Shown here: piece by piece, positions 1 through 64,000 of the stretch
How positions within the stretch are numbered: position 1 is the first letter of the stretch
Layout of the letters: every line of letters begins with the position of its first letter
Assembly (NCBI RefSeq): GCF_012927455.1
Contig: NZ_JABBPE010000008.1
Location: 248,001-312,000, forward strand
DNA from: Polaromonas sp.
GTDB lineage: Bacteria; Pseudomonadota; Gammaproteobacteria; Burkholderiales; Burkholderiaceae_C
Direction of reading: 5' to 3'
DNA length: 64,000 nt
Translations under genes and position numbers: made by a program
The notes under the pieces: model-generated
Seen by the model: the letters and a program-made list of their open reading frames with translations, nothing else
Database searches by the model: none
What the model was told of the DNA's origin: nothing

Positions 1-848
1 TCGATTTCGGCGATCAGCGCCTTGGGGCCCAGCAGATAGCCCAGGCGCACGCCGGCCAGCCCAAACTTGCTCAGGGTGCGCAGCAGCAGCACATGGCGGT
101 GCCGGCCGATGCGGTCGATATAGCTTTTGCTGGAAAAGGGCTGGTAGGCCTCGTCCAGCACCACCAGGCCGCCTTGCAGGCCCACGGCGTCGATGATCTT
201 TTCAATCACCGCGTCGTCCCACAGATTGGCAGTCGGGTTGTTCGGGTAGGCCAGGTAGGTGATGGACGGCTTGTGTTCAGCAATAGCCGCCAGCATGGCG
301 GCTTCGTCGAGCTCGAAATCGGCCGTCAAATCAACGCCTATGAACTTCAGGCCCTGCAGCTGCGCGCTCATGGCGTACATCACAAAACCTGGCAGCGGCG
401 CGAGGATCGCGGCAGCCGGTCGGCCGCTGCTGGATGCATCGCCCGGCACATCGCAGGCCATGGCCAGCAGCGCAATCAGCTCGTCCGAACCATTGCCCAG
501 CATGATGTCAAAGCCCTCGGGCATCGCGGCGTAGTCGGCCAGCGCAGCGCGCAAGTCATTGACCCGGCCATCGGGATAACGGTTCAGCGCCAGCGCCCCG
601 AGCCGCTGACCGAGCTCGACCTGCAGGGCGGCCGGCAGGCGGTGCGGATTTTCCATCGCGTCCAGCTTGACCATGCCGCTTGACGGCTGGATGGCGTAAG
701 CGTGCATGGACTGCACATCCTGGCGAAACACATGCACCCCCACGCTTGCCACTTCGTGTGCGGCGCTGCCCCCTGAGTGGGCGGAACTTGCTCGGGGCGG
801 CCCGTCGCTGCGTTCGGCGGAGAGTTTCTGTCCATTGGTAGCGGTCAT
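1..848 (-). CDS. hisC: Histidinol-phosphate aminotransferase, C-terminus cut by the window edge
   Basis: PLP-dependent transaminase of histidine biosynthesis converting imidazole-acetol phosphate to histidinol phosphate in the cytosol. The minus frame stays open to the window edge. It reads [10 protein letters not shown] near residue 60, then [17 protein letters not shown] (PLP-fold substrate loop) and VVLDEAY (Asp/Tyr contacting PLP). The PLP lysine region [10 protein letters not shown] is near the edge. The ATG at 848 shares an ATGA overlap with the hisD stop, which fixes the start and implies translational coupling. The first ~37 residues are not usual HisC sequence: they are encoded by a copy of the GC-rich repeat R2 (737-812). 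Family-typical sequence begins near [15 protein letters not shown]. The 3' end is missing, so full length is unknown. Confidence 0.93.
737..812 (+). repeat. R2 dispersed GC-rich repeat, copy 1 (inside hisC 5' end)
   Basis: A 76-bp unit beginning CCCCCACGCTT and ending GGGGCGGCCCGTCGCTGCG. It matches, with few differences and no large gaps, the reverse complement of the two tandem units at 4479-4639. It shares the landmarks CACTTCGTGT, GCGCTGCCCCC and GGGGCGGCCCG. It lies wholly within the hisC reading frame. Confidence 0.75.
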
Positions 849-2188
849 TTATTCACTCTCATGGCGGGCACGTCCTGCAGGCGCATCTCGGCGGCGCGCG
901 CATGGGCCTGCAGGCCTTCGCCATAAGCCAGTTCGGCGGCAATTTTGCCCAGCACCTGCGCCCCGGCTTCGCTGACTTCGATCAGGCTGGAGCGTTTTTG
1001 AAAATCGTAGACCCCCAGCGGACTGGAAAAGCGCGCCGTGCCGCTGGTGGGCAGCACATGGTTGGGGCCGGCGCAATAGTCTCCCAGGCTTTCGCTGGTG
1101 TAGGCACCCAGGAAAATCGCGCCAGCGTGGCGCAGCAACGGTTCCCAGCGATGCGGGTCGCGGCTGGAGACTTCCAGATGCTCGGGCGCAATCCGGTTGC
1201 TGATCTCGCAGGCTTCTTCCATGCTGCGCGTCAGAATCAGCGCACCGCGGCCATTGAGCGATTTGGCGATGATGTCGGCGCGCGGCATCTGCGGCAGCAG
1301 GCGGTTCATCGCGGCCAGCACTGCGTCGATATAGGCCGCATCGGGGCACAGCAAAATGCTTTGGGCCAGCTCGTCGTGCTCAGCCTGGCTGAACAAGTCC
1401 ATCGCCACCCAGTCGGCGGGTGTGCTGCCATCGGCCAGCACCAAAATCTCGGAGGGTCCGGCAATCATGTCTATACCCACCGTGCCAAAGACGCGGCGCT
1501 TGGCAGCGGCCACATAGGCGTTACCAGGGCCGGTGATCTTGTCGACGGCGGGAATGGTGGCGGTGCCATAGGCCAGCGCCGCCACAGCCTGCGCACCGCC
1601 TACCGTGAAGGCGCGCGTGACGCCGGCCACGTAAGCGGCCGCCAGCACCAGGGCATTCTTTTCCCCCTTGGGGGTAGGCACGACCATGATGATTTCAGCC
1701 ACACCGGCCACATGCGCGGGGATGGCGTTCATCAGCACCGAGGACGGGTAGGCCGCCTTGCCGCCGGGCACGTAAATGCCGACGCGGTCAAGTGGCGTGA
1801 CCTTCTGGCCCAGCAGCGTGCCGTCTTCATCGCGGTAGCTCCAGCTTTCGCCATTGGCCTTTTTTTGCGCCTCGTGGTACGTGCGCACGCGCCGCGCGGC
1901 CGCTTGCAAGGCGTCCCGCTGGGCAGCCGGAATCGCCTCGAAGGCGGCTTTCAATTCGGCCTGGGTGAGTTCGAGCTCGCTCATGGAGGCGACGCTCAGG
2001 CCGTCAAAACGCGCGGTGTATTCAAGCACCGCCGCATCACCGCGCTGCTGCACGTCGGTCAGGATGTCGGCGACGCGCTGCTCGATCGCCGCGTCGGTGG
2101 CGGCGGACCAATGCAGGCGCGCCTTGAATTGGGCATCAAAAGTGCTGTCAACGCAGGATAGACGGGCGGGAGCAGCTATTAATTTCAT
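845..2188 (-). CDS. hisD: Histidinol dehydrogenase
   Basis: Zn- and NAD-dependent enzyme that oxidises histidinol to histidine in two steps, the last reactions of histidine biosynthesis. 447 aa, normal for the family. Diagnostic segments are [18 protein letters not shown] (about residues 138-155), [29 protein letters not shown], the SQAEHDE motif with the catalytic Glu/His region, and [10 protein letters not shown] near the C-terminus. It overlaps hisC by 4 bp and follows hisG by 26 bp. The start codon and first ~19 codons lie inside a copy of the R1 mini-repeat (2133-2191). No in-frame alternative start is better: conserved sequence starts near residue 20. Confidence 0.97.
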
Positions 2189-2191
2189 AGC
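2133..2191 (-). repeat. R1 mini-repeat copy 1 (contains the hisD start codon)
   Basis: On the minus strand it reads GCTATGAAATTAATAGCT and continues to a GCACTTTTGATGC end. It aligns without gaps over 59 bp to the copy at 49386 (about 40 identities by eye). The ATG of hisD is the ATG in the GCTATGAAA arm. Confidence 0.7.
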
Positions 2192-2214
2192 ATTAAAGGG
2201 TTGTAAGTGTTCGG

Positions 2215-2865
2215 TTAACGGGCCACGGCGCCGGCCGAGGCCAACGCCAGCGCATCAATCATCTTGCGGATGGGCGCGTAGTTGAGCTTGAGCGCAATCT
2301 GGTTCACCACCAGGTGCGAACTGATGTCCATGATGCGTTCGACCTCGACCAAATGATTGGCCTTGAGCGTGCTTCCTGTTGACACCAGATCGACGATGGC
2401 GTCGGCCAGCCCGGTCAGCGGCGCCAGTTCCATGCTGCCGTAGAGCTTGATCAGGTCGACGTGCACGCCTTTGGTGGCAAAAAAGTCGCGGGCAATCGCC
2501 ACGTACTTGGTCGCCACTTTCAGGCGCGAACCCTGCCTGACGGCGGCGCCGTAGTCGAAACCCTGGCGCACCGCCACGCTGATGCGGCATTTGGCAATCT
2601 GCAGATCGAGCGGCTGGTACAGGCCCAAGCTGCCGGACTCCAGCAGCGTGTCTTTGCCGACCACGCCCAGATCGGCACCGCCGTACTGCACATAGGTCGG
2701 CACGTCGGTAGCGCGCACCAGCACCACGCGCAGACCGGGCTGGTTGGTGTCAAGTATCAGCTTGCGTGATTTTTCCGGGTCGTCCAGCACCTCAATGCCG
2801 GCGCTTTTGAGCAACGGCAGGATATCGTCGAAGATGCGGCCTTTAGATAAAGCGAGGGTGATCAT
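2215..2865 (-). CDS. hisG: ATP phosphoribosyltransferase, short form
   Basis: First enzyme of histidine biosynthesis, joining ATP and PRPP to form phosphoribosyl-ATP. At 216 aa it is the short HisG type, which lacks the C-terminal ACT-like regulatory domain and needs the HisZ partner for activity and histidine feedback (family knowledge; hisZ is not in this window). Signatures: ALSKGRI at the N-terminus, [22 protein letters not shown] and the PRPP loop [14 protein letters not shown] near residue 165. The start ATG overlaps the murA stop by 4 bp (ATGA). 26 bp separate it from hisD, so hisG-hisD-hisC appear to be read with murA. Confidence 0.96.
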
Positions 2866-4136
2866 GATTTGACTCGTTCTATGTCTGCACCGATGCCGCG
2901 CAGCTTGGCTTCCATCTGGTCGTAACCGCGGTCCAAGTGGTAAATGCGCTCGATCACGGTTTCGCCCTCGGCCACCAGACCGGCAATCACCAGGCTGGCA
3001 GAGGCGCGCAAATCGGTGGCCATGACGGTGGCGCCCGAGAGTTTTTCAACGCCTTCAATCGTTGCCACCTTGCCTTCGATCTGTATCCTGGCGCCCAGTC
3101 GCACCAGCTCGTTGACGTGCATGAAACGATTTTCAAAAATCGTCTCGGTCACGCTGCTGCTGCCTTGCGCAATGGCGTTGAGCGCCATGAACTGCGCCTG
3201 CATGTCGGTCGGGAAGCCGGGGTACTCGGTGGTGCAAAAAGACTGCGCCTTCATGCGGCCCTGGGCCTGGATGCGGATAAAGCCTTCGCCGGCGCTGACC
3301 GTAGCGCCCGCTTCGCGCAACTTGTCGATCACCGCATCGAGGTGGTCGGCGCGGCCATGCTTGAGCACCACATCGCCGCCCGCCGCCGCCACGGCACACA
3401 AAAAGGTGCCGGCCTCTATCCGGTCGGCCACCACCTGGTGGGTGCAGCCGTGCAGGCGCTCCACGCCCTGAATTCTGATGCGGCGAGAGCCGTGGCCTTC
3501 GATGCGGGCGCCCATCTTGATAAGCATCTCGGCCAAGTCGCCAATCTCAGGCTCTTGCGCGGCGTTTTCGAGAATCGTTTCACCCTCGGCCAGGCTGGCG
3601 GCCATCAGGAAGTTTTCGGTCCCGGTGACGGTCACCATGTCGGTCGTGATGCTGGCGCCCTTCAGGCGTTGACGATTTGCCGGCAATTTGGCCAGCATGT
3701 AACCGTGTTCGACCGTGATCTCGGCCCCCATGGCCTGCAGGCCCTTGATGTGCTGGTCGACCGGCCGAGAACCGATGGCGCAACCACCGGGTAGCGACAC
3801 CGTGGCTTCGCCGAAGCGCGCCAGCAGCGGGCCCAGGGCCAGCACCGAGGCGCGCATGGTTTTGACCAGTTCATAGGGCGCTTCGGGCGAACTCAGCGCG
3901 CCCGCGTTGAGCGTGACGGTGCCCGGCACGGCCTGGCTACGCTCGGCCGCCACGCCCATGTTGCGGATTAACTTGAGCATGGTGGCCACGTCCTGCAGGC
4001 CGGGCACGTTCTCCAGCGTCACCGTGTCGGCGGTCAACAGGGCCGCGCAAAGCTCCGGCAAAGCGGCGTTTTTGGCGCCCGAGATGTTGACGGTGCCGGC
4101 CAGCGACTTGCCGCCGCGAATCAATAGTTTGTCCAT
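2862..4136 (-). CDS. murA: UDP-N-acetylglucosamine 1-carboxyvinyltransferase
   Basis: Transfers enolpyruvate from PEP to UDP-GlcNAc, the committed step of peptidoglycan precursor synthesis in the cytosol; target of fosfomycin. 424 aa from the MDKLLIRGG start at 4136. An in-frame ATG at 4169 would add 11 non-conserved residues and overlap the ibaG end, so I prefer 4136. The catalytic Cys is seen in [14 protein letters not shown] (family Cys115), so the enzyme should be fosfomycin-type rather than the Asp variant. Other landmarks: [33 protein letters not shown] and the C-terminal [13 protein letters not shown]. It sits 4 bp downstream of ibaG and overlaps hisG by 4 bp. Confidence 0.97.
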
Positions 4137-4140
4137 TTTT

Positions 4141-4386
4141 TTATTGCGCTTTAAGTGCGGCCCATTCAACAGGCGTGTGGGTTTTCATCGACAGGGCATG
4201 AACCTCGCCGGTCTGAATTCGGTTTCCAACCGCGGCATAGCCGCGATGGTGGCGCTGGATCCTGGTCAATCCTTCAAAAGCGCTGGAAACGACGATGGCG
4301 AACCAGTGACTGCCGTCACCGGACACTTCGAGGTACTCGCAGGGCAGGCCCGCGGCAATGATGGTTTGGAGTTCTTCGCTGGTCAT
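4141..4386 (-). CDS. ibaG: BolA family protein, IbaG type
   Basis: Small BolA-fold protein (81 aa) starting [10 protein letters not shown]. In this family a His/Cys pair binds [2Fe-2S] clusters together with monothiol glutaredoxins, and IbaG is linked to Fe-S delivery and acid/envelope stress. Seen: [20 protein letters not shown] and the conserved [16 protein letters not shown] block. Cys16 lies in GLPCEYLEV. The start at 4386 is preceded by an AGGAAAAAAAT ribosome site. Longer in-frame extension upstream is just translated R2 repeat and is rejected. The ibaG-murA pairing matches E. coli and many proteobacteria. Confidence 0.9.
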
Positions 4387-4478
4387 ATTTTTTTCCTGGT
4401 GCGTGGTGGTCACTGTATTTTCGTCGGGCTGCTCCAAGAACGGGAGCCTCCACGGATAAGCGCGAAGGCCACCGGCCA

Positions 4479-4639
4479 CAGCGCCGGGCCGCACCCAAGC
4501 CAGGCCCGCCCTTTCGGGAGGCAGCGCATTACACAAAGTAAAAAGCGTGGGGGCGAGGGCCGCCAGCGCCGGGCCGCCCCAAGCCAGGCCAGCCCCCTCG
4601 GGGGGCAGCGCATTACACGAAGTGAAAAGCGTGGGGGCC
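4479..4639 (-). repeat. R2 dispersed repeat, two tandem copies
   Basis: Two near-identical ~76-bp units (4479-4554 and 4564-4639) in direct orientation. Each contains, read on the minus strand, CCCCCACGCTTTT, a TTGTGTAATGCGCTGCC or TCGTGTAATGCGCTGCC block, and GGCCTGGCTTGGG followed by GGCCCGGCGCTG. They fill almost all of the 259-bp gap between the ABC permease and ibaG. The unit contains a short palindrome (CCCCCGAGGGGG in the second copy), but there is no T-run to make it a standard terminator. Confidence 0.8.
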
Positions 4640-4645
4640 ATACCT

Positions 4646-5401
4646 TTAATGCCTGATTTTGTAGCCGGTGCGCAGCATGGTGACGGCCACGGCGCTAACC
4701 AGCGCCAAGGCGGCCAGCACAATGCCGAGGCTCAGCCAGGGCGAGACGTCGCTGACGCCAAAAAAGCCGTAACGAAAGCCGTCAATCATGTAGAAAAACG
4801 GATTCAGGTGGCTGATTTTTTGCCAAAAAGGCGGCAAAGAATGAATTGAATAAAACACGCCGCTCAAAAACGTCATGGGCATGATGACGAAGTTCTGGAA
4901 AGTCGCCATTTGGTCAAATTTTTCAGACCACAATCCCGCGATGATGCCCAGCGCGCCCATCAGGGCGGCACCGAGGATGGCAAACAGCACGATCCACAGC
5001 GGCTCCGCAAAGCCGGGCCGGCCAAAAAACACAGTCACGGCAAACACCCCGCTGCCCACCAACAGCCCGCGCGCCACCGACGAGCCGACGTAAGCCAAAA
5101 ACCAGTGCCAGTGCGACAGCGGCGTGAGCAACACAAACACCAGGCTGCCCATAATCTTGCTCTGGATCAGCGAGGAAGAACTGTTGGCGAAGGCGTTTTG
5201 CAGCACGCTCATCATCACCAAGCCAGGCACCAGAAAGGCGGTGTAGCTGATCTGGTCATAAACTTTGACCTGTCCTTGCAGCACATGGCCAAAAATCAGC
5301 ATGTAGAGTACGGCTGTCAATATCGGCGCGCCTACGGTCTGGAAGCCGACCTTCCAGAAACGCAGGATTTCCTTGTAGAAAAGGGTTTGCCAGCCGATCA
5401 T
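4646..5401 (-). CDS. ABC-2 type transport permease, YadH-like
   Basis: Inner-membrane permease of an ABC exporter; 251 aa with about six hydrophobic segments (for example APILTAVLYMLIFG, TAFLVPGLVMMSVLQNAF, LWIVLFAILGAALMGALGII, LSLGIVLAALALVSAVAV). The conserved ABC-2 region NFVIMPMTFLSGVFYSI followed by LPPFWQKISHLNPFFYMIDGFRYG is the family signature. It overlaps the ATPase gene by 4 bp, so the two form one transporter (YadGH family). The substrate is unknown. Its position after the mla genes suggests an envelope role, but the sequence does not show it. The stop is followed by R2 repeats. Confidence 0.9.
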   Translation of the reverse strand: MIGWQTLFYKEILRFWKVGFQTVGAPILTAVLYMLIFGHVLQGQVKVYDQISYTAFLVPGLVMMSVLQNAFANSSSSLIQSKIMGSLVFVLLTPLSHWHWFLAYVGSSVARGLLVGSGVFAVTVFFGRPGFAEPLWIVLFAILGAALMGALGIIAGLWSEKFDQMATFQNFVIMPMTFLSGVFYSIHSLPPFWQKISHLNPFFYMIDGFRYGFFGVSDVSPWLSLGIVLAALALVSAVAVTMLRTGYKIRH

Positions 5402-6366
5402 TTCGCGGCTCCGGCCAAATCCAGTGCATCGACGGCAAGAGGCACTTTCGCAGCGCTTTCGTTCATGACGTCGAGGAACACGTCTTCCAGATCGGCCTTG
5501 CGAATTTCCACATCCTCGGCCACCAGCCCGGCCTGGCGAATGGCGGCCAGGTACTGCTCGATCTCGCGCGCGTTGTGCGCGGGAAACTGCACGATGCGTC
5601 CGGTAATGCGCGCCTGCGCCGCCAGATGCATGGGCAGTTCGCTGTCAATTTTGAAACGCAGCACATTGCTTGAGGCCGCCTTGAGCAGCTCGGAAGTCTG
5701 GTCCAGCGCCACCAAACGCCCTTGCTTGAGCATGGCGACGCGGCTGCACAAGGCCTCGGCTTCTTCAAGGTAGTGCGTGGTCAGCAGCACGGTGCTGCCC
5801 TGTTTGTTGAGTTTGGCGATGAACTGCCACAAGGTCTGGCGCAGCTCCACATCAACGCCGGCGGTCGGCTCGTCGAGCACGATCACCTGCGGCTGGTGCA
5901 CCAGCGCCTGCGCCACCAGTACGCGCCGTTTCATGCCGCCCGAGAGCTGGCGCATGTTGGCGTTGGCCTTGTCGGCCAGGCCCAGACTGGCCAGCAGCTC
6001 GTCAATCCAGGCATCGTTGTGCTTGATGCCGAAATAGCCTGACTGGATGCGCAGCGCCTCGCGCACGGTGAAAAACGGATCGAACACCAGCTCTTGCGGC
6101 ACCACGCCGAGCTTGCGCCTGGCGTTGGCGTAATCGGTGACCACATCGCTGCCATGCACCTTGACGCAACCACTGCTGGCGCGTGACAGGCCCGCCAGAA
6201 TGCTGATGAGCGTGGTCTTTCCGGCGCCGTTGGGCCCCAGCAGGCCGAAGAACTCACCTTGCGGAATGTCAAAGCTCACGTTGTCCAGCGCCCGCACAGC
6301 AGGGCCGGTTTGTTTTCGCTCGGAGGGGTAGGTTTTACAGACGGACTGGAAAGAGATAGCTGGCAT
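5398..6366 (-). CDS. ABC transporter ATP-binding protein, YadG-like
   Basis: Cytosolic ATPase partner of the YadH-like permease (322 aa). Walker A GPNGAGKTTL at about residues 43-52, Q-loop PQELVFDP, signature LSGGMKRR near 141, Walker B VIVLDEPTAGVD near 161, and H-loop TTHYLEEAE. The ~85-residue C-terminal tail (after ALDQTSELL) is the usual extension of YadG-type export ATPases. It starts at ATG 6366, about 100 bp after mlaB ends; no promoter was recognised in that gap. The role in exporting a lipid, polysaccharide or drug is not determinable from sequence. Confidence 0.92.
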   Translation of the reverse strand: MPAISFQSVCKTYPSERKQTGPAVRALDNVSFDIPQGEFFGLLGPNGAGKTTLISILAGLSRASSGCVKVHGSDVVTDYANARRKLGVVPQELVFDPFFTVREALRIQSGYFGIKHNDAWIDELLASLGLADKANANMRQLSGGMKRRVLVAQALVHQPQVIVLDEPTAGVDVELRQTLWQFIAKLNKQGSTVLLTTHYLEEAEALCSRVAMLKQGRLVALDQTSELLKAASSNVLRFKIDSELPMHLAAQARITGRIVQFPAHNAREIEQYLAAIRQAGLVAEDVEIRKADLEDVFLDVMNESAAKVPLAVDALDLAGAAK

Positions 6367-6467
6367 TAACCCACTATTTTAAGGGCTGGCGCCAGCATCT
6401 CTGGGACGGACCGTTCAAGTCCCCGCTCGGCGCAAACGGCGCGCGGCAAACCGGCCCGAACGCCGGC

Positions 6468-6749
6468 TCAGGCCGGGACGGCCGCACTGTCTGGAATCAG
6501 CTCGGCAACGCCGTACAGACCGGCCAGCTGACGCAGCCGTGCCGGCAGACCCTGCACCGAAAAAGCCTTGCCCCCAGCCAGCGCTTCGCGCCGGCATGCG
6601 AGCAGCAGCGCCAGAGCGGACGAGTCAAATTCGTGCAGGCCGTTGGCATCGGCCACCAGTTGCGCCGGCTGTGACGCCACCGCCTGTTTCAAGCCAAGGG
6701 CAAACTGTGCCGACGCAGCGTGCGTCAAAACCGCAGGAAGTGTCAGCAT
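6468..6749 (-). CDS. mlaB: STAS-domain protein of the Mla lipid transport system
   Basis: Single STAS domain, 93 aa, with the anti-sigma-antagonist-like core DANGLHEFDSSALALLLACRREA. In E. coli MlaB binds MlaF and is needed for stability and activity of the MlaFEDB complex at the inner membrane. It lies 14 bp after mlaC in the same direction, at the end of an mlaFED-A-C-B array, which supports the assignment. The sequence is divergent, as MlaB proteins usually are. Confidence 0.85.
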   Translation of the reverse strand: MLTLPAVLTHAASAQFALGLKQAVASQPAQLVADANGLHEFDSSALALLLACRREALAGGKAFSVQGLPARLRQLAGLYGVAELIPDSAAVPA

Positions 6750-6763
6750 GGCAAGCAGCTGTC

Positions 6764-7420
6764 TCAGGACTTCTGCTCGGACTTTTGATCGCCAGCGTTG
6801 GACTTGTTGCGCTGCGCCAGCGCGGCGATCAGGCCGTCAACCCCTTTGGCACTGATTTCCTGAGCAAACTGGGTGCGGTAGGTTTCTACCAGCCAGACAC
6901 CCAACACGTTGAGGTCATAGATTTTCCAGCCCGAAGCGGTCTTTTCCATGCGGTAGTCGAGCTGCACCGGATCACCCCGGCCCAGCACTTCGCTGCGCAC
7001 CACGACTTCGGTGTCGGTTTCTGCAGCGCGCAGCGGTTTGACGCTCAGGCGCTGGTCCTTAACCTGCGAAAGGGCGCCTGAGTAGGTGCGCACCAGCAGT
7101 ATCTTGAACTCTTCCTGCAGCCGCGTCTTTTGTTCCGGCGTAGCCTGGCGCCAGTTGCGGCCAACGGCCGCCGCCGTCATGCGGGTGAAATTTACATTGG
7201 GCATGACCTTGCTGTCGACCAGCGCAATCACCTTGCTCATGTCACCAGCCTGTACGGCTTTGTCCGATTTGATGGTTTCCAGCACTTCTGCGGACACGCG
7301 TTTGATCAGGACGTCAGGGGCCTCATCGGCGGCGCGAACAAGCGGCGCAGACGCCAGCAGTGCCAGGCTGAGCGAGGCAGTCAACAAACGAACCAAAGTT
7401 CTACGATTCACGGGGTTCAT
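6764..7420 (-). CDS. mlaC: Periplasmic phospholipid-binding protein
   Basis: MlaC shuttles phospholipid between the MlaA-porin complex at the outer membrane and MlaFEDB at the inner membrane. 218 aa from ATG 7420, which has an AAGGAAAACC ribosome site. The longer in-frame ATG at 7492 would add 24 residues in front of the signal peptide and is rejected. The N-terminus has RR, then a hydrophobic run LLTASLSLALLASAPL with an Ala-rich cleavage site (VRAADE). Family features follow: VMPNVNFTRMTAAAVGRNWRQATPEQ, VDYRM-like LDYRMEKT, WKIYDLNVLGVWLVETYR. It ends 14 bp before mlaB; 162 bp separate it from mlaA. Confidence 0.93.
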   Translation of the reverse strand: MNPVNRRTLVRLLTASLSLALLASAPLVRAADEAPDVLIKRVSAEVLETIKSDKAVQAGDMSKVIALVDSKVMPNVNFTRMTAAAVGRNWRQATPEQKTRLQEEFKILLVRTYSGALSQVKDQRLSVKPLRAAETDTEVVVRSEVLGRGDPVQLDYRMEKTASGWKIYDLNVLGVWLVETYRTQFAQEISAKGVDGLIAALAQRNKSNAGDQKSEQKS

Positions 7421-7555
7421 GGTTTTCCTTCGAAAGCGAAACAAATGGAGATCAATATCGCAGCCTGTCCATAAGGCCGGGCTTGCCGACATCAGACATA
7501 CCTCAAATAATTTTGCGCCATGATGAGCGGCCGGCGATGAAGTTGTGCAACGGTC

Positions 7556-7574
7556 TTGTAAATGTTGTTTACAA
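7556..7574. promoter_or_regulatory. Perfect 7-bp inverted repeat between mlaA and mlaC
   Basis: TTGTAAA, five-base loop TGTTG, TTTACAA. It sits just past the mlaA stop on the minus strand, inside the 162-bp mlaA-mlaC gap. It could be a small operator or a hairpin protecting an mRNA end. No T-run follows on the minus strand, so it is not a good intrinsic terminator. The rest of the gap holds only the mlaC ribosome site. Confidence 0.3.
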
Positions 7575-7582
7575 CGCGCATC

Positions 7583-8425
7583 TTATTTGGCTGGCGCTGC
7601 AGGCTCGGCAGTTGCCCCGGCGCCAGGCGCAGCCTCGGGAACTACTTCAGGCAAATCGAAGCGCTCCTCGGGCGCTGTGTCTGCGCTAGGGCTTGCGCCG
7701 TTGTCCGAGCTAAAGTTAAAACCGCTGTTGCGCCGCAGATGACGCCGCAAATAAATTTCGCGGGAGAAACTGTATTTATCGAGTGCGGCCTGTTCCAGCA
7801 CATCCTCCACACCCAGCAAATTTGCCCGCAAGTTCACTGCACGCCCTGAAAGCAGGACGTTACGTGCCGGAATGTTTTCCACCCGGCCCAAAAGATCCAC
7901 CTTGCTGTCGACCAGCAAACCGGCGGAATCACGCACGGTGGAAGGGCCAAGCACCGGCAGCACCACGTAGGGGCCGGCTGCGATGCCCCAATGCCCCAGG
8001 GTGCGGCCGAAATCCTGGCTGTGCCTGGGAATTTCCAGATCGCTGGCCACGTCAAAAAGACCGCCCAGTCCCCAAAATGTGTTGGTGGTCACCCGAAACA
8101 GCGTGTCGGCAGCCTCTTTAGGCTTGAACTGCAATACGTTGTTGACCAGCGACCGGACGTCAGCAATATTGCCAAAGAAGTTGCTCACCCCCCGGCGCAG
8201 CGGCGCCGGCGTGGCATCACGGTAAAGGGTTGCTGCAGGCTTGACGAGGACGCGGTCCAGGCCCTCATTGAGTTTGAACACCGTCCGGTTGAACGGCTCC
8301 AGCGGGTCGGCCGGGTTGGCATCGGGCCCGGTGGCGCAACCTTGCAGCAGGGCGAAGGTGAACGTAAGCGCCAGCGCAGTGCTAGCCCTGTACACAGGCG
8401 CTTTCATGATGATGGATGTCGTCAT
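7583..8425 (-). CDS. mlaA: Outer-membrane lipoprotein MlaA (VacJ)
   Basis: Removes mislocalised phospholipid from the outer leaflet of the outer membrane and passes it to MlaC. 280 aa. Lipoprotein signal peptide with lipobox ALLQGC, Cys at about residue 30. MlaA core: DPLEPFNRTVFKLNEGLD, RGVSNFFGNIADVRSLVNN, RVTTNTFWGLGGLFDVASD, RTLGHWGIAAGPYVVLPVLGPS. The last ~40 residues are a low-complexity Pro/Ala/Glu tail. The start overlaps the mlaD stop by 4 bp. Having mlaA inside the mlaFED operon is usual in betaproteobacteria, whereas E. coli mlaA is elsewhere. Confidence 0.95.
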   Translation of the reverse strand: MTTSIIMKAPVYRASTALALTFTFALLQGCATGPDANPADPLEPFNRTVFKLNEGLDRVLVKPAATLYRDATPAPLRRGVSNFFGNIADVRSLVNNVLQFKPKEAADTLFRVTTNTFWGLGGLFDVASDLEIPRHSQDFGRTLGHWGIAAGPYVVLPVLGPSTVRDSAGLLVDSKVDLLGRVENIPARNVLLSGRAVNLRANLLGVEDVLEQAALDKYSFSREIYLRRHLRRNSGFNFSSDNGASPSADTAPEERFDLPEVVPEAAPGAGATAEPAAPAK

Positions 8426-8928
8426 TTTTTTTCTGTGGTCCCTGATGGCGGTGCAGTGCCTGATCCCGAACTGCCGTCCGCCGCCTTGCTGAACAAAAAC
8501 TGGCTGATCAGGTTTTCCAACACTACGGCCGACTGGGTCTGTTTGACCACGTCACCTGCGACAAGATTTTTCTCGTCGCCCCCTGCTTCCACGCCGATGT
8601 ATTGCTCACCGAGCAGGCCGCTGGTTAGTATCTTGAGCGAGCTGTCCTTGGGAAAAGCGTAACGGCTTTGCAGGGCCAGATGCACACTGGCCTGGTAGGA
8701 TTTATCGTCAAACGTAATACTTTCAACCCGTCCGACCACCACGCCGGCACTTTTAACGGCGGCCTGCGGCTTCAGGCCGCCAATATTGTCAAATTTGGCC
8801 GTGATCTGGTACGTGCTGTTGAAATTCAGGGTCAGCAGATTGGCGGACTTGAGCGCCAGGAACAGCAGGGCCGCGCCCCCTATCAGGACAAACAGACCCA
8901 CCCAGAAATCGTTTTTGGAGCGTTGCAT
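8422..8928 (-). CDS. mlaD: MCE-domain lipid-binding protein of the Mla complex
   Basis: MlaD forms a hexameric ring anchored to the inner membrane, with a hydrophobic pore for phospholipid. 168 aa. One N-terminal membrane helix (WVGLFVLIGGAALLFLAL, ~residues 9-27) is followed by one MCE domain: YQITAKFDNIGGLKPQAAVKSAGVVVGRV, then LLGEQYIGVEAGG. The short C-terminal helix FLFSKAADG is family-typical. It is translationally coupled to mlaA (4-bp overlap). About 107 bp separate it from mlaE with no gene in between. Confidence 0.95.
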   Translation of the reverse strand: MQRSKNDFWVGLFVLIGGAALLFLALKSANLLTLNFNSTYQITAKFDNIGGLKPQAAVKSAGVVVGRVESITFDDKSYQASVHLALQSRYAFPKDSSLKILTSGLLGEQYIGVEAGGDEKNLVAGDVVKQTQSAVVLENLISQFLFSKAADGSSGSGTAPPSGTTEKK

Positions 8929-9035
8929 TTTTTTCTTTCAATGACCGGGCCAGGCGTTGCGAGCAGGCCCACAAGGCACAAACACAGTCGAATCTAATTT
9001 TTGCATGGGTGGTTAAAACCGCAGAGTCGGTGGGC

Positions 9036-9830
9036 TTAAAGGCTGAACATCCATGCTGTCATCAAAAAGTCCAGCCCGAGCACCGCCAGCGAGGCCACCA
9101 CCACGGTGCGCGTGGTGGCGCGCGACACGCCCTCGGGCGTCGGTTGCGCTTCAAAGCCCTGGTGCAGGGCGACAAAGGTCACCGTCACGCCAAAGACAAA
9201 ACTTTTAATCACGCCATTGCCCACATCGCGCCAGACATCGACACCGGCCTGCATCTGGCTCCAGAAAGAACCCGCATCGACACCAATCATCAGCACGCCG
9301 ACGGCCCAGCCGCCCAGGATGCCGACGGCGCTGAAGACGGCGGCCAGCAGCGGCATGGCGATCACGCCACCCCAAAAGCGCGGCGCCAGGATTCGTCGTA
9401 TCGGATCGACCGCCATCATTTCCATAGCCGACAGTTGCTCGCCGGCCTTCATCAGGCCAATCTCGGCCGTCAGCGCCGTGCCCGCGCGGCCCGCAAACAG
9501 CAGCGCAGTCACCACCGGGCCCAACTCCCTGACCAGGCTGAGCGCCACCAGCAGGCCCAGCGCCTCCGAGGAGCCGTAGCGCTGCAGCGTGTAGTAGCCC
9601 TGCAGGCCCAGCACAAAACCGACAAACAGACCCGACACCGTGATGATGGCCAGGGAATAATTGCCAAGGAAAAAAATCTGGTCGCGCACCAGGCCAAAGC
9701 GGGCCAGCGCGGGGCCGCTCAGCGCCAGCAGGCGCGCCATCAGGCGGGCCGCCAGACCGAGTTCGGCCAGCGTGCCGCGCGTGGCAAAACCCAGATTGGA
9801 GAGAAGCACAACCGGGCTGTAGCGGCTCAT
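9036..9830 (-). CDS. mlaE: Mla ABC transporter permease
   Basis: Inner-membrane permease of the MlaFEDB phospholipid transporter. 264 aa with about five or six hydrophobic segments. Family signatures: [12 protein letters not shown] near the N-terminus, [61 protein letters not shown] (the MlaE/Trigalactosyldiacylglycerol-1 block) and [14 protein letters not shown]. It overlaps mlaF by 4 bp, so the two are translationally coupled. Confidence 0.95.
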
Positions 9831-10696
9831 GAACGCTTTCCTCTGGCGGCAGCAGCCGTGGCTTTTGCCAAAGCCGCCGGGTCGCCAAAATCGGCCGCGA
9901 CGTCGGGCCCCGGGTAATGAAATTTCACCGGCCCTTCGCTAAGCCCGTTGACAAACTGGTGCACCAGCGGGTCAGTGGAGTTTTTGACTTCATCGGGTGT
10001 GCCCTGCGCCGCAATCGCGCCATTGGCCAGGATGATGACTTTGTCGGCGATGCGAAAAGTGTCTTCCAGATCGTGCGAGACGACGATGCTGGTGATGCCC
10101 AGCGTGTCGTTGAGCTGGCGTATCAGCTGCGCCGCCGTGCCCAGCGAAATCGGGTCGAGGCCGGCAAACGGCTCGTCGTACATGATGAGATCCGGGTCCA
10201 GCGCAATCGCGCGCGCCAGCGCCACGCGCCTGGCCATGCCGCCAGAAATTTCGCTGGGCATGAGCTCGCGCGCGCCGCGCAATCCGACGGCGTTGAGCTT
10301 CATCAGCACGATGTCGCGGATCAGACTGGCCGGCAGCGCCGTATGTTCGCGCAGCGGAAACGCCACGTTGTCAAAGACGCTCAGATCGGTGAACAGCGCG
10401 CCAAACTGGAACAGCATGCCCATGCGCCGCCGCGCCTGATAGAGCTCGGGCTGCGCCAGCTGGCCGACGTTTTTGCCATCAAACAAGACCTCGCCACTGT
10501 TGGCTTTTTGTTGCCCGCCGATGAGGCGCAACACCGTGGTCTTGCCACCACCCGACGCGCCCATCAGCGCCGTGACCTTGCCTCGAGGCACCGACAGCGT
10601 GACGCGATTGAGAATGACGCGATCACCGGCCGAACCCGGGTAAGAAAAGGTCACATCCTTGAATTCAACCAGCGGGGAAGCGGACATATCGGCCAT
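9827..10696 (-). CDS. mlaF: Mla ABC transporter ATP-binding protein
   Basis: ATPase driving inter-membrane phospholipid transport with MlaE, MlaD and MlaB. 289 aa. Walker [13 protein letters not shown] near residue 48, Q-loop LFQFGALF, signature [14 protein letters not shown] near 150, Walker [14 protein letters not shown] near 172, switch His in VVSHDLEDT. It is the first gene of the operon; a start at codon 4 (MSASPLV) is also possible. The C-terminal ~25 residues are Ala-rich and not conserved. Confidence 0.95.
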
Positions 10697-10862
10697 GGTG
10701 AAGGAAAAAGCGCAACGAGTGCGCCAGCGGGGCTAGGGAAAGCCCTTGATGATACGGGTTTTGGCCTGATTTCGTCCGCGCTCGGCCGCTAAAAGAAACG
10801 CCTGGGGCCCGGTGGTGCAACGACCGCAGGCTCGGTCCGCCGCTCCATTTTTTACATCAAAA

Positions 10863-10912
10863 GTGTCTCTAGCCCAATAGATACGGGCTCAAGCAGCTAT
10901 TATTTCAATAGC
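10863..10912 (-). repeat. R1 mini-repeat copy 2
   Basis: Minus strand: GCTATTGAAATAATAGCT, then 26 nt ending GGGCTAG. It lies in the 247-bp gap between gltD and mlaF. The remainder of that gap should hold the mla promoter, but I could not pick a convincing one by eye. Confidence 0.7.
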
Positions 10913-10943
10913 AACCGGCCTTGTAATGGTGGCGCGCGAGGCC

Positions 10944-12410
10944 CTAGCGCGGCAAGTCGCTGTAGCCCATCAGGAATTCATCGACAGCGCGCGCGGCCTG
11001 GCGGCCCTCGCGAATCGCCCACACCACCAGGCTCTGGCCGCGCCGGATATCGCCCGCGGCAAAAACTTTTGCCACGCTGGTGGCATAGCCGCCGGTGAAG
11101 TCGGTGCTGGCCTTGGCGTTGCCCCGGTTGTCTTTCTCGACGCCAAAGGCTTCCAGCACCGAGGCGACCGGTGAGACAAAGCCCATGGCCAGCAACACCA
11201 GGTCGGCCTTGAGGGTTTCTTCCGAGCCCGGCACTTCGGCCATCTTGCCGTCTTTCCATTCGACCCGAACGGTGATCAAGCCAGTCACCTTGCCTTTTTC
11301 GCCCAGCAGCGCCTTGGTCGAAATGGCGAACTCACGCTCGCAGCCTTCCAGGTGGGAGGAAGAGGTGCGCAGCTTGATCGGCCAGTAAGGCCAGGTCATG
11401 GGGCGGTTTTCTACCTCGGGCGGCTCGGGCATCAGTTCAAACTGGGTCACGCTGGCGGCGCCGTGGCGGTTGCTGGTGCCGACGCAGTCAGAGCCGGTGT
11501 CGCCGCCGCCAATCACGATAACGTGCTTACCGGATGCAGACAGCTGGGCTTTCACCTTGTCGCCGGCATTGACCTTGTTTTGCTGGGGCAAGAATTCCAT
11601 CGCAAAATGCACGCCGTCGAGTTCGCGGCCCGGCACCGGCAAATCGCGCGACTGCTCGGCGCCACCGGTCAGCATCACGGCGTCAAAGTCTTTTTGCAAC
11701 TGCTCGGCCGAAATCGTCTCCTTGGCCCAGTTGGTCACCCTGGAGCCTTTGGGCAGGCTGCCGATCATCACGCCGGTGCGCAAGCTCACGCCCTCGGCCT
11801 GCATCTGCTCAACGCGGCGGTCGATATGGATTTTTTCCATCTTGAAGTCGGGAATGCCGTAGCGCAGCAGGCCGCCTATGCGGTCGTTTTTCTCGAACAG
11901 CGTCACGTCATGGCCGGCGCGCGCCAATTGCTGCGCGGCGGCCATGCCGGCCGGGCCGGAGCCCACCACCGCAACTTTTTTGCCGGTTTTGTGCTTGGGC
12001 AACTGCGGCTTGACCCAGCCTTCGGCCCAGGCGCGGTCGATGATGGCGTGCTCGATCGACTTGATGCCGACCGCGTCGTCATTCACATTGAGCGTGCAGG
12101 CGGCCTCGCACGGCGCGGGGCAGATGCGGCCGGTGAATTCCGGGAAGTTGTTGGTGCTGTGCAGCGTATCAATCGCGTTTTTCCAGTCGGCACGAAACAC
12201 CATGTCATTGAAATCGGGAATGATGTTGTTGACCGGGCAGCCGCTGGTGCAAAACGGTATGCCGCAGTCCATGCAGCGTGCCGCCTGCTGGCCGGCCTGC
12301 TTGTCGTTCAGGCCAATGACAAACTCTTTGTAATTTTTCAGACGCTCGCCGACGGGCTTGTAGCCCTCTTCGATGCGCTCGTAGTCCAAGAAGCCGGTGA
12401 TTTTTCCCAT
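10944..12410 (-). CDS. gltD: Glutamate synthase (NADPH) small subunit
   Basis: Supplies electrons from NADPH via FAD and 4Fe-4S clusters to the large subunit, which makes two glutamates from glutamine and 2-oxoglutarate. 488 aa from [13 protein letters not shown] at 12410; an ATG 21 bp upstream adds seven non-conserved residues. Cys clusters [17 protein letters not shown] and [12 protein letters not shown] bind 4Fe-4S. FAD-binding [12 protein letters not shown] is near residue 145 and the NADPH-binding [11 protein letters not shown] follows. The C-terminal [24 protein letters not shown] closes the FAD site. About 98 bp lie between it and gltB; this gap holds R1 copy 3. Confidence 0.96.
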
Positions 12411-12444
12411 GATGAGTCCTGTGCGGTTCAATATAAGCGTTTTA

Positions 12445-12493
12445 TGCCGCTAGCCCTTTACTGGCGGGCGCAAGCAGCTATTAATACAATAGC
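12445..12493 (-). repeat. R1 mini-repeat copy 3
   Basis: Minus strand: GCTATTGTATTAATAGCT, then GCTTGCGCCCGCC and a GGGCTAG box at the 26-nt spacing. It fills the gltB-gltD intergenic gap. Confidence 0.75.
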
Positions 12494-12508
12494 AAATGAG
12501 GCGCTTTC

Positions 12509-15500
12509 CTACTTGGCCGGCACCACTTCCTGGGCTTCCTGGTTGGTGGCCGCCTGCCCGCGCGTGGTCTCGGTGGCCGCTTCCAGGCGGCGCTCCCGGC
12601 GCTCAAGCAGCGCGCGCTTGTACTCATTGGGGAACACCTTGACAAACTTCAGGCGCGACTCGGACCAGCTATCAAGCAGTTCGCGCGCCCGCTTGCTGCC
12701 GGTCCAGCGGTTGTGGTCCTGCAGCAGGCGCTTGAGCAGTTGCTCGTCGCTTTCGCCGGCATGCCAGTCGGCCCGGTCATGGGTGCGCTGGTCAGCCGTG
12801 CTGACCACCCGGTCCATGGACACCATGGAGGTGTTGCAGCGCGTCGAAAATTTTCCGTCTTCGTCGTACACATAGGCCACGCCGCCGCTCATGCCGGCGG
12901 CAAAGTTGCGGCCGGTCTTGCCCAGCACGACGACGGTGCCGCCCGTCATGTATTCGCAGCCATGGTCGCCGGTGCCCTCGACGACCGCCGTCGCGCCCGA
13001 CAGGCGCACGGCAAATCGCTCGCCGGCCACGCCGCTGAAAAAGGCCTCACCGGAGGTCGCGCCATACAGCACGGTGTTGCCGACGATGGTGTTCTTGACC
13101 GCCTCACCGCGGAATTCAATGCTGGGGCGCACCACGATGCGGCCGCCCGACAGGCCCTTGCCGGTGTAGTCGTTGGCGTCGCCAATCAAATACAGCGTGA
13201 TGCCCTTGGCCAGAAAGGCGCCAAAGGACTGGCCGCCGGTGCCTTCAAGCTGGATGCGCAGCGTGTCGTCGGGCAGGCCTTCCGGGCGCAGCCGCGTCAG
13301 CTCGCCCGACAGCATCGCGCCTACAGTGCGGTTGACGTTGCGCGTGACCTCAATGAACTGGACTTTTTCGCCCTTGTCGAGGGCGGCCCTGGATTTTTCA
13401 ATCAGCCGCACATCTAGCGCTTTTTCCAGCCCGTGGTCCTGCTCCATCACATGCAGGCGCGGCACATCGGCCGGCACATTGGGCTGGTAGAACAGCCGGC
13501 TGAAGTCCAGGCCACCGGCCTTCCAGTGGGCGATGCCTTTTTGCGTGTCAAGCAAATCGGCGCGGCCAATCAGTTCGTCAAATGTGCGCACGCCGAGTTG
13601 TGCCATCAGCTGGCGCGCCTCTTCGGCGACAAAAAAGAAATAGTTGACGACATGCTCGGGCTTGCCGCTGAATTTCTTGCGCAGCACCGGGTCTTGCGTC
13701 GCCACGCCGACCGGGCAGGTGTTGAGGTGGCATTTGCGCATCATGATGCAGCCTTCGACCACCAGCGGCGCGGTGGCAAAGCCGAATTCGTCAGCGCCCA
13801 GCAGGCCGCCGATTACCACGTCGCGGCCAGTCTTCATCTGGCCATCGGCCTGCACGCGAATCCGGCCCCTGAGCCGATTCAGTACCAGCGTCTGCTGGGT
13901 TTCGGCCAGGCCGATTTCCCAGGGCGAGCCGGCATGTTTGATGGACGACCACGGCGAGGCGCCGGTGCCGCCGTCATGGCCGGCAATCACCACATGGTCG
14001 GACTTGGCCTTGGCCACGCCCGCGGCAATCGTGCCGACGCCGACCTCACTGACCAGCTTGACGCTGATACTGGCGCGCGGATTGACGTTTTTCAGGTCGT
14101 GAATCAGTTGCGCCAGATCTTCGATCGAGTAAATATCGTGGTGCGGCGGCGGCGAAATCAGTCCCACGCCGGGCACCGAATAACGCAGCTGGCCGATGTA
14201 CTCGCTGACCTTGCCGCCTGGCAGCTGACCGCCCTCGCCCGGCTTGGCGCCCTGCGCCATCTTGATCTGGATCTGGTCTGCCGACACCAGGTATTCGGCG
14301 GTGACGCCGAAACGCCCGGAAGCCACCTGCTTGATGCGCGAGCGCAGCGAATCGCCATCTTGCAGCGGCAAATCGACCTCAACGACCTTTTCGCCGATCA
14401 CGCTTTTCAGCGTTTCACCCTTTCGGATCGGGATGCCCTTGAGCTCCTGGCGGTAACGCGCCGGGTCTTCACCGCCCTCGCCGGTGTTGCTCTTGCCGCC
14501 TATGCGGTTCATTGCGACGGCCAGCGTGGCGTGCGCCTCGGTACTGATGGAGCCGAGCGACATGGCGCCGGTGACAAAGCGCTTGACGATTTCCTTGGCC
14601 GGCTCGACTTCATCAATCGGAATGGCTTTGCTGGGGTCGATCTTGAACTCGAACAGGCCGCGCAGCGTCATGTGGCGGCGGTTCTGGTCGTTGATCAGCT
14701 GGGCGTACTCTTTGTAGGTGTTCCAGTTGTTGGACCGCGTCGCATGCTGCAGCTTGGCAATCGCATCGGGCGTCCACATGTGCTCTTCGCCGCGCGCGCG
14801 CCAGGCGTATTCACCCCCGGTGTCCAGCATGCTGGCCAGCACCGGGTCGTCGCTGAAGGCAGCGCGGTGCATGCGCAAGGCTTCTTCGGCAATCTCGAAG
14901 ACGCCCATGCCGCCCACCTGGCTGGCCGTTCCGGTAAAAAACTTGTCCACGGTGTCGCGGTTCAGGCCAATCGCCTCGAACAGCTGGGCGCCGCAGTAGC
15001 TCATGTAAGTTGACACGCCCATCTTGGACATGATCTTGGACAGACCCTTGCCGACGGCCTTGGTGTAGTTGTACACCGCCTTCTCATGGCTCAGGTCGCC
15101 CGGCAGGCCGGTGAATAGCTCGGCCAGCGTCTCCATGGCAAGGTAAGGGTGCACCGCCTCGGCGCCGTAACCTGCCAGCACGGCAAAGTGATGCACTTCC
15201 CGGGCCGAACCAGTCTCGACCACCAGTCCGGCGGTGGTGCGCAAGCCCTCTTTGACCAGGTGCTGGTGAATCGCCGACAGCGCCAGCACGGCAGGAATCG
15301 CGACCTGCGTGGCGTTCATGGCGCGGTCGCTCAGGATCAGGATGTTCTTGCCGCCATGGATGGCATCGACCGCTTCGGCGCACAGCGAAGCCAGCTTGGC
15401 CTCGACCCCAGCGCGACCCCAGGCCAGTGGGTAGGTGATGTCCAGCGTGTAACTCTTGAACTTACCCTGAGTGTGCGCTTCGATGTCGCGCAGCTTTTGC

Positions 15501-17290
15501 ATGTTGGCGCTGTCGAGCACCGGCTGGCTGACTTCCAGCCGCATCGGCGGGTTGACCTGGTTGATGTCGAGCAGATTCGGCTTGGGGCCGATGAAAGACA
15601 CCAGCGACATCACGATGGCTTCGCGAATCGGATCGATGGGGGGGTTGGTGACCTGCGCGAACAGCTGCTTGAAGTAGTTGTACAGCGGCTTGTTCTTGTC
15701 GGACAGGACGGCCAGCGGACTGTCGTTGCCCATGGAGCCGGTGGCTTCCTCGCCATTGGTGGCCATGGGCGACATCAAGAATTTGATGTCTTCCTGGGTG
15801 TAGCCAAAGGCCTGCTGTCTGTCTAGCAGCGGAATCTGCGGCGCGGCCGGGGTAGTGTCCAGCGCGGATGCGGTCGGTGTCTTGCCCGCCAGATCGTCGA
15901 GCCGGATGCGCAGGTTTTCAATCCACTGTTTGTAGGGCTTGCTGTTGGCCAGCGTCGCCTTGATCTCTTCGTCATCCACCATGCGGCCCTGCTCCAGATC
16001 GATCAGGAACATCTTGCCGGGCTGCAGCCGCCACTTGCGCACGATCTTGTGTTCAGGAATCGGCAACACGCCCGACTCGGACGCCATGATGACCAGGTCG
16101 TCGTCTGTCACGCAGTAGCGTGAAGGCCGCAGGCCGTTGCGGTCCAGCGTGGCGCCAATCTGGCGGCCGTCGGTGAAGACGATGGAGGCCGGACCGTCCC
16201 ACGGCTCCAGCATGGCGGCGTGGTACTCATAAAACGCCTTGCGCCGCTCGTCCATGGTGGTGTGCTGCTCCCACGGCTCGGGGATCATCATCATGACGGC
16301 CTGGCTGATCGGGTAGCCGGCCATGGTCAGCAACTCCAGGCAGTTGTCGAAAGTCGCGGTATCGGACTGGCTGGCGAAGCTGATCGGATAGAGCTTTTGC
16401 AGATCGGCGCCCAGCACTGGCGAGGACATCACGCCTTCGCGGGCCTTCATCCAGTTGTAGTTGCCCTTGACAGTATTGATCTCGCCGTTGTGCGCGACAT
16501 AGCGGTAAGGGTGCGCCAGCGGCCACTCGGGAAAGGTATTGGTTGAAAAGCGCTGATGTACCAGCCCGAGGGCCGAAACGCAGCGTTCATCTTTCAAATC
16601 CAGGTAGTAAGTGCCCACCTGATCGGCCAGCAACAGGCCTTTGTAGACCACCGTGCGGCTGGACATGCTGGGCACGTAATATTCCTTGCTGTGCGTCAGC
16701 TTGAGGCGCTGAATGGCGGCGCTGGCGGTTTTGCGGATCACATAGAGCTTGCGTTCCAGCGCGTCCTGCACGATCACGTCATTGCCGCGGCCGATGAAAA
16801 TCTGGCGCAGTATGGGTTCTTTTTCGCGCACGGTGGGCGACATCGGCATGTCACGGTTCACCGGCACATCGCGCCAGCCCAGCAGCACTTGGCCTTCGGC
16901 CTTGACAGCGCGCTCCAGCGCCTGTTCGCAGGCCAGCCGCGAGGCATGCTCTTTGGGCAAAAACACCATACCTACGCCGTATTCGCCGGGCGGCGGCAGA
17001 TCAACGCCACGGCTGCCGGAAGGCCCAATCCCGTTCTCGGCCATTTCTTCGCGGTACAGCGCATCGGGCAGCTGAATCAGGATGCCGGCACCGTCGCCCA
17101 TCAGCTTGTCGGCACCGACGGCGCCCCGGTGATCAAGGTTCTCAAGAATTTTCAGACCCTGCTGGACGATGGCGTGGCTCTTGTGGCCCTTGATGTGCGC
17201 TACAAAGCCAACACCGCAGGCGTCGTGCTCGTTGCCCCCCGCGTACAAACCGTTTTCTTCAAAATGCTTGATCTCAGCAGCCGTGGTCAT
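12509..17290 (-). CDS. gltB: Glutamate synthase (NADPH) large subunit
   Basis: Glutaminase plus FMN/3Fe-4S synthase subunit of GOGAT, central to ammonia assimilation. 1593 aa, slightly longer than the E. coli protein. Precursor residues 1-24 precede Cys25 in DACGVGF; family members are cleaved there to free the catalytic Cys of the class-II amidotransferase domain (to about 430). The central domain follows, then the FMN domain with [22 protein letters not shown] and the 3Fe-4S ligands in [18 protein letters not shown], and a C-terminal GXGXG beta-helix ([26 protein letters not shown]). ATG 17290 has an AAGGACTTGCC ribosome site. Confidence 0.97.
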
Positions 17291-17376
17291 GGCAAGTCCT
17301 TGTCAGTAGCGAAACAAAAGCAGCCAATCGGCGCAGCCCATGTCCACCAGGGTTGGTTCTAAATTTTCAGAAAGTA

Positions 17377-17406
17377 AGCATAAGGCAGGACTTGCTCTCT
17401 TGCCAA
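17377..17406 (-). promoter_or_regulatory. gltBp: Possible sigma-70 promoter of gltBD
   Basis: On the minus strand TTGGCA is followed after 18 bp by TATGCT, about 87 bp upstream of the gltB start. Base matches are fair rather than perfect. It lies outside the inverted ends of the RAYT element. Confidence 0.35.
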
Positions 17407-17480
17407 GCTAATTAATAGGGGTCAGATTCCAATTTATTTCCAATAAAATTGGTAACCTTTAAATTGGGGACATATAAAAT

Positions 17481-17520
17481 TTGATAGCTGCTCAGGCATT
17501 ATTTATTTGAGCTAGCGGCA
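17481..17520 (+). repeat. R1 mini-repeat copy 4 (partial, AT-rich variant)
   Basis: ATAGCTGCTCAGGC, then GAGCTAG at exactly the 26-nt spacing of the family. The left arm is degenerate. It lies just downstream of the transposase stop, inside the mobile element. Confidence 0.5.
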
Positions 17521-17523
17521 GTT

Positions 17524-18222
17524 TCAAGCCTCTTTTAACGCACTGATGGGGCGCCCAGCCTTGGTTTTTTTGACCCGGCGCTCGGTGCGTTTCTGCAAAT
17601 TTGCGACAAAACTTTCACTCCCCAGCGCCCAGCCGCTCAGGGCGGACCGTGTCAGCGCTTCTTGCTGTTCCGGCGGGATGCCCGCGCTCACGAGGTCGGC
17701 GTAAGCCGCCTCGCGCGCAAATGGCGTGTTGCCCAGGGTCCAGAACAAGGGGTGCGGCGTGACCATTTTGTCGGTCCGCAGGCCGACATAGTGCGCGTGA
17801 CTTGACCAGGGGTAGTCTCTGGCGCTGTTGACCAGGCCGGCGCGTACCGGATTGAGATCGATATAGGCCATGCAGGCCAGCAGATAGCGCTCGACTTCAA
17901 TCAGGGTCGAGCGGTAACGCCCCTCCCACAGCGTGCCTGATCGTCCCTGGCTGTCATTGAAATAGCGCACATAGCGACGGCCGACCGCCTGCATCATCTG
18001 CGGCAAGCCATCGGCGCTGGTGGGCGTGGCAAGCAAGTGAAAATGATTGCTCATCAGCACGTAGGCATGCAGCGCCACGCCGAATTTGTGCGCGTTTTCC
18101 TCCAGCAGCGCCAGCAGCATCAGGTAGTCGGCAGCCGACGAAAAAATCGCCTGCCGGTTATTGCCGCGCTGGATGATGTGATGCGGATAGCCGGGAACGG
18201 TAAGCCGGGGAAGACGCGCCAT
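17524..18222 (-). CDS. REP-associated tyrosine transposase (Y1/IS200-like family)
   Basis: Single-strand DNA transposase of the HUH/Y1 superfamily, 232 aa from MARLPRLTV. Seen: GYPHHIIQRGNNRQAIF at the N-terminus, the metal-binding HUH motif in MSNHFHLLATP (~residues 57-67), and a Tyr-rich helix RRYVRYFN that carries the candidate nucleophile. LWEGRYRSTLIE and YIDLNPVRAGLV are the RAYT-clade block. A C-terminal Arg/Lys-rich tail follows. In this family the enzyme acts on short palindromic repeats and is usually present once per genome, not as a proliferating IS. The frame is intact. Confidence 0.88.
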   Translation of the reverse strand: MARLPRLTVPGYPHHIIQRGNNRQAIFSSAADYLMLLALLEENAHKFGVALHAYVLMSNHFHLLATPTSADGLPQMMQAVGRRYVRYFNDSQGRSGTLWEGRYRSTLIEVERYLLACMAYIDLNPVRAGLVNSARDYPWSSHAHYVGLRTDKMVTPHPLFWTLGNTPFAREAAYADLVSAGIPPEQQEALTRSALSGWALGSESFVANLQKRTERRVKKTKAGRPISALKEA

Positions 18223-18353
18223 GAACTGCAATGCCGGAAGTTTGCGTCATGATAATTGGAACCTGACCCTCAACAATCCTCAACAGCATGCCAGACGGAC
18301 TGGCGCGCGGCGCAGACCCACCAGGTTTCACCGGCAGGTCCACTCCAATCGCT

Positions 18354-19022
18354 TTAGAAGCGGTACGAGGCGCCGACCCGCAGCACGGGGTAAGTTTTGT
18401 AGCTGCTGACCTCGTCGTTAAGCTTCGTTTTTTCCACGGCAATGTCGCGCGCCAACTGGGTGCAGATGGCGACGGTCGCTTGACAGCCGCTATTCGTCAG
18501 GCTGGTGCGGGGACTGCCCTGAAACATGACGCCGAGGTCGGCCGAGAAGCCCCATCCCTTGTTTGCCACGGCATTGCCCCAGCCTATGCCCAGATACGGT
18601 GCAATCTTCTTGAAGTCGACCGAGCCGTTGATGGAGCCGGCTTGAGCGGCGCTGTAGGTGGTTCCGTTCACTACATACTGAGTGCCGCTTTTGGCCTTCA
18701 TATTGACATCGACCTTGTTGCCGTTGTAGACCAGGCCGCCCGTCATGCGAAAGCCGTTGTCCATAGGGAAATAGTCGGCCAGCACATCGAAGGTGCGCAG
18801 CTTCATTTTGAAGTTGTAGTCAGCCTCGGAGGTGCTGCCTGTGTCGTCGTAGTTCAGGTAGCCAAAGCCCACGCGTGCGTTCAATTTGGGCTGGAGGGGG
18901 ACGCTGACATGCAGGCCAAGGCCGGTGGTTCCAGCGGTCGCCGAAAGACCTATATCGGCTGCGTTTGCGGCTGCGCAGGAGAGGCCTGCAATTAGAGCCA
19001 AGGCCAAGTAGTTTGTTTTCAT
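18354..19022 (-). CDS. Small outer-membrane beta-barrel protein, function unknown
   Basis: 222 aa from the MKTNYLALAL start (an ATG 12 codons upstream lacks a signal-like context). Signal peptide to about residue 22 (LIAGLSCAAANA-A). The mature part is a run of alternating short beta-strands rich in Gly and aromatics (GLGLHVSVPL, ARVGFGYLNYD, FDVLADYFPMDNGFRMTGGLVYNG, PYLGIGWGNA, WGFSADLGVMFQG) and ends ...VGASYRF, the C-terminal Phe signature read by the BAM complex. Family: outer-membrane protein beta-barrel/OmpW-like. The ligand is unknown. It stands alone between the RAYT element and the histidine kinase. The 18271-18353 gap downstream holds no gene. Confidence 0.75.
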   Translation of the reverse strand: MKTNYLALALIAGLSCAAANAADIGLSATAGTTGLGLHVSVPLQPKLNARVGFGYLNYDDTGSTSEADYNFKMKLRTFDVLADYFPMDNGFRMTGGLVYNGNKVDVNMKAKSGTQYVVNGTTYSAAQAGSINGSVDFKKIAPYLGIGWGNAVANKGWGFSADLGVMFQGSPRTSLTNSGCQATVAICTQLARDIAVEKTKLNDEVSSYKTYPVLRVGASYRF

Positions 19023-19249
19023 GTTTTGTTTCTGAAATAAATGGGATTCTTGAGTCAAGACAGTGCTTCACCCAGACTAAGTTGCACCTGCAGCAGCCAA
19101 AGAAAGCCAGTCCTGCCAATGCCGTAGTGAGGCATTGTGATTGGGCAATCGCACCCACGAACGAGCCAAGAAACGGCTCTTTTGGCCGCTCTTCAACGCC
19201 CGTACACGCCGCAATTGAGGTACCTGGGGGTGCCCAACGCGGCCGCGTC

Positions 19250-21835
19250 CTAAGCCGCTTGGTGGGCCACTTTTGCAGCGTGCCGGTCAAAGGAAAAGTA
19301 AAAACTCGCGCCCAAGCCTTCTGCGGCCTCGGCGCGTATCGTGCCGCCATGCCGCTCAAGAATCCGGTGCACCGTTGCCAGCCCGATGCCGCTGCCCTCA
19401 AACTCGTCGTCATTGTGCAGCCGGAAAAAAGGTTTGAAGAGGTTGCCCGCATACTCCATGCTGAAGCCGGCGCCATCGTCCCTGACAAACAGCATCTGGC
19501 GCCCTTTCTCTGGCGCGGGCATGACGCCAACCGTGATGTGCGCGTCGGTCTTTTTGAGCGAGTATTTCCAGGCGTTGCCGATCAGGTTTTCCAGCACGAT
19601 GCGTGCAAACTTAGCATCGCACAGCGCCTTCAGGTGAGGCTCAATGATGATGCTGACCTGGCGTGAGGGGTCGCCCAGCTTGTGCTGCGCGATTACCTGC
19701 CCGGCCATGGCACTGAGATCTACCAGTTCCAACACCAGTTCGCCTTGGCTGGCGCGTGCCAGAGCAAGAAGGTCGCGAATGAGTTCGTGCATACGCATCA
19801 CATTGACCTGAATTCGATCAAACAGACGGTTTTCTTCCACGCTCAGGCGGCCTGCAAGGCGGCGACTGAGCAGCACTATAAATCCCTGAATGCTGCGCAG
19901 CGGGGCCTGCAAATCGTGCGAGACCGAATAGCCGAAAGATTCGAGCTCGGCATTGGTGGCCTTGAGTTGGTAGGTGCGATCATTCACGCGCTGCTCCAAG
20001 CTGTCGGTGAGGCGCAGGATCTCGCGGTCGCGGCGCAGGCGGATCAGTTCGGCATTGGTCCGGCTGGCAAAAATCCGGATCAGCGCGTCCCGATCCGGCG
20101 ACACTGTTTGTGGTGATCGCCACAAGGCGTTCAGGATGCCGATGGGCGTGCCGTCGGCGTCGTTTAGAGCCGCACCCAGGTAGGCCTTGAAGCAGCCTTC
20201 GGCGAGCACCTTGTCTTTGGGAAAAAGAAGATGCACATGGTCGGCGTAGGCGCAGACATCAGTCGAAACCAGGGCCACGTCGCAAGGCGTTCCAGCCAGC
20301 TCATAGGTCAGATTTGGCACCGTCTGGTTGTCGAGCACCACCGCCAGCGAAGTAATGGTGCGGTCGGCATTAATTTCGCCCACCATCACCATATGGGCCC
20401 CTGTCGCCTTGCCCAAAGACCGCACCAGCGACTGGAAAAAAGGCGCGCCAACTTCGCCCGATAAGCCCTGCGCCAGATCCAGCAGCTGAACCTCGCGGCG
20501 CTTTTGCTGCGTGATGTTCAGGACGGCGCTAAGGACGCACTCTTCGCCGGCAATTTCGACGATCACAGCCCACTGCTGGCAGTCCACCAGATGCCCATCT
20601 TTATGGCGCATTTGAATTTCAAGGCAAAGCGCGCCCTCCTGGGCGCGCAAATTCGCCATGAAGCGGTCGCGGTCCTGCGTGCTGCGCCAAGCGCCCATCT
20701 CCAGCGAGGTGCGTCCTAACAGTTCCTGCGCCGTATAACCATTCGCCGTGTCTGCGGCCGCGTTCACCACGAGAAAAACGCCATCACTGGCGCGGGAGAC
20801 GGCCATGTAGATCGGGCTTAAATTGAAAGCCTTGGTAAACAGCTCTGCAGACTGGCGGGCGGCTTGCCGCGCGCTCACCTCGGCGCTAATGTCGGTGAGG
20901 GTTGAAACCATAATACGGGCGGACCCTTCGCCTTCGAGTTCGCAGGAGATCAGCACATTCAAATGGCTGCCATCTTTGCGCCGTCCGACAGCTTCCAGGT
21001 TGAACAAACGGCCGGCTTCCTTCAATTGTTGGACACATGCCTGGTGCGCGGCCGCATCGGCCCAAAGCGCGCGGCACTCCTGTGAGCCGACAAATTCTTC
21101 GCGCGAGTAGCCAGACATCCTCTCAAACGCCGGATTCACATCCATGACGATCTTGCTGTCTGCAGCCTGCACGAGGATGGCGACCGGGCTATTGCGAAAA
21201 ATGCGGCTGAGGCGGTCTTCGCTGATTCGAAGCGCGGCTTCTGCCTGTTCTCGACGAGCCAGTTCCCGCTGTTGACCAGCCAGCGCTTTTAGCAAGATGC
21301 GCTGGCTGGTGTACACCCCAAGGGCCAGGCCGACAAACACAGCCGAATGCATGAGCCATACCTTGGTGCCCACGCGCAGGTCGGGCGTTGGCAGCAGCCC
21401 GGCCGCTTCGGCCCAGGTCAGCGCAGCCAGTGACGCCACACTAACTACCAACGTGGCTACCAGCGATCGAAGTGAAAGGACGATGCCTGCCGCAGCGATG
21501 GCACCCGGGAAGGCGACAGCAGCGGAGCTGCGAACCGATCCGAAGGTGGCTATGCCATAAATTCCGTAGGCAACCAGGGAAACGACCAGCATGCGAGCCA
21601 CCAGGCGGGGCTTTCCAAGCTGGAGCAGCGTGTACATGCACAGCACCAGCAGCCACAGGGCGAACAGGCCGACGGGCTCGGAGAGCGGCTCTGCCGCTCG
21701 AAACGACAGTCCTATCAACACCGGTATGACCCCGCCCAGCATCAGGAGGACAGCGCGCAGAGACTCGACGAAGCGAAATTCAACGGGCACGTCTGACAGG
21801 AAAGATTCGGTTACCAGAGGATCAGGGCGTTGCAT
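19250..21835 (-). CDS. Membrane-bound PAS-PAS-GAF hybrid-free histidine kinase
   Basis: Orphan sensor kinase, 861 aa from ATG 21835; an in-frame ATG at 21979 would add 48 residues of AT-rich non-coding-looking sequence and is rejected. Residues ~15-190 have about five or six membrane helices (LLMLGGVIPVLIGL, LFALWLLVLCMYTLL and others). Two PAS domains follow (SEDRLSRIFRNSPVAILVQ; AFNLSPIYMAVSRASDG), then a GAF-like domain. The HisKA H-box is SVSHDLQAPLRS (His near residue 640), N-box ENLIGNAWKYS near 750, G-boxes VRDDGAGFSM and GSGIGLATV. There is no receiver domain and no adjacent response regulator, so its partner and signal are unknown. The 190 bp after its stop hold no gene, only small hairpins. 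Confidence 0.88.
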   Translation of the reverse strand: MQRPDPLVTESFLSDVPVEFRFVESLRAVLLMLGGVIPVLIGLSFRAAEPLSEPVGLFALWLLVLCMYTLLQLGKPRLVARMLVVSLVAYGIYGIATFGSVRSSAAVAFPGAIAAAGIVLSLRSLVATLVVSVASLAALTWAEAAGLLPTPDLRVGTKVWLMHSAVFVGLALGVYTSQRILLKALAGQQRELARREQAEAALRISEDRLSRIFRNSPVAILVQAADSKIVMDVNPAFERMSGYSREEFVGSQECRALWADAAAHQACVQQLKEAGRLFNLEAVGRRKDGSHLNVLISCELEGEGSARIMVSTLTDISAEVSARQAARQSAELFTKAFNLSPIYMAVSRASDGVFLVVNAAADTANGYTAQELLGRTSLEMGAWRSTQDRDRFMANLRAQEGALCLEIQMRHKDGHLVDCQQWAVIVEIAGEECVLSAVLNITQQKRREVQLLDLAQGLSGEVGAPFFQSLVRSLGKATGAHMVMVGEINADRTITSLAVVLDNQTVPNLTYELAGTPCDVALVSTDVCAYADHVHLLFPKDKVLAEGCFKAYLGAALNDADGTPIGILNALWRSPQTVSPDRDALIRIFASRTNAELIRLRRDREILRLTDSLEQRVNDRTYQLKATNAELESFGYSVSHDLQAPLRSIQGFIVLLSRRLAGRLSVEENRLFDRIQVNVMRMHELIRDLLALARASQGELVLELVDLSAMAGQVIAQHKLGDPSRQVSIIIEPHLKALCDAKFARIVLENLIGNAWKYSLKKTDAHITVGVMPAPEKGRQMLFVRDDGAGFSMEYAGNLFKPFFRLHNDDEFEGSGIGLATVHRILERHGGTIRAEAAEGLGASFYFSFDRHAAKVAHQAA

Positions 21836-21892
21836 GGCGTCGTCAATGTTACCAGAGGTATCGATGTGTACCAAATATTTACAATATTGGTT

Positions 21893-21937
21893 GCTATTAT
21901 TTATATAGCTTATTACGCATATTCTGCGGGGGCTCCA
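21893..21937 (+). repeat. R1 mini-repeat copy 5 (diverged)
   Basis: GCTATTATTTATATAGCT, then TATTACGC and GGGGGCTCC at the 26-nt spacing. It lies in the AT-rich 284-bp gap between dgt and the kinase gene, where the kinase promoter should be. I see no other gene in that gap. Confidence 0.5.
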
Positions 21938-22119
21938 GCCGATTTTTACTTTCAACCAGAGGGCGGTTCGGCTCAGCAAAGGCAGGGTGTATGCCGCAAA
22001 CGGGTTGGGCTAAAGGCTGCAAGCTGTCCTTTTTCCCTGAACCGCTTGGACGCCACTTCTGAATCGGGACTCGCCTTACAACAAGTCGCGCCGCCTCAAA
22101 GCGGAGGCCGCTTGATTGC

Positions 22120-23337
22120 TCACGTCAAGCCAGGCGTATCCAGCGGAAAAACGGCGCGCCCTTTGAGCCGTTCATGTTCTTTGGCGGCAAAGCGGTCGGT
22201 CATGCAGGCAATGTAATCAGCCACCACACGCTCCGGTTTGGCACCGGCGGCCTGGGACGTATCGATGCCGTCAAAGCGATCAATATGCGCCTGCGGCATT
22301 TGCGCCGGGTCGCCCATGTAGGCCTCGAACAAATCGCGCACCACCTGCTGAGCCGCCAGCGTGGTTTGCACCACTTGCGCGTGGCGGTATAAATTTTGTA
22401 GCAAGAAACGCTTGAGGGCTGCCGACTGCAAGGCCATTGCATCGGTAAAACAAACCAACGGTGGGTGCCGGCGCACGGCTTGCACATCGACCGGCGCCGC
22501 GTGATGCAGGGCCAGCCGGGTTGCATCCATCACGTCGTAGACCTGCGCGCTCAGCATGCGCCGTATGGTTTCAAAAAGCAGGCGCCGGCCCTGCAGCGCC
22601 GGGTACGCCAGCAGCGTTTCGCGGCGGTACTGACTGAACAGCGCCACGTCCTCCAGCTGTTCCAGACTGAGCAGCCCCGAGCGCACGCCGTCGTCAATAT
22701 CGTGGGCGTTGTAGGCAATTTCATCGGCCAGATTGGCCAACTGCGCCTCCAGACTGGGCTGCTGCAAGCCTGGTCCTTCGGCCGTTTGCGCGATGAAGCG
22801 GTGGGCCACGCCACCGGGCTCGCGCGACTCGATATGGCGGGCGTTGCGCTTTGAGCAGTGCTTGAGGATGCCTTCGCGCGTCTCAAAGGTCAGGTTCAGG
22901 CCGTTGTAGGCCGGGTAACTTTCTTCCAGCGCATCGACCACGCGCAGGCTTTGCAGGTTGTGCTCAAAGCCGGCGCTGTCAGGGTTATGGGTTTTCAGGC
23001 AGGCATTCAGCGCATCCTGGCCGGCATGACCATACGGCGTGTGACCGAGGTCATGTGCCAGGGCAATCGCTTCGACCAGATCTTCATTGAGCTGCAGCGT
23101 GCGGGCAATGGAGCGCCCGAGTTGCGCAACTTCCAGCGAATGCGTCAGACGCGTGCGAAACAGGTCGCCCTCATGGTTCAAAAATACCTGGGTCTTGTAG
23201 ACCAGGCGGCGAAACGCGGTGGAATGCACGATGCGGTCGCGGTCGCGCTGAAAGTCGGAGCGCGTCGGCGCCGGGAGTTCGGGATATCTGCGGCCGCGCG
23301 ACAAGGCGGGGTCACAGGCGTAGCGGGCCAAAGTCAT
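22120..23337 (-). CDS. dgt: Deoxyguanosinetriphosphate triphosphohydrolase-like protein
   Basis: HD-domain dNTPase that releases tripolyphosphate from dNTPs and so affects dNTP pools. 405 aa. Seen: DFQRDRDRIVHSTAFRRLVYKTQVF, the first metal His in RLTHSLEV, the HD pair in ALAHDLGHTPYGHAG, and the later DEIAYNAHDIDDG with the closing Asp. It is the Dgt-like family common in non-enteric bacteria. Monocistronic here: 88 bp separate it from hutF, with no recognisable terminator. Confidence 0.94.
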   Translation of the reverse strand: MTLARYACDPALSRGRRYPELPAPTRSDFQRDRDRIVHSTAFRRLVYKTQVFLNHEGDLFRTRLTHSLEVAQLGRSIARTLQLNEDLVEAIALAHDLGHTPYGHAGQDALNACLKTHNPDSAGFEHNLQSLRVVDALEESYPAYNGLNLTFETREGILKHCSKRNARHIESREPGGVAHRFIAQTAEGPGLQQPSLEAQLANLADEIAYNAHDIDDGVRSGLLSLEQLEDVALFSQYRRETLLAYPALQGRRLLFETIRRMLSAQVYDVMDATRLALHHAAPVDVQAVRRHPPLVCFTDAMALQSAALKRFLLQNLYRHAQVVQTTLAAQQVVRDLFEAYMGDPAQMPQAHIDRFDGIDTSQAAGAKPERVVADYIACMTDRFAAKEHERLKGRAVFPLDTPGLT

Positions 23338-23424
23338 GAGTTGGAGATAGCGCAGATCAATACAAAGTGGGACTAGTTTAGTCGGCGCCCTCTCCCAAAC
23401 GCTCCCACACGCTCCCGCTACCGC

Positions 23425-24846
23425 CTACGCGCCCGCATCGGCCCAGAGGGCGCGCATGGCACGGCTGAAGTTTCCGGCCAGTTGCGGCCACAGCGCAGCA
23501 TCCTGCTGCGGCCCGCCAAAGCGACCAACGGCAACCACGCGCCGGCCTGCCACAAACACCTCGCCAAAAGCTGCAACCGGGCCAGAAAAAACCAGTGCGT
23601 CCAGCAGCTGCTCGGGCGGAATGCCGAGCAGCGCCGGCGCCTGAAGATCCAGCGTCACGAAATCGGCGCGGTTGCCGGGGGCGATGCCACCTAGCGCCTG
23701 ACCGCTGGCCGCCTGACCGCCCGCCAGCGCCGCCTCGAACAGCGCGGCGGCGCTGCTCTCGTGGTCACCAACGCGCGCCGCAATATTGCGCTGGCGCAAG
23801 CTCAGGCGTTGCGAATACTCCAGCCAGCGCAATTCCTCGGGCCAGCTGCGGGTAATCTGGCTGTCGGAGCCGACCGACCACTGCCCCCCGGCGACGGCAT
23901 AGGCCGGAAAATCAAACACACCGTCGCCCAGATTGGCTTCGGTGGCAGGACACAGGACGATGGACGCGCCGCTCTTTTGCAGCGCCGCCAGCTCGGCGGG
24001 CGTGCTCTGCGTGGCATGCACCAGGCTCCAGCGCGCGTCGACTTCGACATGGTCCAGCAGCCACTCGATCGGGCGCTGGCCGGTGTGGGCGATGCAGTCG
24101 GCGACCTCCTGCGTCTGCTCGGCGATGTGGATGTGCAGCGGCAGGCCGGCGTGTTTGGCCGCAGCGGCCAGCTCGCTAAGTGCCGCCGGGCAGGCCGCGC
24201 GCAGCGAATGCACCGCCACGCCGGCGTTGAAGCGGCTGTCGCCGAGGCGCCTGATTTCCTCGGCCACGCGCAGCACGCTGTCGGGTGTCGAAGAAAACCG
24301 ACGCTGCTCGACGCGCAGACCGCTGGCGCTGAACCCTGAGCGCATGTACAGCGTTGGCAACAACGTCAGGCCGATCCCCGTGCGCTGCGCCGCGCGCACC
24401 AGCGCCAGCGCCATTTCGGCCGGATCGGCATACGGCGCGCCGTCGATCGCGTTGTGCAAATAGTGAAACTCGCAGACCTGGGTGTAGCCGCCGGCCAGCA
24501 GTTCGGCATACAGCAGGCTGGCAATCGCCTCGAGCTGCGCCGGCGTGATCCGGTTGGCCGCGCTGTACATGCGCTCGCGCCAGCTCCAGAAATCATCGGA
24601 TTCCCCGCCGCCGCGCCGCTCGGTCAGGCCGGCGATGGCGCGCTGAAAGGCGTGGCTGTGGGCGTTGACCAGCCCCGGCAAGACTGGGCCTTGAAGTCGG
24701 GTCGCGCCGGCCTGCTCGGCCGCTGTGGCGCCGGGCTGCACATTGAGCCAGCTGCCGTCGCCCGCGACGTGCAGCAGCACATCGGTCGCCCAGCAGCCCT
24801 GCACCCAGGCCTGCGCGGCAAAAAACCTCTTTGCTTCACTTTTCAT
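23425..24846 (-). CDS. hutF: Formimidoylglutamate deiminase
   Basis: Converts N-formimino-glutamate to N-formyl-glutamate plus ammonia, the penultimate step of the five-step hut pathway found in Pseudomonas. 473 aa. Amidohydrolase-fold metal site: PGLVNAHSHAFQRA near residue 60, HIHIAEQTQEV (third His and nearby Glu), VHATQ and VGSDSQITRSWPEELRWLEY with the catalytic Asp. It overlaps hutG by 11 bp and ends the hutC-D-I-G-F run. Presence of both hutF and hutG shows that formylglutamate is an intermediate, not direct formamide release by HutG-type formiminoglutamase. Confidence 0.94.
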   Translation of the reverse strand: MKSEAKRFFAAQAWVQGCWATDVLLHVAGDGSWLNVQPGATAAEQAGATRLQGPVLPGLVNAHSHAFQRAIAGLTERRGGGESDDFWSWRERMYSAANRITPAQLEAIASLLYAELLAGGYTQVCEFHYLHNAIDGAPYADPAEMALALVRAAQRTGIGLTLLPTLYMRSGFSASGLRVEQRRFSSTPDSVLRVAEEIRRLGDSRFNAGVAVHSLRAACPAALSELAAAAKHAGLPLHIHIAEQTQEVADCIAHTGQRPIEWLLDHVEVDARWSLVHATQSTPAELAALQKSGASIVLCPATEANLGDGVFDFPAYAVAGGQWSVGSDSQITRSWPEELRWLEYSQRLSLRQRNIAARVGDHESSAAALFEAALAGGQAASGQALGGIAPGNRADFVTLDLQAPALLGIPPEQLLDALVFSGPVAAFGEVFVAGRRVVAVGRFGGPQQDAALWPQLAGNFSRAMRALWADAGA

Positions 24847-25657
24847 AGCAGCTTGCGCAGGCAGACAGGGCGTCAGCGACCATATTTCTTAACAAAGGCT
24901 GGATTTGCGCGGCCAAAGCCGGGTTGTAGGCAAACGGCGGCGTTTCCTGCATGTAGACGCGCTGGCACATCTCCAGCTGCACCGCGTGCACGGCGCGGGC
25001 CGGCTGGCCATAGTGGCGCGTGATGTAGCCGCCCTTGAAGCGGCCATTGACGGCGGTCGTGCGCTGGGGATGCGCGGCGCAGGCCCGCACCAGCGCCGCG
25101 GTGATCGCCGGGTCGGCGCTGGCGCCGCCTGCCGTGCCGATGTTCAGATCGGGCAGCCGGCCTTCAAAAAGCCAGGGAATCTGCGAGCGGATGCTGTGCG
25201 CGTCCCACAACAGCGCAAACCCATGCAGCGCCTTGAGACGCTCCAGCTCGGCGAGCAGTGCGGCGTGGTAGGGCTGCCAGTACGCCTCGCGCCGCCGGGC
25301 GCGCTCCTCGGGCGCCGGCTCGCAGCCGGGGCGATACAGCGGCGCGCCGCTGAAGAACCGCGTCGGGCACAGCTCGGTGTTGGACGCGCCTGGGTACATC
25401 GGCGCGTCGTCGGGCGGGCGGTTCAGGTCGATCACATAGCGCGAATACGCAGGCGTCAACACGCTGGCGCCCAGTTCCGGCAGGAAGTTGTAGAGGCTGT
25501 GCAAATGCCAGTCGGTGTCTTCGACCTGCAGCGCTTCGGGCGTGTAATTTTGTTGAAGTTCCAGCGGAATCGCGCTGCCGACATGCGGCATGCTTACCAG
25601 CAGCGGGACGCTGCCGCGCTGCAATGAAAACATCTGCTCATCCATGATCTGGCTCAT
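24836..25657 (-). CDS. hutG: N-formylglutamate deformylase
   Basis: Hydrolyses N-formylglutamate to glutamate and formate, final step of the pathway. 273 aa from the ATG at 25657, which forms an ATGA overlap with the hutI stop; a second in-frame ATG lies at 25645. The frame stays open far upstream, but that part is antiframe reading of hutI. Signatures: [15 protein letters not shown] (metal His), [49 protein letters not shown] and the C-terminal [11 protein letters not shown] with the active-site Glu. Confidence 0.93.
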
Positions 25658-26868
25658 CTGATTTGCCCCCTGAAGACGGTTTGAAGCCGCGGATTGGCGC
25701 CGAACGCGTAGCTCAGCTCGGCCGGTTGCCGCACGCTCCACAGCACGAAATCGGCGCGCAGCCCGGCTGCCAGCACGCCCCGGTCGCGCAGGCCGAGTGC
25801 TGCCGCCGCGTTGCGCGTGACGCCGGCCAGCGCCTCTTCGGGCGTAAGCCTGAACAGCGTGCAAGCCATGTTGAGCATCAGCAGCAGCGAGGTGCAGGGC
25901 GATGTGCCCGGATTGCAGTCGGTGGAAATGGCGATCGGCACGCGCTGCTCGCGCAGCAAGGCCACCGGCGGCAGCCGCGTGTCGCGCAAAAAGTAAAACG
26001 CGCCGGGCAGCAGCACCGCGACCGTGCCGGCCGCCGCCATGGCCTGGGCACCCTCGACTGACAGCCACTCCAGGTGGTCGCAGCTCAGCGCGCCGTAACG
26101 CGCGGCCAGCTGCGCGCCGCCGCTGTCGCTGAGTTGCTCGGCGTGCAGTTTCACCGGCAGCCCGAGCGCCTGCGCGGCGGCAAAGACGCGTTCGGTCTGC
26201 CCGGGGCTGAAGGCGATGCGCTCGCAAAACGCATCGACCGCATCGACCAGCCCTTCGGCGTGCAGCACCGGCAGCATCTGCAGCAAGGCATCGACATAGG
26301 CATCGGTGCGCCCGGCAAACTCGGGCGGCACGGCATGGGCGCCGAGAAATGTGTTGCGAATATCGACCGCATGGCTTTGCCCGAGCGCGCGTGCCACCGC
26401 CAGCGTTTTTCGTTCGTGTTCAAGCGCTAGCCCGTAACCCGATTTGATCTCCAGCGTGGTGACGCCTTCGGCCAGCAACGGCAGCAGCCGGCGCGTGCTT
26501 TGCGCCTGCAACGCGGCAGCGCTGGCCGCGCGGGTCGCCGCCACCGTCGAGGCGATGCCGCCGCCGGCGCGCGCAATGTCTTCGTAGCTCGCACCGTTCA
26601 GCCGCAGCTCGAATTCATGCGCCCGGTCGCCGCCGTAGACCAGGTGCGTATGGCAATCGATCAGGCCGGGCGTGACCAGCGCGCCGCCAGCGTCGTGCCG
26701 TTTGATGCAGCGCGCCAGCAGGTCCGCAGGCAAATCCGCGCTTGCGCCGACCCACGCCAGCGCCTCGCCGTCGACCACCAGCGCCGCGTCGTCAATCAGG
26801 CCATAAGGCCGGGCTGCGGCAGGCTGCATCGTGGCGGCGCGGCAGTTGCTCCAGAGTTGCAGGCTCAT
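25654..26868 (-). CDS. hutI: Imidazolonepropionase
   Basis: Opens the ring of 4-imidazolone-5-propionate to give formiminoglutamate. 404 aa amidohydrolase. Seen: [25 protein letters not shown] (HxH metal pair and substrate Arg), [20 protein letters not shown] and [10 protein letters not shown] with the metal Asp. It is coupled to hutD (4-bp overlap) and hutG (4-bp overlap), so these genes form one translational chain. Confidence 0.96.
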
Positions 26869-27425
26869 GCGGGAATCTCCATCCAGAGTGCCTGCGCTGC
26901 GTTCACCTGCAGCGTGGCGTTAACCGTTACCGTGCGCCAGGCCAGGCTGTGCGCTGGCAAATCCAGTTTTTCATCATTAAATAGCACGCTAGCCCCCGTA
27001 CTAATTGCGTAGACAGCTATTGTTTTAGGAGCATCAACAGCTATTGGCAGGCTGCTGCTGACGCGACCCATGCGCGCTCGGCCCCGGCCTTGGCGCAGCA
27101 TCAGGTTGAAATCCTGCGTCTTGCCCTCCAGCAGGCGGCAGTGCGTAGCGGCAGAGCCGTCAAAGCAAAAAGGCGCATCGCCGGCGGTCAGGCGATGCTG
27201 CTTTCCGTTCACATCGAGTTCAACGCCGGCGCCGCCAAGCACCGCAAACCAGCGTTGAACATCCTCAAAGCGCGAGAACGGCCCGCTGCTGTTGATGTCA
27301 GCCACCGACAGGCGCCAGTGCCAGTCGGCTGACGTCGGCCACGCGACCAGTTCACGCGTCACGCCACCGCCGTTGCGCCAGGTTGTTGCAAGCACGTCGG
27401 CCAGCCGGACCACCTGCCAGCTCAT
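26865..27425 (-). CDS. hutD: HutD family protein
   Basis: 186-aa cupin-like HutD. In Pseudomonas this protein is reported to limit or fine-tune hut expression, possibly by binding formylglutamate; its enzymatic role is unsettled. Seen: [45 protein letters not shown] and [19 protein letters not shown], all typical. Within the C-terminal third, codons for about [15 protein letters not shown] to FNDEK are contributed by an R1 mini-repeat (26970-27030), so this part is expected to differ from relatives. Coupled to hutC and hutI by 4-bp overlaps. Confidence 0.88.
26970..27030 (-). repeat. R1 mini-repeat copy 6 (inside hutD coding sequence)
   Basis: Minus strand: AATAGCTGTCTACGC, then GGGGGCTAG at exactly the family's 26-nt spacing after ATAGCT, followed by a T-rich end. 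A second AATAGCTG half-site lies at about 27036-27043. The frame of hutD is kept through the repeat. Confidence 0.6.
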
Positions 27426-28132
27426 GGTTGAAACTTTCCGGCAAAGCTGTAGCGCGACCCCGGGTAGACCAGCCGCGCCACGCTGGCAATATGGGCACCG
27501 CTCACGGTGCGGCGCATCATGGCCAGGCAGGCATCGCCGGCTTTGATGTCAAGGTGCTCGGCCTGCAGCGCCGTGGGTCGGCATGCCTCGATCGAATAGC
27601 TGGCTTCGGTCAACGGTGCTTCGACCAGCAAATGACGCGTCGGCGTGGTCTGTGTGAAGTCAGTCGCCAGGTAGTTGGGCGCGGCCGCCGGGTTGACATA
27701 GCGGTCCTCGTACTGAATCGGCACGCCGTTTTCCAGGTGAATGAGGATGGTGTGAAAGACGCGGGCGCCGGCGCGCAGGCCCAGCGTGCGCGCCAGGTCA
27801 GCACTGGCTTTTTCGGATTCCGCCAGCAGCACACGCGCGCTGTGCACATGGCCGCGCGCCAGCACTTCTTCATGAATGTCGCGAATCGCCAGCGTTGAGG
27901 AAATGCGGTGCAGCTCGGCTACGAAGGTGCCCGAGCCCTGGACCCGCGTCACCAACCCCTCGCCCATCAGCTCGCGCAGCGCGCGGTTCACGGTCATGCG
28001 GCTAATGCTGAATTGCTGCATCAATACCGACTCGCTGGGCACCGGGTCGCCCGGCTTCCAGCTGCCGGCGCTGATGTGTTTTTTGATGAAGGCCTTGACT
28101 TGGCCATAGGCGGGCAGTGCAGAGGAAGCCAT
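27422..28132 (-). CDS. hutC: GntR/HutC-family histidine utilisation repressor
   Basis: Transcriptional repressor released by urocanate. 236 aa. N-terminal winged helix (residues ~8-75) reads YGQVKAFIKKHI, PSESVLMQQFSISRMTVNRALRELMGEGLVTRVQGSGTFV. The C-terminal UTRA ligand domain contains LLAESEKASADLA, HLENGVPIQYEDRYVNPAAAPNYL and the HutC-type end SVARLVYPGSRYSFAGKF. It is the first gene of the minus operon and diverges from hutU across a 171-bp gap that carries a matching palindrome at 28233-28248. Confidence 0.94.
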   Translation of the reverse strand: MASSALPAYGQVKAFIKKHISAGSWKPGDPVPSESVLMQQFSISRMTVNRALRELMGEGLVTRVQGSGTFVAELHRISSTLAIRDIHEEVLARGHVHSARVLLAESEKASADLARTLGLRAGARVFHTILIHLENGVPIQYEDRYVNPAAAPNYLATDFTQTTPTRHLLVEAPLTEASYSIEACRPTALQAEHLDIKAGDACLAMMRRTVSGAHIASVARLVYPGSRYSFAGKFQP

Positions 28133-28224
28133 TTTTCAGCTGGGTTAAATAAAAATTATTGTCGCTTTAAAAAACCGGGCGTACTCTACAAATTGGAGCT
28201 GTCAGGGCCCCGAGAATACGCCAG

Positions 28225-28253
28225 TTGACACAAGTTGTATAGACAACTACGAT
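28225..28253 (+). promoter_or_regulatory. hutUp: hutU promoter with HutC operator between -35 and -10
   Basis: TTGACA (28225-28230), 17-bp spacer, TACGAT (28248-28253). The spacer holds AGTTGTATAGACAACT (28233-28248), a 6-bp perfect inverted repeat around ATAG. HutC operators in other proteobacteria have the core TTGTATATACAA-like sequence, so repressor binding here would occlude RNA polymerase. A weaker relative, CGCTTGTATAAAAGCG, lies at 33646. Confidence 0.7.
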
Positions 28254-28303
28254 CTGCAAAAAATCGATCATTGAAGCTGTTTACTCTTTTCTGGAGCACC
28301 TCC

Positions 28304-30094
28304 ATGTCCGATCTTTCCCAGTCTCCCTTTCTCGACAGCCGGGCCCGCCCGGTGCGCTCACCGCGCGGCAGCACGCTGACGTGCGCCAACTGGCAGATCG
28401 AAGCGGCCTACCGCATGATCCAGAACAACCTGGACCCGGAGGTCGCCGAAAATCCCGACGAGCTCGTGGTCTACGGCGGCATCGGCAAGGCGGCGCGCAA
28501 CTGGCCGGCTTTTGACGCCATCCTCGATTCGCTGCGCCAGCTGAAGCCGGACGAAACGCTGCTGGTGCAGTCGGGCAAGCCGGTCGGCGTGTTTCGCACC
28601 CACACGGGCGCGCCGCGCGTGCTGATTGCCAATTCCAACCTGGTTCCCAAATGGGCCACCTGGGAGCATTTCAACCAGCTCGACCGCGCCGGGCTGATGA
28701 TGTATGGCCAGATGACGGCGGGCAGCTGGATTTACATCGGCACCCAGGGCATCGTGCAGGGCACCTACGAAACTTTCGTGGAAGCAGGTCGCCAGCATTA
28801 TTCTGACGGCCCCTCGACCACCAAGGGCGGTGGCCGGTCCCCCGAGGGGACGCTGCCCGGCCTGGGGCGGCCCGGCGCGTCGGGTCACGGCGACCTGACT
28901 GGCCGCTGGGTCTTGACCGCCGGCCTGGGCGGCATGGGCGGCGCGCAGCCGCTGGCAGCCACTTTTGCCGGCGCCTGTTCGCTCAACATCGAATGCCAGC
29001 AGGCCAGTATCGATTTCCGCCTGCGAACGCGCTATGTGGATCAGCAGGCGGCCAGCCTGGATGAAGCGCTAGCTCTGATCGAAAAGTACACGGCGCGCAA
29101 GGAGGCGGTCTCGATTGCGCTGTGCGGCAACGCGGCCGAGATCGTTCCCGAACTGCTCAGGCGCGCCCAGGCCGGCGGCATTCGGCCCGACATCGTGACC
29201 GACCAGACCTCGGCGCACGACCTCATCAACGGCTACCTGCCGCTGGGCTGGAGCGTCGCGCAATGGCGCGCCGCGCAAAAAGACCCGGCCCAGCATGCCG
29301 CGCTGACGCAGGCCGCTGGCGAATCGTGCGCGGTCCACGTCCGGGCCATGCTCGGGTTTCACGCCCTGGGCATTCCCACGGTGGACTACGGCAACAATCT
29401 GCGCCAGGTCGCCAAAGACTTCGGCGTGGCCAATGCGTTCGACTACCCCGGCTTTGTTCCGGCCTACATCCGGCCGCTGTTTTGCCGCGGCATCGGGCCG
29501 TTTCGCTGGGTCGCACTGTCGGGCGATCCGGAGGACATCCGCAAGACCGACGCGAAGATGAAAGCGCTGTTTCCCGACAACCAGCCGCTGCACCGCTGGC
29601 TCGACATGGCGGCCGAGCGCATCAGCTTTCAGGGCCTGCCGGCACGCATCTGCTGGATCGGCCTGGGCGAGCGGCATCGGGCCGGCTTGGCGTTCAACGA
29701 GATGGTGAAAAGCGGAGAGCTGAAGGCGCCCATCGTGATCGGCCGCGACCACCTCGACAGTGGCTCGGTGGCCTCGCCGAACCGCGAGACCGAAGCCATG
29801 AAGGACGGCAGCGATGCGGTCAGCGACTGGCCGCTGCTCAACGCGCTGCTCAACACCGCCAGCGGCGCGACCTGGGTCAGCCTGCACCACGGCGGCGGCG
29901 TCGGCATGGGCTACTCGCAGCACGCCGGCGTGGTGATCGTCTGCGACGGCACGCCGGATGCCGCCGAGCGCATCGAGCGCGTGCTGTTCAACGACCCGGC
30001 GACCGGCGTGATGCGCCATGCCGATGCCGGTTATGAGATCGCCCGGCAAAGCGCCAGGGAGCATGGCCTGAAGCTGCCGATGCAAGGAGCTTGA
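28304..30094 (+). CDS. hutU: Urocanate hydratase with a 31-residue insertion
   Basis: Adds water to urocanate using tightly bound NAD+, giving imidazolonepropionate. 596 aa from MSDLSQSPF at 28304 (GGAGCACCTCC upstream), against about 555 usual. Core: [77 protein letters not shown] (NAD), [22 protein letters not shown] with the active Cys, and [16 protein letters not shown]. Between AGRQHY and LTGRWVL residues 167-197 are a Gly/Pro/Ser-rich insert where relatives have about three residues; the DNA (28802-28894) resembles repeat R2. The frame is intact and all catalytic blocks remain. OCD-like gene starts 3 bp downstream. Confidence 0.95.
28802..28894 (+). repeat. R2-like repeat inserted in hutU
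   Basis: 93 nt (31 codons) that interrupt conserved urocanase sequence. It holds CCCCCGAGGGG and CTGGGGCGGCCCGGCGC at nearly the R2 spacing; the left half of R2 is diverged. The insert keeps frame. Confidence 0.55.
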
Positions 30095-30097
30095 CCC

Positions 30098-31111
30098 ATG
30101 TCCGAAAGCAGCGCCGAAATCTATCTGACTTACCTGAACCGTCCTGACGTTCAGGCGCTGGCCCTGACTGATGCCGAGATCATTGCCGCTGTCGAGCAAG
30201 CGCTGGATGCGCAGGGCCGGCAGCAAACCACGATCGAGCCGCGAGTGCACCTGGTGCCGGAAAAGGATTACCCAGGCCACTTCAACGTGCTGCGCGGCTA
30301 CATCCGCCCGCTCGGGCTGGCGGGCGTGAAAGTGGTGGGCGACTTCTATCGCAACTATGAAAGCGGCCTGCCGTCCGAACTGGCCGTTCTCAACCTGTTC
30401 AATCCAAAGAACGGCGCGCCAATCGCCATCATCGACGCCTCCGACCTGACCGACATGCGCACTGGCGCCATCACCGCAATCGGCGCCAAACACCTGGCGC
30501 GAAAAAACTCGAAGGTGCTGGGCCATATCGGCGCCCGCGGCACGTCGTACTGGAACGTCCGGCTGCTTGATTCGATCTTTGACTTCGACGAGATCCGCGT
30601 GCACTCGCGTCGGCCAGAAAGCCGCCAGTCCTTTGCCGCAAGGCTTGAAGAAGACCTGGGCAAAAAAATAGCCGTGACCGAGGACTGGGAATCGTGCGTT
30701 CGCGGCGCCGACATCGTGGTCGAGGCCTCGCGGCTGGAAAAGCCCGAGCCGCTGCTGAAAACCGAATGGATCAAAAAAGGCGCCTGCGTGATTCCCTACG
30801 GCACCATGAGCGCGGTGGAGCTGACGCTGACCGACATCATGGATAAGCTGGTGATGGACGACTGGGGCCAGGCTGGAGCCGGGCCGTTCGGCGCGCTGCG
30901 CGCCCATGTGGACGCGGGCAAGCTGTCGGCGCAAACCTTGCATGCCGAACTCGGCCAGATCGTTGCGGGCTTTAAACCCGGCCGACAGAGCGATCAGGAA
31001 ACCAATTTGTTCTGGCACCGCGGCCTGTCGCTGTCAGACATTGCGCTGGGCGCCTTCATGCTTGAAAAAGCCGCGCGCCTGCAGCTCGGGCAACGCTTGC
31101 GTTTTCGCTGA
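30098..31111 (+). CDS. Ornithine cyclodeaminase / mu-crystallin family protein
   Basis: 337 aa, NAD(P)-dependent family that deaminates or reduces amino/imino acids. Substrate-side blocks are present: EPRVHLVP, GHFNVLRGYIRPLGLAGVKVVGDFYRNYESGLPSE and the catalytic-Asp region DASDLTDMRTGAITAIGAKHLARK. The nucleotide loop is unusual: LGHIGARGTSYWN in place of the GxGxQA pattern. DIVVEASR and a C-terminal QETNLFWHRGLSLSDIALG follow. It starts 3 bp after hutU, ahead of a PhnD-like gene and hutH, so it is co-expressed with histidine catabolism. A true ornithine role is doubtful; the substrate may be a histidine-derived amino acid. Confidence 0.8.
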   Translation: MSESSAEIYLTYLNRPDVQALALTDAEIIAAVEQALDAQGRQQTTIEPRVHLVPEKDYPGHFNVLRGYIRPLGLAGVKVVGDFYRNYESGLPSELAVLNLFNPKNGAPIAIIDASDLTDMRTGAITAIGAKHLARKNSKVLGHIGARGTSYWNVRLLDSIFDFDEIRVHSRRPESRQSFAARLEEDLGKKIAVTEDWESCVRGADIVVEASRLEKPEPLLKTEWIKKGACVIPYGTMSAVELTLTDIMDKLVMDDWGQAGAGPFGALRAHVDAGKLSAQTLHAELGQIVAGFKPGRQSDQETNLFWHRGLSLSDIALGAFMLEKAARLQLGQRLRFR

Positions 31112-31122
31112 AAAACGAGTTT

Positions 31123-31944
31123 ATGACCCGCCCGCCCGTTGCCAACGCCCGGATGTATTCAGCCACGGCATCGGTGCGCGCCGACTGGAACGCCTTGCTC
31201 GGCTGGGTGCTGGCGCAAGCCGGGTTGCGCTGGGACATCATTGACCATGATGCGCCCGCACCGCTGGCAACGCTGTGGACGCGCAATGACCTGGGCCTGG
31301 CCATGATGTGCGGCCTGCCGTATGCGCAGCGCATCGGCACGCCCGGGCAGCCCACGCTCGTCGCCGCGCCGATTCCAACGCCTGCCCGCTATGGCGGCCA
31401 GGCGGTCTACTTCACCGACATCGTGGTGCGCAGCGACGCGCCTTACCGCACGTTGCAAGATACCTTTGGCGGCACGGTCGGCTACACGCTGGCCGATTCG
31501 ATGTCGGGCGGCGTGGCCTTGCGCCGCCACCTGGAAGGCTACCGAACGCCCCAGCAGCCACGGCTGTACCGCGCGGCGGTCGGCGACCTGGTCAACGCGC
31601 GCGGCGTGATCGAGGCCCTGGCCGCTGGCCGCATCGACGTCGGGCCGCTGGACAGCTACTACCACGACCTGCTGTGGCGGCATGAACCGGGCTTTGCCGC
31701 CCAGGTGCGCATCGTTGCCCACACCCCGGCGCTGCCGATTCCGCCGCTGATAGCCACCGCCGCCTTGAGCGCCGGCGAGCTGGCGCGCTTGCGCCAGGCG
31801 CTGCTGGCGAGCGCTGCTTCAGAGGAACTGGCGCCGGTCATGGAGCGCTTGCTGCTGGCAGGCTTTGCCTTCCCCGATCTCGCCGATTACCGTCCTTTAG
31901 CAGCCATGGCCGCGGCCGCCGCAACGCCTTTTGAGGAACTTTGA
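31123..31944 (+). CDS. PhnD/transferrin-like substrate-binding fold protein without signal peptide
   Basis: 273 aa matching the phosphonate/ABC-type periplasmic binding fold: MMCGLPYAQR, TPARYGGQAVYFTDIVVRSDAPYRTLQDTFGGTVGYTLADSMSGG, ALAAGRIDVGPLDSYYHDLL, TPALPIPPLIATAALS. The N-terminus (MTRPPVANARMYSATASVRADW) is not a signal peptide, so the product is predicted cytosolic unless the true start is elsewhere; no better upstream start is open. It sits 11 bp after the OCD-like gene and abuts the next ORF. It could be a metabolite-binding regulator or an enzyme on this fold. Function unknown. Confidence 0.75.
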   Translation: MTRPPVANARMYSATASVRADWNALLGWVLAQAGLRWDIIDHDAPAPLATLWTRNDLGLAMMCGLPYAQRIGTPGQPTLVAAPIPTPARYGGQAVYFTDIVVRSDAPYRTLQDTFGGTVGYTLADSMSGGVALRRHLEGYRTPQQPRLYRAAVGDLVNARGVIEALAAGRIDVGPLDSYYHDLLWRHEPGFAAQVRIVAHTPALPIPPLIATAALSAGELARLRQALLASAASEELAPVMERLLLAGFAFPDLADYRPLAAMAAAAATPFEEL

Positions 31945-32049
31945 ATGAACGCCGCTGGCGACAGTGCGCAGCAACTGGCCGCGTCGATCCTGGCCGAAAC
32001 CGTGCACTGGTCTGGCGTGATCAGGCAGAAAAACATCAAACCCGAATGA
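31945..32049 (+). CDS. 34-residue ORF coupled to hutH
   Basis: ATG directly after the stop of the PhnD-like gene; the last codon is followed by TGA that overlaps the next in-frame ATG at 32046 (ATGA). The product is MNAAGDSAQQLAASILAETV then HWSGVIRQKNIKPE, with no recognisable family, signal or membrane segment. It may be a real small protein or simply a translational relay keeping ribosomes on the message to reach hutH. Too short to judge by codon use. Confidence 0.4.
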   Translation: MNAAGDSAQQLAASILAETVHWSGVIRQKNIKPE

Positions 32050-33620
32050 ATCCAGACCTCACGCCGACCCGGACCCACCGCATGAACATCCAGCCCGGCT
32101 TTTTGACGCTGGCGCAGTTGCGCCAGCTTCATGCCGGCAGCCAGGCGCTGTCTGTCGATCCGTCGGCAGCGGCCGGCATTCGCGCCAGCGCCCAGCTGGT
32201 CCGGCAAGCCGCACAAGGCGGCGCTGCCGTCTATGGCGTGAACACCGGTTTTGGCAAGCTGGCCAACCAGCGCATCGCGCAAGCCGACCTGGACACTCTG
32301 CAGCTCAACCTGCTGCGTTCGCACGCCGTCGGCGTGGGCGAGCCAATGCCGGAGCGCGTGGTGCGGCTGGTCCTGCTGCTCAAAGCAGCAAGTCTGGCGC
32401 GTGGCTTTTCGGGTGTGCGCGCATGCGTTATCGACGGGCTGCTGGCGCTGTACAACCAAGGCTTGACACCGGTGATCCCCTGCCAGGGATCGGTTGGCGC
32501 GTCTGGCGATCTGGCGCCGCTGGCCCATCTGTGCCTGCCCCTGATAGGCGAAGGCGAGGTGTTTTACGGCGGCGAACGCATGGCGGCTGACGCCGCTTTG
32601 CAGCGTGCGTCGCTGGCGCCAATACGGCTGTCGGCCAAGGAAGGGCTGGCACTGATCAACGGCACGCAAGTCTCCACTGCCTTGGCGCTGGACGCCTTGC
32701 TCGCCACCGAGAGCCTGTTTGAGGCCGCGGTCATTTCCGGCGCGCTGACGCTAGACGCCGCACGCGGCAGCGACGGTCCGTTCGATCCGCGCATTCACGC
32801 CGTGCGTGGCCAGCCCGGGCAGATCGAATGTGCTGCCGCCTACCGCGCGCTGCTGGCGGGCAGCGAGATCCGCCGTTCACACCTGCAAGACGATGACCGG
32901 GTGCAGGACCCGTACTGCCTGCGCTGCCAGCCGCAGGTCATGGGCGCCTGCCTGGATCAGATGCGCTATGCCGCGCAGGTATTGGTGCGTGAGGCCAATG
33001 CCGTGACCGACAACCCGCTGGTGTTTGCAGACGAGGGCGCGCTGCTGTCAGGTGGAAATTTTCATGCCGAGCCGGTAGCGCTGGTGGCCGATGCGCTGGC
33101 CGTGGTCATCGCGGAAATCGGCGCCATCTCCGAGCGCCGCATTGCCCTGCTGGTCGATGCCGCGGTCTCGCGCCTGCCGGCGTTCCTGACGCCCGCGCCC
33201 GGCCTCAATTCAGGCTTCATGATCGTGCATGTGACCGCCGCCGCGCTGGCCTCTGAAAACAAGTCGCTGGCGCATCCGGCCAGCGTCGACAGCCTGCCCA
33301 CTTCGGCCAACCAGGAGGACCACGTCAGCATGGCGACCTTCGCGGCGCGCCGGCTGCAGCCCATGCTGCGCAATACCGGCTACATCGTGGCCATCGAACT
33401 TCTGGCGGCGGCCCAGGGTATCGAGTTTCTGCGGCCGCTGAAAAGCGCTGGCGTGCTGGAGGGCGTGCTGCAATTGGTCCGCGAGGCGTCGCCGGCCATG
33501 ATGCAGGACCGCAGCCTGGCGCCCGATATCGAGCGCGTACATCAATTGGTGGCGCAAGGGCGCATAGGCCTGCCGGGCGAGGCGCAGATCACCGAGTTGA
33601 CGGTCTTGCGACTGGCGTGA
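32046..33620 (+). CDS. hutH: Histidine ammonia-lyase
   Basis: Eliminates ammonia from histidine to give urocanate, first step of the hut pathway. The MIO electrophile forms from Ala-Ser-Gly in QGSVGASGDLAPLAH, fully present. Other active-site pieces: VYGVNTGFGKLAN (Tyr), LLRSHAVGVG (His), RVQDPYCLRCQPQ (Tyr, Arg), LVFADEGALLSGGNFHAEP and SANQEDHVSM (Glu). 524 aa from 32046, chosen for its ATGA overlap with the preceding ORF; the in-frame ATG at 32082 gives 512 aa, closer to the usual ~510, and is a good alternative. Neither start has a strong ribosome site. It ends the hutU-to-hutH run; 141 bp follow before the importer genes. Confidence 0.96.
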   Translation: MNPDLTPTRTHRMNIQPGFLTLAQLRQLHAGSQALSVDPSAAAGIRASAQLVRQAAQGGAAVYGVNTGFGKLANQRIAQADLDTLQLNLLRSHAVGVGEPMPERVVRLVLLLKAASLARGFSGVRACVIDGLLALYNQGLTPVIPCQGSVGASGDLAPLAHLCLPLIGEGEVFYGGERMAADAALQRASLAPIRLSAKEGLALINGTQVSTALALDALLATESLFEAAVISGALTLDAARGSDGPFDPRIHAVRGQPGQIECAAAYRALLAGSEIRRSHLQDDDRVQDPYCLRCQPQVMGACLDQMRYAAQVLVREANAVTDNPLVFADEGALLSGGNFHAEPVALVADALAVVIAEIGAISERRIALLVDAAVSRLPAFLTPAPGLNSGFMIVHVTAAALASENKSLAHPASVDSLPTSANQEDHVSMATFAARRLQPMLRNTGYIVAIELLAAAQGIEFLRPLKSAGVLEGVLQLVREASPAMMQDRSLAPDIERVHQLVAQGRIGLPGEAQITELTVLRLA

Positions 33621-33645
33621 AGCCTGCATAGCGGGTGGGTAGCAC

Positions 33646-33661
33646 CGCTTGTATAAAAGCG
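33646..33661. promoter_or_regulatory. Possible HutC-like operator upstream of the betaine-type importer
   Basis: CGCTTGTATAAAAGCG: 5-bp inverted ends and a TTGTATA core resembling the hutU operator. It lies ~100 bp before the binding-protein gene. Only one half matches the hutU site well. Confidence 0.3.
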
Positions 33662-33761
33662 CCGCGATGAGCGATGTCAAGAAGCGGTAGGCGGGAGCGC
33701 CAGCTCAAGGGAACAGTTAACATCCAATTTTCCTCTTAGCAACTTTCCAACGGAGATTCCC

Positions 33762-34643
33762 ATGAAAATCTGCAGGCTTTTGGCGTGTTCCGTATTGGCG
33801 CTGGCCACCATGCTGCCGCTTGTTTCTGAAGCGCAGCAGGTCGTTCGCGTGGGCTCCAAAAACTTCACCGAGCAGTTTGTGCTAGCCGAAATTTACGCTC
33901 AGTCGCTGGAAGCGGCCGGCATCAAGACCGAGAAAAAGCTCAACCTGGGCGGCACGCTGATCGCGCACAAGGCGCTGGAAGAAAAGCAGATCGATTTTTA
34001 CCCCGAGTACACCGGCACCATGCTTCTTGCCGTGCTGAAGCAAGAACCCATGACAGACGCCAAGGCAGTCTATGACAAGGTCAAGGAGGCTTACGCCAAG
34101 ATGGGGCTGGTGGTGCTGAGCCAGTCCAACCTCAACAACGGCTATGTGATGGTGATTCGCCCGGAGACGGCGCAAAAGTACAAGCTGGAAACCCTGTCGG
34201 ACCTGACCAAGGTCGCCAAGGACCTGAAGATAGGCGCCGGCCCCGAATTTCGCGATCGCAAGGACGGTCTGCCCGGTCTGAAGGCCAAATACGACATGGT
34301 GTTTGGCGAGGACTTGCAGATGGCCATTGGCCTGCGTTACCAGGCCCTGAAAAACGACCAGATTCAGGTGGTCAATGGCTATTCGACCGACGGCATGATC
34401 AGCACGCTCAAGTTGAAGCGGCTGCGCGACGACAAGAGCTTGTGGCCTCCGTATTTTGTCGTGCCTGTAATTCGACGCGAAGCGCTGGAAGCCAACCCAA
34501 AAATTGGCGAGGTGCTGAACCGCGTCAGCGCCCTGCTCGACGAAACCACGATGGCCCAGATGAACTACCTGGTCGATGGCGAGAAGCAGGAACCCAAAGA
34601 CGTGGCGCGCGACTTCCTCAAATCCAAAGGCATCGTCAAGTAA
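33762..34643 (+). CDS. Betaine-type (OpuC/OsmF/EgtU-like) ABC substrate-binding protein
   Basis: 293 aa periplasmic receptor. Signal peptide MKICRLLACSVLALATMLP then VSEAQQ. The OpuAC/QAT fold is clear: VVRVGSKNFTEQFVLAEIYAQ, LNLGGTLIAHKALEEKQIDFYPEYTGT, GAGPEFRDRKDG, VVNGYSTDGMI, DDKSLWPPYFVVPVIR. The family binds quaternary amines (glycine betaine, choline, carnitine) and, in the EgtU branch, ergothioneine, through an aromatic box. The start has GGAG 9 bp upstream. It is followed by a MIO-less HAL-like gene, two permeases and an ATPase. Linkage to hut suggests an imidazole betaine ligand rather than an osmolyte; that is inference. Confidence 0.88.
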   Translation: MKICRLLACSVLALATMLPLVSEAQQVVRVGSKNFTEQFVLAEIYAQSLEAAGIKTEKKLNLGGTLIAHKALEEKQIDFYPEYTGTMLLAVLKQEPMTDAKAVYDKVKEAYAKMGLVVLSQSNLNNGYVMVIRPETAQKYKLETLSDLTKVAKDLKIGAGPEFRDRKDGLPGLKAKYDMVFGEDLQMAIGLRYQALKNDQIQVVNGYSTDGMISTLKLKRLRDDKSLWPPYFVVPVIRREALEANPKIGEVLNRVSALLDETTMAQMNYLVDGEKQEPKDVARDFLKSKGIVK

Positions 34644-34687
34644 GGCCGTCTGCACACCCGCGCATCACGCGTAAAAACTGCAGCGTC

Positions 34688-36220
34688 ATGACGATTGAAG
34701 TGGGTACAGCGTGGGTCGGCATTGACGAGTTGGTGCGGGTAGCGCGCGTTGGCGAGTCCGTCGTGCTGGCGCATTCCGCGCGCGCGCAGGTTTGCGCGGC
34801 GCGCCAGGTCGTGATGCGCCTTGCCAGCTCGGGCCAGCCGATTTACGGCCTCAATTCCGCGCTGGGCGCCAACACCGGCGCGCTGCTGCCCGACAGTGAT
34901 CTGCAAGACTACCAGCGCCGCGCGGTGCGCGCGCGGGCAGTGGCCGTCGGGCCGGCCTATGACCAGGCCTCGGTTCGCGCCATGCAGTTTGCCCGCATTG
35001 CCGGCCTGGCACGCGGCCGCTCCGGCGTGTCGCCGCAGGTGCTGGATGCCTGCATCGCCTTGCTCAATCATCGGGTGCATCCGGTGGTGCCGCGCTTCGG
35101 CTCGATCGGCGTGGCCGACCTGCCGCAGCTCTCGCACCTGGCCTTGCCGCTGTTCGGCGAGGGAGAGGCCGAGTTCGGCGGCGAAGTGCTCAGTGGCTGT
35201 GCGGCGCTTGAACGTGCCGGGCTTAAACCGGTGACGTTGGGGGTCAAGGATGGCCTTGCGCTGATCAGTTCCAACGCGGCCACCACAGCGCGTGCCGCGC
35301 TGGTGCTGCACGACGCGAACGCTGCGCTCGATGCCTGGCTGGCCGCCATCGCATTGGGTTACGAAGGCTTTCGGGCCAATTTGTCACCGATTCATCCCGC
35401 CGCGGTAGCAGCCAGACCCGCCACCGGCCAGGTCGAGGTAGCGCAGCGGCTACGTGCGCTGCTGCAGGGCAGCGCGCTTTTCCTGCCGGGCGCTGCGCGC
35501 CGCGTGCAGGACCCGGTGTCGATGCGTGTCGTGGCACAAGTGCATGGCGCTGCGGAGGGCATGATCAGCGCTGCCAGAGCCCAGGTCGAGCTCGAACTCA
35601 ACAGCGCCGCCGACAGTCCGCTGGTGCTGGCACACGAGGGGAAAGGCCAAGCCGACGAAGACGGCGGCGTCATGCTGTCCAACGGCAATTTTCACGTGCC
35701 GGCGCTGGCCCTGGCTCTGGACGCCTGTGCGATTGCGCTGGCGCAGGCGTCCAGCCTGTCGGTGGCGCGCTGCCAGCGCTTCATGTCACCGGATCTGACT
35801 GGCCTGCCGCTGCAACTGACCCGGCACGGCCCAACCCACTCGGGCTTTGCCACGGTGCAAAAAACCCTGACCGCGCTGTGGGCCGAAATACGGCTGCGCG
35901 CCAATCCCGGCTCGCTCGACTATCTGCCGGTTTCCGAAGGGCTGGAAGACCACGCCTGCATGGCGCTCGGCGTTGCCGAAAAACTCGGCGAACAGGTGGA
36001 GCGCATCCGTTATCTGATTGCCATCGAACTGCTGGTCTCGGCGCAGGCGGTGGACCTGCGTGAACTTGACGAGGCCGGCATGGGGGAAGGCGCGCGCCTG
36101 GCCTACCGGCAGCTGCGCCAAATCGTTCCTGTGCTGGACGAAGACCGCCCGCTCGGTCCGGACATTGACCGGGTGGAGCGCGCCGTCGCGGCAGGTCTGT
36201 TCGGCCTGCAAGCCGCGTGA
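34688..36220 (+). CDS. HAL/PAL-superfamily lyase-like protein lacking the MIO triad
   Basis: 510 aa, full length for the family and collinear with HutH in this window. The MIO-forming triad is absent: HutH GSVGASGDLAPLAH aligns with GSIGVADLPQLSH, so Ala-Ser-Gly becomes Val142-Ala143 with one codon lost. Other changes against HutH: TGFG to SALG, RSHAVG to RARAVA, QDPY to QDPV. Kept: YG of the Tyr loop, the Arg after QDP, GNFH and LEDH with the Glu. The frame is intact and fold-specific blocks (NPGSLDYLPVSEGLEDH) are conserved, so it is not decaying. A MIO-independent trimethylamine-type lyase or a ligand-binding pseudoenzyme are the options. It starts at ATG 34688; the longer open frame upstream is antiframe to the binding-protein gene. 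Permease gene starts 7 bp downstream. Confidence 0.85.
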   Translation: MTIEVGTAWVGIDELVRVARVGESVVLAHSARAQVCAARQVVMRLASSGQPIYGLNSALGANTGALLPDSDLQDYQRRAVRARAVAVGPAYDQASVRAMQFARIAGLARGRSGVSPQVLDACIALLNHRVHPVVPRFGSIGVADLPQLSHLALPLFGEGEAEFGGEVLSGCAALERAGLKPVTLGVKDGLALISSNAATTARAALVLHDANAALDAWLAAIALGYEGFRANLSPIHPAAVAARPATGQVEVAQRLRALLQGSALFLPGAARRVQDPVSMRVVAQVHGAAEGMISAARAQVELELNSAADSPLVLAHEGKGQADEDGGVMLSNGNFHVPALALALDACAIALAQASSLSVARCQRFMSPDLTGLPLQLTRHGPTHSGFATVQKTLTALWAEIRLRANPGSLDYLPVSEGLEDHACMALGVAEKLGEQVERIRYLIAIELLVSAQAVDLRELDEAGMGEGARLAYRQLRQIVPVLDEDRPLGPDIDRVERAVAAGLFGLQAA

Positions 36221-36227
36221 CCAGCCG

Positions 36228-36851
36228 ATGAAATGGTTTTTGCGCAACTGGCCGGATGTCGCCTATGCCTTGTGGGAGCACATTGCCATCTCGCTGACCG
36301 CGCTGACGATTGCCTTTGCGCTGTCGCTGGTGGTCGGGGTTGTTGCCGCGCGGCGCGAGCGGCTGTACGGCGCGGTCATGACCGTTTCAGGCTTTCTGTA
36401 CACCATCCCCACGCTTGCGTTTCTCGCCTTCCTGATTCCCGTCGTCGGGCTGGGGCGCACCAACGCGATCATCACCATGGTGGCGTTTTCACTGATGATC
36501 CTGATCCGCAGCGTGGCGACCGGCATCCGCGAAGTTCCGGCCGACGTGATTGACGCCGCGCGCGGCATGGGAATGAGCGCGGCACAGATCATGCGGCGCA
36601 TCGAGCTGCCGCTGGCGCTGCCGCTGATCGTCGCCGGCCTGCGAGTGGCCGCCGTCACCGTCATCAGCGTGACGGTGGTCGCCGCCTACGTCAACGCGGG
36701 CGGGCTGGGAACGCTGATCTTCAACGGCATTGCCAGCGACCATCCGGCGAAAATCTGGACCGGCGCCCTGACCGTCTGCATCCTCTCGGTCAGCGTCGAT
36801 CTGCTGCTGGCGCTGCTGGAGCGCCAGCTCAAAAGCCGGCGCACCGCCTGA
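36228..36851 (+). CDS. Betaine-type ABC importer permease 1
   Basis: 207 aa with about five membrane helices, starting MKWFLRNWPDV. The OpuCB/YehY-type permease core is present: LYTIPTLAFLAFLIPVVGLGRTNAII and the EAA-like loop VIDAARGMGMSAAQIMRRIELPLALPLIVAGLR that contacts the ATPase. AYVNAGGLGTLIFNGI follows. It starts 7 bp after the MIO-less lyase-like gene, 14 bp before permease 2. It presumably forms a heterodimer with permease 2 in the inner membrane. Confidence 0.9.
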   Translation: MKWFLRNWPDVAYALWEHIAISLTALTIAFALSLVVGVVAARRERLYGAVMTVSGFLYTIPTLAFLAFLIPVVGLGRTNAIITMVAFSLMILIRSVATGIREVPADVIDAARGMGMSAAQIMRRIELPLALPLIVAGLRVAAVTVISVTVVAAYVNAGGLGTLIFNGIASDHPAKIWTGALTVCILSVSVDLLLALLERQLKSRRTA

Positions 36852-36865
36852 GCTCGGGAACAACC

Positions 36866-37510
36866 ATGCTTGCCGACGCCTGGAACTATCTGCTTGCGCA
36901 CCCCGCGCAGTTTTGGCGTGCCCTCGGCGTTCACATGGCGCTGTCGGCCTCGGCGCTGCTGCTGGCTGCGCTCGTCAGCATTCCGGCAGGTATTGCCGTG
37001 GCCAGGCGCAATCGCCTGTCGCTGGCGGCAGTGAACGCGGCCAATGTTGCGCGCACCCTGCCATCGCTGGCCGTGCTCGCACTGGTCATGCCGCTGCTCG
37101 GAACCGGCTTTGCGCCGGCGCTGTTCGCCTTGACACTGATCGCCCTGCCGCCCATCGTCACACACACCATCGTTGCGATGCGTGGCGTCGATGCCGATGT
37201 GGTCGATGCCGCAGTCGGCATGGGCATGACGCGATCCATCCTTTTTTGGCAGGTCGAGTTGCCGATGGCCTTGCCCGTCATTTTTGCCGGCTTGCGCACA
37301 GCCGCAGTGCAGGTCATTTCCGGCGCGGTGCTGGCCGCGTTTATAGGGGGCGGTGGCCTGGGCGACTTCATCACTGCAGGCATCGCCATGATGGCCACGC
37401 CCCAGCTGCTGGTGGGCGCCATTCCCGTCACGCTGCTGGCGCTGGGCACTGATTTTCTCTTTGGCGCCTTGCAGCGCCGCATGACGCCCCGGGGGCTAAA
37501 TTCAACATGA
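36866..37510 (+). CDS. Betaine-type ABC importer permease 2
   Basis: 214 aa, OpuCD/YehW type, about five membrane helices (SASALLLAALVSIPAGIAVA, LPSLAVLALVMPLLGTGFAPALFALTLIALPPIV). EAA-like loop VVDAAVGMGMTRSILFWQVELPMALPVIFAGLR, then AAFIGGGGLGDFITAGI. It ends in a 4-bp overlap with the ATPase gene, so permease and ATPase are coupled. Confidence 0.9.
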   Translation: MLADAWNYLLAHPAQFWRALGVHMALSASALLLAALVSIPAGIAVARRNRLSLAAVNAANVARTLPSLAVLALVMPLLGTGFAPALFALTLIALPPIVTHTIVAMRGVDADVVDAAVGMGMTRSILFWQVELPMALPVIFAGLRTAAVQVISGAVLAAFIGGGGLGDFITAGIAMMATPQLLVGAIPVTLLALGTDFLFGALQRRMTPRGLNST

Positions 37511-38457
37511 TCACACTCGACCGCCTCAGTAAAACCTTCGCCAACAGCGCCCAACCGGCGGTCGATGGACTGTCGCTCTCGGTTGCTACAGGCGAAATCT
37601 GCGTGCTCATCGGCCCTTCGGGCTGCGGCAAGACCACCACCATGCGCTTGATCAACCGCATGGTCGAGCCCGATTCTGGGCGCATCGAAGTGGGTGGACG
37701 CGACGTGATGCGAATTGACCCGGTCGAACTGCGCCGCTCCATCGGCTATGTGATTCAGCAGGTCGGGCTGTTTCCCCACATGACGATTGGCGAGAACATC
37801 GCCACGGTGCCGAAAATGCTCGGCTGGGACGCGCCGCGCATTGCTAGGCGCGTCGATGAACTGCTGGCGCTGGTTCACATGGAGCCGGCGCAGTTCCGTG
37901 AGCGTTTTCCACGTGAGCTCTCGGGCGGCCAGAAGCAGCGCGTCGGCGTGGCGCGGGCGCTGGCGGCGGACCCGCCTGTCATGCTGATGGACGAGCCGTT
38001 CGGCGCCATCGACCCGATCACGCGCACGCTGCTGCAGGACGAGTTTTTGCGCATCCTGCGCGAACTCGGCAAAACCATTGTTTTTGTGACGCACGACATC
38101 GACGAAGCGATCCGCATGGGTTCGCGCATCGCCATCCTGCTCGCCGGCAGGCTGATTCAATACGATACGCCTGAACGCATTTTGGCCCGTCCAGCCGACG
38201 CGTTTGTGCAAGCCTTTGTCGGGGAAGACCGCTCGCTGAAGCGGCTTTCCCTGCTGACGGCAGGCGCCTATGTCGAGGCAGGAAATCCCACCGCTGCGGC
38301 GCCACGTCTGCCGCCCGGCACGCCTTTGCGCGATGCCTTGGCGGTGATGCTGGACGCCGGCGTTGATGAGGCCGGCATTGTGGACAGCCGAGGCGCTGTA
38401 CTGGGGCGAATCACCCTGGCAGGGATTCGACAGGCGGCGCAGGTGGCAAAGCCATGA
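37507..38457 (+). CDS. Betaine-type ABC importer ATPase with a C-terminal CBS-like segment
   Basis: 316 aa, OpuCA/ProV-like. Walker A GPSGCGKTTTMRLINRM near residue 36, Q-loop QQVGLFPHMT, signature ELSGGQKQRVGVARAL near 140, Walker B VMLMDEPFGAIDP near 160, switch VTHDIDEA. After residue 250 a single short CBS-like unit (PLRDALAVMLDAGVDEAGIVDSRGAVLGRITLAGI) takes the place of the tandem CBS pair used by osmosensing OpuCA, so ionic-strength gating is less likely. Last gene of the plus run. Confidence 0.9.
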   Translation: MITLDRLSKTFANSAQPAVDGLSLSVATGEICVLIGPSGCGKTTTMRLINRMVEPDSGRIEVGGRDVMRIDPVELRRSIGYVIQQVGLFPHMTIGENIATVPKMLGWDAPRIARRVDELLALVHMEPAQFRERFPRELSGGQKQRVGVARALAADPPVMLMDEPFGAIDPITRTLLQDEFLRILRELGKTIVFVTHDIDEAIRMGSRIAILLAGRLIQYDTPERILARPADAFVQAFVGEDRSLKRLSLLTAGAYVEAGNPTAAAPRLPPGTPLRDALAVMLDAGVDEAGIVDSRGAVLGRITLAGIRQAAQVAKP

Positions 38458-38546
38458 ATCCACTCTGACGCAAGCCTCTGCCGCCATTAAGAGGTTTTTC
38501 AGAGCGCTGAATCCAGGTACATTGGACCAGTCGCGCAATCCCCTAT

Positions 38547-38594
38547 GCTATTATTTTAATAGCTACTATCGCTTATAGCTATTGGGCTGTAGCC
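38547..38594 (+). repeat. R1 mini-repeat copy 7
   Basis: GCTATTATTTTAATAGCT, then CTATCGC and TTGGGCTGT at the family spacing. It lies within the 325-bp convergent gap 38458-38782, which otherwise holds a terminator (38691-38725) and no gene. Confidence 0.7.
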
Positions 38595-38690
38595 GTATTC
38601 GCTGTATAGAAAAGAACTCCGCAAGACTTCCTCAGGTTTAAGGCGCGCATCTCGCGAAAAAAGGGAACCAGTCTCATACAAACGCCACCA

Positions 38691-38725
38691 AGAAAAAACC
38701 CGGCTCGCATTTGCAGCGCCGGGTT
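38691..38725 (-). terminator. Intrinsic terminator of the Cys-repeat protein gene
   Basis: Minus strand: AACCCGGC, 13-nt loop, GCCGGGTT, then TTTTCT. It is a perfect 8-bp stem with a T-run, located 58 bp past the stop at 38783. Confidence 0.8.
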
Positions 38726-38782
38726 GTCCAGGAAATGCATGGACGGTTACCGCCCTCTTTCAGGCGATCCGTCGTGCTCTGA

Positions 38783-39355
38783 CTACTTCATGCCAAATTT
38801 GCTTTTGGCATCGTTCTGGCAGGTGGTCTTGGCGGGACCTGCAAGACTGTCGCAACGCTCATTGGCCGCTTTGTAATCGGCTTCACGCTTTTCAACGCCG
38901 GCATCTTTTTTCACATCGCTCATTTTCTCGGACTTGTCCTTGCTGGTATCGGCGGAGGCCTTGGTCACCTTGGCATCTTCTCTGGCCTTGACGCGAGCAG
39001 CCTTAGCGTCCTTGACGCAGACATCCTTGGCGTTAGCAGTTTGGTCATCGCACTTTTCCTTCGCGGTGTCGTAAGCAGCGTCGGCTTTGGCGAAAACGAC
39101 CTTCTCGGTATTTTTTGGCGTGGGCTTGTATTGGGATTCCAGTTCAGCCTTGGCGACCTTGTCTGCGCCCTTCGCTTCGGACACGCAGATGTCTTTAGCA
39201 TTGGCCTTCATGGCACTGCATTTGTCACGGTTGACTTTGTAGTCTGCCGAGATCTGGTCTTTCTGGGTTTTGTATTCCTCTTTGGTCAATGCCATGGCAC
39301 TGCCCGCAAAAGAGCAAGAAAGAGCGACGGTCAGCATTAGCAATCTGGTTTTCAT
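38783..39355 (-). CDS. Periplasmic Lys/Ala-rich protein with three paired-Cys repeats
   Basis: 190 aa. Signal peptide MKTRLLMLTVALSCSFAGSA-MA. The mature part is strongly helical and charged. It carries three related ~30-residue units: YKVNRDKCSAMKANAKDICVSEAK, YDTAKEKCDDQTANAKDVCVKDAK and YKAANERCDSLAGPAKTTCQNDAK. Each has a Cys pair spaced about 11-12 residues apart, which could form disulfide-clipped helical hairpins in the periplasm. Similar proteins are common, uncharacterised, in Burkholderiales and are sometimes labelled TolA-like. It lies just upstream of intrinsic terminator 38691 and downstream of csbD, the two likely both stress or stationary-phase genes (inference). Confidence 0.75.
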   Translation of the reverse strand: MKTRLLMLTVALSCSFAGSAMALTKEEYKTQKDQISADYKVNRDKCSAMKANAKDICVSEAKGADKVAKAELESQYKPTPKNTEKVVFAKADAAYDTAKEKCDDQTANAKDVCVKDAKAARVKAREDAKVTKASADTSKDKSEKMSDVKKDAGVEKREADYKAANERCDSLAGPAKTTCQNDAKSKFGMK

Positions 39356-39421
39356 GATAGGTCCTTGGGTGAGTTATCTAATTAATTATGGAGAAGCGGT
39401 ATACCGGCGAGTTGCGCCAGA

Positions 39422-39643
39422 TCAATAGCGCTCAAAGAAATTGGTGGGGTTGCGTTCCCGCCATGTGTCGACCTGCTTTTCAGCCTCGTCCTTGTTGATG
39501 CCGTGACGCTCCTGAATTTTGCCCAGCAGCAGGTCGCGCTTGCCGGCAATCACATCCAGGTCGTCATCGGTCAACTTGCCCCACTGCTCTTTGACTTTTC
39601 CTTTGAACTGAAGCCAGTTACCTTCTATTCGATCTTGGTTCAT
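39422..39643 (-). CDS. CsbD family stress-response protein
   Basis: 73 aa, small hydrophilic CsbD domain: MNQDRIEGNWLQFKGKVKEQ, WGKLTDDDLDVIAGKRDLLLGKIQ, ERHGINKDEAEKQVDTW. The family is induced by general stress in many bacteria; its molecular role is unknown. ATG 39643 has a strong AGGAGAG ribosome site. Confidence 0.9.
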   Translation of the reverse strand: MNQDRIEGNWLQFKGKVKEQWGKLTDDDLDVIAGKRDLLLGKIQERHGINKDEAEKQVDTWRERNPTNFFERY

Positions 39644-40081
39644 GGTTCTCTCCTGAAGATGTTGCTTAATACGCTGGCGGCCTGCGCATTCTCATTCAAG
39701 CGAATGTTTTGTGGCGAGTGCGTAAAGACTACTTTTGATCCGTTGCAAAAACGGTAGTCCCGCACATTTGAAGACCGTAGGCTCTTGCCTACATTTCATG
39801 TAGAACGATGGCTATTTTCCGCAGCTGAGCCGTTCGCAGAGAACATGGTTTTTTTGGCTAGTTATTGATTTATCTGTAGTGAGGGAAAAGCGCCTATCCT
39901 CAACATCCGAATCAGTTCGGCCCGCCAGCGCCGAACTGACACGTGCCATCGCTGCAATCCTGTTCGAGCTGACCACCACTATCCCGCGCAAGAAGTGCGA
40001 ACTCACTGCAATCGCGATTGAATAAGGCTTGCCCGAGCACTGGATGGTAGGGACCGTGAACCTGGCTGGGAAGCGGCTGCG
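39644..40081. other. 438-bp stretch without a recognised gene
   Basis: It holds the csbD promoter region on the right-facing side. From 39879 (GTG) to 40025 a 48-codon plus-strand frame is open (ending LTTTIPRKKCELTAIAIE); its Thr/Pro/Lys text suggests a decayed C-terminus, but I cannot assign a family. It is also open on the minus strand (39812-40006). No repeat or RNA gene is visible. Confidence 0.4.
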
Positions 40082-41728
40082 TTACCTGGCCCGCAAGGTG
40101 CGGCTTAGCAGTGCCACCGGCAGCAGGCCGACCAGCACCAGCGCCAGCGCGGGCAAAGCGGCTTCACCGAGTCGTTCGTCGCGCGCCAATTGGTAGGTGA
40201 CCACGGCCAGGGTGTCGCTATTGAAGGGACGCAGCACCAGTGTGGCCGGCAGCTCCTTCATGACGTCGACAAACACCAGCAGGCCGGCCACTGCGACTGA
40301 ACGCTTGAGCAGCGGCCAGTGCACGCGGGCCAGCAGACCGGCGCCGGTGCTGCCCAGCATGCGTGCGCTGTCATCGAAACTGACCGGGATACGCGAGTAG
40401 CCACTTTGAATCGTTTGCAGGGCGACGGCGCTGAAGCGCACCAAATACGCCCAGACAATGCCGAGCGCGGTGCCGGTGATCCAATAACCCGCGCCGGTCT
40501 GCGGCGCTGCAGCCTGCAGCCAGCCCACGGGCAGCAGCAGGCCCACCACGATCACGGCGCCCGGCACGGCATAGCCCAGGCTGGCCAGCTGAACGGCCAG
40601 ACGGGTGAGCACATGCGGCTGGCGCCGCACCGCAAAAGCCAGGCTGACGGCCAGGCCCGTCGCCAGCACGGCCGCCAGACCGGCGAGCCAAACACTATTA
40701 AGCGTCCAGCCGAGAAATTTATCCCAGAGCTGGTTGTCCCAGCCCAAAATCAGCGGACGCAGCATGAACAGCACCGGCAACACGAAGCCGAATGCAATTG
40801 GCAGGGCGCATACCAGCCAGGCGACCAGTGCCCGCCCGCCTTGCAGCTGAACTGGCGCGGCATCCGAAGCCCCGGAGCGCGCGCCGCGGCCCCCGGCAAA
40901 ACGCATGCGCTTTTGCGCGCTGTGCTCAATGCGCAGCAGCACGGCGACGACGATTAGCAGCACCGTGGCCAGTTGCGCCGCGGCAATGCGGTTGTCCATG
41001 GACAGCCAGGCCTTGTAAATGCCAGCAGTAAAGGTCTGGATGCCAAAATAGCTGGCCACACCAAAATCGGCCAGTGTTTCCATCAGGGCCAGCGCCACGC
41101 CGGCCGCCACCGCCGGACGCGCCAGCGGCAGCGCCACCTCACGAACGCGGCGCGACAGCGGCGCGCCCAGCAGCCGCGCAGCCTCCATCAGGTGCACGGC
41201 GCGTTCTGACAAGGCCGTGCGCGCCAGCAAATACACATAGGGGTAAAGCGCCACCGTAAATACCAGCACCGCGCCGCCCAGGCTGCGCACTTCGGGCAGC
41301 AAGCTGCCGCGCAGACCCAATACCGCGCGCAGCCAGCTTTGCAGCGGACCGCCGAACTGCAAGAAATCGGTGTAAGCGTAGGCAATCACATAGGCGGGCA
41401 TGGCCAGTGGCAGCAGCAAGGCCCACTCAAATACGCGCCGGCCCGGAAAATCAAACAGCGTGACCGCGCTGGCCGTTGCCATGCCCACCGTGCCCACACC
41501 CAAGGCCACGCAAACGCACAGCAACAGGGAGGTCCCGATGTAGTCCGGCAGCACGGTTTGCAGCATTTGCAGCAAGATGGAGCGCGCCTCGCCGTTGAAC
41601 TGCAGCCAGGACAAGGCAACGGCCAGCACGGGCAGCGTCAGCAGGCCGACCGCCAAAAACAGCAGTGCAGCAGGCATGAAACGAAACACGGAACGAGGCA
41701 CAGAACGGAGCAGAAGTTGGCGGCGCAT
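40082..41728 (-). CDS. fbpB: Ferric iron ABC transporter permease (FbpB type)
   Basis: Fused two-domain permease with about 12 membrane helices; 548 aa from MRRQLLLRSVP at 41728 (an in-frame ATG at 41788 adds 20 unlikely residues). Each half has its own EAA loop: HLMEAARLLGAPLSRRVREVALPLARPAVAAGVALALMETLADFG in the first and SFDDSARMLGSTGAGLLARVHWPLLKRSVAVAGLLVFVDVMKELPATL in the second, the latter ending in the iron-family KELP..L signature. It is divergent from fbpC with 115 bp between. No FbpA binding protein is nearby, so it must be encoded elsewhere. Confidence 0.9.
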   Translation of the reverse strand: MRRQLLLRSVPRSVFRFMPAALLFLAVGLLTLPVLAVALSWLQFNGEARSILLQMLQTVLPDYIGTSLLLCVCVALGVGTVGMATASAVTLFDFPGRRVFEWALLLPLAMPAYVIAYAYTDFLQFGGPLQSWLRAVLGLRGSLLPEVRSLGGAVLVFTVALYPYVYLLARTALSERAVHLMEAARLLGAPLSRRVREVALPLARPAVAAGVALALMETLADFGVASYFGIQTFTAGIYKAWLSMDNRIAAAQLATVLLIVVAVLLRIEHSAQKRMRFAGGRGARSGASDAAPVQLQGGRALVAWLVCALPIAFGFVLPVLFMLRPLILGWDNQLWDKFLGWTLNSVWLAGLAAVLATGLAVSLAFAVRRQPHVLTRLAVQLASLGYAVPGAVIVVGLLLPVGWLQAAAPQTGAGYWITGTALGIVWAYLVRFSAVALQTIQSGYSRIPVSFDDSARMLGSTGAGLLARVHWPLLKRSVAVAGLLVFVDVMKELPATLVLRPFNSDTLAVVTYQLARDERLGEAALPALALVLVGLLPVALLSRTLRAR

Positions 41729-41808
41729 GAATATCCGGAAAAAGGCTTTGTTGCAGTTGCGGGCAGTGCCCAAACCCGCATGCGCCATGGTGCGTGCAGT
41801 CAGTCACT

Positions 41809-41830
41809 GCAAATGAGAATTGTAAGCATC
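41809..41830. promoter_or_regulatory. Possible Fur box between fbpB and fbpC
   Basis: GCAAATGAGAATTGTAAGCA contains the AATGAGAATT core that resembles Fur operators, about 15 bp upstream of fbpC. Match is partial. Confidence 0.4.
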
Positions 41831-41843
41831 TACAATCAAAGCC

Positions 41844-42941
41844 ATGTTTTTGGAAGTCTCCCAACTCGCCGTGCACTATGCAGGCCGCTCGAAACTGGCC
41901 GTTGAGGGCGTGTCTTTTAGCCTGCCGGCCGGAGAAATCGGGGTGCTGATCGGGCCCTCTGGTTGCGGCAAAACCACGCTGCTGCGTGCGGTCGCTGGGC
42001 TGGAACGCGCACAGGCGGGCAGCATCAGCCTGGCCAAGCAAGTCGTCAGCAGTTCAACGGTCCAGGTGCCGGCCGAATCACGCCGCATCGGCATGGTGTT
42101 TCAGGACTACGCGCTGTTTCCGCATTTGAATTCGGCGCAGAACGTGGCGTTCGGGCTCACGCATCTGCCCCCCTCCCAGCGCGCGCAACGCGTCAACGAA
42201 GTGCTGGAGCTGGTCGGCCTGGGCAATGTACACAAGCGCTTTCCGCACGAGCTGTCTGGCGGGCAGCAGCAACGCGTGGCGCTGGCGCGCGCGCTGGCGC
42301 CGCAGCCACGCTTGCTGCTGCTGGACGAGCCCTTTTCCAATCTGGACGTGGACTTGCGCGAGCGCCTGGCGCACGAGGTGCGCGCCATCCTCAAGGCTGC
42401 CGGGGCCACGGCCCTGTTTGTCACGCACGACCAGCTCGAAGCGTTTGCCATCGGCGACCGCATCGGTGTGATGCATGAGGGGCATTTGCACCAGTGGGAT
42501 GACGCCTATGCGCTGTACCACCGGCCCGCCACGCGCTTTGTCGCCGACTTCATCGGCCACGGTGTCTTTACCCACGCGCGCATCCAGCAGCATTCGCAAG
42601 GGGTCGTGGTGCACACGTCGCTGGGCGATCTGGAGGATCTACAAGAGTGTCCGCTGCCCAGCGCGTACCCGGGCGGTTTGTGCGATGTGCTGTTGCGCGC
42701 CGACGATATCGTGCATGACGACCATGCGCCGGTGAAGGCGCAGATTCTTCGCAAGGCGTTCCGCGGTTCAGAATTTTTGTATACGCTGCGGCTTTCATCA
42801 GGCGAGACGGTGGTGGCGCATGTGCCTTCGCACCACGACCATGCGCTGGGCGAATGGATAGGCATACGCCCCGAGGTCGATCACGTCGTCACCTTTCCGC
42901 GCGAAGTGGCCGCTGCGGCGCCGCTGGCTGACGCGCACTAA
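41844..42941 (+). CDS. fbpC: Ferric iron ABC transporter ATPase (FbpC type)
   Basis: 365 aa. Walker A GPSGCGKTTLLRAVAGL near residue 38, Q-loop FQDYALFPHL, signature ELSGGQQQRVALARAL near 138, Walker B LLLDEPFSNLD near 158, switch VTHDQLEAF. A C-terminal TOBE-like domain (~residues 240-350) reads CDVLLRADDIVHDD and FRGSEFLYTLRL. It is divergent from fbpB, with which it forms the inner-membrane part of a ferric importer. Confidence 0.9.
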   Translation: MFLEVSQLAVHYAGRSKLAVEGVSFSLPAGEIGVLIGPSGCGKTTLLRAVAGLERAQAGSISLAKQVVSSSTVQVPAESRRIGMVFQDYALFPHLNSAQNVAFGLTHLPPSQRAQRVNEVLELVGLGNVHKRFPHELSGGQQQRVALARALAPQPRLLLLDEPFSNLDVDLRERLAHEVRAILKAAGATALFVTHDQLEAFAIGDRIGVMHEGHLHQWDDAYALYHRPATRFVADFIGHGVFTHARIQQHSQGVVVHTSLGDLEDLQECPLPSAYPGGLCDVLLRADDIVHDDHAPVKAQILRKAFRGSEFLYTLRLSSGETVVAHVPSHHDHALGEWIGIRPEVDHVVTFPREVAAAAPLADAH

Positions 42942-42980
42942 TCGGCGCGTGCGGTGGCGCTCCGGGCGGCTTGCGCCCGG

Positions 42981-43718
42981 CTACACCTGCCGCAAGCGCT
43001 CAATATCCTCGCGCAGTGCCTGGGCCCATGCACGCCTGGTTTGGCCCTGCGACTCCTGGGGCTCACCAAAAGTCACCACCGCTTTCAGGCCGCGCGCCGT
43101 GAGGGTTCTTGAAATCGAGCCGATCAAGGTTTCGTCGTCCACATAGCTAGGCGCAAAACTGGTGGCGCCGCTGGCTCTGTCGATGAACTTGAGGGCCACC
43201 GGCTGCACCGGCACCGAGGCCTCGATGGCGGCCTGGATCAGGTTGGCATGAAAAGGTTTGAGCGTGATGCCGTCACCGGTCGTGCCTTCAGGAAACACCG
43301 CCAGAACGTCACCGGCGCGCAGGCGGACGGCCATTTGCAACACCACCCGATGCGCATCGCGCCGCGATGCGCGCTCGATATACAAAGTATCAGCTCCATG
43401 GGCCAGCGTGCTGACAAAAGGCCAGTCTTTGACATCGGACTTGGACACAAATCGGCAATGGCGTGAGGCGTGGATCACCAAAATATCCAGCCACGAAATA
43501 TGGTTGGCCACCAGCAGCACGGGGCCGGCAGCCGGCGGCGTGCCATTCACCACTAGCTCAATACCTACGATGCGCAACATTTCTCCGGCCCAGGCGTGAA
43601 CTCGAGCCTCCCGGGCGGCCTGTTCAAGCTTGGGGAAAACGGTCTTGATGGTCCAGAAGCCGCGCACCGCGTGCAGCGTGGCGCGCATTAATTTCCAGCT
43701 AACGCCGAACACTCTCAT
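42981..43718 (-). CDS. 1-acyl-sn-glycerol-3-phosphate acyltransferase-like (PlsC) protein
   Basis: 245-aa membrane-associated acyltransferase. The NHx4D motif is seen in VANHISWLDILV (~residues 71-82), the FPEGTT motif near 142, and a Tyr/Glu/Arg IERASR block between them. It could make phosphatidic acid or remodel lysophospholipid or ornithine lipids; several paralogues usually exist per genome. It starts 15 bp after the dihydroorotase-like gene stop and may be read through from the pyr cluster. Confidence 0.88.
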   Translation of the reverse strand: MRVFGVSWKLMRATLHAVRGFWTIKTVFPKLEQAAREARVHAWAGEMLRIVGIELVVNGTPPAAGPVLLVANHISWLDILVIHASRHCRFVSKSDVKDWPFVSTLAHGADTLYIERASRRDAHRVVLQMAVRLRAGDVLAVFPEGTTGDGITLKPFHANLIQAAIEASVPVQPVALKFIDRASGATSFAPSYVDDETLIGSISRTLTARGLKAVVTFGEPQESQGQTRRAWAQALREDIERLRQV

Positions 43719-43733
43719 GAAGTCAGCCCCCGC

Positions 43734-45032
43734 TCAGCGCGCGGCTTCGTAAGCCACCTGGCCACCCACCACGGTCCAGCGCACGCGCGCCGCCAGTTGG
43801 TGGCCAGAAAACGGTGTGTTCCTGCCCTGGCTACGCAAGGCGGCTGGCTCCACCATCCAGGTGGCATTTGGGTCAAACACGCAGATATCGGCCATGCCGC
43901 CTCTGACCAAGCGACCGGCGCTGGCCTGCAGCGTGCCCAGGGCATCGCCCAATACACGGGCCGGCTCGCTAGTCAACACCGCAAGCGCGCGCAGCAGGCC
44001 GCCCGGGCGGTCACTGCCCCACTTGCAGGCCAGGCCGAGCAGCAGTTCCAGGCCGGTAGCGCCCGGCTCGGCCTCGGCAAACGGCAGGGTTTTGGCGTCT
44101 TCGGCGACCGGCGAGTGGTCGGATACCAGCGCGTCAATCGTTCCGTCAGCCAGGCCCAGGCGAATCGCGTCACGGTCGCGCTGCTGGCGCAGCGGCGGGT
44201 CCAGACGCATGCGGCTGTCGAAGTAGCCGATGTCCACATCGGTCAAATGCAGGCTGTTGATGCTGACATCGCAGGTGATGCCCAGCCCCTCGGCCTTGGC
44301 CTTGCCGACCAGCGCCACGCCGGCAGCACTGCTGATGCGGCACAGGTGCACGCGCGCACCGGTGGCGCGCACCAGTTCAAAAATCGTGTGCAAGGCAATC
44401 GTTTCGGCGGCCACCGGCACGCCGCTCAAGCCCAGGCGTGTGGCCAGCGCGCCGCTGGCGGCGACGCCTTTACCAAGATGAATCTCCTGCGGGCGCAGCC
44501 AGACGGTGTAGCCGAAAGTTGCTGCGTATTGCAGCGCGCGCAGCAACACCTGGGTGTTGGCCAGCGGCACTTCGGCCTGGCTGAAACCGACGCAGCCGGC
44601 CTCGGTCAACTCGACCATTTCAGTCAGCGCCTCGCCTTGCAGGGCGCGCGTCAAGGCGCCCAGCGGGAAGACGCGTGACTGGTGCAGCTTTTCGGCGCGG
44701 AACTTGAGCATTTCGACCAGTCCGGGCTCATCCAGCACCGGGTCGGTATCGGGCGGACAGACCAGGCTGGTGACGCCGCCGGCAACCGCTGCAGCCAGTT
44801 CGCTTTCCAGCATGCCTTCGTGTTCGTAGCCGGGCTCGCGCAGCCGGGCCGACAAATCGATCAGGCCGGGCGCCACGATGCAGCCGCTGGCGTCAATGGT
44901 TTTGTTGGGCACAAAATCGGCAGCGCGATTGTTCAGCGAGACGATGCGGCCCGCAGCGATGGCGACGTCGCCGACTTGGTCATAAGCGCTTGCCGGATCT
45001 ATCACCCGGCCGTTCTTGATGAGGAGTTTCAT
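43734..45032 (-). CDS. pyrC: Noncatalytic dihydroorotase-like subunit (PyrC'/PyrX)
   Basis: 432 aa from MKLLIKNGRVIDP at 45032 (GAGGAG-like context absent; ATG by homology). Dihydroorotase fold, but the metal motif is destroyed: APGLIDLSARLREPG, where active enzymes have DxHxHLREPG. Later blocks (ITCDVSINSLHLTD, LVSDHSPV, GATGLELLLGL) remain. Such proteins assemble with PyrB into the large aspartate carbamoyltransferase holoenzyme, as known in Pseudomonas, while another gene supplies dihydroorotase activity. It follows pyrB by 226 bp that are mostly R2 repeat, and precedes a PlsC gene by 15 bp. Confidence 0.9.
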   Translation of the reverse strand: MKLLIKNGRVIDPASAYDQVGDVAIAAGRIVSLNNRAADFVPNKTIDASGCIVAPGLIDLSARLREPGYEHEGMLESELAAAVAGGVTSLVCPPDTDPVLDEPGLVEMLKFRAEKLHQSRVFPLGALTRALQGEALTEMVELTEAGCVGFSQAEVPLANTQVLLRALQYAATFGYTVWLRPQEIHLGKGVAASGALATRLGLSGVPVAAETIALHTIFELVRATGARVHLCRISSAAGVALVGKAKAEGLGITCDVSINSLHLTDVDIGYFDSRMRLDPPLRQQRDRDAIRLGLADGTIDALVSDHSPVAEDAKTLPFAEAEPGATGLELLLGLACKWGSDRPGGLLRALAVLTSEPARVLGDALGTLQASAGRLVRGGMADICVFDPNATWMVEPAALRSQGRNTPFSGHQLAARVRWTVVGGQVAYEAAR

Positions 45033-45055
45033 TAGATTTTTCCGGAAATTGGCCG

Positions 45056-45254
45056 CCGCGCCGGGCCGCCCCAAGCAAGGTCCGCCTTTTCAAGACACAG
45101 TGAAATACAGGATGCGACAAGCGCGAGAGTTGGACTTCGCGCTGCGGCGCTCCCGCATTCGCAAGCAGGGGCCGCGGAACCGGCTTTGCCGGGCCGCAGG
45201 CGCAGCGCCCCCTCGGGGGGCAGCGAACCACGCGAAGCGGGGAGCGTGGGGGCC
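45056..45254 (-). repeat. R2 dispersed repeat, split copy
   Basis: The right part (45190-45254) holds GCCCCCTCGGGGGGCAGCG and GCGTGGGGGCC. The left part (45056-45110) holds CCGGGCCGCCCCAAGC and a TTCAAGACACAG tail. About 80 bp of unrelated sequence lie between, suggesting an R2 unit broken by an insertion or two partial units. They fill the pyrB to pyrC' gap. Confidence 0.6.
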
Positions 45255-45258
45255 TCAC

Positions 45259-46221
45259 TCATGCTTCATTCCCGGCAACAATGCTCATGACTGCCATACG
45301 CACGGCGATGCCGAAAGTGACCTGCGGCAATATGACGCTTTGCGCGCCATCCACCACCGCCGAATCGATTTCCACCCCGCGGTTGATAGGGCCGGGGTGC
45401 ATGACGATGGCGTCCGGCTTTGCCAGCTGCAGCTTTTCGTTGGTCAGGCCAAAACTCTTGAAATACTCCTGGCTACTGGGCAGCAACGCGCCCGACATGC
45501 GCTCGTTTTGCAGCCTGAGCGTGATGATGACGTCGGCGTCCTTGATGCCATCTTCGAGCGTGTTGCAGACGCGCACCCCCATGGCCGCCATGTCTGAGGG
45601 CACCAAAGTTTTAGGGCCGACGACACGCACTTCGGCGCAACCCAGCGTGGTGAGCGCGTGGATGTCGGAGCGGGCCACCCGCGAATGCAGCACGTCACCG
45701 ACGATGGCGACCGTCAGGTTGCTGAAGTCCTTTTTGTAATGCCGGATGGTGTACATGTCGAGCAGGCCTTGCGTCGGGTGCGCGTGGCGCCCGTCGCCGG
45801 CATTGATCACATGCACATGCGGTGCCACATGCCGGGCGATCAAGTAGGGCGCGCCGGATTCGCTGTGGCGCACCACAAACAGGTCGGCGGCCATGGCGCT
45901 CAGGTTGGCGATGGTGTCGAGCAGCGACTCACCCTTGGCGGCCGATGAACGCGCAATGTCCAGGTTGATGACGTCGGCAGACAGGCGCGTGGCGGCAATT
46001 TCAAAGGTGGTGCGGGTACGCGTCGAGTTTTCAAAAAACAGGTTGAAAACGCTTTTGCCGCGCAGCAGCGGGACTTTCTTGACCTCGCGGCTGCTCACGC
46101 TGACGAAATTGGCGGCGGTATCCAGAATGTGCGTCAGCGTGGCCTTGGGTAAGCCTTCAATCGACAGCAGATGAATCAGTTCGCCGTTTTCGTTCAGTTG
46201 TGGATTTCTTCGGTACAGCAC
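45259..46221 (-). CDS. pyrB: Aspartate carbamoyltransferase catalytic subunit
   Basis: Condenses carbamoyl phosphate and aspartate, second step of pyrimidine synthesis. 320 aa. Carbamoyl-phosphate loop [18 protein letters not shown] near residue 60, [35 protein letters not shown] and [14 protein letters not shown]. Start codon is GTG at 46221 with an AAGGAGAAAGC ribosome site. It lies downstream of pyrR by 52 bp; PyrR-linked attenuation of this gap is possible, but I see no clear anti-terminator. Confidence 0.96.
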
Positions 46222-46273
46222 GCTTTCTCCTTCTTTTTTTCTGTTGATTCAGGTGCAGGCCCCGGGGCTGAGC

Positions 46274-46780
46274 TTAGCGGTCCTGAACCCGAAAACTGAA
46301 CTGGCCGTCTTCGGCGCGCGCCAGCTCCAGCGTCTGCGAGGCCGGCAAGGCGACACGCGCAACGGCCAGATCGGGCTGCACCGGCAACTCGCGCCCGCCC
46401 CGGTCCACCAGCACCACCAGCTTGACGCTGGCGGGCCGGCCGTAGTCAAACAGTTCATTGAGCACCGCGCGTATGGTGCGCCCGGTGTACAGCACATCGT
46501 CAAGCACGATCAGGTGCGCGCCATTCACGTCAAAAGGCAACAGCGTTTGCCCGCTTGACGCTAGGCCGCGCTGAGAAAAATCGTCGCGGTGCATGGACGA
46601 AGACAGCGTGCCCGCTGGCTGCGTCAAGCCCAGGTCTGTTTGCAGGCGCTGCACCAGCCAAGCGCCGCCAGACGCTACGCCGACCAACTGCGGCGGCTCG
46701 GCGTAGCTGGTCAATAGAAGGCGCATGCCGCGCAACAAATCGCCGTAGAGCGCCTCGGCATCCAATGTCAAACTGCTCAC
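46274..46780 (-). CDS. pyrR: Bifunctional pyrimidine regulator / uracil phosphoribosyltransferase-like PyrR
   Basis: 168 aa PRTase-fold protein with the PRPP motif VLDDVLYTGRTIRAVLNEL near residue 97, plus the ISLVGVASGG-like VGVASGGAWL. PyrR binds pyr mRNA or has UPRTase activity in Gram-positives; in proteobacteria the role is less clear. GTG start at 46780 overlaps the ruvX stop by 4 bp. Confidence 0.92.
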   Translation of the reverse strand: MSSLTLDAEALYGDLLRGMRLLLTSYAEPPQLVGVASGGAWLVQRLQTDLGLTQPAGTLSSSMHRDDFSQRGLASSGQTLLPFDVNGAHLIVLDDVLYTGRTIRAVLNELFDYGRPASVKLVVLVDRGGRELPVQPDLAVARVALPASQTLELARAEDGQFSFRVQDR

Positions 46781-47193
46781 GGAAGACTCCTTAAAAACTG
46801 CTGCAAGATGATGCAGGCAGACGCGGCATCGGCGTCTTTGGCGCCGCCAGCCAGGGCTTCGGTGGTGCTGTAGCGCTCGTCCACCTCAAACACCTGCAGT
46901 CCAAAACGCCCACGCAACTGGCGAGTAAATTTTTGCGCACGCACGGTATTGTCGTGGCTCGCACCATCGGGGTGAAACGGGATACCGACGACCAGCGCAT
47001 CGGGCTGCCATTCCTTGATGCGCTGTTCGATCAGCTTGAAACGCGCGTCCCCTTGTGCGGCAATCGTCGCTTGCGGCGTGGCGGTGCGGGTCAGTATGTT
47101 GCCGGTGGCCACGCCGGTACGTTTGAGGCCAAAGTCAAAAGCCAGAAAGGTTTGAAGACCGACGGCCAGCTGCGGCACGGCCAGCAGGCTCAT
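46777..47193 (-). CDS. ruvX: RuvX/YqgF-type RNase H-fold nuclease
   Basis: 138 aa. N-terminal catalytic FDFGLKRTGVATGN, the central DALVVGIPFHPDGA and ADEAxST-like VDERYSTTEA with the second Asp/Glu pair. YqgF is linked to pre-16S rRNA 5' end processing and Holliday-junction resolution. It overlaps yqgE and pyrR by 4 bp each, the conserved yqgE-yqgF pair. Confidence 0.93.
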   Translation of the reverse strand: MSLLAVPQLAVGLQTFLAFDFGLKRTGVATGNILTRTATPQATIAAQGDARFKLIEQRIKEWQPDALVVGIPFHPDGASHDNTVRAQKFTRQLRGRFGLQVFEVDERYSTTEALAGGAKDADAASACIILQQFLRSLP

Positions 47194-47777
47194 GCGTGAC
47201 CGGCCTCGGGAGACAGCATCCAGCTCTGCAAGCCCAGCAGCAGCAGGGCCTTGTCGTAGCGCTGCTCCACCGGCGTGTCGAAAATCACCGCCAGATCGGC
47301 GGCCACGGTGAGCCAGCTGTTGTCTGATATTTCCGATTCCAGCTGTCCCTCGCCCCAGGCAGAGTAGCCGAGCGAAACAAATATCTTGCGCGGGCCTGCG
47401 CCAGTGGACAGCGCTTCCAGCACGTCTTTGGACGTCGTCATTTCCAGTCCGCCGGGGATCGTCATGGTTGAGGCGTACACCGCCTCGGCGCCGGGCATCA
47501 TCGATTCATGCAGCACAAAACCGCGCTCGGTCTGCACCGGGCCGCCTTGAAAAACCGGTTCTTCCACCAGGTCGTCGCGCCGAAGTGGCAACTCCACCTT
47601 GTCAAAAAGCTTCTTGAGATTGATGTCGCTGGGCTTGTTGATGACCAGGCCCAATGCGCCGCGCTCGCTGTGCTCGCACATGTACACCACGCTTTTGGCA
47701 AAGGCTTCGTCAGCCAGCCCCGGCATGGCGATAAGGAAGTGGTGCGTCAGGTTGATCGTCGCGGAAACGGTGGGCAT
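47190..47777 (-). CDS. YqgE/AlgH family protein (DUF179)
   Basis: 195 aa, starting MPTVSATINLTHHFLIAMPG. Family blocks: FAKSVVYMCEHSERGALGLVINKP, VFQGGPVQTERGFVLH, FVSLGYSAWGEGQLESEI and the C-terminal ENSW-like DNSWLTV. Role unsettled; always next to ruvX. It heads the operon with pyrR and pyrB. Confidence 0.92.
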   Translation of the reverse strand: MPTVSATINLTHHFLIAMPGLADEAFAKSVVYMCEHSERGALGLVINKPSDINLKKLFDKVELPLRRDDLVEEPVFQGGPVQTERGFVLHESMMPGAEAVYASTMTIPGGLEMTTSKDVLEALSTGAGPRKIFVSLGYSAWGEGQLESEISDNSWLTVAADLAVIFDTPVEQRYDKALLLLGLQSWMLSPEAGHA

Positions 47778-47900
47778 CGCCGGATTTTACGCGTACTGGA
47801 CCGGCGGGTGCAGCTGTTTGACGCTGGATTTTCTGCAACAGATTGGCAACCGGAAAGCGCTCAAAAAGCCTTGCCAGCCCTTCTTCGCTACCATCAGCCC

Positions 47901-49382
47901 ATGCAAAAAGACTACCAAATCGGCCTGATGTGGTTCCGGCGCGACCTGCGGGTGGATGACAATGCGGCGCTCTACCACGCACTCAAGGTTTGCAGGCAGG
48001 TGTTCTGTGTGTTCATCTTTGACACAGAGATTCTGGATCCCCTGCCGCGTGCCGACCGCCGCGTGGAATTCATCCGCGAATCGCTGGTGGACCTCAACGA
48101 GCAACTGCAGCGGCTCGCCCTGGAAAACGGCATAGCGCCGGCCAGTCTGCTGGTACGGCACGATCGGGCTAGCGATTGCCTGCCTGCGCTGGCTGCGCGG
48201 CTGTCAGTCAACGCCGTCTTTTTCAACCACGACGACGAACCGCAAGCCCTGGCAAGAGACGCGGTGGTGCAAGCCCGGCTGGAGCGTCAGGGCACGGCCT
48301 TGCACAGCTTCAAGGACCATGTCATTTTCGAACGCGCCGAGTTGCTGACCTTGGCTGGCAGGCCGTACACCGTCTTTACCCCGTACAAAAACGCGTGGCT
48401 GAAGAAAATCGACGATTTTTACCTCAAGCCCTACCCGGTGGAGCGCCATGGTGCGGCGCTGGCAGCCAGGCTGGCAGATGAGCCACGGGCCATACCGGCC
48501 TTGGCATCGCTTGGATTTGAGCCTACCAACTTGTCGGCGCTGAAAATACCCAGCGGCAGCCGCGGTGGCGCGACGCTTTTCGGCGATTTTCTGGCGCGCA
48601 TGACGCACTACAAAGACACGCGTGACTTTCCGTCCGTTAAAGGCCCCAGCTACCTTGGCGTGCACCTGCGTTTTGGCACGATCTCCATCAGGAAGCTGGC
48701 GGCCAAGGCGCTGCAACAGCAGAAGTGCGGCAGCGAGGGCGCGGCCACCTGGCTCAGCGAGCTGATCTGGCGCGATTTTTATGCCCAGATACTGAGCAAC
48801 TTCCCGCACGCGGCGACCAGCGCCTTCAAGCCCGAATACGAGGCGATTGCCTGGGAAGCGGGCGACAAGGCCCAGACGCTGTTCAAAGCCTGGTGCGACG
48901 GCCAAACCGGCTACCCGCTGGTGGACGCAGCCATGGCGCAGATCAACCAGACGGGCTATATGCACAACCGGCTGCGCATGGTCAGCGCCAGCTTTCTGGT
49001 GAAAGACCTCGGCATCGACTGGCGCTGGGGTGAACGCTATTTCGCCGAGAAGCTCAATGATTTTGATTTGTCATCGAACAACGGCGGCTGGCAGTGGGCG
49101 GCCAGCACCGGCTGCGATGCGCAGCCTTACTTTCGTATTTTCAATCCGGTCAGTCAAAGCGAAAAGTTTGATGCGGAAGGCAAATTCATCCGCAAATACC
49201 TGCCGGTGCTGGCCAAACTACCCGGCGCAGCCTTGCACAGCCCGTGGCTCGCCAAACCGCTGGAACTGCAGGCCGCAGGGGTGGAACTCGGGAAAAACTA
49301 CCCCCTGCCCATCGTGCAGCATGACCAAGCACGCGCGCTAACACTGCAGCGCTATGCGGTGGTAAAGAAAACAGCAACCTGA
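47901..49382 (+). CDS. phrB: Deoxyribodipyrimidine photolyase (class I CPD type)
   Basis: Light-driven flavoprotein that splits UV-made cyclobutane pyrimidine dimers. 493 aa from MQKDYQIGLMWFRRDLR at 47901; the longer upstream frame is antiframe to yqgE. The N-terminal antenna domain (~1-130) is followed by the FAD domain with the typical GPSYLGVHLRFGTISIR, WLSELIWRDFYAQIL, the DAAMAQINQTGYMHNRLRMVSASFLVKDLGIDWRWGERYF block and NNGGWQWAASTGCDAQPYFRIFNP. It lies divergent from yqgE with 123 bp between. Confidence 0.96.
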   Translation: MQKDYQIGLMWFRRDLRVDDNAALYHALKVCRQVFCVFIFDTEILDPLPRADRRVEFIRESLVDLNEQLQRLALENGIAPASLLVRHDRASDCLPALAARLSVNAVFFNHDDEPQALARDAVVQARLERQGTALHSFKDHVIFERAELLTLAGRPYTVFTPYKNAWLKKIDDFYLKPYPVERHGAALAARLADEPRAIPALASLGFEPTNLSALKIPSGSRGGATLFGDFLARMTHYKDTRDFPSVKGPSYLGVHLRFGTISIRKLAAKALQQQKCGSEGAATWLSELIWRDFYAQILSNFPHAATSAFKPEYEAIAWEAGDKAQTLFKAWCDGQTGYPLVDAAMAQINQTGYMHNRLRMVSASFLVKDLGIDWRWGERYFAEKLNDFDLSSNNGGWQWAASTGCDAQPYFRIFNPVSQSEKFDAEGKFIRKYLPVLAKLPGAALHSPWLAKPLELQAAGVELGKNYPLPIVQHDQARALTLQRYAVVKKTAT

Positions 49383-49385
49383 CTT

Positions 49386-49442
49386 GCTATAAATTTTATA
49401 GCTAATAGCGCCCGTCCCACATGGGCTAGAGGCACTTTTTAT
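49386..49442 (+). repeat. R1 mini-repeat copy 8
   Basis: GCTATAAATTTTATAGCT, then AATAGCGCCCGTCC, GGGCTAGAGGC and TTTTTATGC. The pilL stop codon (49439-49441) lies at its right end. It occupies the whole convergent phrB-pilL gap. Confidence 0.75.
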
Positions 49443-52400
49443 GCAGAAACAGCAATTTCCGCAGAACAGTAGTGCCGAACCAGACGCATCAACTCGTCTT
49501 CCGAGTACGGCTTGCCCAGATAGTGGTCGACGCCCAGTTCCTTGGCATGCTCGCGGTGCTTCTCGGCAATCCGTGAGGTGATCATGATGATGGGCAAGTT
49601 GCTCAGGCGTGCGTCAGCCCGGATATTGCGCGCCAAATCAAAGCCATCCATGCGCGGCATTTCAATGTCGGACAGCACCACGGCGGGTCGCTCTTCCCGC
49701 AAGCGCTCCAGCGCCTGCAGACCATCGGCCGCCATCGCCACACGATAGCCTTCGCGCTGCAACAGGCGCTGCGTGACTCGCCTGACGGTGATGGAATCGT
49801 CAACCACCAAAATAAGTGGCATTTGCGGCGCCGCAAGCGCCAACCCTGGCGCCTTGCCGGCAGCGCCGCCAAACGCTTCGAGAACCTGCGGTTCCGCCAG
49901 GTCTGCGCTCCAGTCACGCGCCTGCTGGCCATAAACGGTAGCTAGGGCTACCGGGTTATAGATCAGCACCACCGCACCCGAGGCAAGCACCGACATGCCG
50001 GCCAAGCCTGGCAGTCGCGATAACTGCGGGCCCAGATTCTTGACCACCACCTCGCGGTTACCCAGCACTTCATCGACGTGCAAGGCCATGCGCTGGGCCG
50101 CGCTGCGGAAAATCACGACCGGCGAAGTCTTGGCTTGGGCTTCGCTGCTGTACTGCGAAGCCTGCAACAAGGCGCCCGACCAGAAAAAAGGCAGGGCCTC
50201 TCCCGCGACTTCAAGCGTACCGGCGTTATAGGCCTGCTGCAATTCCTTGGCTGAAGTACGCCGCACCGTCTCCACCACGTTGGACGGCACACCCACCGTC
50301 AGATCGCCGGCGCGGATCATCACGACCTGCGTTACTGCGGTCGTCAGGGGCAGCACCAATTTGACTTGGGTGCCCTTGCCGGATACCGTGGATGTTTCAA
50401 TTCTTCCGCCCAGCGCATTGACTTCAACGCGAACCACATCAAGGCCGATGCCACGCCCTGCAATCTCTGTAACTTGCGAAGCAGTGGTGAAGCCCGGCAT
50501 GAAAATCAGGTTGGCTGCCTCCTGGTCGCTCAGGGAATAGTCTGCCGCAATCAGCCCATGGCTCAAGGCCTTTTCGCGGATACGCTGCAAGTTCAGGCCG
50601 GCACCGTCATCACTGAATTCCACCGATACGTCATTGCCTTCGTGGCGAAGATGCACCGTAATCAATCCGACCGGGTCTTTGCCAGCGGCGGCGCGGTCCT
50701 GGGACAGTTCGATGCCATGCGCCACGCAGTTACGCAGCAGATGCTCGAAAGCCGGCGTCATGCGGTCCAACATGCTGCGGTCCATTTCGGTGGTACCGCC
50801 CAGCAAATCGAGCCGCACCTGCTTACCGGTTTCCTTGGAAGCTTGCCGTACGACACGGTACAGACGCTCGGAAATCCCTTCAAACTCCACCATGCGGGTA
50901 CGCAGCAGGTCGCGTTGCAATTCACGGGTCTGGCGTGCCTGCGCGATCAGATCATCCTCGGTCGATTGAACCGTGCGTTGCAAGGTGCGCTGCACCGTCG
51001 CCACGTCGTTCACCGACTCGGCCATCATGCGGGTCAATTCCTGGACACGGGTGAAGCGGTCAAACTCAAGCGGATCAAAACCCGCCTGGGCTTCCTTGGC
51101 CTGAGCCAGACGCGACTGCATCTGGGTTTCAGCCTGCAGTTCAATGTCGCGCAATTGCTGACGCAAACGGTTCAAGTTACCGTTCATGTCGCTTAAGGAG
51201 CCACGCAACTGGCCGAGCTCGGCTTCCAGCCGGGAGCGCGTGATCATGACCTCGCCGGCCTGATTAACCATGCGGTCGAGCAAATGGGATGGCACGCGTA
51301 TCGAGGCCGATGCCGCTTGCCGCAGAGGCTGAAGGGCTAGGGTTTGCGGTGGCGGAATTGTTACCAGCCGTCCAGAACTGGTTTCATGGCTAACGGCTGT
51401 ATCCACCAAAGATTGCGCAATCTCCAAAGCGGGCAACACCACGACAGCAGCAGCGGGTTCTGTGGCCGGCACGCCGACAGCGAGATCGCTTGCAGATGCG
51501 GCTTCGGTTTGACCCAGGCTTTCAAAAACGGCTTGCATGGCGTCAAAGCGGGCCAACAGAGGATCAAACTCCTGAGTGGCTGAGGCATCCGAGCCAAGAT
51601 GCTCGATTTCCGATTCCATTCGGTGCGCCATTTCACCGAGCCGCAGCGCGCCAGCCAGACGAGCACCGCCCTTGAGCGTGTGCAATGTACGCAGCACTTC
51701 CATGCGCGCACTCAGGTTGTCGGGACGCACCGACCACTGCCGCAGTGCTCCGCCCAGGCGCGGCATGAGCTCAGCGCCTTCCTCCTGGAAAATCGGGAAG
51801 AGATCAGGGTCAATCACGTCGACCGCATCGATATCCTCATCGCCAGTTGTTCTGAATAAGGCGGTGCCAGCCGGCACGACAGCAGCGACCGGTGGTGGCA
51901 CAAAGGAAACCAGCCGCACGACAGGGACAACTAGCGCCTCGGCAGATGCAGCAAGTATGGTTGTGGCTACTGTTGGAACCGCGGCTTCCACCACCGCAGG
52001 TTCGGGTAGAACCATGCGAGTAGGCTGGATGTCGATCCCAGCCAACAAATCGTCAAGAAAATCAGGATCGCCAAACTCGTTCACAGGCGGCAAAACGGAG
52101 TCGGAGAAGTCCAGCGCCAGTAGTCCACCAAGGACGTCGGCATTCGGATCCTTGAGAAATCCGGCGGCAAACTGGTGCAGCAAACGGCGTATATCTTCCG
52201 CTGCATCAACAAATACCTTGCCGTATCGAGCAGCGCCATTGCTGTGATGCACCTCGGATTGCTGCAAGGCATGCTCTAGCGCGCGAGCGATCTCGGATAA
52301 TGCGAGGAAACCGACGGTCGCAGAACTGCCCGCCAAGGAATGCGCCAGCGACACTGTAGAGTCGCTGACCGGCTGGTCGTGCTCCAGCGCCCACTCGGTA

Positions 52401-55400
52401 ATCTCGGTGACTAGCCGACGCGACCATTCATCGGCCTCGTTCAGGTAGACATTGTAAAGAGGGATGCCTATGCGCAGGGCACCGATGACCTTGATCTGCT
52501 CCTCCTCTTCTTCACTCTCCTTGCCTTCTGCTGGCAGGGAAGTCGCCGACGCATGGCCAAACGCCGCGCTGTCCAGCATCGCCCAGGCTTGCGCAGCCGG
52601 CGGCTCGACTGATTCAAGGATCTCCACCGGGGCCATCGGATCCGGCAGCGATGTGTAGACATCTTCAGCCTGCGAGAACTGGGTCGCGACAGGCGTGGCC
52701 GGGATCTGAAAATGATTGTCAAAATCCGCAGCCGACAGTTCAATGGCCTCGCCAGAAACCAGTTCTTGGGGCCAGTGAGGCGGTTTGTTTGCCATCTCCG
52801 CCGCATCAATCGGTGGCGATGCGTCAGGCTCGGCTGGAAGCGCAAACAGGCTCTCAAAATCAATACTTTGAATATCAGCACCATGGGTATCAGCGAGGGC
52901 TGTCGTGACTGCCTGCCCAGGCGCGGAATCAGCTGGCGCAGCAGGCACCAACTGGTCAGCCAAAGCCATGTCGAAGTCAAAGTCGACAACGGGTTCGCCG
53001 GCAAGGTCAGCAGCCGTCGGATCGGTTGAATGGCCCGATAACGAGGATTCCGCTTCAGGCGCCTGAAGCTCAAACGAGTCTGCGGCAACTGCTTCCGTCG
53101 CGGGAAATGTAACGCTCTGCTTGCTCGCGATGGTGTTGGCAACCAGTTGCAAGGCGCAGTAGCGCTTTTCGGTGCGCATGGCATCGGCGCTGACGCAGAA
53201 GGGTGCCGCCGACCAAGAAACGTCCTGATTCGCCGCAATATCGGCAATCCAGTTGCTGAATCCAGCCATGACACCCGCGCACAACGCCCGGAACTCAGCC
53301 GTGGCAGCATTCTGATCAGCGAGCCAGCTGTTGAGCAACTGCTCAAGCGACCAAGCGGCTTCACCGAACTCTCCCAAGCCGACCATTCGCGAACTGCCTT
53401 TAAGCGTGTGAAAGGCACGCCGCAATACCGTCAATTGCGCGGCATCGCCGGGATCGCTCTGCAATAGCGCTAGGGCTTCCAGGGCATGGCCGACGACTTC
53501 GCGTGCTTCTTCAAGGAAAATATCCCGTAAGTCGTCTTCCTCGATATCCACCAAGTCGACCGAAACAGTTGGCAGCACGGGCATCTGCACCACGGTGGAG
53601 GCCAGCGTTGTCAAGGCCTGAGTGGCCCCTTCGGTGTTGTTCGCAGAAAGCGCGACTGCCGCAGCGTGAGCGGTCTGAGCCAAGGCGGACTGCTCGGCCA
53701 GTGCCGCATGCGTTGCCAAAGCATCCAGTCGGGCGCCTAGTGCTTCGTCCACCTCGCCCACGCCCGCCTCCAGCACCAGCGAAATCGCTTCCTCTGACAG
53801 CAAATCGTTGTTGGTTGGCATGGGCTCAGCAACGCTGGGAGCGCCCGGCGCGCGACCCATCAGCGGCTTAAGTTCCCCCTTTTCCTCGTCATAGACAAAC
53901 AGTTTTTTCGCCAGCACGGGCTGGTAATTGAGCATGTCAATCAGGAAGCTCAGGGCACCCAGGTTGTTCCCAAGCCGCTCAAAAGTTCCGGCGGCGCGCG
54001 CTTTTTGATCGTCAATTTCGGTCACGAATAATTGCTCGACACTTTCGCGCATGCGTAGCACTGCATGCGAGGCCTGATCCAGGCCGAGCACCGACAGCAC
54101 GCCACGCATCTGTGAAAGCTGCATCGGCACGGCCTGCAGGACGGTCTTGTCTTGCGGGTTGCGAAAGAACAGGTCAAGGGAATTTTCGAGCTCGCCCAAG
54201 GACACGCGCAGTTCCCCAACCACGCTGCCCATGGTCTGTTTGTCACTGACGCGGCGGTAAAGCTCCTCCATCCAGACTTCCAGCGGCTGCGGCTCACCGC
54301 CTGCCCTGACGCCCTCCAGCCGCTCGGCCAGATTGGTGGTGCGCAAGGTCAGCTGCGGATCGTTGGGATCGAGATCGGCAAAGGCGGCCTCAAGATAAAG
54401 CACCGAGGTGGCAACTTCCATCGCCAACTCTATTCTTGGGGCCTGAGCAGAGCGCACCGTTGTGTCGATCGCGCGGGTCAAGGCTTGCGCCAGTGGTTCG
54501 CTGGGCGGATGTAGCTTGAGCAGGGAATCGGTCACCAGGCTGAACTGGTCAGCTACTGCTTTGAACTTGCTGCTGTCTCCGCCGGCAAGCGACGACCAGA
54601 CCTCCTTGGCAGAGACGATACGTTTGCGCGCCTGTGCCAGCAGCGCCGGATCGAACCGGCCAAACTGCACGAGTTCGTAGTCCACCGGTTTAAAACGTGT
54701 CAGCCCGTAGGCTAAACGGACTGCCGACAAAGCGGGCGTGTCCGCCGGACTGGAGGTCGCCTGGGCGCAGAAAAAAAGCAGATCCTGCGCCAGACGTTCC
54801 GATATCGCCGTATCACCTTTGGCCAGCGCGGCATATTGCAAAAGAATGCGGGAGGCGGCGCGCTTTAAATAGACATCCGAGTCCAGCAAATCGTGCACCA
54901 CCGCTTCAAAAAAGGCGGCGGTGATCTTCCAGAAAATCCTTGGTTGCCGATCAGTCTGTCGCGCTGCAAATCCCAGGCTGGTATCCCTGAGATGGCGTGC
55001 GGCCAGCGGTGCCTGGCCTTTCATGAACTGAAGCACCCACTGGTCCATCACGGCCCGCGCGCTGTCATCGTAATTCCGCGCTTCTACATTCACGGCAAAT
55101 TCCGGCTCCAGCCAACGCCACTCATAGGACCACAGGTCAGCGGGGTGAATCCGGTCAGCGCGTATCAGCGCCTGAATATCACGGTACTGCGGAAACAGGG
55201 AAACTGCAGACACTGGCTTGCCTGCCAGCACACCTTCGAGGTATTCCGTCAACGCAAAGCTGGCACGCTCGATTTTGCCGGCGGCATCCTGGCTGCACTG
55301 CTCGGGTTGCTGTACAAATTTTTGTACCGCGGCCTCCATCGCCCGAAGCACCAACGCTGGCTCTGCCAGCCCCACCATCTCCAGCGCACCGACTGCCTGG

Positions 55401-55615
55401 TGTAACTGCTGCCGCGCAATGCGTAACTGGCTGGCATCAAGCGCCGCCAGATCAGATCCGCGCGCCGCCTCGGCCTCTCGCACGAAGCGCTTGAGCGCCT
55501 TCGCGGCGCTCTCCAGCGACTTGCGAAGTTCGTCAAGCACCCAGGCCAGAGGACCCAGATCGCTACCAGTGAGATCGAATTCAGCTGCGCTTGAATTCGC
55601 GACGTTGGATTGCAT
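49439..55615 (-). CDS. pilL: Hybrid CheA-type kinase of the type IV pilus chemosensory system (PilL/ChpA)
   Basis: 2058-aa cytoplasmic kinase controlling twitching motility and surface sensing. The N-terminal ~700 residues hold degenerate helical Hpt-like repeats. Three recognisable Hpt sites follow: RAFHTLKGSSRMVG (~735), LAHSLAGSSATVG (~1093, Lys replaced by Ala) and LHTLKGGARLAG (~1312). The CheA dimerisation region and HATPase (LLRNCVAHGIE N-box ~1630; DDGAGLNL, GRGIGLDVV) come next. Then a CheW-like domain and a C-terminal receiver (VDDSITVRR, phospho-Asp in LSDIEMPRMDG ~1982, Lys in LGKPYSE). It ends the pilG-H-I-J-L operon, 55 bp after pilJ. Length is within the family range. Confidence 0.95.
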   Translation of the reverse strand: MQSNVANSSAAEFDLTGSDLGPLAWVLDELRKSLESAAKALKRFVREAEAARGSDLAALDASQLRIARQQLHQAVGALEMVGLAEPALVLRAMEAAVQKFVQQPEQCSQDAAGKIERASFALTEYLEGVLAGKPVSAVSLFPQYRDIQALIRADRIHPADLWSYEWRWLEPEFAVNVEARNYDDSARAVMDQWVLQFMKGQAPLAARHLRDTSLGFAARQTDRQPRIFWKITAAFFEAVVHDLLDSDVYLKRAASRILLQYAALAKGDTAISERLAQDLLFFCAQATSSPADTPALSAVRLAYGLTRFKPVDYELVQFGRFDPALLAQARKRIVSAKEVWSSLAGGDSSKFKAVADQFSLVTDSLLKLHPPSEPLAQALTRAIDTTVRSAQAPRIELAMEVATSVLYLEAAFADLDPNDPQLTLRTTNLAERLEGVRAGGEPQPLEVWMEELYRRVSDKQTMGSVVGELRVSLGELENSLDLFFRNPQDKTVLQAVPMQLSQMRGVLSVLGLDQASHAVLRMRESVEQLFVTEIDDQKARAAGTFERLGNNLGALSFLIDMLNYQPVLAKKLFVYDEEKGELKPLMGRAPGAPSVAEPMPTNNDLLSEEAISLVLEAGVGEVDEALGARLDALATHAALAEQSALAQTAHAAAVALSANNTEGATQALTTLASTVVQMPVLPTVSVDLVDIEEDDLRDIFLEEAREVVGHALEALALLQSDPGDAAQLTVLRRAFHTLKGSSRMVGLGEFGEAAWSLEQLLNSWLADQNAATAEFRALCAGVMAGFSNWIADIAANQDVSWSAAPFCVSADAMRTEKRYCALQLVANTIASKQSVTFPATEAVAADSFELQAPEAESSLSGHSTDPTAADLAGEPVVDFDFDMALADQLVPAAPADSAPGQAVTTALADTHGADIQSIDFESLFALPAEPDASPPIDAAEMANKPPHWPQELVSGEAIELSAADFDNHFQIPATPVATQFSQAEDVYTSLPDPMAPVEILESVEPPAAQAWAMLDSAAFGHASATSLPAEGKESEEEEEQIKVIGALRIGIPLYNVYLNEADEWSRRLVTEITEWALEHDQPVSDSTVSLAHSLAGSSATVGFLALSEIARALEHALQQSEVHHSNGAARYGKVFVDAAEDIRRLLHQFAAGFLKDPNADVLGGLLALDFSDSVLPPVNEFGDPDFLDDLLAGIDIQPTRMVLPEPAVVEAAVPTVATTILAASAEALVVPVVRLVSFVPPPVAAVVPAGTALFRTTGDEDIDAVDVIDPDLFPIFQEEGAELMPRLGGALRQWSVRPDNLSARMEVLRTLHTLKGGARLAGALRLGEMAHRMESEIEHLGSDASATQEFDPLLARFDAMQAVFESLGQTEAASASDLAVGVPATEPAAAVVVLPALEIAQSLVDTAVSHETSSGRLVTIPPPQTLALQPLRQAASASIRVPSHLLDRMVNQAGEVMITRSRLEAELGQLRGSLSDMNGNLNRLRQQLRDIELQAETQMQSRLAQAKEAQAGFDPLEFDRFTRVQELTRMMAESVNDVATVQRTLQRTVQSTEDDLIAQARQTRELQRDLLRTRMVEFEGISERLYRVVRQASKETGKQVRLDLLGGTTEMDRSMLDRMTPAFEHLLRNCVAHGIELSQDRAAAGKDPVGLITVHLRHEGNDVSVEFSDDGAGLNLQRIREKALSHGLIAADYSLSDQEAANLIFMPGFTTASQVTEIAGRGIGLDVVRVEVNALGGRIETSTVSGKGTQVKLVLPLTTAVTQVVMIRAGDLTVGVPSNVVETVRRTSAKELQQAYNAGTLEVAGEALPFFWSGALLQASQYSSEAQAKTSPVVIFRSAAQRMALHVDEVLGNREVVVKNLGPQLSRLPGLAGMSVLASGAVVLIYNPVALATVYGQQARDWSADLAEPQVLEAFGGAAGKAPGLALAAPQMPLILVVDDSITVRRVTQRLLQREGYRVAMAADGLQALERLREERPAVVLSDIEMPRMDGFDLARNIRADARLSNLPIIMITSRIAEKHREHAKELGVDHYLGKPYSEDELMRLVRHYCSAEIAVSA

Positions 55616-55670
55616 AAGTAAGAAGCCGGTTCAGAAATCGGGTTTGCGGTCAGCGCACAGCAGGCGGCTA

Positions 55671-57965
55671 TCAGGCGATCTTGAATCGGGACACCGACTG
55701 GCGCAATTCTTCCGCCATGCGCGAGAGATCGCGCACCTGTTGTGCCGTGGAACGAGTACCTTCTCCGGTCTGCTCAGTGACCGCAAAGATGTGCTGAATG
55801 TTGCCCGCCACCACGTTAGCCGACGCGGCCTCGCTGGATGCCGAGCTGGAAATCTGCTCAATCAGGTCAGCAAGGCGCCGCGTCACCTGGTCAATTTCGG
55901 TCAGCGCGGTACCGGCGTTGTCGGACAGCTTGGCCCCCTCAACCACCCCTTGCGTGGAGCGCTCCATGGCGCCCACCGCATCCTGGGTATCGGTCTGAAT
56001 GGCCTTGACCAGTGCCGCAATCTGGCGCGTCGCATCGGCAGAACGCTCAGCCAGCCGCTGCACCTCTTCGGCAACCACCGAGAAGCCTCGACCGGCTTCA
56101 CCAGCGGACGCCGCCTGAATGGCCGCATTAAGCGCCAGTACGTTGGTCTGCTCGGTAATGTCGGAAATCAGCTCGGTAATCTCGCCGATCTCCTGTGATG
56201 ACTCCCCCAACCTTTTAATCCGCTTGGAGGTTTCCTGGATCTGGTCCCGGATGGAGTTCATACCGCCGATGGCGTTTTGCACCGCCTTCAAGCCCGATTC
56301 AGCCGCAGTCAGCGACTGACGCGCCACCTGGGACGATTCCTGCGCCTGCGTAGACACCTGGTTAATCCGCGTCGCCATGTCGAGTACCGACTGGCCGGTT
56401 TCACGAATCTCGCGCAGTTGCTCGGTAGACGCGGCCAGCAGCTCAGTTGAGGTGCTCTCCACTTGGGCGGTAGTCTGCGCCACCCGAGTAGCCGTGTTTT
56501 GCACGTGACCCACCAACTGGCGCAACTCTTCCACCGTGTAATTGACCGAATCGGCAATAGCGCCAGTGATGTCTTCGGTGACGGTAGCTTCCTGCGTCAG
56601 ATCGCCCTCAGCGACGGTTTGCAGCTCGTTCATCAAACGCAAAATAGCGGCCTGGTTGGCGTCGTTAACGCGCTTGGCATCTTGCTCCTGGCCTTTGGCT
56701 TCATGTCTTTGCGTCTCTGCAACTGCCTGCCGCTGCTGACTGTCCTTTACCTGCAAGCGGGCCAGGCCTGCCGCGCAAAGCAGCGCGAGAGCGGCGGCAA
56801 ACAGCAGGGTCGTCAGCGCCACCGCGCCCAATCCAGTCTGAGACGACAGTTTGCCCTGCAACTCCTCTAGGCCACGGCGCAGCGGCTCGCTGTCGGCAAT
56901 GATTGAGGACTGCGCCTCCCGAGCCGAGACCAGACCCTGCAAATTTCCCAAGATGGCGCCCGCCTGCACCCGCGTCTGCTCATAAAGCGCCATCAAGGCC
57001 TCCAGCCGCTCGCGGGTCTGGGGATCTTTGGAGCCGCTCAGACGCAGCTCAGGGCTGCCATCCTGAAGGCCTTGCGCTATTTCCTTAAAGGAGTTCAAGT
57101 CTTTCCCCAACAAGAACACGGCCTCAGGGCTCACGCCTTCCATGGTCAGGAACTCGTTAGCCGACTTGCCGATACGCTGAGTCAACATCACTAGCTGACC
57201 CGACGCGGAAATTTCCGCAGGGACGGCATTTTGTTGTAGCTTGAGCGACGACACGGTTTCCGCTATTTCCAGCAAATCCGAAGACTGCCGGTTGATGGTA
57301 CGCAAAGCGCTGCCCACCTGCGTCAGAATGCTCTGCTGCGCCATCACCGTTTTTGCGTTTTTCTCGGCCCGCTCCATCAGAGGGGTAACTTTTTCCAGGT
57401 CCGGCTGCAATTCATCGTTGACCGCAGTCAGGCGCGAACTGGCCTCGCCGGACTTCAGGCCGCGCACGGTTTTGGCCAGCACATCCGAGCTGTCGCGCAC
57501 ATCGGGAAAAGCCTGGGCGCTACCCACCAGCGCCTGCGATACAGATTTTGCCAATCGCTGCGACTGCATTAGCGACTGGCCGGTGGCCGCCACCTGCTGG
57601 GCCACTTTGTCCGCTTGCCGCAATGCCAGAAAAGCCACACTGCCCAGCACCAGCAGCGCCAACGCCAGCAGAGTCACCAAAATCTTTTGATGCTGGCCGA
57701 TGGTTCGATTGCCCAGTAAAGGAAGCCTTAGCAGGTCGGCGCTTTCTACCGGCGCTGGCTCTTCATCCGGCGCCAAGCGACTTGACGCAAAGACCTCTTC
57801 CCGGGAGTCAGCGCGGCGCAAGGCTGAGCCGCTGAGAGTAGGGCCATCCATGGCTCCGGCAGCCAGCAGTTCTTCCGGCATGCCGAGGGACGCCATGTCC
57901 ATGCTGTCTTCGAGCGGAGTGGACTTGGCTTTGAACAAGCGCTGGATAGAGTCGATAGCGGACAT
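55671..57965 (-). CDS. pilJ: Type IV pilus methyl-accepting chemotaxis protein
   Basis: 764-aa inner-membrane transducer that feeds PilL. Two membrane helices (LVTLLALALLVLGSVAFLAL ~95-115; GAVALTTLLFAAALALLCAAGL ~375-397) bound a periplasmic helical region of two PilJ N-terminal domains (LMQSQRLAKSVSQAL, LVMLTQRIGKSANEFL). The cytoplasmic part is a HAMP-like segment and the MCP signalling hairpin: EITELISDITEQTNVLALNAAIQAASAGEAGRGFSVVAEEVQRLAERS. The first ~85 residues before helix 1 form a cytosolic tail longer than in P. aeruginosa PilJ. Confidence 0.94.
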   Translation of the reverse strand: MSAIDSIQRLFKAKSTPLEDSMDMASLGMPEELLAAGAMDGPTLSGSALRRADSREEVFASSRLAPDEEPAPVESADLLRLPLLGNRTIGQHQKILVTLLALALLVLGSVAFLALRQADKVAQQVAATGQSLMQSQRLAKSVSQALVGSAQAFPDVRDSSDVLAKTVRGLKSGEASSRLTAVNDELQPDLEKVTPLMERAEKNAKTVMAQQSILTQVGSALRTINRQSSDLLEIAETVSSLKLQQNAVPAEISASGQLVMLTQRIGKSANEFLTMEGVSPEAVFLLGKDLNSFKEIAQGLQDGSPELRLSGSKDPQTRERLEALMALYEQTRVQAGAILGNLQGLVSAREAQSSIIADSEPLRRGLEELQGKLSSQTGLGAVALTTLLFAAALALLCAAGLARLQVKDSQQRQAVAETQRHEAKGQEQDAKRVNDANQAAILRLMNELQTVAEGDLTQEATVTEDITGAIADSVNYTVEELRQLVGHVQNTATRVAQTTAQVESTSTELLAASTEQLREIRETGQSVLDMATRINQVSTQAQESSQVARQSLTAAESGLKAVQNAIGGMNSIRDQIQETSKRIKRLGESSQEIGEITELISDITEQTNVLALNAAIQAASAGEAGRGFSVVAEEVQRLAERSADATRQIAALVKAIQTDTQDAVGAMERSTQGVVEGAKLSDNAGTALTEIDQVTRRLADLIEQISSSASSEAASANVVAGNIQHIFAVTEQTGEGTRSTAQQVRDLSRMAEELRQSVSRFKIA

Positions 57966-58008
57966 GGGGGCCTTCCGGGAGAAGCAATAAGCGAGGTGAC
58001 AGGACGCG

Positions 58009-58539
58009 CTAGGCGCCTATCGTCAAGAAATGGGCTTGCTGAGCCAGCACCTGCAGGTTGATTTCCTGCCAGCTTGCGCCATTCGGGTCAACATACTGGT
58101 GGCCAAAAAAAGCGGGCGCACCGGGCGCCTTTTCGGAAAAATCGCTGAAAGCAGCCTGGTTGCGCAGTCCGGCCAGCCGGTCAATCAACAAAGCACAATT
58201 GACTTGAAGCGCGCTGTTGAGCACAATCAACCTGCAGTCTGAGCGCGCGAGTTCGGTTTTCGGTGGGGCTACCTGGCCGCTCACGAAACTGGCCAGGTCA
58301 ACCACACCAAACAAGCCGCCACGCAAATTGGCAACACCGGCAAACCAGCTCTGGGTGTAGGGCACCAACTGAGTGCTGACCCACGGGAAAATCTCACCAG
58401 CCTGACTCAGCGGAAACAGGTATTTCTTTGTGCCTGCCTCCACGGCCAACCAAGAGGGCGCAACACCTTGCGTGCGCGCAATCTGTAACCTGTCTGCCAA
58501 TCGGGTCTGGAGCTCTCGGAGTGCTTGTCGGTTCGCCAT
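58009..58539 (-). CDS. pilI: CheW-like adaptor of the pilus chemosensory system
   Basis: 176 aa single CheW domain linking PilJ to PilL. Seen: WLAVEAGTKKYLFPLSQAGEIFPW, PYTQSWFAGVANLRGGLFGVVDLASF (the CheW core) and VNCALLIDRLAGLRN. It lies 43 bp upstream of pilJ and 21 bp after pilH. Confidence 0.92.
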   Translation of the reverse strand: MANRQALRELQTRLADRLQIARTQGVAPSWLAVEAGTKKYLFPLSQAGEIFPWVSTQLVPYTQSWFAGVANLRGGLFGVVDLASFVSGQVAPPKTELARSDCRLIVLNSALQVNCALLIDRLAGLRNQAAFSDFSEKAPGAPAFFGHQYVDPNGASWQEINLQVLAQQAHFLTIGA

Positions 58540-58560
58540 GCTTTATTTTTGCGCCCGAGG

Positions 58561-58926
58561 TCAGCCAAGGGCTTTGATCTTGGCCATCAATTCATCACTG
58601 TTCACAGGCTTGGTGATGTAGTCGCGGGCACCTTGCCGCATGCCCCACACCCGGTCGGTTTCCTGGTTTTTGCTGGTGCACATCACGATGGGAATGTCGG
58701 AATACAACGGGTCACGAGAAATGGACCGCGTCAACTGGAAACCGTTTTGTCCTGGCATCACCACATCCATGAGGATCAGTTCCGGTTTGTCTTCTGCCAA
58801 ACGACGAAACGCGTCTTCCGCGTTCTCCGCCGTTTTGACCATAAACCCGTTTTTGACCAACAGATCGGTCAAAAACATCAGTTCAGTCTTAGAGTCGTCA
58901 ACGACCAGTATTTTCTTGATTGCCAT
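58561..58926 (-). CDS. pilH: Response regulator PilH
   Basis: Single receiver domain, 121 aa from the ATG at 58926. A GTG one codon earlier (58929) would give the same protein plus one residue. Phospho-Asp in LILMDVVMPGQNGF (~residue 52), acidic pair VVDDSKTE, Lys in YITKPVNSDEL. PilH modulates the kinase output and is linked to PilT-driven retraction. The start overlaps the pilG stop. Confidence 0.93.
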   Translation of the reverse strand: MAIKKILVVDDSKTELMFLTDLLVKNGFMVKTAENAEDAFRRLAEDKPELILMDVVMPGQNGFQLTRSISRDPLYSDIPIVMCTSKNQETDRVWGMRQGARDYITKPVNSDELMAKIKALG

Positions 58927-59324
58927 CACACTACGTCCTGTTTCACGTTACCCAGTTGCTGAACGGTTTGCAGCAACTGGTCTTTGGTAAAAGGCTTGGT
59001 CAGGTAGTCTTGTGAACCGACCATGCGACCCCGTGCCTTGTCGAACACACCGTCCTTGGAGGACAGCATCACAATCGGAACATCCGCAAATTTCGCATTG
59101 CGTTTAATGATTGCGCAGGTCTGGTATCCATCCAGGCGGGGCATCAGAATGTCGCAAAAAATCAGGTGTGGCTCGTAGTCATTGACCTTGGAAAGCGCGT
59201 CAAATCCATCCTCGGCCAGCACCACTTCATGCCCGCCCTGCTTCAGGAATATCTCAGCGCTGCGCCTGATGGTATTGCTGTCATCGATTACCAGCACCTT
59301 GAGTCCAGAACTTGGAATGCTCAC
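58926..59324 (-). CDS. pilG: Response regulator PilG
   Basis: 132-aa single receiver. VIDDSNTIRRSAEIFLKQGGHEV, phospho-Asp in LIFCDILMPRLDGYQ (~59), Lys in YLTKPFTKDQL. PilG drives pilus extension (PilB) in the P. aeruginosa system. GTG start at 59324 with AGGAG about 10 nt upstream. First of the five-gene pil run. Confidence 0.93.
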   Translation of the reverse strand: MSIPSSGLKVLVIDDSNTIRRSAEIFLKQGGHEVVLAEDGFDALSKVNDYEPHLIFCDILMPRLDGYQTCAIIKRNAKFADVPIVMLSSKDGVFDKARGRMVGSQDYLTKPFTKDQLLQTVQQLGNVKQDVV

Positions 59325-59399
59325 TATCTGTACTCCTCTTTTTGCAGATCCCTAAGCAGTAGCGCCGGGTTGCGGTGGTTTAGACAAATGCCGAAACGC

Positions 59400-59573
59400 T
59401 TAAATTTGAATCATTTCAAAATCTTCTTTACGCGCACCGCATTCTGGACAGGTCCAGTTCATGGGCACTTGCGCCCAGGGCGTCCCGGGCGCAAGACCAT
59501 GTTCCGGCGCACCGGCGGCCTCGTCGTAAATCCAACCACAAATTAAACACATCCACGTTGTTAAGTGAGTCAC
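59400..59573 (-). CDS. Rubredoxin
   Basis: 57 aa from GTG 59573 (MTHLTTWMCLICGWIYDE); a start at ATG 59552 gives 50 aa and is possible. Two CxxC knuckles, MCLICGW and WTCPECGARK, bind one Fe. The rubredoxin centre GLAPGTPWAQVPMNW is present, and the tail EDFEMIQI is usual. One-electron carrier in the cytosol. It faces away from thiD (84 bp apart) and precedes pilG by 75 bp, an arrangement typical of Burkholderiales. Confidence 0.92.
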   Translation of the reverse strand: MTHLTTWMCLICGWIYDEAAGAPEHGLAPGTPWAQVPMNWTCPECGARKEDFEMIQI

Positions 59574-59656
59574 AGCTTAAGTTGCCTTCGAATAGAATGC
59601 AACAATTGTATCGAAGCAGCGTTGCTTATTAGAGTACAAGAGACTATTCGCAGCCT

Positions 59657-60625
59657 ATGGCAAACCCCACCCCCCTCCCAACGGACAGCCGGCAACTGCA
59701 GGCAGAGGAAACTGACGTCTCTGCGGCCTGCGTCATGACCTTCAACGCCAATGACCCGAGCGGTGCGGGCGGCCTGACGGCCGACATCGCGGCCATCACA
59801 TCGGCCGGCGCACACCCGCTGGCGGTCGTCACCGGTGCCTACGTGCGCGACACCACCGAAATCTTTGACCACTTTGCGTTTGACGAAGAAGCTGTGGCCG
59901 ATCAGGCACGCTCCGCGCTTGAAGACATGCCGGTCACGGCCATCAAGGTGGGTTTTGTAGGCAGCCCGGAAAACATCAGCACCATTGCCGAGATCGCCTC
60001 GGATTACGCCGATGTGCCGCTGGTCGCCTACATGCCCAGCCTGTCCTGGTGGGATGAAAGCGAGATAGACAGCTACCTGGATGCCTTTCGCGAGCTCATG
60101 CTGCCTCAGACCACCGTGCTGGTCGGCAACCACAGCAGCCTGTGGCGCTGGTTGTTGCCCGACTGGCCGGGCGAGCGCAGTCCTTCGGCGCGTGACATTG
60201 CCAAGGCCGCCGCCGAGCTGGGCGTGCCTTACACGCTGGTTACCGGCATTCCCTTGCCCGAGCAATTTATCGAGAACGTTCTGGCCACGCCGCAGGCGGT
60301 GCTGTACAGCGAAAAGTTCGAGCGTTTCGAGGCGGTATTTGCCGGCGCCGGCGAAACACTGTCGGCCGCCCTTTGCGCCCTGCTAGCCAATGGCCACGAC
60401 CTGCAGGCCGCCACCGCCGAAGCGCTGACCTATCTGGACCACAGCCTGGAGGCCGGTTTTCACCCCGGCATGGGCCACATCGTGCCGGACCGCCTGTTTT
60501 GGGCTCAAAGCGATGACGACGCTGAAGAATCCGACGATGAAGCAGAGGAAGATCCCACCGATGATGCCTCGCTGACTTCAAAATCCACCTTTGACCTGCC
60601 CCCTAATGGAACCCTCAAACATTAA
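59657..60625 (+). CDS. thiD: Hydroxymethylpyrimidine/phosphomethylpyrimidine kinase
   Basis: 322 aa ribokinase-fold kinase phosphorylating HMP and HMP-P for thiamine synthesis. Seen: [44 protein letters not shown], and the anion-hole/GAGD-like [21 protein letters not shown] 30-residue N-terminal leader precedes the domain, and an acidic tail ([19 protein letters not shown]) ends it; both are absent from E. coli ThiD. The GAGET variant (Glu for the catalytic Asp) is notable. hemL starts within its last codons (20-bp overlap). Confidence 0.88.
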
Positions 60626-61925
60626 ACCCGACACCTCCCGCAACACCGCGCTGTTCGAGCGCGCCAAAAAACTCATCCCCGGCGGCGTCAATTCGCCAGT
60701 CCGCGCCTTCAAGGCCGTGGGCGGCACGCCGCGTTTTGTGCAACGTGCCCAGGGCGCTTATTTCTGGGATGCCGACGGCCAGCGCTACATCGACTACATC
60801 GGCTCCTGGGGGCCGATGATTTTGGGCCACGGCCATCCGGCCGTCATTGAAGCCGTGCAGAAAGCCGTGCTCGAAGGTTTCTCTTACGGCGCACCGACCG
60901 AGCGCGAAGTCGAGTTGGCCGAGGAAATCGTCAAGCTGGTGCCTTCGATCGAAATGGTGCGGCTGGTGAGTTCCGGCACCGAGGCAACGATGAGCGTGAT
61001 CCGGCTGGTGCGCGGTGCCACCGGGCGCAGCAAGATCGTCAAATTCGAAGGCTGCTACCACGGACACTCCGATGCGCTGCTGGTGAAAGCCGGCTCGGGC
61101 CTGGCCACCTTTGGCAGCCCGACCAGCGCCGGCGTACCACCCGAAGTGGTGCAACACACGCTGGTGCTTGAATACAACCATATCGCCCAGTTGGAAGAAG
61201 CTTTTTCGCTGCACGGCAAGGAAATAGCCTGCCTGATGATCGAGCCGATTGCCGGCAACATGAATTTTGTCCGCGCCAGCGTCCCGTTCATCAAGCGCTG
61301 CCGCGAACTCTGCACGCAATACGGCGCCCTGCTGGTGTTTGACGAAGTGATGACGGGGTTTCGGGTCGCACTGGGCGGCGCGCAAAGCGTTTATGCCCAA
61401 AGCATTCCCGGCTTCAAACCCGACATGACGGCGCTCGGCAAGGTGATTGGCGGCGGCATGCCGATGGCAGCCTTTGGCGGAACGCGCGCCGTGATGGAGC
61501 TGCTGGCGCCCTTGGGCGGCGTTTACCAGGCCGGCACGCTGTCGGGCAACCCGGTGGCCACCGCCTGCGGCCTGGCGACGCTGCGTGAAATCCAGAAACC
61601 GGGTTTTTACGAGGCACTGGGCGCGCGCACGCGCAGCCTGGTGAGTGGCCTGACGCAAGCCGCGGCCAAGTCCGGTGTGCCATTTTGCGGCGACAGCGAA
61701 GGCGGCATGTTCGGCTTTTTCCTGCTGGGGCAATTGCCGCAAAACTATGCCACCGTGATGACCACGGACAGCCCGGCCTTCAACCGCTTCTTTCACGGCA
61801 TGCTGGACCGCGGCGTGTATTACGCGCCGGCGCTGTATGAGGCCGGCTTTGTCAGCGCGGCGCACACGGCCGAAGACATCGAAGCCACGGTAGACGCCGC
61901 AGCGCAGTTCTTCGCAGGCCGATAG
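60606..61925 (+). CDS. hemL: Glutamate-1-semialdehyde 2,1-aminomutase
   Basis: PLP enzyme making 5-aminolevulinate in the C5 haem pathway. 439 aa from ATG 60606, overlapping thiD by 20 bp; an earlier in-frame ATG at 60591 adds five residues. Seen: [91 protein letters not shown] and the PLP Lys in [14 protein letters not shown]. Also [14 protein letters not shown]. Complete. Confidence 0.96.
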
Positions 61926-61958
61926 CGAAATTCTGGCCGAACTCGGGCGCCCGCAGCT

Positions 61959-62014
61959 GCTATCAATACGATAGCTACTTGCGCCTGTCCTGTATGCGCT
62001 AGAGCCTCATTTGA
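61959..62014 (+). repeat. R1 mini-repeat copy 9
   Basis: GCTATCAATACGATAGCT, then ACTTGCGCCTGTCC and GCGCTAGAGCC. It lies between hemL and purH stops (convergent gap 61926-62080); no other feature is seen there. Confidence 0.75.
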
Positions 62015-62080
62015 CCGGTAAACAGGCGCTTAACAGGCGCCCGGCGGGCATCAAAGGCGCCAGCCCGGCCGCCCACCGGC

Positions 62081-63652
62081 TCAATGGCGGAAATGCCGAA
62101 CGCCGCTCAGCACCATGACCACGCCGCGTTCGTTGGCGGCGTCAATCACTTCCTGATCGCGCATCGATCCGCCCGGCTGGATCACGCTGGTCGCGCCCGC
62201 ATCGACCACCACATCGAGTCCGTCGCGAAACGGGAAAAACGCGTCGCTGGCGACTGCCGTGCCTTGCAGCGACAGGCCGGCGTGCTGGGCCTTGATGCTG
62301 GCGATGCGCGCCGAGTCGAGCCGGCTCATCTGGCCGGCGCCCACGCCCATGGTCATGCCGTCGGCGCAAAACACGATGGCGTTGGACTTGACGAACTTGG
62401 CGACCTTCCAGGCGAACAGCAAGTCTTGCAATTGCGCCGGCGTCGGCTGCAGTTTGCTGACGACTTTCAGGTCGGCCAATGCCAGTTCATGGTTGTCGGC
62501 GGTCTGCATCAGCAGGCCGGAGCCGACGCGTTTGACGTCCATCGCATTGCGGCCCTGCTGCCAGGCGCTGTCGCCACCGGGCGGCAAAGCGATCTGCAAA
62601 ATCCGCACGTTGACCTTGGTTTTAAACACTTCCAGCGCTTCGGGCGTGAAGCTTGGTGCCATCAGCACCTCGACAAACTGCTTAACAATTTGTAGCGCCG
62701 CACGCTCGTCCAGCGGGCAGTTAAGCGCGATGATGCCGCCAAAGGCGGAGGTTGGGTCGGTTTTGAAGGCCTTGCTGTAAGCCCCCAGCGCGTCCGCGCC
62801 TACCGCTACGCCGCAGGGGTTGGCATGCTTGACAATGACGCAGGCCGCTTCTGCAAAGCCCTTGACGCATTCCCAGGCGGCGTCGGCGTCGGCGATGTTG
62901 TTGTAAGAAAGTTCCTTGCCCTGCAACTGCTTGGCCGTCACCAGCGAGCCCGGTGCGGGGTACGGATCGCGGTACAGCGCGGCCTGCTGGTGCGCGTTTT
63001 CTCCATAACGCAAGTCCTGCACCTTGATGAAACGGCCATTGGCCTGACCGGCAAACAGGCTGTGGCTGCCGTCCGGCTGAATGCTGGAGAGGTAGTCGCT
63101 GATCGCGCCGTCGTACTGGCTGATGCGGTTGAAGGCGGCCACCGACAGGGCGAACTTCGTTTTATCCGTCAGTTTGCCGTCGTGCTTGAGTTCGGCCAGC
63201 ACACCGGCGTATTGCGAGGCGTCTGTCAGCACGCCGACATCCTTCCAGTTCTTGGCTGCCGAGCGCACCATGGCCGGGCCGCCGATGTCGATGTTTTCAA
63301 TCGCGTCTTCCAGCGTGCAGCCCGGCTTGGCCACCGTCGCTTCAAACGGGTAGAGATTGACCACCAGCAAATCGATTGTGTCGATGTCGTGCGCCTTCAG
63401 TGCGGCCATGTGCGCGGGCAGGTCGCGCCTGGCCAGCAAGCCACCATGCACCTTGGGGTGCAGGGTTTTGACGCGGCCGTCAAGCATTTCCGGAAAGCCG
63501 GTGAGTTCCGCCACCTCGGTCACCGGCAAGCCGGCGTCAAGCAGCAATTTGGCAGTACCGCCGGTGGACAGCAGCTTGATGCCTAGCGCATGCAGCGCCT
63601 GCGCAAATTCAAGGATGCCGGTTTTGTCGGAAACGGAAATCAGTGCGTTCAT
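62081..63652 (-). CDS. purH: AICAR transformylase / IMP cyclohydrolase
   Basis: Last two steps of purine synthesis to IMP. 523 aa from [20 protein letters not shown] at 63652; the longer frame to 63751 adds 33 residues that overlap the fis end and is rejected. IMPCH part: [35 protein letters not shown] and [21 protein letters not shown] part: [37 protein letters not shown] and the C-terminal [34 protein letters not shown]. It follows fis by 76 bp. Confidence 0.96.
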
Positions 63653-63728
63653 GGGTTTCTTTTGCGTAGGAATGCGGCTTCGGAAGAGTCCGCAAGCCAG
63701 GAAAGGAAAGTGTTTGCAGCGCCAGGCG

Positions 63729-63965
63729 CTATTTGATGAGCTTGTGCTCAACCAACTTTTTGCGCAGGGTGTTGCGGTTCAGGCCCAGCCATTCGGCGGC
63801 ACGCGACTGGTTTTGTGCGGCATGATGCATGACGACTTCGAGCAGCGGCTTTTCCACCACGCGCACCATCATGTCGTACATGCCCGCGGGATCGGTGCCT
63901 CTCAAGTCCTTGAAATAACCTTCCAGACTGGTGCGTACGCACTCTTCAATATGTTTCTTGCTCAT
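63729..63965 (-). CDS. fis: Fis family nucleoid-associated regulator
   Basis: 78-aa Fis. N-terminal region [21 protein letters not shown], helix block [43 protein letters not shown] with the C-terminal HTH. Shorter N-terminus than E. coli Fis, as usual outside enterics. Start overlaps a preceding TGA by 4 bp (ATGA), the usual dusB-fis linkage. Confidence 0.93.
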
Positions 63966-64000
63966 GCTAGCGCCGTCTCCTGATTTTTTTCGTTGTTCAT
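63962..64000 (-). CDS. dusB: C-terminal end of an upstream gene, probably tRNA-dihydrouridine synthase
   Basis: Last 12 codons and TGA of a minus-strand frame (...[12 protein letters not shown]) whose stop overlaps the fis ATG. dusB lies here in most beta- and gammaproteobacteria; the sequence visible is too short to prove it. Confidence 0.45.
   Translation of the reverse strand: MNNEKNQETALA

Follow-up and report, generated by a model that had tools for sequence, protein, structure and literature searches.

The window lyase, a Lyase_aromatic protein of Polaromonas sp. without the 4-methylidene-imidazole-5-one (MIO) triad, is predicted to be an amino-acid-betaine trimethylamine lyase. It is encoded on the plus strand at 34688-36220 of the window, which is the whole 64,000-nucleotide stretch of DNA that was analysed. 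Trimethylamine elimination is the probable reaction class, as judged from sequence. There is about an even chance that the protein is a MIO-independent lyase with the fold of histidine ammonia-lyase (HAL) that acts on an aromatic amino-acid betaine, of which hercynine is the likeliest here. That hercynine is the main substrate is plausible, at a little under an even chance.

In the proposed pathway, a substrate-binding protein (SBP, encoded from 33762) and an ABC importer (36228-38457) would import the betaine, as the cage residues of the SBP suggest. The window lyase would then remove the beta-proton and expel N(CH3)3, a leaving group that should be good enough without MIO. Tyr53, Lys392 and Glu420 would act in the roles of the homologous ergothionase residues. 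The predicted product is urocanate, which could be converted to glutamate through HutU, HutI, HutF and HutG. Urocanate may also be the inducer, relieving HutC repression of the operon; the operator is seen in relatives and the effector is taken from the literature. The net reaction would be hercynine to urocanate and trimethylamine under HutC control. If this is true, bacteria have a route devoted to the degradation of hercynine, and histidine breakdown has a new entry. Ergothionase would then be one member of a wider betaine-lyase set, trimethylamine would have a further biological source, and the HutC regulon would extend beyond histidine itself. Among the titles and abstract openings listed from the open-access (PMC) literature there was no report on the SBP-lyase module or a hercynine lyase, and that literature held no paper combining hercynine, urocan* and trimethylamine.

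The lyase gene and its active site

The reading frame starts with ATG at 34688, stops at 36218-36220 and translates into 510 amino acids with no internal stop. The protein matches PF00221 (Lyase_aromatic, Pfam) with 456 bits, and its 376 bits on the NCBIfam hutH model TIGR01225 are below the cut-off of 539. The initial annotation had described an intact, full-length HAL homologue whose MIO triad was lost through a one-codon deletion, and both statements were confirmed. In the alignment with the HutH of the window, to which the lyase is 35-36% identical, the segment encoded at 35099-35122 (plus strand) reads G138-S139-I140-G141-V142-A143-D144-L145 (GSIGV-ADL) against GSVGASGDL in HutH. The Ala-Ser-Gly triad is absent, and Val142-Ala143 stands there with one residue fewer. 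Three further active-site changes that had been claimed were all present, namely NTGFG to NSALG, RSHAVG to RARAVA and QDPY to QDPV. As also claimed, GNFH is unchanged, and so are R280, the Arg that follows QDP, and E420, the Glu in LEDH; Tyr53 is retained as well. HutH resembles the window lyase in fold, in these retained residues and in its gene cluster, whereas the window lyase lacks the triad and has altered amino-side residues.

Lys392, in the motif VQKT, is a mark absent from the initial annotation. HutH has Val at the equivalent position, and the Lys is common to the Treponema denticola ergothionase (TdERG) and the other one-residue-deleted MIO-less lyases aligned. In an alignment of HutH with 27 MIO-less rows, one of them the window lyase, Tyr53, Gln274, Asp275, Arg280 and Glu420 are invariant and Lys392 is near-invariant. 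Arg82 of the window lyase stands at the place of HAL His83, which we take to be the ring-side position; His occurs there in TdERG, in two related lyases (L074 and L079) and in the lyases linked to thiourocanate hydratase. The equivalents of N195 and Y280 (HAL numbering) are changed in both TdERG and the window lyase.

Relationship to ergothionase

Ergothionase has no MIO and yields trimethylamine and thiourocanate; besides T. denticola, it is reported from Burkholderia sp. HME13 (PMC13405746). The best sequence match of the window lyase in the PDB is TdERG (6s7j, 256.8 bits, E 4e-75, phmmer), and the best HAL scores 248.4. An AlphaFold2 model built with 28 aligned sequences (pLDDT 89.2, pTM 0.91) ranked 6s7j first in Foldseek with a TM of 0.92. 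P. putida HAL also reached 0.92, so the fold alone cannot separate the two enzymes. The residue pattern, unlike the fold, is what sets the window lyase and TdERG apart from HAL at the sequence level. Tyr53, Lys392, Glu420 and Arg280 align with identical TdERG residues. The closest sequence match being an ergothionase, together with the one-residue deletion and the Lys, Tyr and Glu shared with TdERG and four thiourocanate-linked lyases, supports MIO-free elimination.

A maximum-likelihood tree of 39 rows placed the window type in a separate clade of nine rows (support 100/100). The six HAL rows grouped together (100/99), and TdERG grouped with L074 and L079 (97/89). A split supported at 99/97 divided TdERG, L074, L079 and the thiourocanate-linked rows from HAL and the window, AAD, GDL and Streptomyces rows. 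In this unrooted tree the window lyase therefore lies outside both the TdERG clade and the clade linked to thiourocanate hydratase. The displayed root is a midpoint and the tree holds neither a PAL/TAL outgroup nor the HME13 ergothionase, so it is silent on whether MIO was lost once or repeatedly and leaves room for a common origin with ergothionase. A single loss is possible if the root falls on the HAL branch.

The initial annotation had suggested ergothionase-like, MIO-free chemistry, to be checked by alignment, a tree and a predicted structure. The chemistry is favoured by the sequence match and fold rank of 6s7j, by the shared Lys, Glu and Tyr and by the quaternary-amine type of the importer. 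The residues aligned with TdERG as proposed, but the window type forms its own clade, and the structural rank of 6s7j is offset by the equal score of P. putida HAL. Compared with TdERG (6s7j/6s7q), the window lyase shares the HAL fold, the absence of MIO, the loop shorter by one residue, the gained Lys and the retained Tyr and Glu. It differs in being only 32% identical, in its clade, in the Arg for the ring-side His and in the lack of thiourocanate hydratase in its genome. A plain ergothionase was not adopted because of the missing hydratase, the separate clade and an SBP without the marks of EgtU; it is retained as part of the sulfur-betaine alternative discussed below.

The importer operon

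The lyase is the second gene of an operon in the order SBP-lyase-permease-permease-ATPase, all on the plus strand. The SBP (33762-34643) is of the OpuAC/AfProX type (PF04069, 229 bits). The first permease (36228-36851, scanned from 36225) is ProW/ChoW-like by profile matches, and the second (36866-37510) was identified with NCBIfam and Pfam. The ATPase (37507-38457) has its best match in the betaine/proline/choline family (proV), with 318.4 bits, just under the cut-off of 326.6.

The SBP was compared with section 8 of PMC9732360 by motif alignment rather than by structure, and its residue numbering is to be read in that way. It retains the quaternary-ammonium cage (Y83, Y128, Y207, Y231 and N126) and the carboxylate site (K33, T86 and R166), and thus has the aromatic cage and Lys/Thr/Arg site of the quaternary-ammonium subcluster F-III, in common with EgtU and AfProX. 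The ergothioneine signature of EgtU consists of an invariant Gly (G244) and Phe (F293), according to the part of PMC9732360 used here. The SBP lacks both in the motif alignment and has the AfProX-type F35 and Y83 instead. The place of AfProX Phe107 and EgtU Tyr337 is taken by Leu124. With the cage and carboxylate site present, the sequence of the SBP suggests binding of a quaternary amine that bears a carboxylate, and it lacks the ergothioneine marks described for EgtU. Transporter genes differ in relatives with lyases of 67% and 73% identity, being of the oligopeptide type in L040 and of the polar-amino-acid type in L020.

The hut locus and the host

A complete hut set surrounds the window lyase. 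The minus strand carries hutF (formimidoylglutamate deiminase, 23428-24846, TIGR02022 524 bits over 413), hutG (N-formylglutamate deformylase, 24836-25657), hutI (imidazolonepropionase, 25654-26868), hutD (26865-27425) and the repressor gene hutC (27422-28132, TIGR02018 286 bits over 220). HutG and HutI are 55% and 64% identical to the annotated proteins of locus L073, and HutD is 42% identical to its HutD over 109 amino acids. The plus strand carries, in order, hutU, an ornithine cyclodeaminase/mu-crystallin (OCD) family gene, a PhnD-like gene and hutH. HutU (28304-30094, scanned from 28301) is a true urocanase (TIGR01228, 911 bits), and HutH (32082-33620) is an ordinary MIO enzyme with Ala-Ser-Gly intact (TIGR01225, 680 bits over 539).

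No thiourocanate hydratase was found in the genome, which is 99.65% complete. The model for this enzyme matched only HutU, with 651 bits against a cut-off of 930, and the enzyme of L064, used as a positive control, scored 1061 bits. PF03601, tested as a transporter of the sulfate-exporter/YeiH kind, likewise had no match in this genome. The host encodes EgtD (362.5 bits, cut-off 290.9) and EgtB (554.6 bits, cut-off 360), and hercynine is therefore expected as an intermediate in the host. EgtD was present in all 10 lyase carriers and in 67 of the 87 Polaromonas genomes overall (hypergeometric P 0.06), and was set aside as weak carrier-specific support.

HutC-type operators

Urocanate is the effector of HutC, which binds operators of the consensus TGTA-N2-TACA (PMC12977541). 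By this consensus, a HutC-type operator, TTGTATAGACAA, lies between hutC and hutU at 28235-28246 (no strand assigned). Sites within one mismatch of TTGTATATACAA occurred 20 times in 940,511 bases from 50 sequences, compared with 0.15 in a crude shuffle, which is a low estimate because the shuffle was mononucleotide and covered TATA-anchored sites only. Eleven of these sites are found no more than 300 bp upstream of an SBP or lyase gene of the MIO-less family. Of the 12 window-type loci with an SBP-lyase operon, eight have the operator at a distance of 104-180 bp upstream of the SBP (L017, L019, L049, L050, L051, L052, L053 and L054); these eight are close kin and not independent. Locus L019 has the operator, yet no hut match besides the module in 21 kb.

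No operator with up to two mismatches precedes the SBP in the window, L015, L016 or L018; the best site upstream of the window SBP has four mismatches (P 0.41). Neither L020 nor L040, which have a window-type lyase without such an SBP, has an operator before the lyase. AAD-type lyases are preceded by two sites in L045 and by one in L076. In 18 other loci of the AAD, GDL and Streptomyces types, none was seen in the 300 bp examined, and the first gene of the operon is often further off. In the relatives with an operator, the module resembles the HutC regulon of Proteobacteria (PMC5343134, PMC12977541) in that site and, as predicted, in urocanate as effector; it differs from the regulon in the MIO-less lyase and betaine importer, which do not figure in the parts of those accounts used here.

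Conservation and distribution

The window lyase occurs in 10 of 87 Polaromonas genomes, its own included, and the other nine proteins are 80-87% identical. The genus assignment follows named close relatives, which are Polaromonas jejuensis, Polaromonas sp. P2-4 and a MAG of Polaromonas. Beyond the genus, Rhodoferax and further beta-proteobacteria also have orthologues. The MIO segment is GSIGVADL in all ten Polaromonas proteins, and distant beta-proteobacterial orthologues have GSISVADL, GSVGSADL or GSIGVSDM without a change in length; this excludes a sequencing error and a lesion peculiar to the window. Comparison of the window gene with eight orthologues gave dN/dS ratios of 0.10-0.28 (Nei-Gojobori). 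Clustering with decayed pseudogenes, which the initial annotation had named as evidence against its proposal, was not seen in the tree. A pseudogene or assembly error was ruled out on the intact genes of nine congeners and these ratios, and by its sequence the lyase is unlikely to be a decayed relic.

Scans at higher ranks scored the top three to five candidates per genome and may miss divergent members. On that basis, 6 of 299 family-level genomes matched at E 1e-85, among them the genome of the window, a second Polaromonas and G345, whose match (L024) is of another subfamily only. One of 349 order-level genomes matched at E 1e-80, which was the window's own, and 10 of 398 phylum-level genomes matched at a strict E limit. 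Plasmid records with a lyase relative numbered 96 and those with an OCD relative 84, in two lists counted separately.

In nine of the ten Polaromonas carriers, the lyase (seven) or its OCD partner (two more) has a HutH-like or another hut gene close by. In P. jejuensis (G004, L016) the module is away from hut, and no hutH match was found in L016 or L019 within the approximately 21 kb examined. Any match to the lyase family was seen in 36 of 87 Polaromonas genomes, and all ten carriers have a HutH-like gene. Hypergeometric values of 6e-5 for the HutH-like match and 2.5e-13 for the OCD gene ignore species kinship and gene linkage and are not usable as probabilities.

Partner genes and the wider MIO-less family

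The OCD-family gene (30098-31111, plus strand, PF02423) is followed by its companion, which encodes a PhnD-like protein with an SBP fold (31123-31944, plus strand, PF12974). At E 1e-90, the OCD gene has exactly the distribution of the lyase in Polaromonas, being present in the 10 carriers and absent from the remaining 77 genomes. Lyases of the AAD, GDL, Streptomyces and TdERG-like kinds also have it as a neighbour. In modules with a lyase that reaches only 31-50% identity to the window lyase, the OCD protein is 69-74% identical. One of these modules, L040, also has a 67% lyase. No OCD gene was in view at the MIO-less lyase loci L043, L046, L056 and L058 or on the short contig L041. Locus L073 has the order hutC-hutH (MIO intact)-hutU-OCD-PhnD with no MIO-less lyase in 21 kb, and in L078 the OCD and PhnD-like genes are present but nothing in 21 kb matches the lyase.

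Genome and plasmid searches yielded three groups that share the loop deletion and the Lys, together with one Streptomyces row. These are the window type (GSIGVADL), the AAD type (L026, L027, L029, Rhizobium L069 and others) and the GDL type (L024, L025, L035, L070 and others). Modules L069, L074, L077, L080 and L081 contain a transporter with the annotation YeiH or putative sulfate exporter, which was checked with PF03601 for L069 and L074. Modules L070, L075 and L082 contain two LLM-class flavin oxidoreductases (Pfam tested in L075). On Rhizobium plasmids, the AAD-type modules include genes for CoA-transferase, SDR and MaoC proteins (Pfam tested for L069).

Thiourocanate hydratase exceeded its cut-off in 5 of 398 genomes, at five loci, four of which have a MIO-less lyase within 20 kb. 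These lyases (L064-L067, on the alphaproteobacterial side) also lack MIO, retain the Lys and Glu and adjoin a urocanase-family gene. They differ from the window lyase in their 27-28% identity to it, in their loop (GSIGCADI or GSMGCADI) and in their partner, which is thiourocanate hydratase rather than true urocanase. Their identity to other MIO-less rows is 26-30%, and no OCD match lies within 20 kb of any of the four. Genome G959 has both a thiourocanate-hydratase-linked and an OCD-linked lyase.

Weighing of the alternatives

The hut context points to hercynine over ergothioneine. The true urocanase nearby and the absence of thiourocanate hydratase and PF03601 count for the hercynine reading, as do the hut linkage in most carriers, the operators in relatives and EgtD with EgtB. 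Against it stands the OCD gene, for which a lyase that turns hercynine directly into urocanate would have no use. A sulfur-bearing betaine was therefore kept as the main rival. In that reading the same predicted chemistry acts on ergothioneine, S-methyl-ergothioneine or ergothioneine sulfonate, and the OCD protein follows with a further step, such as loss of the C2 sulfur substituent, to give urocanate for HutU. The position of the OCD gene between hutU and hutH and its distribution shared with the lyase fit such a step, and so do the related modules with sulfate-exporter/YeiH transporters or flavin oxidoreductases. Arg82 could mean an anionic ring substituent and not a plain imidazole, which counts against hercynine, and a host with EgtB and EgtD suits either betaine. 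However, the missing thiourocanate hydratase and EgtU marks speak against a sulfur betaine, and the lack of PF03601 makes it slightly less likely that the sulfur leaves as sulfite. The two lyase kinds in G959 suggest differing substrates, the four thiourocanate-linked lyases manage without a nearby OCD gene, and in L073 the OCD-PhnD pair accompanies only an ordinary HutH in view. A sulfur-bearing substrate is rather unlikely.

The lack of a good HutC site before the window SBP also counts against the hercynine reading, as do the varying transporters of L040 and L020 and the module away from hut in P. jejuensis. The transporters and the change of ring-side His to Arg would suit a lyase for another aromatic amino-acid betaine, such as hypaphorine or tyrosine betaine, which would yield an acrylate foreign to the hut pathway; the Rhizobium-plasmid modules with CoA-transferase, SDR and MaoC fit an aryl-acrylate. 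This is improbable for the window lyase, since its type has HutC-type operators and hut linkage and none of these three families turned up when 20 proteins of the window, from about 48 predicted genes, were run against NCBIfam. Its place two genes from hutH and the lost triad might instead indicate a catalytically dead HutH paralogue retained as a HutH subunit or regulator. The invariant and near-invariant positions, the lyase's own operon with an importer, the loci without a hutH match and the mere 36% identity to HutH make this very unlikely. Retention of the fold and of some of the HAL pocket would also allow an ordinary ammonia-lyase for histidine or another primary amine. Ammonia is a poor leaving group in the absence of MIO, a normal HutH is encoded nearby and the score is far under the hutH equivalog cut-off, and such an activity is hardly credible.

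A broader proposal would make the window lyase a branch of an uncharacterised MIO-independent betaine-lyase family (window, AAD, GDL and Streptomyces types) often teamed with OCD and PhnD-like proteins. The hut-linked team would form urocanate from both sulfur-free and sulfur-bearing histidine betaines, as a HutC-controlled shunt without thiourocanate hydratase and with a new catalytic role for the OCD protein. This is tentative and, taken whole, on the doubtful side. The name histidine ammonia-lyase would be wrong for the window-lyase branch. The annotated relatives examined mostly bear that name, and one is called aromatic amino acid ammonia-lyase.

Recurrent gene partners of the MIO-less lyases

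The OCD-family gene (ornithine cyclodeaminase/mu-crystallin family) lies at 30098-31111 of the window and the PhnD-like gene, which has an SBP fold, at 31123-31944. Across Polaromonas, the presence of the OCD gene matches that of the lyase exactly (10 of 87 genomes). The two genes are recurrently paired with MIO-less lyases, namely in the window and at loci L042, L045, L069, L074, L075, L076, and L082. In the GDL-type lyase modules (L070, L075, and L082), two LLM-class flavin oxidoreductases separate the importer from the OCD gene. The window also carries hisD, a histidine biosynthesis gene, at 848-2188 (-) together with the hut degradation cluster.

TdERG-like lyases and HutH paralogues

The TdERG-like lyase on plasmid 1 of Polaromonas sp. 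JS666 (L074, 7054-8886) matches the T. denticola ergothionase at 39%, and a TTT receptor and a YeiH-type transporter accompany it, as do OCD and PhnD; this locus is a candidate ergothionase locus. In Paraburkholderia sp. PGU19 (L079, 9992-14710), one cluster combines OCD and a true urocanase with a TdERG-like MIO-less lyase. This urocanase scores 967 bits as such and falls short of the cut-off for thiourocanate hydratase; the ergothionase-like gene adjoins urocanase, not thiourocanate hydratase. HutH paralogues of a second kind without Ala-Ser-Gly adjoin hut genes at L045 (13480-15120, -) and L055 (9306-10862, +). Both have GSVGYLTHM at a shortened loop, with Tyr in place of Lys, and fall with HAL in the tree.

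Other gene settings

A single 20-kb cluster of genome G168 (L040) holds two distinct MIO-less lyases, 41% and 69% to that of the window; it also encodes an ABC transporter of oligopeptide type and a member of the X-Pro dipeptidyl-peptidase family. At L020 (1868-17117), a window-type lyase has OCD and polar-amino-acid ABC genes as neighbours, along with two oxygenases (one Rieske, one 2OG-Fe(II)) and an AstE/AspA-family protein; cas genes (Cas3-like, Cas5d, Csd1, and Cas7) come immediately after. In Polaromonas sp. P2-4 (L017, 1-7018), the lyase is intact, and hutI, hutD, hutC, hutU, hutH, and OCD are each broken across overlapping frames, probably through sequencing frameshifts in that assembly.

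On Rhizobium plasmids (L069, L077, L080, and L081), LysR, 'putative sulfate exporter', CoA-transferase, SDR, MaoC, and hutC-like genes lie upstream of the AAD-type lyase module; in L080 this set is partly unannotated. The arrangement resembles a beta-oxidation route for the side chain of an aryl-acrylate derived from another betaine. The gene adjoining egtD at L083 (3-1328, -), judged from its translation, looks like an ethanolamine ammonia-lyase large subunit.
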